Shown: positions 1 through 64,000 of the stretch, in pieces
Numbering within the stretch: the first letter of the stretch is position 1
Layout: each line of letters begins with the position of its first letter
Assembly (NCBI RefSeq): GCF_000002985.6
Contig: NC_003280.10
Span: 2,906,001-2,970,000 of the forward strand
Length of the DNA: 64,000 nt
Direction: 5' to 3'
Origin: Caenorhabditis elegans
Lineage: Eukaryota; Nematoda; Chromadorea; Rhabditida; Rhabditidae
The notes under the pieces: model-generated
Database searches by the model: none
Seen by the model: the letters and a program-made list of their open reading frames with translations, nothing else
What the model was told of the DNA's origin: nothing
Translations under genes and position numbers: made by a program

Positions 1-587
1 TGTTTTCTTTCGTTTTTCATCGATTTTTTTCGTTTTTTCTTAATAAAACTGATAAATAAATATTTTTTGCACAGATGCTAAAACAATTTCCAAGTAAAAA
101 AATTATGTATTCAGTGGGCAAGCAGCGGTGAAAGTGGTCAATGTAAAATGATGGATTACGGGAATACAAAACCTAAACTTTTTCTGAAACATGATACATA
201 TGCTGCTTAGATGCTGAAATTACCTGATTTTCATAACGAGACCGCTGAAAAAGTTTTGAGATTTTCAAAATTAAACTTTTTGTGCAAAAATCTCGACTTT
301 TTCACTAAAAAATTTGAATTTTGAAAACCTCAAAACTTTTTCAGCGGTCTCGTTATGAAAATCAGGTAATTTCAGCATCTAAGCAGCATATGTATCATGT
401 TTCAAAAAAAGTTTAGGTTTTGTATTCCCGTAATCCATCATTTTACATTGACCACTTTCACCGCTGCTTGCCCACTGAATACATAATTTTTTACTCGGAA
501 ATTGTTTTAGCATCTGTGCAAAAAATATTTATTTATCAGTTTTAATAAGAAAAAACGGGAAAAATCGATGAAAAACAAAAGAAAACA
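1..587. mobile_element. Long palindromic repeat (MITE-like foldback)
   Basis: The two arms are near-perfect reverse complements. The left arm (1 to ~285) starts TGTTTTC and contains ACATGATACATATGCTGC. The right arm (~305-587) ends GAAAACA and contains the complement. The loop of ~20 bases at ~288-305 is AT-rich. There is no ORF inside. It looks like a non-autonomous foldback element of the kind common in C. elegans; the true left end may lie outside the window. The flanking stretch to ~830 contains the word TTTCTAGGCCATGGCCGAGG on the minus strand, which I believe is a dispersed C. elegans repeat. Confidence 0.85.
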
Positions 588-877
588 GGCGGAAAACAAA
601 GCAAGATAAATGGCCGATGAAACTTGTCGGCCCCTCGGCCATGGCCTAGAAACCACTTTTCCTCGTCCCTCGTCAGGAAAAAGTTGCAGTGCGGATTTCC
701 AGCCAAATTCCAGTTGTATACCTTCAAGAAAAATTTGAATTTAAAATTGGCAAAAGCGTGTACAAAACAGGCCAAAGTCTTCTTTGCCAGCCTCTCATAG
801 GACTCTTCATGGCGGTCGAGAAGCGCCAAATCGCCGAATTACACATTATTTATTGGAATTTTAGGAGAGAAAAACCA

Positions 878-1745
878 AATTTTTAGCCCTTTTTCTAGTT
901 TTCCGGGCATGTTTACATGATTTTTCGGCAAAAAAAGCCCAAAAAATCTGGTCAATTTTGATGGAATTTTCGGTTTTTTTTTTTTCAAATTTTATGAGGA
1001 AAACTCAATTTTAAGGCCTTTTTTTTCCGAATTTTAAATAATTTCTGTGATTTTTAACGTTTTAAAATGGAATTTTTCCGGTTTCCTTATTTTGTGCAAT
1101 TTTTTCGCTTAAAAACCTGCTTTTCAGCGAAAAAGTGGCTTTTTTCTACATTTTTTCCAGGGAAAAGGGGGCTTTTGCAGCAAAAATCATATTTTTTCTA
1201 AATTTCTGAATTTTTCCACCAAAAGTTCGGCTTGTTTAGCACAATTTTGTCAATTTCAATCGATATTTGCGAAACTTTGACTAAATCTCTTGTTTAAGCG
1301 ATTGAAACCAGTTTTTCGACGAAAAATCGCTTAAACAAGAGATTTGGTCGACATTACGCAAATATCGATTGAAATTGTCAGAATTGTGCTAAAAAAGCCG
1401 AATTTTTTGTGGAAAAATTCAGAAATTTAGAAAAAATGTGTTTTTTGCTGCAAAAATTCCCTTTTCCCTGGAAAAGTGTAGAAAAAAGCCCCATTTTAGC
1501 TGAAAAGCAGGTTTTTAAGCGAAAAAATTGCACAAAGACAGAAAACCGGGCAAATTCCATTTTAAAACATTAAAAATCACAGAAATTATTTAAAATTCGG
1601 AAAAATGCCTAAAAATTTGGGGTTTCCCCATAAAATTTGGAAAAAACCGAAAATTTCATCGAAATTGACCGGATTTTGGGCTTTTTTGCCGAAAAAATCA
1701 TGTAAAAATACCCGGAAAACTAGAAAAAGGGCTAAAAATTGAATT
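878..1745. repeat. Second large inverted repeat
   Basis: The left arm (~878-1290) and right arm (~1350-1745) are imperfect reverse complements. The centre near 1290-1350 carries CTCTTGTTTAAGCG and its complement CGCTTAAACAAGAG. The outer ends carry GCCCTTTTTCTAGTTTTCCG and its complement. No coding capacity was recognised; small ORFs here are fragments of the repeat. From 1745 to 2608 I see only AT-rich low-complexity DNA with no recognisable gene. Confidence 0.8.
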
Positions 1746-2608
1746 TCGTCCAAATTTCTCGGTTTTTGCCAGAAAAAAGTCATTTTTTCACCAAAATTCT
1801 TGGTTTTTAGTCAATTTTCATAGATTTGCGAATTTTTAAATCAATTTTTCGTTGTAAAATTCCGGTTTCTTCAATTTTCAGGAGCATTTCGAGCAAAAAT
1901 TCTCCCAGAATTTTTCGGCTCAAAAATCGGAAAAAAACGCTTTGAAAAAAAGATTTTTGAGTGGAAAAAAAATGAAGAAAAGTCGATTTTCTGCGCAAAA
2001 ATCGAGATTTTATGTCAAAAATTAGCAATTTTTGTTGAAAAACCCTGTTAAAAGCGATTTTTAGCGAATTTTTCGCATAAAAATGACACGTTTTTAGTGA
2101 TTTTTTACGGATTTTCTCGCAGCAAAATTCGACACTTTTTTTCTAAATTTCTCACTTTTCCAGACAAAATTTCCGGAAATTTTCCAAATTCCAATAGAAA
2201 ATCCGCGATTTTTGTCCAAATTTCGGGGATTTTTCCAATTTTTAAGCTCGAATTCCGGAGCTTTTGGCTCAAATTTGCCAGATTTTTCGAATTTTTTACG
2301 GAAAATCCCAGTTTTTCGGTCAAATTTTGGCTGAAATTTAAAATTTTTAGGAAATATTTTAAGATTTTTCCAATTTTCAGCCCAAAATCCGCGATTTTTG
2401 GCCAAATTTTCGGGGTTTTTTCTCCAAAATTTCACACATTCCAAGGCTTTTGCCCCAAATTTTGGGGAATTTTTGCAATTTTGAGCCAGAAATTCGAGTT
2501 TTTTCGCAGAATTTTCCATTTTGGGTTTTTAAAATTCTACATTTTTGCTCAATTTCTGCGTTTTTCAGGTAAAATTTAAGGATTTTTCCAATTTTTTTTT
2601 CCAAATTT

Positions 2609-5600
2609 TCAGGAGCATTTCGAGAGCAGCAGCAGCAGCACCTTAACATTAAACTCTTTGCTCGCCGCCGCATACATCCTCTGATCCTGTGGAGTTCCGG
2701 CAATTGATCCGGCAGCCGGCGAATTTTCGTTCATAAATGAATGAAGTCCTATTAGAATTGCAGATACAGTCCATCCGGGATTCCATGATTCCGGATGATA
2801 ATCAGAAATTGATAGGCATAGGCGGGTATTTGTTTGGAATCTGCAAAAAACACTTTTTTTTTTTTAAATGAAACTTCGACAGAAAATGACTGAAATTTTA
2901 CCGTTTTAATGACATTTTTTACCATTTTTCAGCGATTTTTTAAAGGAAAATTTGGGGCACTTTTAATGCAAATAATAATAATAATTTTTTTTCGGAGTTT
3001 TTTTTTTTTGTTGAAAAATTTAATGTTTTTAGCCAAAAAATGAAAATTTGGGCAGAGGTTCCCCGTAAACGTGACTAAATGGAGCCCATCGGGAATTGTG
3101 ATGAGAATATCGTAATTCTATTGGCGAATTAACGAGGTTTTGCACATCACAATACTCAATAGATACATCCATTTGCCACAGGAAAATTGAGGTTTTTGAG
3201 TCAAAATTTGCACAAAATTGGGCAAAATTTCACATTTTGCCGATTTAAAAAAAATTTGAGGATTAAAACCGTTTTTCACAACAGTTTCTAATCATTTTTT
3301 TGTGCTGAAAAATCTAAAAATTTAGCCGATTTTCGATATTTTTCGGGTTTATTAAATTATAAACATTTTTCCTGACAAAATATGGCATTTTTGATAATTT
3401 TTAACGATTTTTCGCAAAAATCTCCCAACTTTGGAGTAATTTATCTAAAACTGACCGAGAATCTTAATTGTTAGACGAAAACTTCAAGTTTTTATAAGAA
3501 TAAATGAATTTTTCCGTGAAAATCTACAAAATCGTCAAATTAGGCCATTTGTAGGTTAAACTTTTCAAATGCAAAACTGAATTTTTTACAATTTATTGGT
3601 TAAAATTCTGTAAATTCTGAGAGAATGGAATGTGAACTTTTTTGAATCAAAATCTGAAAAACCAAAGAAAATTGCAATTTTCTCAGAAATTCATCGAGAA
3701 AAAATGAATTTCCGGGTAAAAATCGATTTTTTTTGACGATTTTCAATGATTTTTATGTAACTTTTGAGCAAAAATTAATTTTTTTGACGATTTTCCTCAT
3801 TTTTTCAGCAAAAAATTGATTTTAATCGCATTTTTTGGCCATTTTCCAACTTTTTTGTGCAACTTTCCAGCGAATATGTAAATTTAATCGTATTTTTGAC
3901 CATTTTATACGCTATTTTCCAGCAAAATTTGGTTTTTTACCGCATTTTCTACCATTTTTCTCGATTTTTTCGATATTTTTCAGAAAAACTTGGTTTTAAT
4001 CGTATCTTTACTGATTTTTCCGAATTTTTCAAAAAAAAAAATTAGATTTTTTGCATTTTTCGAGGAAAAAAAAAGGATTTTGTGCCGTTTTTGGCTGATA
4101 TAATCCAATTTTTAAAAACAAAAATGACATTTTTGAACATTTTCAGCAAAAATCGATTTTAATCGCATTTTTCGACCAATTTCAATGATTTTCTTACAAT
4201 TTTTCGGGAAAATTTAATTTTAATCGTATTTTTGGCGATTTCCAATGATTTTTATTTACAAAAAAGTTGGAAAATGGCCAAAAATGCGATTAAAATCAAT
4301 TTTTTCTGAAAAAATGAGGAAAATCGTCAAAAAAATTAATTTTTGCTCAAAAGTTACATAAAAATCATTGAAAACCGTATTTTTTGACGATTTTTTTTTC
4401 GCAATTTTCGTGTCCGTCCGTCATTACTACCTTCCATTCGGTGTAATCATCGTGATAGCAGGTGGACTCCACGGGAAATTCTCCTTAAAAATCACTTTTC
4501 CCCAATAATAACCACCATAGAATGGTGTATCCGGTGATCCACGAAGGCAATAATGCCATTCAAGAATATTATCCTCATTTGGAAGTGCTTTAATTCCATC
4601 AACAGGATCTTGCATCAGTTTTGCGTAGTCTTTTTGGAGGCGTCGAACGGCTGAGCTGGATGCTGTGCCAGCTGCTGGTACGGATACGCCGGGACCCTGC
4701 AAATAATTGGGAATTATTAGGGTAAAAACACCCAAAAAAAGTAGCGAAAAATTGAAAAATTTAGGGGTTTTTCCATTTTTATAGTGGAAAAATCGAATTT
4801 TTTAAGAGTAAAAACACCAAAAAATTAGCCAAAAATTGAAAAATTAGTGGAAAAATTGAAAATTTTTGGTTTTTTTGCCAGAAAATTGGGGGTTTTTTGG
4901 AGAAAATTTGAAATTTTTGGTTTTTTCCAGAAAATTTTTTTAAAATTTCGAATTTTTTAGGGTGAAAACCCAAAAAATTAGCGAAAAATTGAAAATTTAA
5001 TTTTGTGAAAAAAAAAGTGAAAAAAATCATTTTTTAAGCCAAAAATTTCCAGTTTTTCCGAATTTTTGCTCCGAAAACTGTCGTATTTTAGCAGAATTAT
5101 TAAAAAATTCTCTGAAAAATCGATGAAAAAATTAGGATTTTTGGCATTTTTGCCGCGAAAAATTCCAATTTTTCAGAAAAAAAAATCCAAAAAAATGAAA
5201 TATTTACTGGAGGAAAATTATAAACTTTCAGAAAAAATCAATATTTATTTGTTAAAAAAACAATTTTTCTGAAAAATTCAACATTTTCGAAAAAAAAATC
5301 TAAAAATCAAAATTGATCTGTTTTTCCTCCAAAAAATTCAAAACTATAAGAAAAAATTAAAAATTCACTTTTTTTCAGAAAAATTGATTGCTTGGTTAAA
5401 AAAATTGAGAATTTTTAGGGTAAAAACCCAAAAAATTAGCGAAAAATTGAAAAATTTAGGGGGTTTTTCAATTTTATAGTGGAAAAATCGAATTTTTTAA
5501 GGGTAAAAACACCGAAAAATTAGCCAAAAATTGAAAATTTTTGGTTTTTTTGTCAGAAACTTGGGGTTTTTTTGGAGAAAATTTGAAATTTTTGGTTTTT

Positions 5601-7547
5601 TCCAGAAAATTTTTTTTTTGTAAAGCTTGAATTTTTTAACAGAATTTTTTGATTTTTTCAGAAAATTTCGAATTTTTTCAGAAAATTAAAATTTTTTGAT
5701 TAAAAAATTGAATTTTTAGAGTAAAAACACCCAAAAAATTAACCAAGAAATTGAAAATTTTCGGGGGTTTTCAATTTTATAGTGGAAAAAATTGAAAATT
5801 TTGGTTTTTTTTGAAAAGTTTGATTTTTTAACAGAAATTATTGATTTTTTCAGAAAATGTTGAATTTTTTATGGTAAAAACCCAAAAATTAGCCTAAAAT
5901 TGGGCAATTTTGTGGGTTTTTCCTGAAATTTTCGGGGAAAATTGGAATTTTGGTTTTTAAAATAAAACATTGATTTTTTAAGAAAATTTTGAATTTTTTC
6001 AGTGAATTTTTAATTTTTTTTAGAGTAAAAAACCCAAACAAAGTAGCGAAAAATTGAAAATTTTTGGTTTTTTTGCCAGAAAATTGGGGTTTTTTTGGAG
6101 AAAATTTGAAATTTTTGGTTTTTTCCAGAAATTTTTTTTTTTGGAAAGCTTCAATTTTGAACAGAATTTATTGATTTTTTCAGAAAATTTCGAATTTTAT
6201 AAAATTAAAATTTTTTGATTAAAAAATTGAATTTTTTAGGGTAATAACCCAAAAAATTAGCGAAAAATTGAAATTTTAATTTTGTTAAATTTCCAATTTT
6301 TCCGGATTTTTGCTCCGAAAACTGTCGTATTTTAGCAGAATTTAAAAAAAATTATCTGAAAAATCGATGAAAAATTAGGATTTTTGGCATTTTTGCCGCG
6401 AAAAATTCCAATTTTTCAGAAAAAAAAATCCAAAAAAATGAAATATTTACTGGAGGAAAATTATAAACTTTCAGAAAAAAACAATATTTATTTGTTAAAA
6501 AAACAATTTTTCTGAAAAATTCACCATTTTCGAAAAAAAAATCTAAAAATCAAAATTGATCTGTTTTTCCTCCAAAAAATTCAAAACTATAAGAAAAAAT
6601 TAAAAATTCACTTTTTTTCAGAAAAATTGATTGCTTGGTTAAAAAAATTGAGAATTTTTAGGGTAAAAACCCAAAAAATTAGCGAAAAATTGAAAAATTT
6701 AGGGGGTTTTTCAATTTTATAGTGGAAAAATCGAATTTTTTAAGGGTAAAAACACCAAAAAATTAGCCAAAAATTGAAAAATTAGTGGAAAAATTGGAAA
6801 ATTTTGGTTTTTTTCGATAAGCTTGAATTTTTTGAAAATTTTTAATTATGTTTTTTTTTTATTAGTTTTTTTGAAAAGTTCGATTTTTTAACGGAAATTA
6901 TTGATTTTTTCAGAAAATTTTGAATTTTTTTATGGTAAAAACCCGAAGAATTAACCAAAAATTGGGCCATTTTGAGGGTTTTTTCCTGAATTTTTCGGGG
7001 AAAATTGGAATTTTGGTTTTTAAAATAAAACATTGATTTTTTAAAGAAAATTTTGAATTTTTTTAGAGTAAAAAACCCTAAAAATTAGCCAAAAATTGAA
7101 AAATTGGGGGATATTTGGTTTTTTAAACAGAAAATATTAATTTTTTCTGATAGTTTTGAATTTTTTTGAGGAAAAACAGATCAATTTTGATTTTTAGATT
7201 TTTTTTTCGAAAATGTTGATTTTTTTCAGAAAAATTGTTTTTTTTAACAAATAAATATTGTTTTTTTCTGAAAGTTTATAATTTTCCTCCAGTAAATATT
7301 TCATTTTTTTGGATTTTTTTTTCTGAAAATGTGGATTTTTTCGCGGCAAAAATGCCAAAAATCCTAATTTTTCATCGATTTTTTAAAAATTCTGCTAAAA
7401 AAAATCCGAAAAAACTGGAAATTTTTGGCTTAAAAATTGAAGTTTTCCACATTTTTTTCACAAAATTAAATTTTCAATTTTTTTAAATGAGAATTTATAA
7501 TTTTTAATGATTTTTCGTTTAAAAAAAAAACTCACCAAATTCAGCAT
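2609..7547 (-). CDS. ubc-15: UBE2J2-type ER ubiquitin-conjugating enzyme (E2)
   Basis: Exons on the minus strand are 7547-7536 (four codons, MLNL), 4696-4431 and 2840-2609, with phases that fit (169 residues if it ends at TGA 2611-2609). The UBC fold is clear: RRLQKDYAKLMQDP, NILEWHYCLRG, then YYWGKVIF, FPWSPPAITMITPNGR and the active-site region TRLCLSISDYHP with the catalytic Cys, then SWNPGWTVSAILIGLHSFM. This matches the UBE2J2/Ubc6 subfamily, which ubiquitinates ER-associated degradation substrates from the ER membrane. The C-terminal anchor expected of that family is not seen: the frame closes after VLLLLLSKCS, so either a further 3' exon was missed (a weak GT follows ...FNVK) or this form lacks the anchor. 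A 3' splice-like CCAG at ~7608 could be a trans-splice site. Introns of 1.6 and 2.8 kb are low-complexity. The symbol is from memory; ubc-26 is a close alternative. Confidence 0.85.
3727..4391. repeat. Inverted repeat inside the E2 gene's second intron
   Basis: The segment 3727-3857 (TGACGATTTTCAATGATTTT ... CCATTTTCCAACTTTTTTGT) reappears as its reverse complement at 4258-4391. The intervening ~400 bases are AT-rich repeats of the same words (AATCGATTTTAATCGCATTT). It lies within intron 2841-4430. The rest of that intron (2841-3726) holds no recognisable feature other than AT-rich sequence. Confidence 0.7.
4779..7470. repeat. Tandem plus inverted duplication in the E2 gene's first intron
   Basis: A block at ~5035-5560 recurs at ~6285-6780 with an offset near 1244 bases (for example TGCTCCGAAAACTGTCGTAT at 5067 and 6311). 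Part of the same block (~6360-6570) appears again as an inverted copy at ~7160-7380. The words TTTTTTGGAGAAAATTTGAA recur at ~4890, 5570 and 6090. All of it lies in intron 4697-7535 and nothing coding was found. Confidence 0.75.
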
Positions 7548-8866
7548 TTTCACCAGATAATCGATTCGGTTTCACCAAGTTTTTGGCGCCCCAAGAGAGT
7601 GATCTGGACGGAAAATTTGATGAAATTAACCGAAAATTGGCGAAAAATAGATAAAATGCGGTGAAAAATAACCGTTTCCGGGGAAAAAATAGCAAAAAAT
7701 CAATAAAAATGACTGAAAATTGTCCATTTTTGACGGAAAAAATCAGAAAAAAGCAGGGAAAAATCACAGAAGCTATTAACAATTAAAAAAAAATTCGAAA
7801 AAAAAATGAAATGGGACAGGAAATTTCAATAAATTAGCGATGGAAAGCGTAGAGAAAAGGTGGAGAGAGAGAAGTGAAGAGACGCAGACAGTTGTACGGA
7901 GAAGAAAGATGACGTCATCGCTTAGAAATCTCTGAAAATTTGGGGATTTTTAGTCGGAAAAATGGATTTTTTGGGGAAAAATCGGGATTTTCTAGTGAAA
8001 AATCACGAAAAACTGGAATTTTGTGTTAAAATCAGTGATTTTTACTCTAAAAATCACTGAAAAACTGATTTTTTGGTTGAAAATCCAATTTTTTTCGATT
8101 AAAAATCAAATTTTTGGCTCAAAAATCGGAATTTTCAGTCTAAACTCATTTTTAAACGGGGTTTTTTTGGAAAATTTCGAGTTTTTTGGCTGAAAATCCA
8201 GAATTTCAGGGATTTTTAGCTGAAAATTGACTGAAAAACGATAATTTTCAGCGGAAAAATAAAATTTTTGGTCTAAAAACAACTTGATTTTCTAGTGAAA
8301 ATCCAGTTTTTTTTCAGTGAAAAAGTGGAAAAATCTATATTTTTTCAGGCAAAATTAGTGATTTTTGATCGAAAATTGATTTTTAGTCTAAAAAAAAGTG
8401 TTTTTTTGGCAAAAAGTTCAGGTTTTCACGTAAAAAACTAAAAACCTCAAATTTTTGGCTTAAAAATCGGAGTTTTTGTCGAAAATGCTGTGTTTTTCTT
8501 GTGAAATAGCACTAAAAACTGAATTTTTACCCCCGTAAATCCACAGTTTTTCGAGTAAAAATAGAAAATTCAGGGATTTTTTGTGTGTGAAAAATTGAAA
8601 TTTGGCCATTTTTCAGAATTTTTGGCCTTTTTAGGCGATTTTCGGCCTTTATTAGGTAATTTTTGGCCTTTTTTCGGTGATTTTTATTAATTTTTAGCGG
8701 GAATTTCCTCAAAATTTGAGATTTTCGGCGATTTTCAGATAATTTTTGGCCGTTTTTCGGTGATTTTTAGGTCATTTTTCAGAATTTTCGGCCAATTTTG
8801 AGGATTCTTTGGCCATTTTTTGTGAATTCCATCAATTTTTCACTCAAAAACGAGCAAAAAACTGAC
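7548..8866 (-). other. Spacer between ncap-1 coding exons and the E2 start; possible E2 promoter
   Basis: Most of it is AT-rich low complexity. One stretch (~7800-7920) is different: on the minus strand it reads GACGTCATCTTTCTTCTCC followed by pyrimidine-rich DNA and a CCAG at ~7608 before the E2 start. This looks like a promoter/5' leader for the E2 gene (inference). The ncap-1 3' end and poly(A) site must lie here but were not identified. Confidence 0.4.
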
Positions 8867-11800
8867 AATAAATTGCCAGACGTCGCCGTTGTGCTCGTCG
8901 AAGAGCTCGGAGCCGGCGGTGGAGCAGCAAAAGCAGAAGACAGAGAAGATGAAGCCGTAGTGGTGGTGGTGGAAGGACGAGAGTTTCTGATCTGAAAATT
9001 GGGGAAATTTTAGTCGAAAATATACAAATTTTAGAGGAATTTCTATGATTTTTGAGTGGAAAACTCGAATTTTTGAAGAAAAAAAGTTGATTTCGAGCAA
9101 AAATCCGTACTTTTATCGCATTTTTTGACTGAAAATTGCAAATTTGGGCTTAAAAATTCGAATTTCAGCGTTTTTAGCTACTTTTCGGAAATTTTATGCG
9201 AAATTCTGACGAAAATCATAGTTTTTTGGCAAAATTTCGACTAAAATCATGAATTTTCGAGTTTTAAAATCGAAAAATTCGAATTTTGTGGCTTCAAAAT
9301 GGCAAATTTCACGAATTTTTCAGATTTAAACCGAAAAAATGGGGTTTTTTAAGATTTTTTTCTCAGAAAATCGCAATTTTTTTCAAAAAACTCGAAAAAA
9401 GCATAGTTTTTGGTGAGAAAATGTCTAAAAACCCAATTTTTTCGGCCAAAAATGCGATTTTTCAGCCAAAAATCGCTGAAAATTCGCGAAAAAGCACGGT
9501 TTTTCGGCAATTTTTTTTTGGAGAAAAAGGCATATTTCACGAACTTTTGAGCAATTTTTTGAGTGAAAAATTCGAATTTTCACTATTTTCAGCTACTTTT
9601 CTGAAATTTTATGCAAAAAATCTGCCGAAAATCAAATATTTTTTGGTAAAATTTCGACTTTTTTAAATCGAAAAATTCAAATTTTGCGGTTTGAAAATGG
9701 CAAATTTCACGAATTTTTGAGATTTAAACTGAAAAAATGGTTTTTTTTGCATTTTTTATACAATTTTTTTCAAAAAGCTCGGAAAAAAACCCTTTTTTTG
9801 GAGGAAAATTGTCTAAAAATCGCGCGAAAAACACACAAAAATGTGGGAAAAAGTGGAGAATTAGAGAAGCAGACGGAGGATTTTCAGAGAAAAAAAAACC
9901 AAAGAGGCGCAGAGATTCCGAACGAAATTCGTCACCAATTTCCATGGAAACTCTGAGCAAAAAGTGGAAAAAATTGCACTTTTCAGCAATTTTTAAGCTA
10001 AAAATTGGATTTTCCGCGATTTTAAAGGTTAATTTCCGATAATTTAGGCTGTAAATTTCAATTTTTCAGCCAAAATACTCGAAAAAATCAAAAATTTCGC
10101 CGGAAAAATGCTGAAAATTCGATATTTTTTGAAGTTTCAGTCAAAAATATCGGTTTTTTTAGCATTTTTCCGGCCAAAATTCAGCTGAAAATCACATTTT
10201 TTCCACAAAAAAGTCAATAATAATCTTGTGATGAGAAAGATAAGAAAAGTGGTGAAAAAATGTCAATTTCCAGCGAATAATTGGGAAATTTCCTCAGATT
10301 TTATACAATTTCAACACTATTTTAGGCTTTTTCAGCCAAAAAATCAAATTTTCGAAGATTTTTAGTGAAAAATTAGCAAATTTCGGCGATTTTTCCACAG
10401 AAATCGACCAAAAAATCCAAAATTCAGCGAAATTTTTAAGATTTTCGGCTAAAAATTAACGAAATTAGCTTAATTTTTATCCAGAAAATCGATTTTTTTC
10501 AATTTTTTGGAGCAAAATACTCAATTTTTACAGAATTTTAAAGATCTTCAGATGTTTTTTGACTAAAAATAAATTTTTTTAGCCGAAAAACCACTGAAAA
10601 TTCAGTTTTTAGCATTTTTTTTCCAGATTTTTCCACTGAAAACTGATTTTTAAGCCATTTTTTCCAGATTTTCAGCTAAAAATCAACGAAATTAGCTTAA
10701 TTTTATCCAGAAAATCGATTTTTCCCGATTTTTTGAGCAAAATACTCAATTTTTTCAGAATTTTCGAGATTTTCAGTCAAAAATTAACGAATTTAGACGT
10801 TTTTTAGCTGAAAAACATGCAATTTTTCAGATTTTTCCACTGAAAACAAAAAAAAAACGATTTTTAAGCCATTTTTCCCAGATTTTCACCCAAAAATCAC
10901 GGAAAATTCAGTTTTTCCGGCAATTTTTCAGATTTTTCAGGCAATTTTCCAGATTTTCAGCTAAAAAATAACGAAATTAGCTTAATTTTATCCAGAAAAT
11001 CGATTTTTCCCGATTTTTTTGAGCAAATTTTCAAGTTTTTCAGCTAAAAATTAAGGTATTCAGACATTTTTCAAATGAAAATCTACTTTTTTAGACGAAA
11101 AACCACTGAAAATTTAGTTTTTAAGCCATTTTTCCCAGATTTTCACCCGAAAAATCACGGAAAATTCAGTTTTTCAGGCAATTTTTCACATTTTTCAGCC
11201 ATTTTTTCCAGATTTTCAGCTCGAGCTCCGTACCATTGAGCCGGCACCTGGCGGCGGTGGAAGCAGTGGCACTAGGCCTCCAGTAGATGCTCCAGGAGCC
11301 GGACGAGGGCGGGAAACTGCACTTTTATCCTTTTTCTGCAAGAAAATTAGGGTAATTTTCAGAGATTTTCAGTCCGAAATTCGTACTCCAATGTTAATTG
11401 AGATGGTTTGTCCCTCTTTAAATGCTAAATCCAAGCTTGGACCGGCAGAAAGATCCTGTTTTTCCAGTTCGGCGCTTCGTTCGATATAACGAAAGTGATC
11501 CTGGAAATTGGGCGGTTTTTTTGGGACTTTTTAGTGAAATTTTGGGAAAAATTGGAGAATTTTGAGAGAAAAACCGAGAAAATCGGGTGAAAACTGACTT
11601 TTTGAGCGATTTTTGTGAAGAAAATTGAGAAATTCAGTGATTTTTTGGGAATTTTTGGTGAAAAATCGAGAAAATCTGGTGAAAACTGATTTTTAAAGCG
11701 ATTTTTGTGAATTTTTCAGGAAAAATTAGTTTTTTTTGAGGATAAATGGGGTTTTTCGGGAATATTTGATGAAAAATTGGGTTATTTTGAGAGAAAAACC

Positions 11801-13151
11801 GAGAAAAATGGGTAAAAATTGATTTTTTGATCGATTTTTGTGAATTTTAGCGATTTTTTAAAAGGTAAATTGTGATTTTTTTGGCGCAAAAAAAGTAATT
11901 TTTTTCGAGAAAAATTGGGTTTTCTGGGAATTTTTCGCGGAAAAAATGGATATTCTCCATGAAATTTAGTGATTTTTTGGAATTTTTAGTGAAAAATTTG
12001 GATTTTTCAGAGAAAAACCGAGAAAAATGGATGAAAACTGATTTTTAAGCGATTTTTGTGAATTTTAGCGATTTTTTAAAAGGAAAACAGGATTTTTTCG
12101 AGGAAAATCGGTATTTATAGAAGGAAAAATTGAGAAAATTTAGATTTTTTCGTAGAAAAATGGGCTTTTAGTGAATTTTTCAGGAAAAATTGGAATTTTT
12201 AGTGACTTTTTGCAGTATTTTTTGTTGAAAATTTGATTTTTAGCGATTTCTTCGCTGAAAATTGATGAAAATCTATGAATATTGGGGGTTTATAATTGAT
12301 TTTTTTGAATTTTTAGTTAAAAATTATTAATTTTCAGCATTTTTTCGACTTTTTTTTTGAAAAAAACGGGATTTTTCATGGAATTTTCCAATTTTTCACC
12401 AGAAAATTCAATTTTCCGTGAATTTCCAATGATATTTCCTCGAAAAAATGCGGATTTTTCAGATTTTTGAATAAAAATCGCAGAATTTATCGATTTTCGG
12501 TCAAATTTCCCGGTTTTTAACGTAATTTCCACTTCAAATCCTCGATTTTCAGCATTTAAAGCCACTTTTACGCACTTGAAGTGTGACATTAAAGTCAAAA
12601 GCATCTCCTCTCTCCTGAAACCCGCATCCCACGAATGCCTGCTGTCCATTGTCGTTCTAAACGTGAAAATTTTGAAATTTCAGGGCTTTTTTAAGCCAAA
12701 AAAACCTGCAAACGAATCACAAAATATCGAGAACTATCGGAAACCGCCTCAATTGCGTTGCCAGGGTGCGCATCGATCGGGCATTTCGCGTATAAATCGC
12801 CTGAAAAATGAAAAATTTCGGGGTTTTTATTGATTTGATTGATTTTATTGATTTTCCGAGGGAAAATTACAGGTTTCTCCGTCTTCTAAACGCATTTCCA
12901 GACGTTTTCCGATGGCGACAAGCCGCATTCGTCCCGTCCAAGCCGGGCTGTCGAGGTTCCAGTCGGCGGCTCTGAAAAATAGGGATTTTATAGCGAAAAA
13001 TATGGATTTTTACGTTAAAAATAAGATTTTTTACCTTAAAAACCACTTAAAAACCCTCAAAAACTCACTTATGACCGCTGGTTCCGATCGGCGGGATGCG
13101 ATACACGAAAACCTTGGGTTTTACCATTAAAACGTTCTCGTAATCTCCCAT
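8867..13151 (-). CDS. ncap-1: NECAP endocytic adaptor-binding protein
   Basis: Exons are 13151-13069, 12971-12871, 12800-12706, 12656-12576, 11500-11387, 11335-11234 and 8991-~8867; the final coding exon is uncertain. The translation follows the NECAP family almost throughout: start [39 protein letters not shown], then [43 protein letters not shown] and [11 protein letters not shown]. These make up the PH-like NECAP domain plus the Pro-rich linker; the last exon seen is Ser/Thr/Ala/Pro-rich. NECAPs bind AP-2 and regulate (in worms, inactivate) the clathrin adaptor at the plasma membrane. I could not find a WVQF-like C-terminal AP2-ear motif. After residue ~233 the frame reaches a possible GT-CAGT donor, so a short final exon may lie at 7.9-8.8 kb. 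Intron 6 (8992-11233) is over 2.2 kb of low complexity. Confidence 0.9.
9270..12100. repeat. Low-complexity tandem repeats in ncap-1 introns
   Basis: Three local duplications are visible. Near 9270 and 9670 a ~400-base block repeats (AATGGCAAATTTCACGAATTTT). At ~10440, 10670 and 10960 a 230-290-base unit repeats (TAACGAAATTAGCTTAATTT, AGAAAATCGATTTTT). At ~11560-12060 a unit with GAGAAAAACCGAGAAAA repeats. All are AT-rich and intronic, except that exons 6 and 5 (11234-11335, 11387-11500) sit between the second and third groups. Confidence 0.6.
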
Positions 13152-13779
13152 GATTATCGATTTTTCTCGCTGAATACGGCCAAATACTGCCAACAACGTG
13201 CAAATTAAGTGTGTTGAAGCCTTCTCTATCGACTTTTTTTTCGTCGGTTCAGCGGAAAAATCGGCCACGTCCGCGCCGGAAGTGAGCGCGAGATTCAAGT
13301 TTCGAGGGTTTTTTCTGTAAATTTTGCGAGAAAATCGACGAAATTTGGCTCAAAATCGAGAAAAATCGAGAAAAAAGTCGAAAAAAATTCCTGGAATTAA
13401 ATTTTGTTTTTAAAGGCGCATAGAGTTTTTATAGTGGTTGAGTCTCGCCACGAAAATTAAAATTTTTGTAATTGTCTGTAGTTAAGCCGTCAATTTTGTG
13501 ATTTCTGACGTAGATTTTATGAAAAATCTGTTTAAATAAATTTTTAAACCTTTTTCATTAAAAATCCATCAAAAAATTAAATTTTAAAAGCAGTTTTAGC
13601 CTAGAAAATGCTAGAAAAAGAAAACAAATTTTAAAGGCGCATGCCCAAATCCACTCTTCTGGTCTCGCCACGACTTCTGTAAAGACACAAACTGCGCGGG
13701 ATTTTCGCCTATTTCCACTCGATTTTCTCCGAATTTTCGACTATTTTCGACAATTTTCCAGCTTCTACTCGTCAAAAAA
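13152..13779. promoter_or_regulatory. Bidirectional spacer between ncap-1 and the DP1-family gene
   Basis: The 628-bp gap between the divergent starts at 13151 (minus) and 13780 (plus) must hold both promoters. It also contains two copies of a dispersed word set (AAGGCGCAT ... TCTCGCCACGA at ~13415-13455 and ~13633-13675), suggesting an old inverted or direct repeat insertion. No TATA or operator was assigned. Confidence 0.45.
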
Positions 13780-14647
13780 ATGTCATTTCTCGCTCGTGGG
13801 CTCTCGAATCTCATCGGAATAGTGGCGCCCGTCATTGGCTCGTTCAAAGTGCTGAAAAAGCCGACGAAACCGAGATTGGTTGGTGAAATGCCATTTTTTA
13901 CGCTAAAAATCGCACCAAAAACCCGATTTTTTGATTTCCAGATCGAATGCATGCACTATTGGACAATCTACGGCTCATTCCTCATTGTCGACTGGTTCCT
14001 GAGCACTTTCTACGTCTCTTGCTTCATTCCGTTCTACGATTTCTTCATTCTCACGTTCACAGTGCTCATGGCGATTCCCCACATTGGATTCGCCTCGGTT
14101 CTCTACACAAAGTTCTTGGCGCCGTTTCTGAGGAAATACGAGCGCCGAATCGACAATATTTCCGCGAAATTGATGGATAAAGTGTGGGAGAACATGCCGA
14201 TTGTGGCGAGCGCGGTGCCGGCAGTTTTGGCGTCGGTTAGTCGGAAAATAATCGGATTTTTTAACTTAAAATTGGTTTTTCCAGGTCGTCGCAACGCTTA
14301 ACAGTGCTCCAACTCCAATTTCTCAGCTTGAAATCGAAGAAATCGATAGCTCAATGAGCCTGGACCCGGAGCCGCGGCGCCGACCCGCAACTCGAACCCC
14401 ATCTCGCTCGGAGCCAATCTTCCTCGATCAGAGCTTCGAAATCCAGGATGACGAGGATCTGAACCTCGGCGGCGACGACGTCTTCATCCGCCAGATCAAG
14501 CAGGAGATCGTTGAGGAGGACCTGGAAATCGAGAATCCCGCCGACGCGACGCCACCGTCCCCGCCGAGAAGGCGCTCAACAATGCAGACACGTCGTCAGC
14601 TCAGATCTGTGCAGCAGCAGCAGTTCCGCCATGGATCCGTTCAATAG
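13780..14647 (+). CDS. TB2/DP1/HVA22 (REEP) family ER membrane protein
   Basis: Exons are 13780-13878, 13942-14235 and 14285-14647; the phases give 251 residues. The first intron uses an unusual donor, TTG|GTTGGT. The fold matches the REEP/DP1 family: an N-terminal hydrophobic hairpin, IECMHYWTIYGSFLIVDWF, FIPFYDFFILTFTVLM, then YTKFLAPFLRKYERRIDN, the family's 'PFL-RKYE' signature before an amphipathic helix. These proteins shape tubular ER. The C-terminal ~120 residues are a charged, Pro/Arg-rich tail (DPEPRRRPATRTPSRSEP, an acidic patch, a Q-run). It includes IKQE followed by acidic residues, which fits a SUMO consensus (inference). It is divergent from ncap-1. Which REEP subgroup it belongs to was not resolved. 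Confidence 0.85.
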
Positions 14648-15949
14648 AAGAAGAGAAAATCAATTAATTATTGACCATTTATTCGCGAATTTTCCTGTAT
14701 ATCACTAACACCTACCTTTTACCCTATGATCCTCGTGTATGATTGCCCTGGTTTTATCAAAATATGAACTGTGAATGTATTTAGAGCCCCGGAGAGCGGC
14801 TAAAATCAAAAATTCCTATAAAAAATCTAGAAAAAACCCCCTTTTTTACAGATTTTCCACTCAAAATTCCCCGAAAATCCGACGATTTTCTGAGGAATAA
14901 ACAAATGTCTACACTTCCTCAGCTGATCATCTCCTGCGTCTCTTCACCGGACGGCGCTCTCTCGTCCCTCCACACGCCTGCGTCTCCTATCCCTCTCGAG
15001 GGGGTTCACGTGCACTGCCGCCGTCAAACACCCAACACCCATTTTTTTCGCCGTGAATCACGAATTTCATCACTGTTTTCGACGAGTTTTACTGGAAAAT
15101 TCGAGAATTTCCCATATTTTTGCTCAAATTATTGATTAAACTTGAATTTTTTACCCAAATTTTCGATAAAATCCCTAAAATTTGGGGGAAAATTCCCTTT
15201 TCGCCAGAAATTTTATTTAAAATCGGTGAAAATTTAATTTTTTGGCTCAAAATCTGAAAAAATGCATTTTTCCGAGTACTATTGCACTTTTGGCGCCAAA
15301 AATGCGGTTCCAGGTCTCGACGCGACAATTTTAGTTTTTTTTGAAAACGTGTATGCGCCTTTAAGGAGTACTGTAGTTTCAAAATTTCGTTGTAGTGGCA
15401 ACGAATTTTACCCATTTTTCAAAGGTTTTTCCCCGAAAAAACTATGAAAAATCGATTAAAATTAGGACGAAAAAAAAAAGTTTTAAACTACAGTACTCTT
15501 TAAAGGCGCACACCTTTTCGCATTCAGCAAAAAAATTACGTGGTGAGACCCGCCGCCAAATTTCGCGTATGGATAATAATTTTTAAAAAATCAATAATTT
15601 TTAGCCAAAAATCGGAATTTAATCGGTTTTTAATGAAATTTTAGGCGAAAAATTCAAATTTAACATTCTTTTTGAATATTTTCGCCAATTTTTCAAGAAA
15701 ATTTGAATTTTTCTCGATTTTAAGCCAAAAATGAACAGATTTTTTGGCGGGAAATTTGAATTAAACCGGTTTCCGACTTCTAGTTACACTTTTGCGTCTT
15801 CTTCTGCCCTCTGTATCCCTTATCTGCATCTGAAACAGCTTTCACATTGCAGTTAAGAGGAAAGTTACAAATTTCCCTCATTTCTACGATTTTCTCACTG
15901 AAATTTAGCTTCAATCGATGCAGAATTCGATTCTGAACATTTTTTCAGT
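14648..15949. other. Intergenic DNA 3' of the DP1-family gene
   Basis: There is no gene. An AATAAA at ~14896 could serve as a distant poly(A) signal. The 14,930-15,040 stretch is C-rich and non-repetitive (TCTCCTGCGTCTCTTCACCG). A MITE-like element follows at 15,305-15,552. From 15,553 to 15,780 the DNA is AT-rich with TTTTTGGCGGGAAATT-type words. Confidence 0.5.
15305..15552. mobile_element. Inverted-repeat element with TTTAAAGAGTACTGTAGTTT core
   Basis: The left half reads GGTCTCG ... GCGCCTTTAAGGAGTACTGTAGTTT and the right half is its complement, AAACTACAGTACTCTTTAAAGGCGC ... GTGAGACC, separated by ~100 AT-rich bases. GAGTACTGTAGTTT is a word I recognise as highly dispersed in C. elegans. 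It has no coding capacity. Confidence 0.75.
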
Positions 15950-16500
15950 TGAAAGTTTCTTGATAGCTTCAGCCGTTGCAGAGATATCCGCATTTTAAGT
16001 TGGGAGGGTGAGAGAGCGTGGGGGGAGGGGAGACGCAGAGGGGGGAGAGGGTGCTGCGTCTCCCCCTCGTCCACACTCTCTAGCCTCTCAGCTTCAAACG
16101 GGGATAACTCTGCAGCGGGAAGAACTATCGAAAAGCTTTCAACTGACAGAATATTTAAAATTTTGAGCTGAACATTTTGTTAGTTGACAATGTTTTTGTG
16201 GAACCAACGGTTGTTGAGTTATGGGGAGATTTAGTTTGAAACTAGGCTTAAAGCTCGAATTTTTTAGGATCATTCGACACAGAATTCGATTCTGAACACT
16301 TTTACAGTATAAAATTTTTCGTTAACCTCAGCCGTTGCAGAGAAAGAGCATGGGAATTGACGAGACGCAGACGGCGCCGCAACTTCAAACCCCTGTAACT
16401 TCTCAAGGGGGGCAGCTACCGAAAAACTTTCAACTACAAGAATGCTCCAAATTCAGAGCTCTACACATTGTTAGTTGACAAATTTCCGTAGCTCCAACTA
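15950..16500. mobile_element. GAGACGCAG palindromic MITE-like element, two adjoining copies
   Basis: The first copy (~15,950-16,200) is a foldback: TTTCTTGATAGCTTC..GAGATATCCG, then GGGGAGACGCAG, then CTGCGTCTCCCC and the complementary half ending in TATCGAAAAGCTTTCAACTG. A degenerate second copy (~16,300-16,500) has GACGAGACGCAGACGG and the same outer words. This family recurs at least fifteen times in the window. Confidence 0.75.
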
Positions 16501-16879
16501 GCACAGAGTTATCAGCAGATTTCTGCTCCCTATTGTCACTCTCCCGCCGCCTTATCAGTGAAGATTCCCCCTTTTCACTATTGAAAAGACGCTGCTCGCC
16601 TTCAATCACCTGACTATGATTGATTTCTTCATTTCTTTTTTTGCTGCGTTCTTTTGTTTGAAACTAAACTCGTGAACCCCTTCTCAAGCGGATTATGTCC
16701 CGTTTTGCGTAAAATTTTGGGGTTTTCGCACGTTTAATTGTCGATAAATTTGTGAATTTAGTGTGTTTGGTTCAAAATTTCACTTTTTTTTTCACAAAAC
16801 CCTGAGTTTTGACCTTTCAGGTCATTGCTATCAGAAAATCTCAAATTGGAAAATGTGTAGCATAAAATTTGGAATATTT

Positions 16880-17095
16880 CCTTTTTTGAAAAATTTTAAT
16901 ATCTCTCCCCGCTGCAGAGATATCCCCTTTTGAAGCGAAGAGGGCGAGAGAGTGTGGACGAGGGGGAGACGCAGCGCACTCTCCCCCTCTGCGTCTCCCC
17001 TCCCGCCACACTCTCTCACTCTCTCAGCTTAAAACGCGGATATCTCTGCAGCGGGTGGAGCTATCGAAAAACTTTCAACTGCAAAAATGATCAGC
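16880..17095. mobile_element. GAGACGCAG palindromic element
   Basis: This is a full foldback copy: AGAGATATCCCCTTTTGAAG, GGGGGAGACGCAG, CTGCGTCTCCCC, CGCGGATATCTCTGCAGC. It is intergenic. The region between this and the next gene (17,100-17,935) also holds the GGCCTA-rich repeat described separately. Confidence 0.75.
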
Positions 17096-17319
17096 GGAAA
17101 ATTTTCTATCGATTGGGGTTGGATGTAGGCAAAAATATTTTTGCTAGATTGTAGCATGCAAGAGAACAAACACAAAAATATTTATTGGGTGCGATCATAA
17201 TCGCTGATCATAAACACTTTGATGTGTGTCAACAATCTGGAACAAGCAGTGACGTTTTTTCCTCCACGAAATTCTTTTTTTGTTGATAAAGCATCAGTTT
17301 TTGCTATAAATCAAGACAA

Positions 17320-17770
17320 GGCCTTTTCAACCCAGGCCAGGCCCGGCCTGAACAAATTAGGCCTAGAACTAGGTAATCTTAGATCATCGCTAAGCAAGTC
17401 CGGGGTACTATAAGCCTTCTCTTATGAGGTGTGCGCTAGCTTGAGCTGCTACAAACCAGGCCGGGCCTATAGGCTGGCTGAAGCTAGATTTCGGCTCAGG
17501 ATGCTATGAGTCTGGGCCTATAGATTTTAGGGCCTATTTAGCGAGCTTTAAGCCTGAGCCAGCCTACATGGACAGGATTAGGCTATCCTAAGCGACCTCT
17601 AGCGCGAATATCCTTTCCCTGCATAACCCTAAATTCCAGTCAGGAAGCCTAAAAGCTAGACTAAGCCTGAGCTAGGCCTGAGGTCTGTGTGCTAGCTCAG
17701 GGACTAGGAGCAAGGCCCGGCCTAACCTGGGGAAACTTACATAGGCCTGGCCTAAAGACCGCTCCCCAGT
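17320..17770. repeat. AGGCCTA/GGCCCGGCCT-rich dispersed repeat
   Basis: The stretch is crowded with AGGCCTA, GGCCCGGCCTGA and CTAAGCCTGAGC words in irregular order, GC-richer than its surroundings. Similar text occurs at ~21,335-21,410 and 59,590-59,950. It looks like degenerate derivatives of TTAGGC-type satellite plus palindromic words, not a gene. Confidence 0.55.
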
Positions 17771-17935
17771 TAAAAGTCCAAAAAACCAGCATTGTCTAGA
17801 ACCTCCTGATAACACTCCCCACTTTTCTCCGAAACTTTTTCCCAACCCTTATCACCGATTTTTTCTACGTCACCACTGCCATCTCTCGAAAAATTTCCAA
17901 TTTCCAATTTTTGCAGTCAGTCCCCCCTCTCAAAA

Positions 17936-20319
17936 ATGTACGTCTCTACGCCTCCCCAGCTTCTCCAAGAAGTCCCATCCACCTCATCATTTTTGGACTG
18001 GATTTGTAAGTTGGCACATTTTTCAGCTTTTCAGGCCCCAGCCTTGTTGTAATTTCAGACGAATATTTCCTGGAATCCATATTTTCAGTGTCGCCGGCGT
18101 ACGAGAATGAGACCGCCGACCACAATTCGACAGACGTGCTCTGCGCAAATTGCATCGGGAATCGCAATTTGATTGGTAGGGTTTTTACAGATTTTTCCAG
18201 GATTTTTGAAAAGGTAAACTGATAAATTTCAGCCTGTATTCGGTCGAGCGTTATCGCGGTTCTTGGGATCTGTACGGCGGCAATGTGTATGGCACGGATC
18301 GCCAAGCTTCACACCACTTCACAATCTCATCTGATGCTTTTTCTCTATTATATCCTAGCGGTTCACTGCTTTGCGGGGTAAGTCAAGCCCAGAAACAAGC
18401 CTAAGCCTGAGCCCATACCTAATCCCAGAACCTTGCAGATCCTTCGAATGGCTCATCGGATGGAACACCCAACTGGCGCTGTTCCTCTCCTACACCAAAG
18501 CCATATCACTTCTGATCGTCTGTTACTTCTACCTCGACATTGCCTCATCCATGATGCACTGGAGCTCGACGGCTGGGAAGCGGCTCTGCTTTGTCGCCCT
18601 GTTTCTGCTCTTCTCGTATTTTACGGCTTTCCTGGTGATGGGATATGTTCTCGCGTCCATTGAGCCCAGGCTGGATTGTAGAGGTAAGAGCCGGGAATTT
18701 TTGAAGCTTACGGATCGATAGAAAATTTCCCGCTGATCATTTTTGCAGTTGAAAGTTTTTCGATATCTCTAACCGCTGCTAAGATATCCGCGTTTTAAGC
18801 TGAGAGGGTGAGAGAGTGTGGCGGGAGGGGAGACGCAGAGGGGGAGAGTGCGCTGCGTCTCCCCTCCCGCCACACTCTCTCACCCTCTCAGCTTAAAACG
18901 CGGATATCTTAGCAGCGGTTAGAGATATCGAAAAACTTCCAACTGACAAAATGTTCAGAATCCAATTCTGAGTTGATTGGGATTAATTTTGAAATATTGG
19001 AAACTTCCTGATAACTTGTTTAGCTAGTTTGTACTTCATCTTGGCGTCTCCCCCACCTACACAATCTCTACTAGGAAATTGTTAGCTAACAAGTCTTCTA
19101 CGTGAATTTTGAAATATTTTTGTTGTTGGAAATTTTCAAATAGCTCTTTTGGCTGCAGAGATACGAGCCGCCAAAGTGAGGCGGTGCGATAGTGTGGGGG
19201 AGGGGGAGACGCAGCACCCTCTCCCTTCTCTGCGTCTCCCCTCCCCCCGCGCTCTCTCACCCTCCACACTAAAAACGCGGATATCTCAGCAGCGGTTAGA
19301 GATATCGAAAAACTTCCAACTGACAAAATGTTCAGAATCCAATTCTGAGTCGATTGAAGCTAAATTTGGAGTCGCTAGCTCATCTCTCGCTCCCCTCAAG
19401 CTCCACCTATATACCTCCTCCATCTTTTCAGCCCCTTACTGGATCTGGTTCTCCACCGGCCAATTCATCATCGTCCAAATGACGCTCGTCTCATTCTGTA
19501 TGATCCTCCGCCGAATGAATCGAATCTCGGCGCCTGTCCAAATGCGAGCCGCCCAACGTCGGGACGTCTTTGTCCTGATGTGGGCATTCGAGACGGCGAC
19601 TTTCTGCGATCTAGCTTATCACGTCGGGATGTTCATGTTGGCCGATGAGCACGCCGCGAATAGTTGCTCCGCGATCTTTGTAAGTTTTATGCTGAGAGTT
19701 TGAAATTCGTAGTTTGTTTCAGTACCACGATCAACTGCGCTACACCGCACTCAAGGCTCCGTACGACTTTATCAACTTTATCATGCCAGTCTGGGCGATC
19801 CTGTATGTGTTCCGATCGAAGACCAAGCTGAGATCGGATAGTGATGAGGATTCGGCAGAGTCATCAACCGCCTCCTCCACCTGGTCCTCCAACCACTCCC
19901 GAAACAACGTCCGAATCGCCGACGTGATAACCGTCCGTAACTGGCGCCGCCGCTACCGCCCACTCACCCAGCCTTCCGCCTCAGAACGTCCCGTCCTTCA
20001 CTCCCAATGGCGTCAGAATCGAGCAATGACTTCTGCAGCTGCAGCGGCACATCCCATCCCAAACATGCTCTCCCCACCACCATCTGCTGCTCCAGCGGCA
20101 CCCCGACTCCGAAGTGTGTCATCAGCCCCTATGATCCGCCGGATCAGTGTCTCACACTCCATTGTGAGCTCCCCGCTGTACAGTATACCAGAGGAGTATC
20201 AGGTGAGATGAGCTCCAGTTGGGACTGATTTTCAAGATTTCAATTTAGAGAACTCGGGCCCACCACAGATGATCGTCGGCTCGCTGGACACCTTCTCAAC
20301 AGTACCTCTTCTAGATTAA
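17936..20319 (+). CDS. Orphan seven-transmembrane protein
   Basis: Exons are 17936-18005, 18059-18175, 18233-18377, 18439-18683, 19432-19679, 19723-20202 and 20251-20319, giving 457 residues. The N-terminus is short and acidic with two NxT/S sites (NETADHNSTD) and paired Cys (CANC). Seven hydrophobic segments follow: VIAVLGICTAAMCMA, LMLFLYYILAVHCFA, TKAISLLIVCYFYL, LCFVALFLLFSYFTAFLVMG, WFSTGQFIIVQMTLVSFCMI, DVFVLMWAFETATFCDLAYH and FINFIMPVWAILYVF. The C-terminal tail (~160 residues) is cytosolic-like: an acidic-Ser run, NWRRRYRPL, then Pro/Ser/Ala-rich. I did not recognise a family; a GPCR-like orphan is possible. The last intron ends AGAG: the downstream AG gives tail NSGPPQMIVGSLDTFSTV.., while the upstream AG gives RTRAHHR then stop. 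Intron 4 carries two MITE copies. Confidence 0.8.
18745..18955. mobile_element. GAGACGCAG palindromic element in intron 4 of the 7TM gene
   Basis: This is a near-perfect foldback: GATATCCGCGTTTTAAGCTG ... GGGGAGACGCAG and its complement CTGCGTCTCCCCTCCCGCC ... CGCGGATATC. It is the most symmetric copy in the window. Confidence 0.85.
19125..19335. mobile_element. Second GAGACGCAG element in the same intron
   Basis: This foldback copy has AGATACGAGCCGCCAAAGTG, GGGGGAGACGCAG, CTGCGTCTCCCC and CGCGGATATCTC. Its right end (CCAACTGACAAAATGTTCAG) is the same as that of the 18,745 copy, so the two probably share a recent origin. Confidence 0.75.
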
Positions 20320-20559
20320 AGAGCATCTAGTACACATTTGTACTAGAAATACTAACATTTTTTCCTACTAACACCTTGGTCTTTCACATTTTTCCCGCCT
20401 TCACGTTCCATTGAGCTTTTCGTGTGTTGTTTCTTCATATGTATCACAGTTTTCACTTGAACCGACGGGTTTGTTAATTTGTAATTTATGTACATATATA
20501 TACTCATGTCGTCTATAAATTCTGAAACTTCTTGGTAGCTTACTGAATTTGACTTCAAT

Positions 20560-20985
20560 CGATGCAAAATTTGATTCTGAACATTTTTTCAGTTGAAAGT
20601 TTTTCGATAGCTTCAGCCGTTGCAGAGATATCCGTATTTTAAGTGTGAAGGGAGAGAGAGAGCGTGGGGAGAGGGGAGACGCAGCGGGGGAGAGGGTGCT
20701 GCGTCTCCCCCTCGTCCACACTCTCTAGCATCTCAGCTTTAACCAGGGATATCTCTGCAGCGGGGAGAGCTATCAAGAAATTTTCAACTGCGAAAATATT
20801 CAAAATTTTGTGCTCAACATTTAATTAGTTGACAATTTTTCTGTGGAACCAACGATTGTTGAGTTATGGGGAGATTTCGGTTGGAACTCGGCTTCACCCC
20901 CCTGTAACTTCTCAACGGGGACAGCTATCGAATAATTTTCCACTGCAAAAATGCTCCAAATTCAGAGCTCTACACATTGTTTGGG
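20560..20985. mobile_element. GAGACGCAG element plus partial copy
   Basis: A full foldback (~20,575-20,800: TCGATAGCTTCAGCCGTTGC .. GGGGAGACGCAG .. CTGCGTCTCCCC) is followed by a partial unit ending at TTCAGAGCTCTACACATTG (~20,985). The order matches 15,950-16,500, so the composite itself is duplicated in the window. The rest of 20,320-21,059 shows nothing else but an AT microsatellite at 21,010-21,025. Confidence 0.7.
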
Positions 20986-21059
20986 ACCTTTTTTTGTAAG
21001 TTAGAAACACATATATATATATTAGAATATTTATTCAAGAGCTCCAAAAAACACCAAAA

Positions 21060-21291
21060 TCACTTCTTCTTCACAGTCACTGAATGGGTCTCCTTTTCCT
21101 TCTGAAGGCCACTTTTATAGGTAGCCGTTTCATGTGTGATCTTGACTTCAACTTGGCGAACGCTGCTGCTATCACAATCTGAAAAAATTTGATAGAATCT
21201 TGAAAATAGCTTCGAACTTACGAGCTTGAACCTGATGGTCCGCGAAAGTCGCCACTTGATTATTCGAGGATTTTGAGCCTTGGGAGTCCAT
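21060..21291 (-). CDS. Small unknown protein (62 aa), paralogue of the 21,841 gene
   Basis: Two exons: 21291-21222 and 21178-21060 (phase 1, 62 codons). The start ATG is three bases after a TTTCAG, so the mRNA is probably trans-spliced there or has an upstream exon. The protein begins MDSQGSKSSNNQVATFADHQ, has no signal or membrane segment, and ends in a Lys-rich tail (KEKETHSVTVKKK). The N-terminus (MDxQGSK..NQV) and the intron phase and position match the gene at 21,841 on the other strand. I do not recognise the family. Confidence 0.65.
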
Positions 21292-21840
21292 GACCTGAAA
21301 CAAAAAGAAGTAGTTAGTGTAAGGGCAAGACCAAAAAGCTTGGAAGTCTGGGCCGGGCTTGGGTTGGGCCGAAATCTGGGCCGCAGGCTGAGAAGGACTA
21401 GGTAAGTAAGTAAGTGAAACGGAAAGTACTAAAAACATCCACAGTTCCTTTTTTAAAGAGGATCTTATCAGGTTATCAATAAAAATTGTTTTTGTACGCA
21501 AATATTTTTGTTTTTGACAAATTTGGTTCAGTTTTACGATGAGCAAGACCGGAAAGTTGATAAGCTTCGGTGCTGGTCTTGTGCCAGGCAAAGGAGGCAA
21601 GAGGCGTATATAAAACGGTAAGGGTGTGCTCATTTTTGTGCATTATCTTGTTTAGGGCTCCCATGAGGTCGCCGCAACGGCGCCTGCGCCGGCCTTACCC
21701 AGGCCGAATGTATAGTGCGGCGCGGACCTCCTAACGTGGCGGCCGCTTCCAAATAACTACCCTTTCGCGCCTTGCTCAGCTAGGCTCAACATCACAATTT
21801 GATTCAAATTTCAGGCCTTTCTTCAGTCCCAGAACACATT
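21292..21840. promoter_or_regulatory. Spacer between the divergent small genes
   Basis: This ~550-bp gap must contain both promoters. It includes AGGC/GGCC-rich repeat words (21,335-21,410) and a GC-rich patch (21,660-21,750: GGTCGCCGCAACGGCGCCTG), which resembles the GC-rich insert in irld copy A (23,950-24,180). Confidence 0.45.
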
Positions 21841-22078
21841 ATGGACCCCCAAGGCTCGAAAAACGCAATTAATCAAGTTTCGCGCTCCGTTGAGAAGCAG
21901 GTCTATAACCCTCGTATGTTCAGTGCTTTTTCTTATTTTTAGTCTTAATTCCATCCTTATTCCAGCAGCAACCAACGGCTGGAAGCAAATTGAAGTCAAA
22001 AACGAAGTGCACAATATTCAACGCCCGAATGGTGCAGTCCAGGAGAAAAGAATTCAAAATGTGGTGTACAAGAAGTAA
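21841..22078 (+). CDS. Small unknown protein (61 aa), paralogue of the 21,060 gene
   Basis: Two exons: 21841-21913 and 21966-22078 (61 codons plus TAA). The protein starts MDPQGSKNAINQVSRSVEKQ and continues with IEVKNEVHNIQRPNG and a basic C-terminus (NVVYKK). It has no signal peptide and no membrane span, so it is probably cytosolic or nuclear. It is divergent from, and similar in N-terminus and intron phase to, the 21,060-21,291 gene. Its 3' end lies only 62 bases from the end of irld copy A. Function unknown. Confidence 0.65.
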
Positions 22079-22139
22079 ATTTTTTGTGTTTTAACTTATT
22101 TTATTATCACCGCCACGCACAATAATAATAAACTTGTAA

Positions 22140-24599
22140 CTATTCTTTGATGAGATCCAGTGTAATAACTTTCATGCTCTGAAAAAGTGCTCATCTCGCC
22201 TACGCCTACGCCTACATATACTACCTACCACATTGTCGATTGTCAACTTGTACATTTGTCAGGTAGGTTATACGGAACATCAGACATTCATAGTTGTTTT
22301 GGAATAACAATGGGTTATCGTAAAGGGCAACTGGTGTGCTGGAAGTGGAGATGGCGTGCTGAAAAGAACCAAGATGCAGGATCAGCCTTTTAAAAAACGA
22401 CGCGTTACTACCTCTAAACTTGCCAAAATTGCGTTCTTCAGATATTTATTCGAACGGATCAAAATCGCTGGCCGAGCCGCATCCGGTGCGATCACATAAG
22501 CTAACTTGTACAAAAAGTCCAAACCTTCCGCTTTCATGTACTGAATTTTCAGCGATCCAAAAATGAAAACCACACCAAAAAGCTTGTATAAATGAGTTCC
22601 CGAGTTGACGTCGACCTCCACATCGCCAATGATTCCATAACAATTGGTGGGCAGTTTTTCCAACGTGTAGAATATACAGACTCGTGCCCAATCTCGGATG
22701 TTTCCCACATCTTTTGTGCAGTAGTTGGCGGGAAGGCTGATGAGTTCCACGCGATCCCACGTAAATTGCCACAGATTGTCGAAGGTTAGGCAAAAATCGG
22801 GATGCAGGTTCTCGAGGTTCAGGATCGTTGCGCCGGGGTCTATCTCGTTGAAGAGCTGCTGAAAGTTTTGAGGGTTGGCTTGATCTACCTCCTGGCCAAG
22901 ATATGACAAAGGCCTGTCCGAGGTCGGTCCGAGGCCTGTTTCTACCAAATGTTAAATAGAAGGGTGACAGATGTTTGTCTAGATCCTATGATATTAGCTA
23001 AAGGGCCTATCGAGTTCTGTCCAAAGTCTGACCAAGGTCTCACCGAGTTAAGACTGAAGCCTGTGCCTAGATAAGTCTGTCCGAGTTTGGAGACTGGTCA
23101 TACCCTGGACGATCTGCCAAATGTCTTTCCAACCAGAGTTTGTGCTAAGCGTGATCTAAAGTCTGACCAAGGCCTGCGTTCACTTTTAAGATGTACCCCG
23201 TCGTGGACATAGATTATTGGCGCTAACGTCAAACTTCTACTGGGTACGTTTACCGCTGCGCTGAATGTCGCGGTTCCTAGTTTGGCTTGGCTTGAACGCT
23301 GATTATCATTAACTATAAAACATCATAGTGGTCCAATTGGCGGCCCAAAATCCCGGAATGGACCAACTCTCACTTACCAATCTTTCATTAAACCCCAATC
23401 GTGTCATCTCATAGTTATCGTGAATGTTAACCACTACTTTGTCCCCCAACCTGCCATTTCTCGACACAATAACTTTCACATTTTTCAAAAACGTCAAGTT
23501 TTCGAAATCAGTGAACCCAATCTCAACATCGCCTCTTATTTGAACGACATTCGTTAGAGCACTTAAATCCTCAGTAAACGTGAAGTTTATTAGCAGAAGT
23601 CCGCCAATCAGCGTCTTGCATTTTCGATAGGTATGTAGGTTTTCGGCAGTGATAAGGCCACCGTTGCATTCTGAATTTATATCTTGATCTCTAGAAAAGT
23701 GACTACGGGCACAAATACCGCAATCGTTGAAATTTCCAGTAACAATCATATCAAACATGTCTGCCACAGCACCTTGAGCACAAAGATGTGTTGCATCCAA
23801 TTTTGGGTTATCGGTCACGTGGAACGCACATTCATTGTTATTCTGATCATCTCCAAAAAAGAGAAAATCTTCGAGAGCTCCTATATTCGTTAGTAACGAG
23901 TTGTTTGTGATGGAGAGGCCGTCTGGAAAGTGGGGAGGTTAAGGCATTTCACAGGCGCCTGAGTAGGCCTTGCGTCGATCTCCGCCTGCCTCGCGCCGCA
24001 CCTTCTCTATAGTGCAGCGCGAAACCCGAAAAGTGTCGGGCGCGTCGAAGCAACCGCCTTTCGTGGTGTACACACCAATCCTTCGAAATCTCGCCATATT
24101 GCAGAAAGGTGAGGCGCGTAGGTTTGGAGGCAGGCGCCCCTGAAACCGCGCCTGTCTCCCATGGAAGCCCTACGCCGGGGACTAGTTCTAGCAGCCGACA
24201 ATCAATCCGACCCGCCAACTTACAGGTTTCGCAATAAAAGTACATATGCATGGAAATATTGAAAAACGATAAACTCCCCAACGTCGAATTTTCGATTCTC
24301 AAACCTCCGCACAGTATGATCATATTTTTGAAGGGAATTTTCAATTCATCCTCCGATAGATCAGTATTTGAGTTGAAAACCAGCAAACCACAGACTTCTT
24401 CACACTGCTGCGGAAAGAATTTTATAGTTTTCGATGTAACTTCCGAGTGATTAAACGTGCAGTATGGGTCTGAAATTCTGTGGTACGTTTTAGGCTTCAG
24501 GAGGCCCTTACCACAACTATAAGTCACCGAGATTGTATTCAAATCTTCTTGGAAATCAGCAAAAACCAGCGATAACATTAAAAGCCCACCAAACTTCAT
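22140..24599 (-). CDS. Receptor L-domain protein, alpha type (copy A), tail-less
   Basis: Exons are 24599-24512, 24469-24224, 23922-23719, 23670-23378, 22858-22412 and 22178-22140 (438 residues, phases consistent). Signal peptide MKFGGLLMLSLVFA; L1 domain with CTFNHSEVTSKTIKFFPQQC and GGLRIENSTLGSLSFF; middle block IRGDVEIGFTDFENLTFL; L2 domain from NLENLHPDFCLT with HLYKLFGVVFIFGSLKIQY and AILIRSNKYLKNA. The family resembles the ligand-binding L domains of insulin/EGF receptors without a kinase, so it is probably secreted or surface-bound (known family, unknown ligand). Oddities: the last exon stops after SMKVITLDLIKE, missing the ~60 residues and hydrophobic tail of its relatives. Intron 2 holds a GC-rich insert (23,950-24,180) and intron 4 a repeat shared with copy B. 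It is paired head to head with copy B. Confidence 0.8.
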
Positions 24600-24727
24600 T
24601 TGGACTATAAGACTTGAATGCCAAAAAATATAATGGAAAAATAAAAGAGAGAGAGACCAGAAAACTGGTAATTATAGAGTACTTGTCGTACACTTTTTGA
24701 GAAAACCTTTTCTAGTTTTAGGCTGAA
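24600..24727. promoter_or_regulatory. Shared promoter of irld copies A and B
   Basis: Only 128 bases separate the ATG of A (24599, minus) from that of B (24728, plus). The interval contains AGAGAGAGACCAGAAAACTG and AT-rich text but no repeat insertion. Both promoters must be here, so co-expression is likely (inference). Confidence 0.55.
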
Positions 24728-27463
24728 ATGCAGTTTGTTTTTTCGATTCTCTCGTTTATTTCACTGGTTTTGGCTGACTATGACGTGAATATTGAGAGGC
24801 TGATGGGAACGTTTGCGTGTCGTAAGTCTCTAACAGCGCCTGCCCTGAAATTTTCCAACTAGTTTAGCAAGTGCCGGCCAAGGCAGAGCTCCTAAGCGTT
24901 GCTAGGGCAAAAAGCCCACCTTCCAAATGTGCTCAAAAGTACCCACTGGTATCCTAGACACTTTTGCTTGAGAATATAGTAATTGCAGGACCCGAGTGCA
25001 CATTCAACCACACTGAGATCACCTCAACAACCGCCCGATTCTTCCCCCGATCGTGCTTCAGAGTCTGTGGAGTATTGGTGATCAACGAGAACACCGATCT
25101 GACCTTCGATCAACTCAAAAAGCTGTTCAACAGAATGACAGCATTTTACGGAGGGCTTCAATTTAAGAATACGCAATTCACAAATTTCTCCATGTTCTCC
25201 GTTGATGCCGGATCAAATGTTTTCGACTTTTCGTGCAAAGCCTGTAAGTCTAATAATCTTTTAAAGGGACAAAAGTTGATTTTCAGACGGTCTAACGGTA
25301 GTCAATAATTCACAGCTAACAACCTTGGATTTTCTGGATACAATGTTTCTTGTCTTAGACGAGAGAACAGAAGAATGCCCGTTTTTATTTGAGAATAATG
25401 AGAAGTTGGATCTGACGAAAACTTGTAGAAGGGAGGATATCAAAGATTCGTTCAAGTTGAAGACCAGTGGAAATCTTGTGGATTGTGGTAAGGATGTGTT
25501 AGATTTTGTTAGAAATATGCAGACTTTGAGTGAAGTCTGGCAAGATCTCGGTTAGAGCTTGGCTTGATCTAGCAAGCCAATCTCTGTCAGAGATCTATCA
25601 CGGTTTCACCAGTGTTTGTAAGCCGGTTGGTCCAAGGCCTGTACCTGCCTACTTTCTGACCAAAGGCTGTGAGATAAGCTCACAGGCTTATCGGGTTCTG
25701 TCCAAAGTCGGACCAAGGCCTCACCGAGTTCTGACCGAAGCCTGTGCCTAGATAAGTCTGGCCGAGTACGGAGACGGGGGCCCAAAATCAGACCAAAGTT
25801 TGCTCAAAGGTTGCTCCAAGGGTCCGACACACGATTTTTCCGGCAAACCGGCAAGTTGCCGGAATTGAATTTTTCGGCAACTCGACAAAACCGCCCATCA
25901 CTGGAAGTGAAGGCAAATTGGAAAATCGGCAAACCTGCGAACTGCCGATTTGCCGAAATTACCGAAAATTTTCGGCAATTTGTGGTTTTGCACATTTTGT
26001 TTTTTGGAAATTTCAGAATTTAAATTTTAATCGGCAAAATTGTACGCACCCTATGAATGTTACTACATCTATTTTAAAAAGTAAGCAAATTCTATGAAAA
26101 TATCGGAAGAAAACGGCAAATCGACAATTTGCCGAAAATGAAAATTTCCGGCAAATCGACAGACCGGCAATTTGCCGATTTGGCCAAGGAGCTCAGAGGG
26201 TACAGTTCGAATCTAAAATTTCAGGGTGCCGCGGGGACCTTCTCACTTCTGATACGCTTTTTGATCTTCAAAACTGCACAATTTTGACCAATCTGAATAT
26301 GACTAATATCACTGATAACTACGCCGATTTGCATCATTTGTCAAGTGTCAGAAGGCTACGAGGAGACATTGAGATTCGAAATACTAATTTCAAAAATTTG
26401 GCGTTTTTGAATAGTGTGAGAAAGTTCGAGACAAAAAATGGCATGAAACATGAGAAGCCGGCCGTTAACATACAAGATAACCCGCAAATGACAAGGTTCG
26501 GGATTTCTACAAAAGCGGTGAGTTTGGAGGATCTTCTGGAAGGCCCATTCATTATTAACTTGGAAAACTTGCACCCAGACTTTTGTCTGACTTTTGAGGA
26601 ATTTCTATTCTTTTTGTACAACAATATATCCTTCAAAAACCTTGACGCAACCTATTGCGATAACGAGACCCAAATCTATGGGGAACCGATTTGTGAATTC
26701 AAAACCATGAGGGATCTGAAATATGGATGCAGTTATATTATTGGAAATGTGATGATTGGTCCGGGCGATGAAGAATTCGTATATAAATTGAAGGAACTTG
26801 AAGTTTTATTCGGGAGCTTGACGATACGAAATACTACACTGAAAAATGCAAACTTTCTATTTTATTTGAGTTTCATTGTGCATTTGGAAGAAGATCATGT
26901 GATGCAAATTATGTTAAATCAGAATTTAGAAGATTTGTATTTTCCTTATTTGCAGGTGAATTGAAAGTTTTCCTCTATCTCTAGGAGAGACGCAGACAGA
27001 CAGACTTTTAGTCTTCCCATATCCCTAGGTTTAGACTTCGGCTTAGGCGTAGGGCTAGGCTTTGACTTAGGCTTAGGTTTAGGCTTAGGCTTTGGCTCAG
27101 GCGCAGGCTTAGGATTAAGCTTAGGCTTCACTTTAACCCGATGTATCTTTGCAACGATTGTAGATATCGCAAAAAAAGACAAAATTATTAAAAATTTCAG
27201 CGAAAATTTTTTCGTTCAGAATATTATTACAAAACACACTTCCCGGACTGCAGTAGTTCACAAAAATCCAAAACTCGTTGCTAAAAAACGATTTATATAT
27301 CCGATCAGTTATCAAACTAATTTAGCGCTTCTTGGTGACTTTTTCGGTGAGTTTTGAAAAGTTTTTAAAATTCAAGTTGGTTTTTATTTCAGAAAGCTCA
27401 ACAACAAGGTCGTATGCTACAACTTGTGTGATTTTTATATTATTATTGAAAATAAACTTTTAG
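24728..27463 (+). CDS. Receptor L-domain protein, beta type (copy B)
   Basis: Exons are 24728-24821, 24989-25243, 25287-25487, 26225-26955, 27220-27346 and 27393-27463 (492 residues). Signal peptide MQFVFSILSFISLVLA. L1: CTFNHTEITSTTARFFPRSC, GGLQFKNTQFTNFSMF. Cys-rich join GCRGDLLTSD. L2: NLENLHPDFCLTFEEF, DEEFVYKLKELEVLFGSLTI. The last exon encodes a hydrophobic tail (YATTCVIFILLLKINF) of GPI-signal type. Unlike G, E and K there is no intron between the two halves at 'FGISTKAVSLEDLL', although a GTGAGT remains there, suggesting intron loss or exonisation. Intron 3 (25,488-26,224) holds two repeat families. The stop TAG overlaps the stop of copy C on the other strand. Confidence 0.85.
25600..26190. 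repeat. Two dispersed repeats in intron 3 of copy B
   Basis: 25,660-25,780 (TTCTGTCCAAAGTCGGACCA .. AGATAAGTCTGGCCGAGT) is nearly identical to 23,008-23,100 in intron 4 of copy A, in the same + orientation. 25,810-26,190 is packed with CGGCAA/TTGCCG words in both orientations (CCGGCAAGTTGCCGG), a foldback family I believe is common in C. elegans. Confidence 0.75.
26985..27140. repeat. TTAGGC-like array in the last long intron of copy B
   Basis: About 25 imperfect AGGCTT hexamers (GACTTAGGCTTAGGTTTAGG) occur in intron 26,956-27,219 of copy B, preceded by GGAGAGACGCAGACAGACAG. The hexamer is a permutation of the nematode telomere unit TTAGGC. Confidence 0.75.
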
Positions 27464-28503
27464 TTTTTCAAAGAATAAGATAAAAACCATAACGAAAAAG
27501 CTCGAAATTGTGCTGCAGGTTTAGTTGTCGTAGATGTAGGGTCCTGAAAAATATTTAGGGTCTCGGAAATTTACAGTTCCAAGAAAACTCACTACAATCC
27601 CGGTAATCCATTTTGATATCAAAATCGATTTGATACATCAGGCACTGTTGGTTATTCAGGAAGAGGGAGGGATTGTCATACATGACTAGTTGATCGTTGT
27701 TCGCTGAGATAATGTTCTGAAAAGTGGACTTGAAAATTTGTAAATAAGTTGTAGAGTTTAAAATTTCAAGTATTTCATCAGTTGCAGGATTTTCGATATC
27801 TCTCACCGCTGCAGAGATATGCGAGTTTGAAGGTGAGATGCTAGAGATCGTTGAGGATGGGGAGACGCAGACAGGGAGAGTGCACTGCGTCTCCCCTACC
27901 GCCACACTCTCTCACCCACTCAGCTTTAAACGCCAATATCTCTTCAGCGGGAAGAGATATCAACAATCTTCCAACTGAAAAAATTACCAGTGTAAAATTT
28001 TGCACCAAATAAGTTTGTTTCCAGGTATGCCAATTTATTGGGAAACTTTACATGGGTGGATTTTTTTTGCATCGCTGCAAAAACGCACATTTAGTAGTAA
28101 AAAAGCCTGCTTCAGATAATTATTCGAACGAATCAGGACGGGAGTCTGGGAAGCATCCAACGATCCAACAAAGTCCAAACCAAGCAAAAAGTCCAATCCC
28201 TCAATTTTCGTATACTGTATTTTAAGCGATCCAAAAATGTTTCCAACGCCAAAAAACTTGTACAAGTACCGTCCATCATTCACATCGACCACGACGTCTC
28301 CAAAAATCGCATCACAATCGTCGGCCAGTGTGCTCAGCTTCTCGTAATAGCACAGGTTAAAGAAATAAATCGGGTAGATCGGCCGTGATTCATTTAGGCT
28401 CTCACAGTATCTTGCATGAATGTTTTGAACTTTGCTCTTGGAGAGATACACCATTTCGGGAATTGTGAAGCAAAAGTCCGGGTGGAGGTTTTCAAAGTTT
28501 GAG
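27460..28503 (-). pseudogene. L2-only remnant of an alpha-type irld gene (copy C)
   Basis: Recognisable exons are ~28503-28089 (NFENLHPDFCFT, NDGRYLYKFFGVGNIFGSLK, VLIRSNNYLKQAF), 27716-27593 (NIISANNDQLVMYDN .. DC) and 27512-27460, which encodes a short hydrophobic tail (AFSLWFLSYSLKN). The signal peptide and whole L1 half are missing: upstream of 28,503 the frame meets a stop with no splice acceptor. The LDG intron is absent, as in copy A. An internal MATG start could give a short protein, but I consider it a truncated copy. Its intron 27,717-28,088 carries a MITE. Confidence 0.65.
27785..27985. mobile_element. GAGACGCAG palindromic element in copy C
   Basis: This foldback copy (GGGGAGACGCAGACAGGGAG .. 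CTGCGTCTCCCC) lies in the intron between the L2 and tail exons of copy C. Confidence 0.7.
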
Positions 28504-28804
28504 ATGAAATTTAATAATTTTCATTTCAATTTATTAATTTTCAAATAAAAATTAAAAAAAAACGATTAAAATTGTAACCGTCATGAAGCCGGGAGATGTT
28601 CCGCCAAGAGTGTAACTTTGCTAACCTGTAAGGCGTCGGCTGCAAAAGTTGGCTAAGGGTTGAGAGCTCAATTCGCATACCCGGAAGATGTCGGCTGCTA
28701 ACATATACAAAAACATTTCAGGTTTTCTACACTATATTTTCTATTTTTTGAGGGCATCATTAAACCTGTAGGGTGTCGGCTGCTACTATTTTACGAGTAC
28801 ACAT
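28504..28804. repeat. Spacer between copies C and D with GTCGGCTGC units
   Basis: Three GTCGGCTGC words follow CTGTAAGG, CCGGAAGAT or CTGTAGGGT at ~28,632, 28,690 and 28,780. They match the larger array at 47,800-48,500. No exon was recognised here. Confidence 0.6.
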
Positions 28805-31800
28805 TTATTCAAGAGCAACTAAAAAGAAAAGTAGTGAAACAATATATTTTCCTGTGAATATGCCATTGCTCAGTTTCCCTGAAAAACTTTTGCTGTCCTT
28901 ATGATCTTCTCAAGACACTTACCACAATCTTGATTATCAAGTTCAATATCATAACCTTCAGCATCATAACCTATACTCATTAGAGAACATCGTTCATAAT
29001 CAGTAGGTAAAAGTTGATTATCATAAATTACAGCTTGCTGGCCACTAGATGAGATAATATTCTGAAGGGTTTTAATTTAATTTATTAATTTTTTTTGTTG
29101 AAACAAACCATTATCACTGGAAGGTTAGGCTTGATTAAATAGTTATTTGATCTGATAAGAACCGCCGGAATAGAAGCTGAAAGGTAACTCTTATATTTTC
29201 AATTTTCATTTAAGCTCGGCTGAGCCCAACTGAGCCTGAGCTCACCAACCATCCAAGTTCCCAATATAGTTAAGATCTGTCAAAAAGTACAACCCATCCG
29301 ATTTAGAGTACTGAATTTTCAACGTGCCAAATATATATTTGATTTTAAAAAGTTTGTAGAGATATCTACCATCGTTGGCGTCGACCACCACATTTCCCAC
29401 TAGTGCTGTACAGTTTTCCTCTGAAGAGCTCAACTTGGAAAATGCACAAGGTTTAGTGAGATATGGGATTTTTTTGGCTAGATTCTGTGAGCAATATTTG
29501 GCTTGTATATTCGTGAATTTTACGTATGCAAGAAAATTCATCATTTCTTGAATGGTTAGACAGAAGTCGGGGTGCAAATTTTGCAGGTTGATGAAAAATT
29601 TGCCACCATATAAGTCCCAGAAGAGCTGAAAATTTGGAAAAAAAAAGAGAAAAAAAGAAAAAAAAAGAGAAAGGAAGAGGGAAAAAACAGAGGAAAAAAG
29701 GAACAAGAAAAAAAAGAGGGAGAAAAAAGAGCAAAAAAAAATAAAAAAGAGAGAAAGAATAGAAAAAAGGAAAAAAAGAGAGAGAGAAAAAGAGAGAAAG
29801 AAAAGAAAAAAGAGAAAAAAGAGAAGAAAAAAGGGAGAAAAAAAGAAAAAAAGAAAGAAAAAAGAGAAAAAAGAGAGAAAAAAGGAAAAAAGAGAAAAAA
29901 GAAAGAAAAGAATAAAGATAGAAAGAAAAGAAAAGAAAAAAGCGGGAAAGGGAGAGAAAAGAGAAAAAAAGCGAAAAAAGAGAAAAAAAAGAGAAAAAAG
30001 TGAAAAAAAAAGAAAGGAAGAGGGAAAAAGCGAAAAAAGAAAAAAAGAAAGAAAAAGCGAAAAAAGAGAAAAAGAAAGAAAAAAGCGAAAAAAGAGAAAA
30101 AGAAAGAAAAAAGAGATAAAAGAGAGAAAAAAGAGAAAAAAGAGAGAATAAAGACAATAAAAAAGAGAAAAAAAAATAAGAAGAAAGCGAGAAAAAGAAA
30201 AAAATGAGAAAAACTAGAAAAAAAGAGAAAAAGAAGAGAGAAAGAAAAGAATAAAGAGAGAGAAAAAAAGAGAAAAAAAAGATAAAAAAGAGAAAAAAAA
30301 AGAAAAACAGAAAGAAAAAAAATAGAAATAAAAGAGAAAAAGATACAAAAAGAGAAAAAAGAGAGAAAAAGAGAAAACAAAGAGAACAAAAAAAAAGAAA
30401 AGAAAGAAAGAGAGAAAAAGGGAAAAAAAGAGAAAAAAGAGAGAAAAAAGAGAACAAAACAGAGAAAAGAGAGAAAGAAAAAAGAAAAGATAAAAAATAA
30501 GAAAAAAAAAGAAACAGAGAAAAAAGAGAAAAAAAGAAAGAAAAAAGAGAAAAGAAGCAAGAAAAAAGAGAGAAAAAGAGAGAAAAAAGGAAAACAAAAA
30601 AAAGAGAAAAAAAAGAATCATAAAAAAAAAGAAAAAAAAGAGAAAAAAAACAAACTTACATTAATTTTCTCAAAACCAAGACGTTTCATCTCATAATTAT
30701 CATGAATATTCACAATCACTTTTTTCCTGCCTCTCCCGTTCGTTGACAAAATAGTTGTTAAACTTTTCAAAAAAAAGAGACCCGTTATATTATTCCACTG
30801 AATTTCAACATCTCCTTTGATTTGTTTAACCTTCGATAAAGCCATCAAGTTCTCGGAAGATGAAAAATTGGATAAACGGAGTCCTCCGTTTAAAACCGTG
30901 CAGTTCTGATATTCCAAAATGTTATCAGTAGTGATAAAGTCTCCACGGCATCCACAATCCCTCAAATTCCCGGAAACTTGAAGCGTGACCATATCGCGGA
31001 CTCCTCCAAATTCACATAGATCATTAGCGTCTAGTTTTGGATTATTTTTGACTTGAAAACTACACTCATCGAAAGGAATTGAGAAGAAAAACTCTTTTAC
31101 TGCATCTAGGTTGATTAACTGGGAATTATTGATGATAGACACGCCATCTGCAAAATTAAAATGTGCTAGACCTGTAGATCAAAAAATTTGCTATCTTCCC
31201 TCAATTGGAAGTTTTTTTATAACTTGAACGGTTGCAAAGATATGATGGTTTGAAAATATCCAGGAAGAGTGAGCGTGGAGGAGAGCGAGACGCAGGCGGT
31301 TAGAGGGTCTGCGTCTCCCCCTCCTTCACACTCTTTTCAGCATGCAACTTTGAGAGCTTGTATCTCGAAAAATGTTAGAGATAGAAAAAAATTCCCAACT
31401 GATGAAATGTTCAGCATATAATTTTCTACTTGATGCAATTTGAAGGTTTTAGATATCTCGAATTTTGCGAAAAAAAAACTTACAAACAGTACAACTTATA
31501 TTAAAATTATTTGGGTAAGACTTCAAGAATGAGATATTTGTCAAAGACGAATTTTCCATTTTTACACCTCCATAGATTCCATTAACATTTTCAAATAAAT
31601 CTTCCAGATCATTTTCAGACAAATCAGTGTTGGAATTGATCACCAAAATTCCACAGATTTTCGAACAATTTCTCGGGAAAAAATCAATAGTTTTGGAGCT
31701 AATCTCCGTGTGGTTAAATAGGCAATTGGGCTCTGAAAGTTGCTTGGATTTCTCTGAAAATTGATTCCAGATCTCTGTTTTTTTTTCTTTTTTCTCTCTA

Positions 31801-31952
31801 TTTTTTTCTCTCTTTTTTTCTTTCTCCTCTCTCTTTTTTTTTCACTTACTGCACTTTTTCTCAACGCTCATGATTTCTTGAATATCCATGTAGAAATCTG
31901 TTGAAATTAATTGGAAATTCATGAAACATAGCGTTAAGACAACGAAAGTCAT
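28805..31952 (-). CDS. Receptor L-domain protein, alpha type (copy D)
   Basis: Exons are 31952-31850, 31732-31484, 31147-30660, 29625-29250, 29176-29109, 29061-28923 and 28878-28805 (498 residues). Signal MTFVVLTLCFMNFQLIS; L1 with CLFNHTEISSKTIDFFPRNC; GGVKMENSSLTNISFL; DCGCRGDFITTDN without the usual intron at DC/G; IKGDVEIQWNNITGLFFL; L2 NLQNLHPDFCLT, NDGRYLYKLFKIKYIFGTLK; tail exon KLSNGIFTGKYIVSLLFFLV, GPI-signal-like. Intron 3 (29,626-30,659) is almost wholly polypyrimidine on the coding strand; intron 2 has a MITE. Exon 4 uses the weak donor GATG|GTTGGT. Confidence 0.85.
29637..30655. repeat. 1-kb polypurine/polypyrimidine tract in intron 3 of copy D
   Basis: The + strand is almost only A and G (AAAAAGAGAGAAAAA-type units with rare C or T) for ~1,020 bases. 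The transcribed RNA of copy D is therefore an uninterrupted U/C tract. The apparent long S/F/L ORFs here are artefacts of composition. Confidence 0.95.
31205..31410. mobile_element. GAGACGCAG-family element in intron 2 of copy D
   Basis: This is a diverged foldback: GAGAGCGAGACGCAGGCGG .. GGGTCTGCGTCTCCCC with the family's outer words (AGTTTTTTTATAACTTGAAC and the AACTGATGAAATGTTCAG end). Confidence 0.65.
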
Positions 31953-32040
31953 GTTAGTTTGAAATTGATAAACAGCAAAATATTTTGATTTAAGGGGGAA
32001 GTTTACAAGGGTGTAATTAGGTCAGAACTTTTTGAAATGT

Positions 32041-34847
32041 CTAGACTAATTGACTACAAACTACAAACATGATAAATGTTAAAAAATGGGATTTTGCCAC
32101 TGAGGTTTCTGAAATTTTGATAGTTAAAAAATATGGAAGTTTTCATGAGATTTTACCAAAAGCGTCTCCTTTGAATATAAGTTTTGTCTGAAAGTTGGCG
32201 GCAAATAAAGAAAACTTTTCAGTTTTTAATAAGGAATTATTGTCCACAATTATGATACGATTGCCGCTGGTTATGATGTTCTGAAAAAATGTAGCTGTTG
32301 AAGAAATGTGTGAGAAGTAGAAAAAGAAAAGGGAAAAAAAGAGAGAAAGATAGAAAAAAGAAAAAAAAAGGAGAAAAAAAACAGAGAAAAAAAAAGAATA
32401 AAAAGAGTAAAAAAAAAGGAAGAAAGAAGGAAAACACAGGAGAAAAAAAAGAAGAAAAAGAAAAGAAAGAAAAAAGAGAGAAAGAGAAAAAGGGAATAAT
32501 AGAAAAAAGAACAAATAGGAAAGAAGAAAAGAAAGAAAAGACAGAAAAAAGAGAGAAAAGAGAGAAAAAGAGAAAAAAAAAGAAAAAAAAACAAGGGAGA
32601 GAAAAAAAATGAATGAAACAAAATGGGAAAAAAAAGAAAAAAGAAAGAAAAAAATAGGAAAAAAAGAAGGAAAAAAAAGAAAAAGAAAGACAACAAGACA
32701 ATCAAGAAAAACGTGAAAATTTTAGAAAGAAAAAGATAAAAGAACAAAAAACAAAGAAAAAAAGAAAGAAAAGAGAGAAAAAAGAGAGTAAAAAGAAAGA
32801 AAGAGAAAAAAAAAGAAAAAAGATTGAAAAACTGGAAAAAAGAAGAATTAAAACCTACCTCCAACCAAGGAATATAGGCAAACGTCAGCCTATGGTTCCC
32901 CACAATTTGAACAGTAAGGGCATCACTGTCCAAGTTCCCAATAAATTTCAGCTTTCCCAAAAATCCCAAGTCTTCCAATTGGGTATTCCGAACCACCAGA
33001 GACCCGAATAAATGTGTCATTTTTTTCAGTTTCCACACGAATTCCTCATCTCCAGCTTCCAAAACGACTTTTCCGTAGATAAACAGACAAAATGGCTCAA
33101 GTGAGCTCATATTTAAAAATTCACAAAATTCATTTTCCTCAAAAAATGTATCTATTCCGCAGTATTTCGCTTGAATATTTGTGAAATAAACGAGCTCTTC
33201 CATGAAAAGCTTCAATTCTCCGAAGGTTAGACAGAAATCCGGGTGAAGATTTTCCAGGTTCATGATCACTGGCCCAAAGCCATCAATAGCAAAGTTCTGC
33301 AAAAATATACTTAGTTTGGGTCCCGCCACGAAAATTGAAGATCAAAGTTTCAACTTACATTCAAAGATGGAACAGCAAGCCTTGTCATTTCTGGATTATT
33401 TCTAACATTGACTATGACATTTTCGTACATGAAATTTTTCGCTCGAACAACTCTCAACTTTTTCAAAAATGACAAATTCTGAAGGTGCATCTGCTGAATA
33501 TCAATGTAGCTTCTTATTTCTCGAACGTTTGCGAAACTCGGTAGATCTGTAGTTGAGATATTGGTCAGGTTCAAGCCTGTCACAGTTGTACAATTTTGGA
33601 ACTCGGGCATGGTGTCGAGTGCTATCTTATCACCACGGCAACCTGCAAGTTTTGTTAAGCTTAGGCTTAGGTTCAGGCTTAGGCTTTGGTTTAGGCTCAG
33701 ACTCAGGTTAGGCCTAGGCTTGAGCTTGAGCTTAGGCCTAGACTTAGGCCTAGGCTTGAGCTTGAGCTTGAGCTTAGGCTTAGGCTTATGCTTCGGCTTA
33801 ACCTTAGGCTTAGACTTTGGCTTAGGCTTAGACTTTGGCTTAGACTTAGGCCTAGGCCTAGGCATAGACTCAGGCTAATGCTAAGGCTTAGGTTTAGGCT
33901 TCGGCTTCGGCTTAGGCTTGGGATTAGGCTTAGGTTTGGTGCTGTTGTTCCAAAACTTTCGTGACGAGACCCAATAACTTACCACAATCCCTGCGATTCC
34001 CCGAGACTTTTAGTGAATACATGCCCTGTAAAAACCAGGATTGACACACTGAACTTGCATTCAGCTTCTCATTATTTTCAACTCGAAATGCACATTCTTT
34101 GCTGAGCCGGTCAGTTTCCAGTAGAAAGTAGTCAATGATTCTGACACTTGTGAGCTCCGAATTGTTGAGAACCGACATACCGACTGAAAAATGTTACCAT
34201 AACTATGTAAAACTATCCAAAAAACTACAGTTAACTCACAAGTTTTACAGTTGAATGTTATTGAGTCTACGTCATGCACCCAAAAAATCGATAAATTTTG
34301 AAAACCTGTGTTCTCAAATGTGATCCCGCCGGAGAAAGTTCTCATATTTTTGAATAAAGTAACTAATTCAGAATGTGATAGATCCGTGTCAGAATTAAAC
34401 GTAAGAATCCCGCATACTGTATCGCAGGTTGTTGGGAAGTATTGAGCAGTAGAAGATGTGACTTCAGAATGATTAAAGGTGCATAGAGGATCTAAAATTT
34501 GAGTAGATATTTAAATTTTGAGTATTTCACCAGTTGGAAGTTTTTGATATCTCTAACCATTCCGGAGATATAAAGGGTTAAAGGAAAACCGCGAGAGAGT
34601 GTAGGGGGAGGGGAGACGCAGATGGCGAGAGTGTTCTGCGTCTCCCCCTCCCCCACACTCTCTCGCGTATCAACTTTGAAGCGGCATAACTCAGCAACGA
34701 GAAGAGCTATCTATTTGAAACTTTTTCGTCATTGCAGCAATTTTTCCATCGAATTTCCTTACCACACTTATGAGTCAACGATAATTTTTCCAAATTTGAA
34801 TTAAAATCCGCTAGAACAAGTGACACCAAACAGGAGAGAAAACGCAT
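32041..34847 (-). CDS. Receptor L-domain protein, beta type (copy E)
   Basis: Exons are 34847-34763, 34491-34240, 34183-33983, 33642-33359, 33296-32859, 32280-32157 and 32108-32041 (483 residues). Signal MRFLSCLVSLVLADF then LSLTHKCG; L1 CTFNHSEVTSSTAQYFPTTC, GGITFENTGFQNLSIF; L1/L2 join GCRGDKIALDT; LRVVRAKNFMYENVI; L2 NLENLHPDFCLTFGELK, DEEFVWKLKKMTHLFGSLVV; tail FLTFIMFVVCSQLV. It is the only intact beta copy on the minus strand, and no alpha copy is head to head with it. Introns carry a MITE (intron 1), a TTAGGC array (intron 3) and a polypyrimidine tract (intron 5). Confidence 0.85.
32330..32855. repeat. Polypurine/polypyrimidine tract in intron 5 of copy E
   Basis: About 520 bases of A/G on the + strand (AAAAGAGAGAAAGATAG-like) with scattered T and C, intronic in copy E, again polypyrimidine in the transcript. 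It lies at a different intron position from the tract in copy D. Confidence 0.9.
33645..33945. repeat. Interstitial TTAGGC-like array in intron 3 of copy E
   Basis: About 300 bases of AGGCTT/AGGCCT hexamers with drift (TTAGGCTTAGGTTCAGG). It is in the intron between the L1 exon and the CRGD exon. In another frame it yields K/P or L/G repeats that are not real proteins. Confidence 0.85.
34530..34740. mobile_element. GAGACGCAG palindromic element in intron 1 of copy E
   Basis: This foldback has GGGGAGACGCAGATGG and CTGCGTCTCCCC with outer arms AGTTTTTGATATCTCTAACC and GGCATAACTCAGCAACG. It lies between the signal-peptide exon and the CTFN exon, the same intron as in G and K. Confidence 0.75.
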
Positions 34848-34940
34848 TATTTGTTCTGAGAATGAGACAATCTTTGTGTGGAGACTAAAGAAAATTGGCA
34901 CTTTCTGATATATAATTTGTTTTTGGGTACAAAACAAGTA

Positions 34941-37900
34941 CTAGTAATATTCATTTGGAGAAAATGAAAAGTAGAAAACAAAGAAAATGGAGAGTTTACA
35001 AGTTTGTCCCTCGGAAAACACGTAGATTTGACGGTCTGAAAGTTTTCGAAGCTGAAATTTCAAGTCTAGAGCTTAAGTTTTGGGCTTTACCACAATCCTG
35101 ATTATTGATCGGAAGTCTTGCATTATAAGTAAGCCGAAACAGGAGACACTTGTCATTATTCTCGAATAATGCTTCATTATCGTAGAGGACTATTGTTTCG
35201 TTGCCGACGGAAATTACATTCTGCAAAAAAAGACTTATCCTATTTGAAAATTAAATTTTTAAAGACCTTAGTTCATCACAAAACAGAATATCTGCATAAA
35301 ATTTGAGTAGACATTTGAATTTTGAGTATTTCACCAGTTGGAAATTTTTTGATATCTCTAACCATTCGGGAGATACAAGGGGTTAAAGGTAAGAGGCGCG
35401 AGAGTGTAGGGGCAGGGGAGAAGCAGAGGGGGAGAGTGTGCTGCGTCTCCCCTCCTCCCACACTCCCTCGCGTATTGTCTTTAAAACGGCATAACTCAGC
35501 AACGAGAAGAGCTATCAACTTGAAACTTTTTTGTGTTTGCAGCAAATTTTTCAGAGAATTTACTCACCAAAAAACAAATGACACTGAACTAGACACAGTC
35601 CCAAAATTGTTCCCAAAACTGCGTACTTACCTCTAGAGCAGGCAAAACTGCTTGCGTGAGAAATTTATTGGATCGTATTAGCACTGCTGGCCGGGACGCT
35701 GAAAATTCTCCAATTTCTCTGAAAATTCTTAAATTCCTACCATCCAAGTTGGCAATCGTAACAAGATTAGACAAAAAGAATAAGCCCTCAATCTTTGAAT
35801 ATTGAATTTTCAAGGAGCCAAATATTGTACCAACGTAGAAAAGCTTGTACAAAAATCTTCCATCGTTAGCATCGACCACCACGTCGCCAAAAAGCGATGT
35901 GCAATTTTCTTTCAGCGTGCTCAGTTTTTGAAATTTACACACATCAGTGTTCTGGCTTTCAGTTTCATTGTACACGTCCGCACAATATCTTGCATGTAGA
36001 TTTTGGAGTTTTATTCTCCGGTTTAGGAAGCCGGCCATTTCGTCGAAGGTGAGGCAAAAGTCTGGGTGCAGATTTTGCAGATTTATTGTATAGTCGCCGT
36101 ACATTTTATCGATGAGATCCTGAATCAAAACTGTAGGTTTCAGACAATTTTCACGAAAAAGGTACAAGTGGCGCAGTGGGATTTCTCACATGCTTCACTC
36201 AGAAGGTCGAGGGTTCAATCCCGGTTGTGGTCTGACATTTTTGTTTAGCACAAAAAGTACTGTAAATGGTCTTAACAAGCTTGAAACCCTTGAGTTTTGA
36301 TATTTTCAGAAATTCCTCCAAAAATGCTCAAATGGCGCAGTGGGATTTTCGATTAGATTGACCCAGAAGGTCTGGAGTTCAATCCCCGCGGTGGTCTAAT
36401 ATTTTTGTTTGGCACCAACCTTATTATAAATGAAAAAATTCTCACTTACATGTAATTTAGGAAATCCCAAACGTTTCATCTTAAAATTATTTGCAATATG
36501 CATTAGAGCTTTCTCTGTAAATTCCATGTTCACGCTAGAAATTGAGTACAATTCGGCGAGAAACGATAAGTTTTGGAAATTAGTCATCTGAATATCAACG
36601 TCTCCTCGAATATATTGAACATTTGATAAAGCTGATAAATTTTCAGAAAACGTGAAATTGATTAATCGCAGTCCTCCGTTTAAACTGGTACAATCTCGAT
36701 AAGTATGAATATTAGTCTCTGTAATAAGGTCTCCACGACATTCTGGAAAAAAGTGGACTTAGAAAAAAAAATTTGGAGGCAATGGGGATTGAACCCTTGA
36801 CCCTCTGGGCCAAGTAAATCCAAAATCGCACTGCGCCACTTAAACATTTTTGAAAAAATGTCGAAAGCAACGAAATTCAATAATTTCCAGCTTGTTAGAT
36901 ACATTTTAACCACAGTAAATGCCCAACAAAAATAGTTGATCACTGGCGGGGATTGAACCCTTGACCCTCTGTTCTGAGTTATTCGAAAATCTCACTGCGC
37001 CACTTGCTCATTTTTTTTTCACTTATTTTTCAGCAGAATTCAAATTTTTTCAATTTTTTTTCAAAAACTCACTGCAATCTTCCAAATTTCGCTCAACAAC
37101 CGGATTTATGATCTCCGTAATTTTCCACCAATCGCATAAATAGCTGGCATTCAGTTTTTCGTTTCCTTCAACTCGAAATGAGCATTGAAATCTACGGTTT
37201 ACCACGTTATAGAATAGAAAATTACTGATAACATCTATATTTGTCAGCTGGGAATTGTTAGTAATTGATAATCCGGCTGAAAATCAGGATTTTCCGAATA
37301 AATCGCTTGTTAAGGACTTACAAGATGTACAGCCATATCCGAAGCTGCGATTCGGATTTTTTGGAATAAAAGATAGACTTTTAAGGTTAGTATCATGGAT
37401 TTTTAGACTTCCATATAAAAGGTTCATATCCTTGAACAAATCCGTCAATTCTCGCTCCGTCAGATCCGTGCTGGAGTTGATAACCAGCAGAGCGCAAAAA
37501 TACTCACATTTGTTCATATTTGGGAAGTATTTTATAGTTTCCGATGTGATTAGAGAGTGATTAAATGTGCAATGGGGTACTGGAAAAAAAAATAAAAAAA
37601 TTTGACCACAGCGGGGATTGAACCCTTGACCTTCTGGGCTGAGGAAATCCAAAATCCCACTGCGCCATTTGAGTATTTTTGGTAAAAATGCCCAAAATGG
37701 CGAAATTCGATGGGTTTGAGCTTGTCAATCACATTTTGACAACAATAAAAGCTAAAGAAAAATATTCGGCCACAGTGGGGATTGAACCATTGACTCTCTG
37801 GGCCGAGGAAATCCAAAATCCCACTGCGCCATTCTTACAAACTAGCGAAAAATCAAGAATTTAAAGGGTTTCAAGCTGAATTTTAGCATATTTTAGGCAC

Positions 37901-38066
37901 GTTTTCTGTTTAAAAGAAAAAAAATCGGGTGTAGAATAACTTTTTTGACCATATTTTACTCACAACAATCCCGAACTCTTCGGAGCTCTTCATGCTCCGT
38001 GTCGAAATCCGCCGAAGCACTAAAAAATACGCAGAAAATATAGAAAATAAGCTGCAACCGATTCAT
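34941..38066 (-). CDS. Receptor L-domain protein, alpha type (copy F)
   Basis: Exons are 38066-37964, 37579-37322, 37276-37073, 36742-36450, 36119-35741, 35698-35631, 35220-35091 and 35035-34941 (509 residues). Signal MNRLQLIFYIFCVFFSASA; L1 CTFNHSLITSETIKYFP; GSLKIHDTNLKSLSFI; CRGDLITETNIHTYRDC; IRGDVDIQMTNFQNLSFL; L2 NLQNLHPDFCLTFDEMA, NDGRFLYKLFYVGTIFGSLK, VLIRSNKFLTQAVL; tail CKLSIFFVFYFSFSP. For the last exon the downstream acceptor (CTTTCAG at 35,036) gives this family-like tail; an upstream one gives a shorter, non-hydrophobic end. Introns 1, 3 and 4 carry tRNA-like units and intron 6 a MITE. It is head to head with copy G. Confidence 0.85.
35330..35535. mobile_element. GAGACGCAG-family element in intron 6 of copy F
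   Basis: This foldback has a mutated core: GGGGAGAAGCAGAGGG on one arm and CTGCGTCTCCCCTCC on the other. Its outer arms match the copy at 34,530 closely (TTTGAGTATTTCACCAGTTGG), so these two are sisters. Confidence 0.75.
36162..36400 (+). repeat. Two tRNA-like units in intron 4 of copy F
   Basis: Each unit has an A-box-like TGGCGCAGTGGGAT (starting 36,169 and 36,333) and a B-box-like GGTTCAATCCC or AGTTCAATCCC ~45 bases later, then GTGGTCT and a T-run. Spacing is 164 bases. They run antisense to the host gene. The flanks (CTTGAAACCC, TTTTCAGAAAT) are also repeated. Confidence 0.8.
36775..37010 (-). repeat. Two tRNA-like units in intron 3 of copy F
   Basis: These are minus-strand versions of the same unit. 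On the + strand they read GGGATTGAACCC (B box complement, ~36,785 and ~36,952) and CACTGCGCCACTT (A box complement). They are in the same orientation as the host gene. Confidence 0.8.
37605..37840 (-). repeat. Two tRNA-like units in intron 1 of copy F
   Basis: On the + strand the complements GGGATTGAACC and CCCACTGCGCCATT recur with a spacing of ~164 bases (B boxes near 37,613 and 37,777). They are in the same orientation as the host gene. Confidence 0.8.
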
Positions 38067-38181
38067 GATCGACTAATAAAACAAGAAAAAATTGGCGCGA
38101 CAGAGAAAGCGACACCCGTGATTAGCCCGAACTTTTTCTTGAGTACTTCTATTTTTTAATCTAAAGAAAATCGACATTCTT
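38067..38181. promoter_or_regulatory. Shared promoter of irld copies F and G
   Basis: A 115-base gap lies between divergent ATGs (38066 minus, 38182 plus). It has no repeat. It contains GCGACAGAGAAAGCGACACC. Like the A/B and J/K gaps it is short, so the two genes probably share control elements. Confidence 0.55.
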
Positions 38182-40814
38182 ATGTATTTTCTTTTATGTT
38201 TTATACTCTTTATTCCATTTATTCTGTCGGATTTTGCATATGACTTGGAGAAACTTACGTTAACACATAAATGTGGTAAAAATCTTGAAATATCTTACTG
38301 CCAAAATGTTAAGCAAAAAATTCTACACATTTCATCAGTTGGAAATTTTTTGATAGCTTCAACGGCTGCAGAGATAATCAGCTGCAAAGTTTTTCACCGA
38401 GAGAGCATAGGAGAGGGGAGACGCAGCGAGGCGCGCTGCGTCTCCCCTCGCTCCACACTCTCTCGCCCTTTACTTTAAAGGGGGATATCTCTGCAACGGA
38501 TAGCGTTATCAAAAAATTTTCAACTGCAAAAATATTCAGAAAAACATTTTCTACTTGATTTCAGACCTTCAATGCACATTCAACCACTCCGAGATCACTT
38601 CGAAAACCACCGAATTTTTCCCAACAAATTGCGAGACTGTTTGCGGAATATTAACATTCAATTCTAACACAGACATGTCACCGTCTCAACTCAAACAACT
38701 TTTCAAAAACCTGAGAACGTTGTCTGGTGGATTGCGATTCGAAAACACAAATCTTACAAATTTATCGGTTTTCTACGAGAAACCCGGATGCAAATTCTGC
38801 ACAGATTTCAAGTTCAATTGCAAAACTTGTGAGTTTAGGCTTAGGCTTACATTAGGTTAAAAGTTGGGCTTAGGCTTAGACCTAGGTTTAGGCTCAGGCT
38901 AAGGCTTAGGCTCAGGCTCAAGCTTAACATTTTGGGCCTAGGACTGTGCATTTTTTCAGTTGGACTTTCCGTGATCAACAACTCCGTTTTGAAAAATGCA
39001 GATATTTTTCATAAATTTGAACTAGAAACCGACGAGCAATCGAAAGAATGCGCGGTACGGTTTGAGAATAATACAAAATTGGATGCCAGGGATCTTTGCG
39101 AATATGACCCTTTTGGCAAGCTGTTCAGTGTGATTTTCAGAGGAAATTCCAAGGATTGCGGTAACTATTTTCCTTTAATTTTAGGCCCAGTTTCAGCTTG
39201 TTCCAGGTTGCCGCGGCGACCAGATCACTGCCGATTCTATGAAAAAACTACGAAAATGCTCAGTAATTTTCACTCTAAACTTGACAAACATCTCTAAATT
39301 CGACGCGGATTTTCTGGATCTTTCGCGAATCTACGAAGTACGTGGATTGGTGGAGATTCGCGGCACTGACGTCACAAATTTGTCGTTTTTGAAGAAGCTG
39401 GAAGAGATTCGTTCGAATAATGGGGTGACACATGAGAATGTTCTTTTTAACATTCGCGATAATCCGAATATGACAACATTTGGAATGCCGGTGTTGAATG
39501 TGAGTTATGGTGAGAGGCGTAAGGGTAAAGTGGGCGTAGATGTAGGCGTTAGGTACCAGGACTACGGCGTAGGCTTAGTGCTAGACGCAGGCATAGGCAT
39601 ATGTGTATGAATAGGCGTGGGCGTGGGCGTAAACGTGGACATGGGCGTGTGCGTGGGAGTAGGTGTATGTGTAGGTGTGGGCGTATGTGTCGGCGTATGC
39701 GTCTGTGTATGTGTAGGCGTAAGTCGATGCCCTAAATGGCCTAAACGCCCTAAAAGCCCTAAACGTCATAAACGCTCAGAATGCCCTAAACGCCCTGAAC
39801 GGCCTGAAAGGTCTTAACGCCCTTAACGTCCCAAACGGTCTAAACGGCCTAAAAAGCCTATACGCCCCAAACGACCCACACGGCCTAAAAAACCAAAACG
39901 CCCTGAATGTCACAAACGGCTTAAAAGATCTTAACGCCCTGAAAACCCCAAACGGCCAATAAGGCCTAAAAAGCCTATACGCCCCAAAGGACCCACACGG
40001 CCTAGAAAATCTAAACGCCCTGATCGGCCCTGATGGCTTAAACGACCTTAAAGGCTTAAACGCCCTAACCCTAAGCAATTGTACTACAGATTCTTTCCGA
40101 CGAAACCAAAGGCCCATTTATCATGAACCTGGAGAATCTACATCCTGACTTTTGTCTAACATTTCACGAAATGATCGGGTTTCTGGACGCTCAAGTCTAT
40201 TTTAAAAATATTCATGCAAACTATTGCCTGGACGGTGTATCTTTTAGCGAATCTCTATGTCAGTTTTTCAATATGAGCTCTCTTCCCGAAAAGTGCACTT
40301 ATATATATGGAAATGTGGAAATTAACGCTGGAGATGAAGAATATGTATATAAATTGAGTTATGTATCCGATATATACGGGTCCTTGTCTATCAAGAACAC
40401 AATTTTAAAAGATCTAAACTTTTTGAGTAGACTCATGTATATAGCATTATTGGAAGAAAATCGATATGTTATTCAAATTATATCAAATCCATTTCTCTAC
40501 AAAGCAAGATTGCCTATGATTTCGGTGAGGTAGTGCAGTGTCGGCTGCAAGATTGTTTCTGTTTTAGAATATAATAACAAAGGGTAGCCGCACCGTAGCA
40601 GTACATAATAACTCTATGTTGTCCCATGATTTCTTTCAGTTTTCGAGTACCTATACGACAAATGTCGCGTTTATCGGGGACTCATTTGGTGAGGCTTGCT
40701 CAGAATTGGGCAGAAAAACTGAAATATTTCATTGCAGAAAGTTCCTATTCAACGTCTTCTCATTGTTTTTTACCTTTTGTTATTTGTTTTCTAACAAAGT
40801 TTGAAGTAACATGA
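38182..40814 (+). CDS. Receptor L-domain protein, beta type (copy G)
   Basis: Exons are 38182-38275, 38565-38828, 38960-39160, 39207-39499, 40090-40524, 40568-40688 and 40738-40814 (494 residues). Signal MYFLLCFILFIPFILSDF, LEKLTLTHKCG; L1 CTFNHSEITSKTTEFFPTNC, GGLRFENTNLTNLSVF; GCRGDQITADS; VRGLVEIRGTDVTNLSFL; L2 NLENLHPDFCLTFHEM, DEEYVYKLSYVSDIYGSLSI; C-terminal tail FLPFVICFLTKFEV. Intron 6 is 49 nt; reading through it also stays open but gives a different tail. Introns hold a MITE (1), TTAGGC words (2) and two minisatellites (4). Confidence 0.85.
38335..38550. mobile_element. GAGACGCAG palindromic element in intron 1 of copy G
   Basis: This foldback has a short loop: GGGGAGACGCAGCGAGG and CGCGCTGCGTCTCCCC, with outer arms TTTTTTGATAGCTTCAACGG and CTCTGCAACGGATAGCG. 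Confidence 0.75.
39505..40080. repeat. Two minisatellites in intron 4 of copy G
   Basis: 39,520-39,725 is (G/T)GGCGTA-type hexamer DNA (GTGGGCGTGGGCGTAAACG). 39,730-40,075 is built of ~9-12-base units based on CCTAAACGC (GCCCTAAACGCCCTGAACGG), including a repeated longer block GCCTATACGCCCCAAA at ~39,857 and ~39,974. Confidence 0.85.
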
Positions 40815-41180
40815 TTAGAGCCTAACTGACAAAGTTGTGCCGATGCACCATGAACAGTAATTGAAGTGCACACGTTAAAAGTTTAAGACCTTCTTTTTTT
40901 AAATTACAGTAGCCACTTTGTGTGGTTAGGCCTAAGCTTAGGCGTAGTTTTAGGCTTTGACCTTAGGCTTAGGCTCAGGCTTAGGCTTTGGTTAAGGCTT
41001 AGGCTGCGCAGAAAGTATATATAATCTCTACTCGGGTACATGTATGTATGTTGATTGAAACTTCAATGACGTGCCTCTAACATTTTCGATAATTGGTACT
41101 TGTGTTTCTGAGACATAGAGCATGAAAATATAAATTCAATCACTTTTGTGTTAGTTTCCTCCAACACCACCCCTGCCAAA
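40815..41180. other. Spacer between copy G and the first srw gene
   Basis: It contains a short TTAGGC-like array (40,925-41,010) and a 170-base unique stretch before the srw start (41,010-41,180) that should hold its promoter. Confidence 0.45.
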
Positions 41181-42434
41181 ATGAACGATGGGCTAGACTA
41201 TCCGGTATACGAAAACTTCAAAAATATTGTCAGCGAGATAGACGTTGTTCAAAATTATGCCTCCACTGCTGGGGTGATCATGAACATTCCACATATTTTT
41301 ATACTAACCAGAAGCTCTATGCGAACCTCCAGCACCAATTCCCTAATGATCGGAATCGCAATCTGTGACATTTTATATTTGTCGATATTAGCAGAGTTAT
41401 GGATTCGGAATGCATATTTCAGTGACTTTCTCTGTATCAACGTGGGATCCTACGCATATATAGTGTCTGCATGGATCCTGGAATGCCTTCGCGATCTTAT
41501 TGAAAAAGCTTCCTTCTGGCTGGGATTTATGTTGGCAATGACCCGATATATAATCATGAAGTCCTCTGGAAGAGCTGACAAGCTTGCAAGACCATCATCA
41601 GGTTATCTTATTACATTTATCATTTCTGTCATCAGTGCAGCGCTGTCTGGGTGGTACTATGGTAGGTACTATTTAGAAAAAGACCAGAATCTATGGATTA
41701 TGTGGGATGAGTGAGTGATTAACAATTAGGTGCGTTTAAAAAATTGGTTTTTTTTAAAGATGTGCCGGGTATCGACCAAAAGTGAAAGGCATCAGATACT
41801 TTCTGGTTATGGATGACGCGGCGATTCATAGTCGGTCCCATACAATCATTAATGCAATTTCCAGAGTAATCTTGCATACTTCCTCCAAACTCTAAAATTC
41901 CCACATTTTCAGACACTTATAAGCTTTCTCTACCCAATCATTGGTGTCTTGCTAATGGTGGAGATTCGTAGATCAGCAAAGTTTGCGGCAAAAAAGCTGA
42001 AAAGCGAGAAGAGCGCGACGGAAAGGTTGGTTTTGTAGCTGAAACCCCCCCCCCCCCCCCCCAGTATTGTCTTCAACATTGATCTTCAGATACCACGCCA
42101 GCCGTATGATCCTTGTGATGACAGTCATGTACTTCCTGGCCAGTGCGCCCATTGGAGCGCTAGACTTTATTAACGTATCCGAGATAGTTACTGAATCTTC
42201 CTTTCTACGTCTCAGCCTAGACCATAGTGCCTACCTCATGTCTGCTATATTTTGCTTGAATTCGGCTTCACATTGCATTATTAATCTCTCAATGTCTTCC
42301 GCTTACCGTAATACTATTAAGATGAGTTGGATGAGGTCACCAAAGAGCGTTAAGATATTCACGGTATGGATTAGTTGAACCGAAGAGAGCAAAAACTGTG
42401 ATTTCAGGTCACCAGGATCAAGTCTATCGGATGA
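41181..42434 (+). CDS. srw-family chemoreceptor-like GPCR (copy H)
   Basis: Exons are 41181-41710, 41760-41865, 41913-42025, 42090-42363 and 42408-42434 (349 residues). Typical srw features are TM1 ending NIPHIFILTRSSMRTSSTNS, TM2 LMIGIAICDILYLSIL, TM3 KASFWLGFMLAMTRYIIMK (the srw 'WLG..MA..R' motif), TM4 YLITFIISVISAALSGWYYG, an ECL2 with a Cys (MWDECAGYRPK), TM5 TLISFLYPIIGVLLMVEIRR, TM6 MILVMTVMYFLASAPIGALD and TM7 MSAIFCLNSASHCIINLSMS. The family includes nematode chemosensory and FMRFamide-like peptide receptors; no ligand can be inferred. It lies 3' of irld copy G in the same orientation, as L lies 3' of K. Intron 3 contains an 18-C run. Confidence 0.85.
42045..42062 (+). repeat. 18-base poly(C) run
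   Basis: An uninterrupted run of C lies in intron 3 of the first srw gene. The complementary G18 could form a quadruplex and is a probable site of length variation. Confidence 0.9.
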
Positions 42435-42729
42435 AGGTCCTAGATTAAAATTAAATATGTTTTTAAAAAATTATTTGGGCTTTTGAATGAACACGAATTT
42501 GTTGTTTGAAACACCTATGGCGTGATTCACATTGTATGACTAGTAATTGGCACCAACCACTGGTAACTCTAATTGCTCCATATACACCACTTTTGTAAAT
42601 TCTCTCATACACTATTTTGAAGGGAAGTACCAAAATATGAAAACTCTTCAATGCACTTTGAGGCGCGGGGTGTAAAAATTCTTTTCAAAATTTGTCTTCC
42701 ATCGAAATGAGAATAAAATTCTATACATT

Positions 42730-42910
42730 TCATCAGTTGAAAGTTTTTTGATATATTTTTTCGCTGCGGAGATATAGAGGCTCAAAGTTGTTGGACGATG
42801 TGCGCTGCGCCTCCCCTCCCCCCACACTCTATCGCCTCAGAACTTCAACCTCTTGTATTTCCCGAATGGTTAGAGCTATCAAAAAACTTCCGACTGATGA
42901 TATGTTTAGA
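42730..42910. mobile_element. Truncated GAGACGCAG-family element
   Basis: It has the outer arm words (CATTTCATCAGTTGAAAG and GAGCTATCAAAAAACTTCCG) and a right core GCTGCGCCTCCCC, but the left core is deleted. It lies in the 3' flank between H and I; the rest of 42,435-42,981 shows nothing recognisable. Confidence 0.6.
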
Positions 42911-42981
42911 ATTTTATTTTCTGTATGATCAATTTATAATCAAACCCAACAAATGCTTTAATAGACCTGAAAATTGGAAGT

Positions 42982-45900
42982 TTAAAGGAACACTATGTGT
43001 GAGATTAATAAAAGGAGCACAAATTCAATTCCAAATCCAGATTTTCTCTTTGCTTCTGTAAGAAAACCTATACAATTTTCAGACTCCGGTTCTTCAAAAT
43101 TACCACAATCCTGAATCTCAACCTTGATATCAGTTCCGGTGTTATCGTTAATTTTATAATTGCATTGTTTATTCCCATTGATCAACATGGAATTATCACG
43201 AAGTACAACTTCTTTCTTGCTCTCCGCGATTACACTCTGAAAATAAAAAAAAACAATTGAATTTCCTAGCACCAGACACTTCGCGGGACTCCACTCACCA
43301 TTAGGTTGTTCAGTTTGGCGCTTTTGAGATATTGGTTAGAAGTGATAGATATTGCTGGGAGAGTTGCTAAAACAATACATTTTAAAATTTTATGAGTCGC
43401 GGAGCCAAACCATCCAAAGAAGCAACATGTGATAAGTTGTCCAAAAACTTTAAGCCTTCTGTCTTGGTATTTTGAACAGTCACTGACCCAAATATAAAGC
43501 CCACACCAAAAAACTTGGACATATACCTTCCATCGTTTTCTCCAAATACAACATCTCCAAAAATTGCGTTACAGTTTTCGTCGAGAGTGGATAAGTTTTG
43601 AAATGTACAAAATTTTTGGAATAGTCCTCCATCCTCATCTTCGCAATATTTGGCTTGTATATTTTCGAAATTGATAGTGGACATTGCGAGGAAAACTAAC
43701 ATTTCGGCGATTGTCAGACAGAAATCGGGGTGTAGATTCTCAATGTTCATGGAATAGCGGATAAAGTTAGAGTCGTAGAGCATCTGGAAAGTTGAAATTC
43801 CGAGTTTTTACAGAAAACTGCCCGAGTGGCGCAATGGGATTTTCGAGATCTCTGGCGCAAAAGGTCACGGGTTCAATTCCCGCTGTGGTCAAAAGTTTTT
43901 TGTGTGCTCAGTTCTGTACGACAAATGTGTTAAAATCTTCTGAAAACTCAAAATTCCAAGTTTTCCCAAAAATGGGTCAAATGGTACAGTGGGATTTTCC
44001 ACGAATTCTAAGTAGATGGTCGTGAGTTCAACTCCCGCTGTGGTCAAAATCTTTTTGCATGTTCAGTTCTGTGTGCGGTAAATATGTTTAAAATTTCTGG
44101 AAACTTGAAATTCCAAGTTATTCAGAAATTTGTCCAAATGGCGCAGTGGGAAATTCGATTTCTCTGACCCAAGAGGCCACGGGTTCAATTCCCGCTGTGG
44201 TTAAAAGTTTTTTGCGTGCTCAGTTCTGTACGGTAAATGTGTTAAAAACTTCTGGAAACTTGAAATTCCAAGTTATTCAGAAATTTGTCCAAATGGCGCA
44301 GTGGGAAATTCGATTTCTCTGACCCAAGAGGCCACGGGTTCAATTCCCGCTGTGGTTAAAAGTTTTTTGCGTGCTCAGTTCTGTACGGTAAATGTGTTAA
44401 AAACTTCTGGAAACTTGAAATTCCAAGTTATTCAGAAATTTGTTCAAATGGCGCAGTGGGAAATTCGATTTCTCTGACCCAAGAGGCCACGGGTTCAATT
44501 CCCGCTGTGGTTAAAAGTTTTTTGCGTGCTCAGTTCTGTACGGTAAATGTGTTAAAAACTTCTGGAAACTTGAAATTCCAAGTTATTCAGAAATTTGTTC
44601 AAATGGCGCAGTGGGAAATTCGATTTCTCTGACCCAAGAGGCCACGGGTTCAATTCCCGCTGTGGTTAAAAGTTTTTTGCGTGCTCAGTTCTGTACGGTA
44701 AATGTGTTAAAAACTTCTGAAAACTTCAAATTCCAAATTTTTCAAAAAGTGTTCAAATAGCGCAGTGGGGTTTTCGAGTTCTCTGTCGCAAAAGGTCACG
44801 GGTTCAATTCCCGCTGTGGTTAAAAGTTTTTTGCGTGCTCAGTTCTGTACGGTAAATGTGTTAAAAACTTCTGAAAACTTCAAATTCCAAATTTTTCAAA
44901 AAGTGTTCAAATAGCGCAGTGGGGTTTTCGAGTTCTCTGTCGCAAAAGAACACGGGTTCAATTCCCGCTGTGGATAAAGGGTTTTTACATGTTCAGTTCT
45001 ATATGGTAAATATGTTTAAAATTTCTGGAAACTTGAAATTCCAAGATTTTCGGAAAATCGTTCAAATGGCGCAGTGGGGGTTTCGATTTCTTAGGCGCAA
45101 AAGGTCACGGGTTCAATTCCCGCTGTGGATAAAGGGTTTTTACATGTTCAGTTCTATATGGTAAATATGTTTAAAATTTCTGGAAACTTGAAATTCCAAG
45201 ATTTTCGGAAAATCGTTCAAATGGCGCAGTGGGGGTTTCGATTTCTTAGGCGCAAAAGGTCACGGGTTCAATTCCCGCTGTGATGAAAAGTTTTTTGTTT
45301 TTTATGAAGATGATGTACTCACTCCCAACTTTTCCCATCCAAAACGTGTCATTGCATAATTATCATGAATATTTGCCAAAACCCGCCCATCTTCATTCCT
45401 CCCGGCAATAGTTTTGAGTTTTCCCAGAAACGATAAATCCTTAAAGCCATTCCAGCTAATCTCCACATCTCCTTTGATAAAAGTGACCTCTGACAACGCA
45501 GTCAGCTGATCCACCGAAGTAAAATTCGACAGCCGTAGTCCTCCATTAAGCACCGTACAGTTTTGGTACTCCTGTATGTTATCAGTTGTGATAAGGTCTC
45601 CACGACATCCTAAAAAAATCATAAGGTAATCATATGAAATGATAAGGAGACTTACGGCAATCCTTCAAATTCCCAAAAACTTCTAGACCAACTAGCTGAA
45701 GAATCTCCCCGCGCTCACAAAGTGTGGTTGCGTCGAGAATTTTATTATCTGCCACGTGGAAAAGACATTCTTTCAGGTTTATTGATAAGAAATAGAAGTC
45801 AGTTAGAATATTGATATTGGAAAGTTTTGAGTTGTTAACTAGTGATACCCCATCTGGAAATTTTGAAGACTTATAGTTAAAGAAAAGTTGTAAAGAAAAG

Positions 45901-46729
45901 TTCTTTAAAACTTACGGTTATCCAAACAAACTAGATGGAATGCCTTTGTTATCTTGTTCAATTTGAAAAATGATAAGCTTTCCAGACTTGAATTATCAAT
46001 TGTTAAGCCTCCAACTAGCTCGGACATATCTTTAAATGCTACTTTCAATTTCTCCTCTGTTAAGTTAGAGTTCGAGTTTATCATTAGAAACCCGCATACT
46101 GTCTCGCACTTTTTCGGGAAAAAATCAATAGTTTCAGAAGTTAGTTCAAAGTGGTTGAATATGCATTTGTTGTCTGAAAAATTGAAACATTTTTCGAAAA
46201 GTTGTCCGAATGGCGCAGTGGGATTTTTGATTTCTTTGGCACAGAGGGTCACGGGTTCAATTCCCGCTGTGGTTAAAATTATTATGCATGATCAGTTCTG
46301 TACGGTAAATGTGTTAAAAGCTTCTGGAAACTTGAAATTCCAAGTTTTCCCCAAAATGATTCGAATGGCGCAGTGGGATTTTTGATTTCTTTGGCACAGA
46401 GGGTCACGGGTTCAATTCCCGCTTTGGTTCAAATTTTTTTGCATGATCAGTTCTGTACGGTAAATGTGTTAAAAGCTTCTGGAAACTTGAAATTCAAAGT
46501 TTTCCCCAAAATGATTCGAATGGCGCAGTGGGATTTTCGACATCTTCTGCGCAAAAGGCCACGAGTTCAGTTCCCCGCAATGGCTAATAGTTTTTAAATG
46601 TGTTGAAAACTTGGACATTCTAATAACATACATACCACATAAATTTTGCGCTTTGAGTTCTTTCAAATCCTTGTTGAAATCTGCGGAATTTGATAAAAAC
46701 TGACAAAATAAAACAAGTAACAAAAACAT
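42982..46729 (-). CDS. Receptor L-domain protein, alpha type (copy I)
   Basis: Exons are 46729-46636, 46173-45916, 45853-45656, 45609-45323, 43783-43411, 43366-43299, 43236-43104 and 43055-42982 (494 residues). Signal MFLLLVLFCQFLSNSADF; L1 CIFNHFELTSETIDFFPKKC, GGLTIDNSSLESLSFF; RCRGDLITTDNIQEYQNC; IKGDVEISWNGFKDLSFL; L2 NIENLHPDFCLTIAEM, NDGRYMSKFFGVGFIFGSV; tail GIEFVLLLLISHIVFL (GPI-signal type). It is the sister of J by sequence (both have NSNSNLTE/SE, LVGGL). Its 1.5-kb intron 4 is almost entirely a tandem array of tRNA-like units; intron 1 has three more. Confidence 0.85.
43815..45290 (+). repeat. Ten-copy tandem array of 155-bp tRNA-like units
   Basis: A-box-like TGGCGCAGTGGG (variants TGGCGCAATGGG, TGGTACAGTGGG, TAGCGCAGTGGG) starts at ~43,827, 43,982, 44,139, 44,294, 44,449, 44,604, 44,758, 44,912, 45,067 and 45,222. 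Each is followed ~46 bases later by ACGGGTTCAATTCCCGCT (B box in a good 4-5-bp T-arm stem; one copy has GAGTTCAACTCCCG) and usually then TAAAAGTTTTTTG or a similar T-run. The remainder of each unit is GTGCTCAGTTCTGTACGG .. GAAACTTGAAATTCC. The acceptor and anticodon stems do not pair well, so these are not functional tRNA genes. The similarity is to elongator tRNA-Met (TGGCGCAGTAGG, B-arm), from memory. The array is antisense to host copy I. Confidence 0.9.
46205..46590 (+). repeat. Three tRNA-like units in intron 1 of copy I
   Basis: A boxes lie at ~46,211, 46,366 and 46,521 (TGGCGCAGTGGGAT) with B boxes GGGTTCAATTCCCGC; the last copy is mutated (GAGTTCAGTTCCCCG). The period is 155 bases with the same body sequence as the 43,815 array. 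Confidence 0.9.
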
Positions 46730-47214
46730 TTCATACTCAATACAAAAAGAGCCAAGAAAAATTGTGAGGAATATAATTGACGGAGTAAGTAGGTGGTAAT
46801 TACGCCGAAAACTTCAAAATTTTTAAAATTTTTCTTCAAATGTGAACTTTAACGAAAAAAAGGCAAATGCCAAGCTAAAACTATGACGATATTGAGTACC
46901 AAAATTAATTCCGCGATCTGAAAATTTTTGGAGCAAGTATTGAAAACCTCTGAGGCTTAAAAATCACCACAATCCTGATTGTTAATCCTAATAAAATAAT
47001 CATAAGTTATTTGATACATAAGGCATTTTTCATTATTGGCAAACAGCCCGGGATTGTCGTAGAGCATCACTTGCTCATTGCTCGGCGCGATGACAGCCTG
47101 AAAATTAATGTTATCTGTGCATCCGACATTTCCCTGGACTTTTCTACAAGCTACAGTGAGCGTCCGACATCTAACTGTGGGGAAAAGGCAATTAAAACTA
47201 GATATAAGAGATAT

Positions 47215-47275
47215 AAGGCCTATGCCTAAGTCTAAGACTAAGCCTAAGACTAAGTCTTAGCCTAATGTAAGCCTA
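47215..47275. repeat. Short TTAGGC-like stretch in copy J
   Basis: CCTAAGTCTAAGACTAAGCC-type words occur in the intron between exons at 47,288 and 47,097; this is the complement of the TTAGGC series seen in copies B, E and G. Confidence 0.6.
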
Positions 47276-47799
47276 AGCTCAACTTACTCGAAGATTTGGA
47301 AGTAAACCTTGCTTCAAATAACTATTTGATCTGATCAGAATTGCTGGACGAGATGCTACAAAATATTATTTATTTATTTATTAAATTTATAACATTCAAC
47401 TCACCATCCAACGAGGCAACATACCGCAATTCGCCCAAAAAATACAATCCCTCAATTTTGGTATACTGTACTTTCAACGAACCAAATATAAACTCAACAT
47501 GGAAAAGCTTGTACAAATACCGCCCGTCGTTCGCGTCCACAACCACATCACCCACAATCGACGTGCAATTTTCTGGCAAAGTGATCAATGTTTGGAAGTT
47601 GCACAGTTTTTTGAAAAGTTTTGGATTAGTCGCTTCTTCGTTTACTTCGGTTTCACAATATTTGGCTTGTAGATTTTGAAAGTTGATCACCTTGCTTTCC
47701 ACAAAAAATTGACTTCCGGAAGGGTGAGACAGAATTCTGGATGCAAGTTTTCCAGGTTCATTATGAAACGGCCGCCGAGTTTGTCGTAGAAGAACTGGA

Positions 47800-48495
47800 A
47801 ATTTAGCATGTCACACAGCCCGGTAGGCGCCGGAACATGAGAAATGCGCAGCCGACATGATCCTAGAAACACTGTTACCAGGACGATGTCGGCTGTTTGA
47901 GTATCCTGTGCACCTGCCGACACCTAACGGGTCTCTATGGGGTGGCGGCACCCGGTGGGTGTCGCTGGAAAAGAAGCAACCGACACAGTTATGGATTCAC
48001 GGTGTCCAGGAAAACGTCGGCTGCTTGATTTGATTTTGGGTTTCTAGTGCACCAGCCGACGTCTGATGGGGTTGTCATTTTCCAGTGTCTGGCGGAACCC
48101 GACAGGTGTCGGGTGCCAAGAAAAGGGCAGCCGAGACTGCCTTAGGTTGCTACTTGGCGCCGACACTTGCTAGGAGCTAGGAAAAGTATGCAACCGACAT
48201 TTCACTGGAGTTGCAGCGTCCAGGAATATAACGACCGCGTTTACCCGGCAGATATCGGGTGCTGGGAATTGTGCAGCCGACACGTCGCTGGGGTTTCAGC
48301 ATCCGAGAATGTTCCGGCTCAGCGTCCGACACCTTCCTTATAAGTTAGCTACTGTGTCGGCCACAAGAAAAGGAGTACCCGACATAATTCCAGATTTGCA
48401 ACGTGCAGGGAAATGTTGGCTGCTATAGTAGAGTAGACTTGCAAGGGCATATCCAATGAGGATTCAAACCCGCTAGATGTCGGCCGCTGCAAACT
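47800..48495. repeat. GTCGGCTGC-motif array in an intron of copy J
   Basis: About sixteen occurrences of (T)GTCGG(C/G)TGC or its complement GCAGCCGACA, in alternating orientations, are spaced irregularly by 30-70 bases and linked by CCAGG, TGGGGTT and GGTGCTGGGAA words. The intron is GC-richer than its surroundings. The same motif occurs at 28,620-28,795, 40,535, 55,917 and 56,278. Confidence 0.8.
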
Positions 48496-49376
48496 AACAT
48501 TTTTCGGTCCCCAACCAAGGCGCTTCATCCCATAATTCTCCCGAATATCCATCGTAACCCGCCGTTTGCCTTTCCCATTTTGTGAGGCAACTTGCCGGAG
48601 CCCTTGTAAAAATGACAAGTCCTCAATATCATTTCTCGAAATTTCAACATCCCCTTTGATCAAATACACATTTGATAAACCCGTCAAATCATCGGCCGAC
48701 GTGAAGTTCGACAGCCGTAGTCCTCCGTTGAGAACCGTGCAATTTTGGTACTCGCGAATGTTATCCGTAGTGATAAGATCCCCACGGCAACCTAAATTAT
48801 CAGATAAAAGGTAAGAAATTTGAGAAAACCTTCCACAATCCTTGAAATTCCCGGAAATTTCCATACCAATCATCTCATACATCATTCCCCGCTCGCAAAG
48901 TGTCGTTGCATCGAGAATTGGATTATTTGCCACGTGGAATGGACATTCGTTTGTTATCACTGATACAAAAAAGAAGTGATTTAAAATATCAATATTGAAT
49001 AATTTAGAATTGTTTATAATTGATATCCCATCTGAAATTGAGAAAAATATTGCAAAAAAAAAAATTATCCCGAATTTTCTAAGCTTACAATTTGCCATGC
49101 ATTCCAGATTAAATTCTGCTCGGTTTTTGCTCAGAGCAATAAATGATAAGCTCTCCAGACTTGAATTTTCTACTATAAGCCCTCCAACTAACTTGTACGT
49201 CTCTTGAAAGACCACTTTCAGCTGAGTCTCTGATAAGTTCGAGTTGGAGTTGATCACGAGAATACCGCACACGGCTTTACACTTTTTTGGGAAGAATTTG
49301 ATAGTTTCGGAAGTTAGTTCGGAATGATTGAATGTGCATTTGACATCTGAAAAATTAGGAAAAAATTCGCAGATGT

Positions 49377-49915
49377 GGGCATGTGGCGCAGTGGTATTTT
49401 TGATTTCTTCAGAGCAGAAGGGTACGGGTTCAATCCCCGCCAGGGTGAATCAATTTTTATTTGTTTTATTTGACGTTGAAAATGTGTCATAAACTTCCGA
49501 AAACACATAATTGCACGTTTTTCAGGAAACTGTCCAACTGGCACAGTGGTATTTTGATTTCTTTGGAGCAGAAGGTCACGGGTTCAATCCCCGCCAGGGT
49601 GAATCAATTTTTATTTGTTTTATTTGACGTTGAAAATGTGTCATAAACTTCCGAAAACACATAATTGCACGTTTTTCAGGAAACTGTCCAACTGGCACAG
49701 TGGTATTTTGATTTCTTTGGAGCAGAAGGTCACGGGTTCAATCCCCGAGAGGGTGAATCAATTTTTATTTGTTTTATTTGGCGTTGAAAATGTGTCATAA
49801 ACTTCCGAAAACACATAATTTCACGTTTTTCAGGAAACTGTCCAACTGGCGCAGGGGTATATTTGACATCTTTGGAGCAGAAGGTCACGGGTTCAATCCC
49901 CGCATGGGAAAATAA
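49377..49915 (+). repeat. Four tRNA-like units in intron 1 of copy J
   Basis: A boxes lie at ~49,384, 49,539, 49,693 and 49,847 (TGGCGCAGTGGTAT, TGGCACAGTGGTAT), with B boxes GGGTTCAATCCCCG, and TTTTT after three of them. The period is 154-155. The body (TTCCGAAAACACATAATT) differs from the copy I type, so this is a local sub-family. They are antisense to the host gene. Confidence 0.9.
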
Positions 49916-50040
49916 TTTTTGTTTGATTTGTTAACAACAGCTAACTCACCACAAAGTTCATTTGCCCGAACTGCTTCCAAATCCTGTGCAAAATCAGAGA
50001 CAATCCCAGAGAAAGAGAAAAAAAGCAATATAAGGTTCAT

Positions 50041-50178
50041 ACTAAAGTGAAGTTTGAGAGCAGAATGGCGATAACTTTATGGTTGGTCGCGCGGAGCAAA
50101 TTGCTAGGTAAGCAACTAGTAGTCAGTGCAAACTTTTCACATGTTTTCAGTTTCTTTAATCAAAATTGCTCAATCAAA
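50041..50178. promoter_or_regulatory. Shared promoter of irld copies J and K
   Basis: A 138-base gap lies between divergent ATGs (50040 minus, 50179 plus). An in-frame upstream ATG exists at ~50,047 for K, but the signal peptide begins at 50,179. There is no repeat in the gap. Confidence 0.55.
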
Positions 50179-52285
50179 ATGCTTCTTATCACCTTATTTT
50201 TGTCGTGTGTCATGGCTGATTTCAATTACGACTTGGAGAAGTTAACGTTAACCCATAAATGTGGTAGGTAACATTTTTATTCAAGAAAATACTAACTTTT
50301 TCAAAATATATATGAAATTCTGTACATTTCACTAGTTGAAAGTTTTTCGGTATCTCTACTCGCAGCGGAGTTATAGAGCTTTGAAGGTGATGGGTGAGAG
50401 AGTGTAGGGGAGGAGAGACGCAGGCACGTGCCTGCGTCTCTCCTCCCCCACACTCTCTTGCCTCTCAACTTTAATGTCGCGTACCTCCTGAGTGGTTAGA
50501 GCTATCAAAAAACTTCCAACTGACAAAATGTTTGAAATTCAATTTTCTATTCATTTTGTAGATCCTCAATGCACCTTCAACTATTCTGAAATCACATCTG
50601 CCACTTCTCGATTCTTCCCAACATCATGCGATGCGGTTTGCGGGTTCCTCACTCTGAATTCCAACACCGACATGTCACACGATGAAGTCAAGGCGTTATT
50701 CAAAAATATGGCAACCTTATCCGGCGGGCTACGATTTGAGGGAACACATTTCACAGATTTTTCAATTTTCCGTCAGAACCCCAAAGATGACTCGGTTTCG
50801 ATTGATTTTAACTTGTGAGCTTTACTGTGATTTCGAATTTTAAAATAGAATCTGCTGTAACTTAGATGGCCTAACTATTCTTAACAACTCCCAATTGACA
50901 AATGTAACTTTCATCAGTGAATTGGAGTTGCACACCGATGAGCAAACTCACGAGTGCTCGTTTCAAATCGAGAACAACGAGAAATTGGACGCAGGCAAGC
51001 TGTGTTCCACTACTCAGTTAAATGGAATGTTCAGAGTGAGAGTGTCCGGGAATTCGAAAAACTGTGGTGAGATTGTAAAAGCTACAGCAACCCTACTGGA
51101 ACCTTTTCAGGCTGCAATGGATATCAGATCAACACAGATACGCTGCACACTTTTCTAAAATGCAAAGTCACATATGGACTAGTGCTGACAAACATTACTG
51201 AATCTGATCTTTCAGCTCTGTCCAACATTAAAGAAGTCAGAGGACTCGTTGACATTCAGATGACCAATCTCAAAAATTTATCAGTCCTCAGAAATTTGAA
51301 AGAAATCTACTCGAAAAACGGGGAATTCAATGAGAATGTGTGTTTTAATGTGCAGAATAACCCGGAGATGACTAGGCTGGCAATGCCAGCTTTGAAGGTT
51401 TGTTGTTCAGATATAGGCATAGGCATAGGCATAGGCATAGGCATAGGCATAGGCATAGGCATAGGCATAGGCATAGGCATAGGCATAGGCATAGGCATAG
51501 GCATAGGTATAGGCGTTGGCGTTGGCGTTTGCCATTCAACCGTGATGTTTTCAGGAACTCTTCGACGCTCAGCTAGGCCCATTTATCATGAACCTGCGAG
51601 ACCTTCACCCAGAATTTTGTATTACCTACGACGAAATGAAGCTGTTCATGGAGAAACGTGTGTATTTTATCAATATCGACGCGAAATATTGCACTGAAGA
51701 CAGTTCGTATTTCTCCGGTAGTTCCTGTCTGTTCACAAATATGAGCTCACTTCCCGATTATTGCAAATACATTTTTGGAGATTTAACGATTGGCGCCGGA
51801 GATGAGGGATTCGTTGTTAAATTGACGAAAGTGTCACATTTGTTCGGGTCCCTGACAATACGGAATACTCTTTTGGAGGATATCGAGTTTTTATCGCAAC
51901 TGGAGTTTATCGCAGTGCTCGATAATGTTGATGTCATTCAAATTGTATCGAATCAGAATTTGAACTTTGTGTATTTTCCGTGGATGAGTGTGAGTACTGT
52001 AGTCTGACGTCGTACGCCAAAAAATCCTTGTCTTTCAGGTAATTATCACAAGGTACAACCGTACTGTAGTTATTGATAAAAATCCAAAACTAACGTCTCC
52101 CGAGTTGTCAATTTTCAATGTGCAATATGCTACGCGCATTGCAATTGTTGGAGATTCCCTAGGTAAGGGTTTTTTACCTGAAAATATTTAATTTTAATTT
52201 TTTTTTCTCTTCAGAATACTCATCCAAAACTTCCCGACCATTCTGTTTTATTGCCTTGTTTTTAATTTTTTTTTTTGGATTTTGA
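50179..52285 (+). CDS. Receptor L-domain protein, beta type (copy K)
   Basis: Exons are 50179-50263, 50562-50814, 50849 (or 50866)-51066, 51111-51397, 51555-51989, 52039-52162 and 52215-52285. Signal MLLITLFLSCVMADF, LEKLTLTHKCG; L1 CTFNYSEITSATSRFFPTSC, GGLRFEGTHFTDFSIF; VRGLVDIQMTNLKNLSVL; L2 NLRDLHPEFCITYDEMK, FGSLTIRNTLLEDIEFL; tail PFCFIALFLIFFFGF, with AATAAA overlapping the stop. Oddity: exon 2 is 253 nt, while B, G and E have 255, 264 and 252, all multiples of 3. The normal acceptor at 50,865 then breaks the frame. Only an upstream AG at 50,848 restores it (490 residues), but that leaves a 34-nt intron. Intron 1 has a MITE, intron 4 a GGCATA array. In the CRGD exon, CNGYQINTDT replaces CRGD. 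Confidence 0.8.
50330..50535. mobile_element. GAGACGCAG palindromic element in intron 1 of copy K
   Basis: This is a compact foldback: GGAGAGACGCAGGCACG and CGTGCCTGCGTCTCTCC meet with no loop. Outer arms are AGTTTTTCGGTATCTCTACTC and GAGCTATCAAAAAACTTCC. Confidence 0.75.
51410..51530 (+). repeat. GGCATA hexamer microsatellite in intron 4 of copy K
   Basis: About 16 copies of ATAGGC/GGCATA are followed by GGCGTT copies, near-perfect. A short TATGCC run at 55,558-55,590 in the second srw gene is its complement. Confidence 0.95.
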
Positions 52286-52607
52286 ATAAAATATCGTTTA
52301 TTTTTTAACTTTGAGCACCTGTATCTTTGCAGCGGTAGGAGAAGAATCTCTTGAAAAATTGCTCGTCAGTTGACAATTTTTTGATAGTTCTGGTTCTGCC
52401 CACTTTTTGCTCTTTTGATTTTTGACCACTTCTTGCCACTTTCATTTTTGACCAGCTTGCTTTTTCGGACTTCAACAAAAAACACAACAAACATGATACA
52501 TATCACCTAATAACTAGTTGAGTTTCTCTGGGCAATTATTGGTTTTCCGCCGCCACTTCTGCTCAACTTTTTTCCACTGTTGTCACAAGCTTTTGCCTCC
52601 CTCAAAA

Positions 52608-55600
52608 ATGGGCCAAGATTGGACTTTCACCGAATACTACTATGATGATATGAGCCACCCGGAAAATGCAAGGCTCAGAACATTCAGTGAAATTATCGCA
52701 AAAATTGTCACTTTTCTGAAACCGTTTCAGTGCCTTTTCGCACTGATTGGCCTGATTATGAACATGTTCCATTTGGCAATTATTACTAGAAAATCTATGA
52801 GAACTAATAGTGTATATGTTTTAATGATTGGAATTACTATTTCGGATATGTTCACTATGTTTATGGTGGTTTATAATAATTTTAACGACTTTTTCAAATT
52901 CGTTTTTTGGTGAGTTTTGTTGATTTTCGGTGGCGCTTTTTTTGCCCTACCTATCTTCAAGTTTTGGCGGGTAACTCAAAATTTTAAATTTCAGAATTTT
53001 GGCGCTAAATTCTTTCTCACGTGGTGTCAGAATGTCTCATTTCAGCTTGATCTACGTAGATCTACAAAAAATGAGGGAGAAGAGACGCAGAGTTCTGGTT
53101 AAAAACGTGCTGAAGCCACAATTTTAAGCAAAAAATTCCCGCATTTCTTGTAGATCAAACCGTAATAGGACAGCCTGCTTTCTTTAAAAAAAAAGAAAAT
53201 AACTTTAGAAACATTTTTAGAAATTTTTTGGCGGGAAATTCAAATTTAAAAATTTCATAATATTATGCAGCGAAGTTTAAATTTTTGACAAATTCTGGAG
53301 TGAAACTGAAAGTTAACCTCAATTTCCACAAGTTTTCAGGTTTTTGGCGCGTAGTTAAAATTTAAAATTTTAAACATTTTTGGCGGGAAATTCAAACTTT
53401 CATTGATAGAACAATTTGGCGGCGAATTTAAATTCTCTAAAAATATTTTGGTGGGAAATTCAAATTTTCTGAGAAAACAATTTTTGGCGGGAATCTTAAA
53501 TTTTACCTGAAAAATTTTTTGGCGGGAATTTAAAATTTTTTAAGAAAAAAGTGTTTGGAGGGAATTTCAAATACTCTGAAAATATTTGAATTTAGCGGGA
53601 AATTCAAAATTTTCTGAGAAAAAGCTTTGGCGGGATTTTCAAAATCTCTGAAAAAAAAACACATTTCGGCGGGAATTTCAAATTTCCTGACAAAGCTCTT
53701 CGGCGGTAAAATACCATTTTTTTCAGAAAATTTTCGATTAAAGAATTAGGATTAAATTTTTTAAGAAAAAAAAGCAGTCTATCATTTTTTTTAAATTCAA
53801 TTTTTGCGCGAAATTAAATTTATCTTTATTTTCTAATCAAGCTAAAAAATTCCAGCTCCTTCCCGGACCCCTACTGGAAAGTTCTCCTAGAACTAATACT
53901 TGCCGCTATTCAAGAAATCGTTCGTCGCGTCTCCACGTGGCTCGCATTTTTCATGGCCTTATTCCGATGGCTCATTATTAAAAATACCATGAGTGGCTCA
54001 CTTGGCTTCTTGTCAAAATCCTCATTTGCCCTGAAAACTAACATTGGAGTACTTATACTAAGTACCATTATAACCTCGCTCACTTATTCGCAGAAGGAAG
54101 TTAAAGATGTTGGTTTTGAAGTTATATCGACGTGCTGGTTTTTAGAAAAAAATTACAAAATTGCACATACCTATAGTGTAGGGAGAAGTGAATTTATGGA
54201 CAAGAATTTGAATTTTGTTGAGGAATATGCTTTTATGTCGGACGGAATTCCAAAGGTAAGTAGTTTTCCAAATTGAGATTTTTGGAAAGTTTTGAATGTT
54301 TATGGAAGTTTCTAGTAATTTCTGCAAATTTTCTAAAATTACTGTAGACTATAACGTTTTGGAACGTTCTAAAGAGTTGTGAAATTCATTTTATAAAATC
54401 TAAAAATTTCCAAAAATTTTTTGAAACTCCCATTAAGTTTGAAACGTTCTAGAAAATGTTCTAAAAAATTCAGTGAATTCTGATAAATTCTAAAAAAATT
54501 TAGAAACTCCTAGAACCTTTTGGAACGCGTTTTGAAAAAAATTTTTTTTGAAAATTTCAATAAGTTCCTAAAAATTCATTCAGAAAAATCATAAATATCT
54601 TGAAATTTCTGTAAATTTCTGAAAAAAATTCAGGAAACTTCTAGAAAGTTTTGAACCGTCCTGAAGCAAATTCTGAAAATATCTGAAACTTTTTGAAAAC
54701 ATCTAGAACGTTTTGGAACGTTTTTTTTTTAACATACTGAAAACTTTGGAAGGTTCTAAAGAACGTTCCGAAAAATCAGCGAATTTTGGAAATTTCTAGA
54801 AAGTTTTTAAACGTCCTGAAGCACATTCTGAAAAGTTTTGAAAATTTTTTAAAAGTTTTGGAAGGTTCTAAAAAATGTTCTGAAAAATTCTGTGAATTTT
54901 GGAAGATTCTAGAAGGTTTTGAAACGTTCTAAAAACCTTCTGAAATTCAGTGAATTTTTGAAAATTTCTAAAAAAAATTTGGAAACGGTTGTAGCACTTT
55001 TGTAAAACATTATGGAAAACTCTGTGAATTTATGAAAATGTTTAGAAGTTTCTCAAACGTTTCAGAACCATTGGTAACATTCTGAAAAATTTTGGAAGGT
55101 TCTAAAAAGTTTTGAAACGTTCTAATGAACGGTCTCATAAAATCAATGAATTTTGGAAATTTCTTAAAAAATTTGAAAACTTCTAGAACGTTTTGGAACG
55201 TTCTTTAACATTCTGAGAAACTCTGTAAGAATCAGAAAATTTCTGGAAACTTTAGAAGTATTTCTGGAAAAACATAAAACTTGTTCACTTTCTGTAGATG
55301 ATCGCCGCGTTCTTTCTCCCAATCTTGGCAATAGCTCTGGTCAGACGTCTGCGGCAAGCGGCTGAATCAAGGAAGCACCTGTCAAACAGTAAACCACTAC
55401 AAACTGATAAATCCATTCGTATGGTCACTTTTATGACCCTATTCTCTGTATTTGCCGAGGGACCAATGGGCATTTTCTCTTTTATTCGGTCATTCTACTT
55501 GCGGTTCTCATCGATAGAGTGAGTTGGGAGACATACTCGATAGGCCTAGGCCGCGCCCTATGCCTATGCCTATGCCTATGCCTATTTCTACGCCTTACGC

Positions 55601-55883
55601 CTCATTTTTCCAGAGCAAGTGTGGAAAGCCTTGATAAAATGCTTATCAACTTAGTGATAGTCAACGTCATCGCCCATTGTTTTATTAGTATGCAAATGTC
55701 GTCACAGTACAGGGATATCGCAACGCAGCTGTTTTTGAGGAAAGTTATTCGGAGATGGAAGAAGGATCGGGTGAGTTGATCGTGTTGATTTTTTTTTTCA
55801 TTTTTTAACTTCAGGTCAGCGTTGTTCCGCAAGCTGAGATGTCCTTAACACATGGCCCAACAAATGTTCATGTTTTGTCGTAA
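52608..55883 (+). CDS. srw-family chemoreceptor-like GPCR (copy L)
   Basis: Exons are 52608-52909, 53856-54255, 55298-55518, 55614-55770 and 55815-55883 (382 residues). TM1 CLFALIGLIMNMFHLAIITR, then KSMRTNSVYVLMIGITISD as in srw proteins; TM3 STWLAFFMALFRWLIIKN; TM4 NIGVLILSTIITSLTY; a long ECL2 with CWFLEKNYKIAHTYS; TM5 AAFFLPILAIALVRRLRQ; TM6 IRMVTFMTLFSVFAEGPMG; TM7 INLVIVNVIAHCFISMQMSS. Its C-tail ends VHVLS. The introns are much longer (946 and 1042 bp) than in copy H and are filled with short-word repeats. It follows irld K as H follows G. Confidence 0.85.
52960..53720. repeat. GGCGGGAAATTCAAATTT repeats in intron 1 of copy L
   Basis: About ten imperfect copies of TTTGGCGGGAAATTCAAA-like words occur every 40-70 bases, plus one GAGACGCAG word at ~53,080. 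It is AT-rich with no coding potential. Confidence 0.75.
54290..55260. repeat. GAACGTTCTAGAAA-word repeats in intron 2 of copy L
   Basis: This stretch of ~970 bases is made of TTTTGGAACGTTCTA, AAATTCTGTGAATTTTGG and CTAGAAAGTTTTG words in irregular order. The unit is about 40-60 bases and strongly degenerate. Confidence 0.7.
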
Positions 55884-55959
55884 TGAAGATGTTTTAGTTT
55901 TTTTGCAATATTTGAGCAGCCGACGTTATATGGGCCTTTACCTTTTTTTTAAACCCTAC

Positions 55960-56460
55960 GTATCTGCAACGGCTACAGTTATCGAAAAGTTATCAACTAG
56001 CAAAATATAGAGCTTGAAATTCTCTATATTTGGCTAGTTAACAACTTTTCTCTATCTTTTGCCGTTATGAAGATATAAGCGTTTGAACTTAACTAGAAAA
56101 AGAGTGCGGCGGAGGGGAGACGCAGACAGCGAGACAACCTGGGTCTCCCCTCCTCTCACACTCTCTTACCCCTTTTTTCTTTGAATCACTGTATCTCTGC
56201 AACGGCTGCAGCTATCAAAAAATTTCCAACTAGCAAAATATAGGAAATTTCAAGATCTATATTTTGCAAGGTTTTCAGCAGCCGACGATATACAGACAAA
56301 GCAAGACACAGACAGCGAGACGTCATGCTTCTCTTCGCCGCTCACGCTTCCTACTTTGAACCCATGTATCTCAAAAATGGTGATAGCTATTAAAAAGTTG
56401 TCAACTAACAAAATGTAGGACATTTTAAGCTCTACATTTTCCCAGTTGACAATTTCTTTC
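55960..56460. mobile_element. GAGACGCAG-family element, two adjoining copies
   Basis: The first copy (~55,960-56,240) has GGGGAGACGCAGACAGCGAG and GGGTCTCCCCTCC. The second (~56,260-56,460) keeps the outer arms and ACAGCGAGACGTCATG. GCAGCCGACG motifs at 55,917 and 56,278 flank them. Confidence 0.6.
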
Positions 56461-56654
56461 TATCTTTGAAATTTTTTGAGTTTCGTCTCATTTTTTACAG
56501 CGAGTTCAATACTAGAGCGTAGTAGAAACACAGCGTACTACATATGTATATCATTATAAAAAGTTGCGCAATTTCTATTTTCATATGAATACACAATAGA
56601 TGCACCATACTAAACACATTTTTCCCATTTTTTTTTCTCGCCTTTTTTTTCCAG

Positions 56655-56810
56655 CAGCCGGGTCCTCCTCTCCAGCCATCGTTGGCACGTGGTCCGCCTA
56701 GAGGACCACTATACTCTAGGCCGTCTGCGTCTCCGGTGTCGTCATGCTCTCTCGTCAGGGCAATAATGTTGCCTAAAGAAGGGAAGGACAACGGAATGGA
56801 ACAAAACGCA
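56655..56810 (+). other. Possible coding exon, Gly/Pro-rich (doubtful)
   Basis: After TTTTTTTTCCAG at ~56,654 the DNA becomes GC-rich and non-repetitive, with a plus-strand frame containing QPGPPLQPSLARGPPRGPLY and SRPSASPVSSCSLV. It runs into AT-rich DNA after EGKDNGMEQN with no clear donor. The minus strand is open too (LEYSGPLGGPRANDGW). It may be a terminal exon of a gene whose other exons are elsewhere, or an unrelated GC island. I cannot assign it. Confidence 0.3.
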
Positions 56811-56939
56811 ATTTTTTTTCTCTTTTTTTCTCCTTTTTTTCTCCTTTTTTCTATTATTTTTTGTTGTGTTCATAGGCAAGAGCTTTTCCTTTTTTTTGCG
56901 GAGAAAAATATCCTTTTGTTGCAATTTTTCGGCGTAAAA

Positions 56940-57540
56940 GTGTAAAAAATGACTGAGAAATTGTTCGTTTTCTAGTTATGACGTCACAGCTTGAGTCAAT
57001 TAGTAGGCGGAGTCTTCTGGGCTCCGCCCATTTATTGGTCAAGTATTTTCTTTTTTAAATGCTGATGTAACTGTTGATAGGGATTTTTTTTTAATTTTTA
57101 AGCAATTTTTTGGAAACTTTTGAAAGTAAAATTTTAAATTTCTGTAAAAATTTTTTTGAATTCAATTTTTTTTCAAAAAATTTTTAACAAATGTTGGCTC
57201 AAAATTTAAATTAAATTAAATTTTTTTCATACCATTTTTGGCGCGAAATTCAAATTTTAAATTCATATAATCGGCTTTTCCTGATTTTTTTCCTGAAATT
57301 ATTATTATTATATTTTCATTTGAAAAGCTCACAACTCATTCATAAATCCCAATATTCATCATCAATTAAACACAAAAAAAACATGATTTCCTTTTTTGTT
57401 GAACCACTGAATTAATGTTAATACCCCCATGGTGGATTAGTAGTGGTCGAATGTTGAAAAAAAAAAAAACCTCAAAAGCGGAAAATTATTTTTTTTTTCA
57501 AACCACGTTTTTTTCAATTAGAAAGGTTTTTTCCCTGTTT
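56940..57540. other. AT-rich intergenic DNA
   Basis: It contains one word set, GTAGGCGGAGTCTTCTGGGC then CTCCGCCCA (~57,001-57,030), that looks like a dispersed foldback, and GGCGCGAAATTCAAATTTT at 57,240. No gene was seen. Confidence 0.4.
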
Positions 57541-58210
57541 GCCTACCATTGCCTACCTGCCTATTCCTACCTGTCTATGCCTACCTGCCTATGCTTAGCT
57601 ATCTATGCCTACCTGCCGTTGCCTACCTATCTGCGCCTACCTGCCTATACCTACCTGCCTATGCCTACAAGCCTAGCATTTCTTCTCCGATTCTGGTGAA
57701 TAGCACATGATCAATCATATTTTCTGTTCCTTTTGTCGGTTTGTACCAGTTCTTTTTCCCATTCATACCCTTTTTTTCAATGAAAACCTTCTGATTTTTT
57801 CCCACACTATCTATCAATTGATAGATCTATGGAGGTATATTGTAGTTTTATAGAACATATTTGAAAAAAAAATTGTTTTTGAAAATGTGGAAATTTTGCC
57901 TACCTGCCTATGCCTAACTGCCGGCATCTACCTGCCTCTGCCTACCTGCCCAAGCCTAACTGCCAATGCCTCATGCCTACCTGTCTATGCCGACCTTCCC
58001 GAGCCTATCTGCCAATGCCAATTTGCCTATCCTTTCAAGGCTCACCTGACTATGCCCTCCGGCCTATGCCTACCTGCCTATGCCTACCTACCTATGCTTA
58101 CTTAAATATGCCTATCTGCCTGTGCACACCTGCCTATTCCTCCCTACCTTTTCCTACCTGCCTATGCCCACCTATCTATGCCTACCTGCCTTCGCCTATC
58201 TGCCTACCTA
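57540..58210 (+). repeat. CCTATGCCTACCTG minisatellite, block 1
   Basis: Two stretches (57,540-57,670 and 57,897-58,210) of a ~14-base unit CCTATGCCTACCTG with much drift (CCTACCTGCCTATACC). Because 14 is not a multiple of 3, the unit is open in all frames and makes false PAYAYL-type ORFs. Confidence 0.9.
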
Positions 58211-58739
58211 AAAAATATTAAAAAATTTGTTGAAAATTTTATAGTTCCCGCCAATTTTTTTAATTTAGAAAACTCGAATTTTGCGCCAAAATTTTTTTTC
58301 AAAAAAAAAATTGATTTTCAGACAAAAATAGTGATAAATTGATTTGAAATCTTAAAACTTTGTCATTTTTGCTGGAAAATTCTAGTTTCTGACCAATAAG
58401 TTTTTATATAAAATTTTAAATTTCCCGCTGAAAAAATAACTTTCCAGTTCCCTCCCGTCCTAAAGTGTGCTCAAAGTGAGCGTGAAAAAGATGTAGGAAA
58501 CAAGAAACGAGAGAGAAAATAATTTATAAACATATAAATAACTGAAAACTAAAAGAAGAGAGATGGATCACATGCAAAAAATGTTTATATGTGTGCTTTT
58601 GGCAGAGTGCCAAGAACTTTTTTTTTTCAATTTTTCATCATTTTTTTACATTTTTTTAAAATAGAAAACTTCTCCCTGATAATTTTTGTCTTTTGCATTT
58701 TTCTTCTATCTTTACCCCTTAAAAAGTTACATTGGTTTG
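58211..58739. other. AT-rich spacer
   Basis: Nothing recognisable apart from TTCCCGCCAATTTTT-like words and a short unique stretch at 58,450-58,560 (GTTCCCTCCCGTCCTAAAG). Confidence 0.35.
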
Positions 58740-59115
58740 ATGTGAGACAGTATGGAGAGCTGAGAGAGTAGAGAGTAGGGGGAGACGCAGACGGGGAGGC
58801 AGTCTGCGTCTCCTTTTCGCTCACAGTCTCTCGCCCTACCAATTTTCAAAGCGGTATATCTCTTGAAGTGTGCGAGCTATCAAAAAACTTTTAACTGAGC
58901 AAATGTAGCAAATTTTTTGCTCTACATTTTGGTAATTGACTATTTTTTCGTGTCTTCATGCCAAGCAGAGTTACACAGATTTAAATTTGGCGAGTTGAAA
59001 AGAGGACGAACCCCTCTAATTTTCAAAGCGGTATATCTCTTGAAATGTGCGAGCTATCAAAAAACTTTCAACTGAGTAAATGTAGCAAATTTTTAGCTCT
59101 ACATTTTTCTAGTTG
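58740..59115. mobile_element. GAGACGCAG-family element plus partial repeat
   Basis: A foldback (GGGGAGACGCAGACGGGGAG, GTCTGCGTCTCC) at ~58,740-58,900 is followed by a second partial unit (58,980-59,115) with the same AAGCGGTATATCTCTTGAA and AACTGAG(C/T)AAATGTAGC words. Confidence 0.7.
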
Positions 59116-59590
59116 ACAACTTTTTTCTATCTCTACACATTCCGGAGTTGCTAGCAACTACAGCGAGGAAGCTACACACAGTATAGTCTGCACCCAGAAG
59201 TAGTTGTTTACAGTGTCGCAATTTCCCACCTCCCACCACGTCATAATTTTTGATGTCCAGACATGTATTCATATGTAGATGCCCATGTCTAGTTATACGA
59301 CGTCCTTTTTTTACGAGTTTAGAAGCCTCATTCCCCGCCACTAAAAAAGTGAACATTAGATTAGTTAGTCACATTTTTTTTTATTGCGACGTCATAAGCC
59401 AATATATAGTTTCCAGTGATCTGTTAAGCCCCACGTGAAATTTTTTTGCGTTCTTAATGGGATTTTGTGTGCATGTTTTATAGGATTATCCGATTTGTTG
59501 TATGATAATTTATATTGGGGGGATTATTTGTACTTTCGATTCTCCAAACATTTTTCGGGAAGACATCCGGAACATCTTTGAGAAGAGTAG
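59116..59590. other. Non-repetitive intergenic stretch
   Basis: Mixed-composition DNA without obvious repeats. A minus-strand frame (59,356-59,099) of 85 codons has no recognised domain and no splice context, so I do not call a gene. Confidence 0.35.
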
Positions 59591-60040
59591 GCTTAGAAAG
59601 GCCCGGGGGGACTCGGTCTGGGCCTGAAAAGTCTGAAAAATTAGGTGAAAAGTTTGCGCGGCCCAATAGAGTAACCGCTTGTGCTGACCAAGCTTGCATG
59701 ATTGCGTACGGTACTCTCAAGAGGCCCGGGGCCCAAATGAGCAAGACAACGTTAGCAAGCCTGGCAGGCCTAGTTAACATGGCTAGGCTCACCAGGACCA
59801 GCTTGGACAAGGCTTGTTAGCTTGGGCCTGTAAGTTGGCCTGGGCAGGGGTACATTTGTGTGGGACTCAAAGTTTGTTCAAGCGGGCCTGAGTCGGCCTG
59901 CCCGAGTTTTCTCTGATCTGGGCCTGGTAGGCCTAAGCAAGCTAATATTTTCAAGTCAGGTAGGCACAGGTAGGTAGGCATAGCCAGGTAGGCATAGGGA
60001 GGTAGGCATAGGGAGGTAGGCATAGGTAGGCAGTAAGAAT
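59590..60040. repeat. GGCCTG-rich repeat and inverted minisatellite
   Basis: 59,590-59,945 carries GGCCCGGGG, GGGCCTG and AGGCCTA words like 17,320-17,770. 59,950-60,040 is the 14-base minisatellite in reverse orientation (AGGTAGGCATAGG). Confidence 0.7.
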
Positions 60041-60269
60041 CATTTTCAAATTTTTCCACAAATGGTCCGACTTTTTTTTCTGAAATTTCTCATGTATTTT
60101 TAGAATTTTTCAGTACTTCTTTCGTGTATATTTCAGAGAGTGTATCTGATTCTTCTTTGAGATTTCCTGAAATTTCGAAAAATTCGCGAATTTCTGAGAT
60201 ATATTTCATAGTTTCCAGAAAACTTTTTGCATTGTTTTTTCAACAATTTGAAAAAATAGTAATTTTTAA

Positions 60270-61060
60270 TGCCTATGCCTACCTACTTAATTCTACCTCC
60301 ATATGTTTACCTGTTATGCCTACCTGCCTATGCCTACCTGCCTATGGCTGCATGCATTTGCCTACCTGCTTGTACCTAACTGCCTATGACCATCTGCCGT
60401 CGTCTACCTGCCTATGCCTACCTGTCTGTGCCTACCTGCCTATGCCTACCTGCCTATGCATACCTGCCTATGCCTACCTGCCTATGCCTACCTGCCTATG
60501 TCTTTCTGCTATGCACACCTGTTATACCTACCTGCCTATGCCTACCTGCTTATGCCTACCTGCCTATGCCTAATTACCTATGCCTAACTGCCCATGTCTA
60601 AATACTTATGTCTATCTGCCTAGGGCTACCTGCCTATGCCTATCTGCCTATTCCTACCTGCCTATGAATACCTTCCTATGCCTACCTGCCTATGCACACC
60701 TGTTATACCTACCTGCCTATGCCTGCCTGCCTATGCCTACCTGATATACCTACCTTCCTATGCCTTTCTGCTATGCACACCTGCCTATGCCTACCTGCCT
60801 ATGCCTACCTGCTTATGCCTACCTACCTATGCCTAATTGCCTATGCCTAACTGCCCATGTCTAAATACTTATGTCTATCTGCCTAGGGCTACCTGTCTAT
60901 TTCAATCTGCCACTGCCTACCTGCCTTTGACTACCCGCCTATTCCTGCCTGCCTATGACTACCTGCCTATGCCCACCTGCCCATGCCTACCTGCCCATGC
61001 CTACCCGCCTATGCCTACCTGCTTATGCCTACCTGCCTATGCCTACCTGCCTTACATGCC
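60270..61060 (+). repeat. CCTATGCCTACCTG minisatellite, block 2
   Basis: This ~790-base block is the longest, with many near-perfect 14-base units and a higher-order duplication: the text around CTAATTACCTATGCCTAACT (~60,571) recurs at ~60,831 (CTAATTGCCTATGCCTAACT) followed by the same TGTCTAAATACTTATGTC. Confidence 0.95.
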
Positions 61061-61074
61061 CCTGAAGTCCTTAA

Positions 61075-61660
61075 CATGTTCTATCTAATAAATACACATA
61101 TGGTCAAGTCCCCCCGGCCGGCCGGGAAAAGTCGAAAATGCGCTCCACTTGAAATGTTGTTCCCGTCCGTCCTATATATGTTTCTATTCTCGCCCCCCCC
61201 CTCTCCTGCCCCCCGTCCAAATCCTCTTTGCAGACGGGGGTTGTATTTGTTCGTTTTTTGTCAAAAAAATTTTCCTCTCTTTCTCTAGCCCACTCTCTCG
61301 ATTTCCTATACTATTTTTTTCGCAAGAGTTTCGTTTTCTGTTTGTATAAACAGACAGTGTCTGTTCCCACATAACCTCTTAAATTTTTGTGTTATTTTTT
61401 TCTATTTGAAACACCAAAACCACCACCCGAAATTTTATGTATCAAATGGTTTTTTCTGCGCCCCCCCCCCCCCACCGCTTATAGGCTGCCTATAAACGTG
61501 TCTAGTAGTAAGTGTATGTAGGTTGATCGAGGATTACTGTAGGGAATTATGCGGACGCTGGAGACGGGCAAATCTTTGCAAATGACTTGAGCATATAAGT
61601 CTTCTCTAGAAGGCTTCCGTGGAAGGCACGCCCTGCCTTCTTTGAAATGTCATGAATTTT
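61075..61660. other. Non-repetitive island between minisatellite blocks
   Basis: GC-richer unique DNA: CCCCCGGCCGGCCGGGAAAA, CTCTCCTGCCCCCCGTCC, CAGACGGGGGTTGTATTTG, a C13 run (~61,461) and CTTCCGTGGAAGGCACGCCC. There is no convincing exon. It could be regulatory DNA or a UTR of an unseen gene. Confidence 0.4.
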
Positions 61661-61789
61661 CCAATTTTCGAACGGTTTTTTTTTCGAAAATTTTTCGAAT
61701 TTCTAAGATTCTGAGATTTCTGAATTTCTGAGACTTTCATAGTTTCCAGAACTTTTTTTAATATTCTTTTTTTCAAAATCTTGAATTTT

Positions 61790-62130
61790 TAATGCCTATG
61801 CCTACCTGCCTATGCCTACCTGCCTATTCCTACCTGCCTATTCCTACCTGCCTATTCCTACCTGCCTATGCCTACCTGCCTATTCCTACCTGCCTATGCC
61901 GGCCTTCCTATGCCTACCTTCTTATGCCTACTTGCCTCTGCCTACCTGTCTATACCTACCTGTCTATACCTACCTGCCTATGCCTACCTGCCTAGAGCTA
62001 TCTGCCTAGCGCTACCTGCTTATGCCTAACTGCTTAAGCCTTTCTGCCTATGCCTACCTGCCAATGCCTACCTTCTTATGCTTACCTGCCTATGCCTACC
62101 TGCCTATGCCTACCTGCCTTTGACTACCAT
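61790..62130 (+). repeat. CCTATGCCTACCTG minisatellite, block 3
   Basis: About 340 bases of the same unit, with a CCTATTCCTACCTG variant repeated at the start. It is preceded by TGAATTTTTAATGCCTATGC, which resembles the entry into block 2 (TAATTTTTAATGCCTATGCC at ~60,262), so blocks 2 and 3 share a left flank. Confidence 0.95.
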
Positions 62131-63164
62131 TTTCTAGGTTTTCTGCGTTTTGCTACAAAAAAAAAACGAAAATTCCTAGTAACTTATACAAATTTTTCTC
62201 ACTTTTTCCCCTAAAAGCACGATTTTTAAATAAATTTTTTAGCACAAAAATTCTGTAAATTTAGTAAGAACTGGTTTTTTTTCTGAAATTTGACAATTTT
62301 TGGTATGATTTTTAATTCTCCCAAAATTTGAAATCCCTGTTTTAGGATGTTTAGACCAACTTTTTTCAAAAATTTTTTTTTTCGAACTTTTCAAAATTTT
62401 TTTTTTCAATTTTTTAAGAAATTTCAAAATTCCCCATCCCCTCTTCACCTACATATATTTCATGAAACATACATTTTGTACTCCCGGAGGAAGTCAATGG
62501 GGGTTTAATGCAAAGTACACAAACACTTATTGAACCTCACTACCTACCGTACGGAACATTTTTACGGGCGGCCCAGCGGCCGGGTGAGACCACTTGTTTG
62601 TTGCAACATGAATATACTATTCACTAACAAATGGAAAATCGACGGAGGGTATAGTTAAATTGTTTGAAGTGAGGGAGGAGAGGAAGTGAAGTTTTTGAAT
62701 TCCCGCCGCCGCCCCCCTTGAAATGGAAAATGTTTTTTTTTTTGAAATTGAAATTTTTAGAATTAAAAAAAAATTTTTTTTTGAAATTTTCAATTTTTTT
62801 TTGGAATTTTCAGAACTTGAACTTTCTGTTGAAAAAACCTTTTTTTGGGAATTTTGAAGGTTTAAGTATTGGAAAAAAATTCGGATTTTTCTCGTATTTC
62901 CGAGATTGACTGAAATTTAGGTCCGAATTTTAGGTTTTTTCGAAATTTTTTTTGTAATGATTTTTGTAACGAATTTGTTCAATTGTTTGATTAGTTGGAT
63001 TTTTCAGCATGTTCAACTTTTCAAAAATTAAAATATCTGAAACAGTAAAAAATTTTGAAATTAAAAAAAAATTTTTTTCGAATTTTTGACTATTTTTTAA
63101 AATTAAAATTCTGAAACTGACTTTTCAGCGAGATTTTTTTGTATTTTCCCGTTTTTGTCACTGA

Positions 63165-63167
<3 letters not shown>
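62131..63167. other. AT-rich spacer with one unique patch
   Basis: Mostly low-complexity. 62,450-62,720 is unique: ACTCCCGGAGGAAGTCAATG, ACGGGCGGCCCAGCGGCCGG, GTGAGGGAGGAGAGGAAGTG. This could be a promoter-like or conserved element; no exon was recognised. Confidence 0.35.

Positions 63168-63245
<78 letters not shown>
63168..63245. repeat. TA dinucleotide microsatellite
   Basis: About 75 bases of (TA)n interrupted once by a short TTTTA, symmetric and self-complementary. Confidence 0.95.
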
Positions 63246-63248
<3 letters not shown>

Positions 63249-64000
63249 TTCGGAATTGATTTCATACGTTTTTGGAAACTTTTGGCAATTTTTTGGCAAT
63301 TTTACAATAATTTTGAAAATTTCAAAAAAAAAATCCGGGATTTTTTTTCAATTTTAAGGTTTTTTTTTCAAATTGAAATATATTAATTAATTTGGTATAC
63401 AATTTTCTTCAAAAAAAAATTTCAAAAATGTTGCCAAATTTAAGTTACAAAAACATGGTGCATCGATCAGGAGAACATTATTTGTACTTTTTATATATTT
63501 TTTGGCCCTTTTTTATCATTTTTTTTCTGGCAATTGGCAGATTTTTTCGGGTTTAATTCCATAAGTTTTTGGCAATTTTGGCCAATTTCTCCAAGTTTTT
63601 CACAGCTTCCCCTCTCCCACCGTTCCACCAGCTAATCTCTCCTAATTCTACATGCCCTTAGTGCAGTTTTTCTCTCGTTTTTATGTTATTCTTGCCGTCT
63701 TTTAGTGAAAATGTGTCTGAGTGCAAACATTTTAGTGTATTGGTCTGTGAGGCAGGGGAGGTGTGTATTTCTCCATGTGATTGTAGTGAGAAACAGCTGA
63801 AATTTGATTAGTTTTTTGGGCATTTTTTATTCAGCTGGTTTGAAGTGGAATATTCTAGAAGTACTACAGAAAGTTAGGAAAAAATTGTGCTTTAAACTTT
63901 TTTTTGAAATTTAAAAAAATCGTAATTTTTCAGAACACTTTCGTAAAAGTTCTAGCATTTCTAGGAAAATTTTTTTTGGACTTTTTTCGGTTTATTATAG
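63246..64000. other. AT-rich window end
   Basis: There is no gene. A less repetitive patch at 63,600-63,800 (CTTCCCCTCTCCCACCGTTC, GAGGCAGGGGAGGTGTG) may be functional non-coding DNA. Confidence 0.35.

Follow-up and report, generated by a model that had tools for sequence, protein, structure and literature searches.

The tandem arrays that occupy introns of three neighbouring irld (receptor-L-domain) genes on Caenorhabditis elegans chromosome II are probably local expansions of a dispersed repeat with the core of a TFIIIC site, i.e., an A-box, a B-box and a T-run. TFIIIC is a factor of tRNA genes, and in C. elegans embryos it also occupies sites without Pol III, termed extra-TFIIIC sites (Stutzman et al. 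2020, PMC6950938). The arrays are best read as tandem arrays of the extra-TFIIIC type, apparently retained as putative TFIIIC-binding sites and enlarged by local duplication. The original observation was confirmed. Because the repeat family is spread over chromosome arms with published Pol III-free TFIIIC, the finding, although real, is mostly of a familiar type, and the irld arrays are for the most part a further case of TFIIIC-box repeats.

Repeat units in introns of three irld genes

The window, i.e., the complete 64-kb stretch analysed (chromosome II, 2.906-2.970 Mb), contains 23 units consisting of A-box, B-box and T-run: six in gene copy F, 13 in copy I (10 + 3) and four in copy J. The earlier note had counted at least 23 with the same distribution, and all of them were recovered by pattern and profile scans. 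At E up to 10, the scan with a profile spanning both boxes returned exactly these 23 units and zero further ones. The arrays extend over chromosome II 2,942,157-2,955,921, so that 23 units lie within 14 kb and ten in a single intron of copy I. The remaining irld copies of the window yielded zero units in the profile scan.

Six introns are occupied. The receptor-L-domain exons (PF01030) of F, I and J are on the minus strand, and all six host introns have GT...AG ends on this gene strand; their numbering is based on exons read by eye. In F, the minus-strand unit heads F5 (37593..37679) and F6 (37757..37843) lie in intron 1 (37580..37963), which is also defined by the PF01030 exons, and F3 (36764..36850) and F4 (36928..37014), likewise on the minus strand, lie in intron 3 (36743..37072). 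Intron 4 of F (36120..36449) hosts F1 (36157..36243, with the A-box at 36169, the B-box at 36212 and a T-run) and F2 (36321..36407), both on the plus strand. All units of I and J are also on the plus strand. Ten of them fill about 97% of the I intron that matches F intron 4 (43784..45322): Ia1 (43815..43901), Ia2 (43970..44056, with two mismatches per box pattern), Ia3 (44127..44213), Ia4 (44282..44368), Ia5 (44437..44523), Ia6 (44592..44678), Ia7 (44746..44832), Ia8 (44900..44986), Ia9 (45055..45141) and Ia10 (45210..45296). Intron 1 of I (46174..46635) carries Ib1 (46199..46285), Ib2 (46354..46440) and Ib3 (46509..46595), while intron 1 of J (49347..49949) carries J1 (49372..49458), J2 (49527..49613), J3 (49681..49767) and J4 (49835..49921). 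Each head was located by box patterns and profile scan. The coordinates agree with the orientations given previously, sense in introns 1 and 3 of F and antisense in intron 4 of F, in I and in J.

When up to two mismatches were allowed, the A-box pattern matched the window 30 times as compared to 4.9 expected matches, and none of 100 shuffles reached this number. The B-box pattern alone, at two mismatches, was not above chance in the window (45 matches, 38.9 expected, 14 of 100 shuffles as high). The distance between the starts of the two boxes is 43 in 41 units and 38 in 15 units (74 readable of 75). This spacing is tRNA-like and bears out the proposal of internal promoter boxes of the Pol III type. 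A run of at least four T residues starts 20-30 bases past the B-box start in 22 of the 23 window units, in keeping with the claim of a T-run just downstream in most units; according to the printed sequences, the exception is Ib1 at 46199. In I, TRF detected two arrays with a period of 155, one of 9.8 and the other of 2.5 copies, and in J one of 3.5 copies with a period of 154; the profile scan gave a unit spacing of 164 in F. The units thus follow one another head to tail at constant intervals of 154-157 bp (I and J) or 164 bp (F), as had been noted before.

Boxes and T-run are the best-conserved parts of the unit

The A-box, the B-box and the T-run are the best-conserved parts, and the remainder of the unit drifts more, even between neighbouring units. 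Mean information in 36 units outside the window was 1.94 bits for the A-box, 1.67 for the B-box and 1.50 for the T-run as compared to 0.80 upstream, 0.70 in the middle and 0.16 downstream; note that these 36 units match neither box-pair pattern, that some were recruited by DNA queries with window units, and that box conservation outside the window is inflated because decayed units escape the profile more easily than those with good boxes. Comparison of neighbours leads to the same ranking. Flanks are less than 85% alike in 24 of 33 neighbouring pairs, and among these 24 diverged pairs box identity exceeds that of the flank in all and that of the middle part in 23 (pooled identity 0.92 for box, 0.72 for mid and 0.69 for flank). 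Eight of the 24 pairs lie in the window, where the arrays are without empty slots. A T-run of four or more residues is found at the same position in 70 of 74 units; in the following stretches of equal width, the numbers are 25, 10, 11 and 14 out of 74. By information content as well as by neighbour-pair identity, the boxes therefore stand out from the background of the unit.

A dispersed family on five autosome arms

The units are members of a dispersed C. elegans repeat family, clustered by chromosome arm among the places listed. Both boxes at tRNA distance were found at 25 exact places in the genome and at none with the reversed pattern. Exact pairs of A-box and GTTCAA numbered 42 and those of A-box and GTTCGA 230, with zero for the reversed control in both cases; tRNA genes may be included among the 230. 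With arm limits chosen for this analysis, as for all arm counts given here, five arms (I-right, II-left, III-left, IV-left and V-right) hold 84 of 85 places found with a stricter pattern, of which none is on X, and all 68 places retrieved with the F5-F6 DNA query, including 52 that are not in the window. By hand count with these arm limits, 41 of the 42 A-box/GTTCAA places are on the five arms, the other being at 15.5 Mb on V, and so are 96 of the first 100 listed of the 230 A-box/GTTCGA places; those off the arms, among the matches listed, are at 0.99 and 1.00 Mb on I-left and at 4.94 and 9.77 Mb on II. Tandem spacing of about 155-165 bp also occurs at other loci. Among the matches listed (100 of 230 A-box/GTTCGA places), the other clusters are at distances above 50 kb from each of the 106 receptor-L-domain matches. 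The irld genes do not appear to be special targets; the family is dispersed and tracks chromosome arms.

The published extra-TFIIIC sites share these properties. They number 504, of which 96% are on autosome arms, are over-represented in introns and on I-right, II-left, III-left, IV-left and V-right, and contain Box A in 90% and Box B in 87% of cases (PMC6950938). Both boxes are present in 23 of 23 window units, and the likeness extends to the same five arms (by the limits chosen here) with rarity on X, to dense clusters, to location in introns and to the fact that no tRNA gene is called. CeRep3 elements, which are regarded as putative tRNA pseudogenes, account for 214 of the 504 sites (PMC6950938); the window units resemble them by description, as a dispersed, tRNA-pseudogene-like C. 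elegans repeat. Judged by motif, distribution and description, the family would be the one behind both the extra-TFIIIC sites and CeRep3. The word 'tandem' is absent from the main text of Stutzman et al. 2020 (PMC6950938).

tRNA likeness beyond the promoter boxes

ARAGORN called zero tRNAs in the window and in 15 unit-bearing loci but detected all seven of seven tRNA control loci. The tRNA model RF00005 gave no reported match at E up to 10 in four scans, from three of which one, two and one weaker same-clan matches, which may be tRNA, were left out. The tRNA detection proposed earlier for the units was accordingly negative, for RF00005 among the matches listed. None of the Rfam matches in the arrays attained the gathering score of its family, array J having been scanned within the whole window. 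In 28 heads, 50.4% of the cloverleaf cells are paired, compared with 50.2% in shuffles and 34.5-48.1% in six slid versions, and the cloverleaf was rejected. Pair counts agree with the previous statement that acceptor and anticodon stems do not fold, and the D stem is lost as well. A pairing T-arm had also been claimed, and this holds in part: its three inner pairs form in 17 to 28 of the 28 heads, but the two outer pairs form in 5 and 16.

Two other structures were considered. Single-strand folds, of which one of six heads fell below a z of -2, had given rise to the idea of a long hairpin between the A-box and the 3' side of the B-box. Its cells are paired in 73.6% of cases versus 35.7-53.6% in slid versions. 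However, not one pair is backed by changes in both partners, shuffles equal its level, and the hairpin was dismissed as a conserved structure. miRNA-like Rfam matches in the window were below the curated scores and were rejected, the strongest residing on palindromes away from the units.

Local amplification versus retrotransposition

In principle, the arrays could have arisen from a tRNA-derived SINE that was retrotransposed singly into irld introns and then duplicated in tandem. SINEs usually begin with a promoter of the tRNA type that has lost its cloverleaf (PMC8450103), and some spacer sequence is distantly common to three places outside the window, where the alignment with the F5-F6 query runs through the spacer and the two heads at 66-68%. 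The units have in common with tRNA-derived SINEs the retained Pol III promoter boxes and the lost cloverleaf. Unlike these, they are tandem and tightly clustered by region. No target-site duplication was found at three isolated units, and the six arrays gave a single T-rich 9-mer above most shuffles; old duplications may have decayed. The 21 columns past the T-run carry little information (0.16 bits), tails being alike within arrays and little between loci. The tandem layout is not a late, irld-specific event, because it is also present at other loci. A SINE-type origin as envisaged in the earlier note was not borne out and is very improbable.

The units cluster largely by host gene in a tree in which several branches are weak, and Ia3 to Ia6 are 99-100% alike outside the boxes. 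F1-F6, Ia1, Ia2, Ib3, J1 and J4 belong to the more diverged units. Grouping by gene exceeds grouping by intron position, and on this tree with its several weak branches an origin from orthologous introns was rejected. Because of the weak branches, an ancestral intron-1 array may nevertheless have existed and been homogenised later. Near-identical neighbours, gene-wise grouping and strict tandem periods would also be expected of a passive satellite, in which old tRNA-pseudogene debris without present role was amplified by unequal exchange and in which the boxes look conserved owing to slow decay of copies and the preference of the profile for good boxes. The 24 of 24 diverged neighbouring pairs with boxes more alike than flanks, including the eight from window arrays without empty slots, speak against a passive satellite, and we regard it as distinctly unlikely. 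We favour extra-TFIIIC-type arrays, whose units would have increased in number within each host gene through unequal exchange or local copying rather than by retrotransposition. The boxes would be kept by selection, or by repeated replacement from functional copies, while the spacers drift.

Are the units transcribed by Pol III?

On the extra-TFIIIC reading, TFIIIC would, in embryos at least, bind the units without productive recruitment of Pol III. A T-run would not be expected to be conserved in a platform for TFIIIC alone, and its conservation is suggestive of Pol III termination. On a rival reading, the units are active Pol III genes, each giving rise, possibly at a low level or in the germline alone, to an RNA of about 85-95 nt that ends in the T-run and in many cases is antisense to irld pre-mRNA. 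Boxes at tRNA spacing and the fixed T-run in 70 of 74 units speak for this, and precedent exists in the mir-1829 family, intronic C. elegans units with internal Box A and Box B, a T-run and independence of the host gene (PMC12157501). Those units, however, are transcribed and Dicer-processed to miRNA (PMC12157501), while the ones in the window are known here from their sequence. Furthermore, Pol III and TBP are low or absent in embryos at the extra-TFIIIC class, a known noncoding RNA begins within 100 bp of only 20 of the 504 sites (PMC6950938), and neither an ARAGORN tRNA in the window nor an array Rfam match at gathering score was obtained. The published embryo data on the class thus argue against Pol III transcription, the conserved T-run keeps it conceivable, and we consider active genes unlikely. 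It is also quite unlikely that the conserved T-run marks elements that are, or were until lately, real Pol III genes, silent in embryos but read at a certain stage, such as in the germline, with hundreds standing poised and TFIIIC-bound on heterochromatic arms. If they were read at some stage, some transcripts would traverse irld introns in antisense and might modulate the irld genes. irld genes are linked to starvation.

C. elegans is without CTCF, and a possible role as boundary elements on chromosome arms has been proposed for its extra-TFIIIC clusters (PMC6950938). Conserved boxes beside drifting spacers, together with a T-run in a supposedly untranscribed class, make it a testable question whether such repeats are relics or working elements. 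The arrays described here are a dense, well-bounded set that could be deleted cleanly, and the irld copies of the window without profile matches could serve as controls.

Box-bearing units in three irld copies

When the window and 19 related loci were scanned with a profile, 75 unit heads, i.e., an A-box and a B-box at tRNA distance followed by a T-run, were found at E < 0.001, along with one weak match (E 0.71) outside the window. Exactly 23 heads lie within the 64-kb window, which spans positions 2,906,001-2,970,000 of chromosome II, and all 23 units that the earlier note had counted in the irld (receptor-L-domain) gene copies F, I and J were recovered. The periods given there proved correct as well: Tandem Repeats Finder reported 155 for the copy I arrays (9.8 and 2.5 copies) and 154 for the copy J array (3.5 copies), and the unit spacing in copy F is 164 according to the profile scan.

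The boxes are better conserved than the remainder of the unit; a lack of such conservation, which the earlier note had named as part of the evidence that would count against its reading, was not observed. Conservation was assessed on those 36 units from outside the window to which neither box-pair pattern had a match, a sample chosen to reduce search-pattern bias, although some of these units had entered via DNA queries. Mean information amounted to 1.94 bits for the A-box, 1.67 for the B-box and 1.50 for the T-run, followed by GATTTT after the A-box (1.40) and GGTCACG before the B-box (1.28), as compared with 0.80 upstream, 0.70 in the middle and 0.16 downstream. Flanks were less than 85% alike in 24 of 33 pairs of adjacent units belonging to the same array. 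In every one of these 24 diverged pairs, eight of them from the window, the boxes with the T-run were more similar than the flanks, and in 23 they were also more similar than the middle. The window arrays have no empty slot. Of 74 units, 70 (22 of 23 in the window) have a run of at least four T that begins 20-30 bases past the start of the B-box, a figure somewhat favoured by the inclusion of the T-run in the unit-finding profile; the next windows of equal width contain such a run in 25, 10, 11 and 14 of the 74 units.

Relationship to tRNAs and SINEs

The units are not tRNAs. ARAGORN found none in the window or in 15 unit-bearing loci, while all seven control loci were positive. Rfam scans with E up to 10 gave no tRNA among the matches listed in four scans, where 1, 2 and 1 weaker same-clan matches omitted from three of the scans may be tRNA; the tmRNA model picks up the T-arm of the unit. 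In a count of cloverleaf pairs, 50.4% of the cells were paired versus 50.2% in shuffles and 34.5-48.1% in slid versions. The best-pairing helix was the T-stem (65%), the inner pairs of which are fixed by the B-box itself. Of 74 units, 41 have a distance of 43 from A-box to B-box and 15 have one of 38; the anticodon region thus tolerates length change.

Nor are the units an evident SINE. A SINE-type origin, which the layout had suggested to the earlier note, is not supported: no target-site duplication was detected at three isolated units or, except for one T-rich repeat, at six arrays. The sequence after the T-run, similar inside arrays, has little similarity across loci, although three places outside the window align to a two-unit query through the spacer, with 66-68% identity.

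A dispersed family on five chromosome arms

Genome-wide, the exact box pair occurs at 25 places with a strict pattern, at 42 with another and at 230 with GTTCGA as the B-box, some of which may be tRNA genes; the reversed control gave 0 in each case. With arm limits set by us, 84 of the 85 places found with the pattern for which the whole list is available reside on I-right, II-left, III-left, IV-left or V-right, the exception being on I-left; chromosome V carries 56 and X none. Hand counts placed 41 of the 42 places and 96 of the 100 places listed of the 230 on the same five arms. A DNA query made of F5-F6, two units of copy F, matched at least 68 places (E up to 0.07), every one of which falls on the five arms; 52 are outside the window. 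The other clusters listed are more than 50 kb away from all 106 receptor-L-domain matches. It follows that irld genes host units by location, and the idea that they are special targets is not supported.

Putative TFIIIC docking sites

Stutzman et al. (2020; PMC6950938) describe 1029 TFIIIC sites in embryos, of which 504 lack Pol III or TBP. Of these extra-TFIIIC sites, 90% contain Box A, 87% contain Box B and 96% lie on autosome arms. They are enriched on I-right, II-left, III-left, IV-left and V-right as well as in introns, and are under-represented on X; 214 of the 504 overlap the CeRep3 repeat, which is suspected to represent tRNA pseudogenes (PMC6950938). The window units closely resemble them in motif, distribution and intronic setting. 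We infer that TFIIIC would bind at the 23 window units. The most likely role of each unit is that of a TFIIIC docking site, and the arrays would then form dense clusters of TFIIIC along lamina-associated chromosome arms. An insulating role of extra-TFIIIC clusters has been proposed by the authors of PMC6950938. The window units may also be transcribed by Pol III, since the mir-1829 family provides a C. elegans example of genuine Pol III genes that are intronic, carry boxes A and B and have T-runs (PMC12157501). A link between irld genes and resistance to starvation has been described (PMC9262388); any effect of the arrays on these genes is hypothetical.

Arrangement and origin of the arrays

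Tandem arrangement is a trait of the family; arrays of this form may already have been described in print. Outside the window, 17 of 20 same-strand neighbours closer than 700 bp are spaced by 140-195 bp, and of the 36 same-strand gaps below 1 kb among the 85 places, 20 measure close to 155 or 310 bp. At four loci on chromosome II (3.024-3.060 Mb; L033, L034, L035 and L082), adjacent heads often alternate in orientation and point apart, with A-boxes of divergent pairs 148-150 bp apart in five and 119-150 bp apart in eight of nine cases and same-strand periods of 282-318 bp. At L039 (~1552-1560; chromosome V 15.525 Mb), a divergent pair of heads from a CTAA-type subfamily has its A-boxes only 8 bp apart, and similar divergent pairs ~35-40 bp apart are among the places listed on chromosome III (~1.575-1.577 Mb).

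In a tree of the 23 window units, the J units form one group (97/90). Units from introns 1 and 4 of I cluster with each other, though not firmly (83/89), and five of the six F units group weakly (79/96), the sixth branching basal to those of I and J. This grouping is compatible with local copying or homogenisation inside a gene.

Host introns

The receptor-L-domain exons of F, I and J are on the minus strand. On this strand, introns with GT...AG ends enclose the arrays at 37580-37963, 36743-37072 and 36120-36449 in F, at 43784-45322 and 46174-46635 in I and at 49347-49949 in J. Removal of n heads and n-1 tails leaves ~45, 53 and 40 bases in the I and J introns and 67, 67 and 121 bases in the F introns. 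The shorter remainders come close to the length of a usual short worm intron, which is compatible with array growth inside short introns. With exons assigned by eye, units occur in intron 1 of each of the three copies, in sense orientation in F but antisense in I and J; units in intron 4 are confined to F and I, where they are antisense. These orientations agree with those reported earlier.

In the 10-unit intron of I, the inferred 3' splice site (43783-43810) lies within sequence that shares 20 of 22 bases with the unit tail. The gene strand of this intron contains 10 acceptor-like TTTCCAG/TTTTCAG motifs, about one per unit, in the unit tails within 43815-45300. The splice acceptor was either supplied or captured by the repeat. 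By eye, the J intron corresponding to intron 4 of F and I (47800-48500) is without units and contains another, imperfect repeat rich in GTGTCGGCTGC-like words.

Other repeats in the window

GC-rich palindromes of the GAGAGAGTGT...GGGGAGACGCAG type are located at 38399-38465, 50399-50456, 34590-34667, 18804-18887 and 16895-17069. They set off sub-threshold miRNA models in the Rfam scan, and two of them were placed by eye within the first introns of irld copies on the plus strand. Interstitial telomere-like arrays (TTAGGC, ATAGGC) occur at 33655-33934, 38835-38926, 40926-41005, 47218-47278 and 51413-51514, some apparently within irld introns. An 18-C run (42045-42062) resides in an apparent gene between irld copies, and 57550-62128 holds several long arrays of related 14-base units, e.g., TGCCTATGCCTACC, with up to 56 copies.
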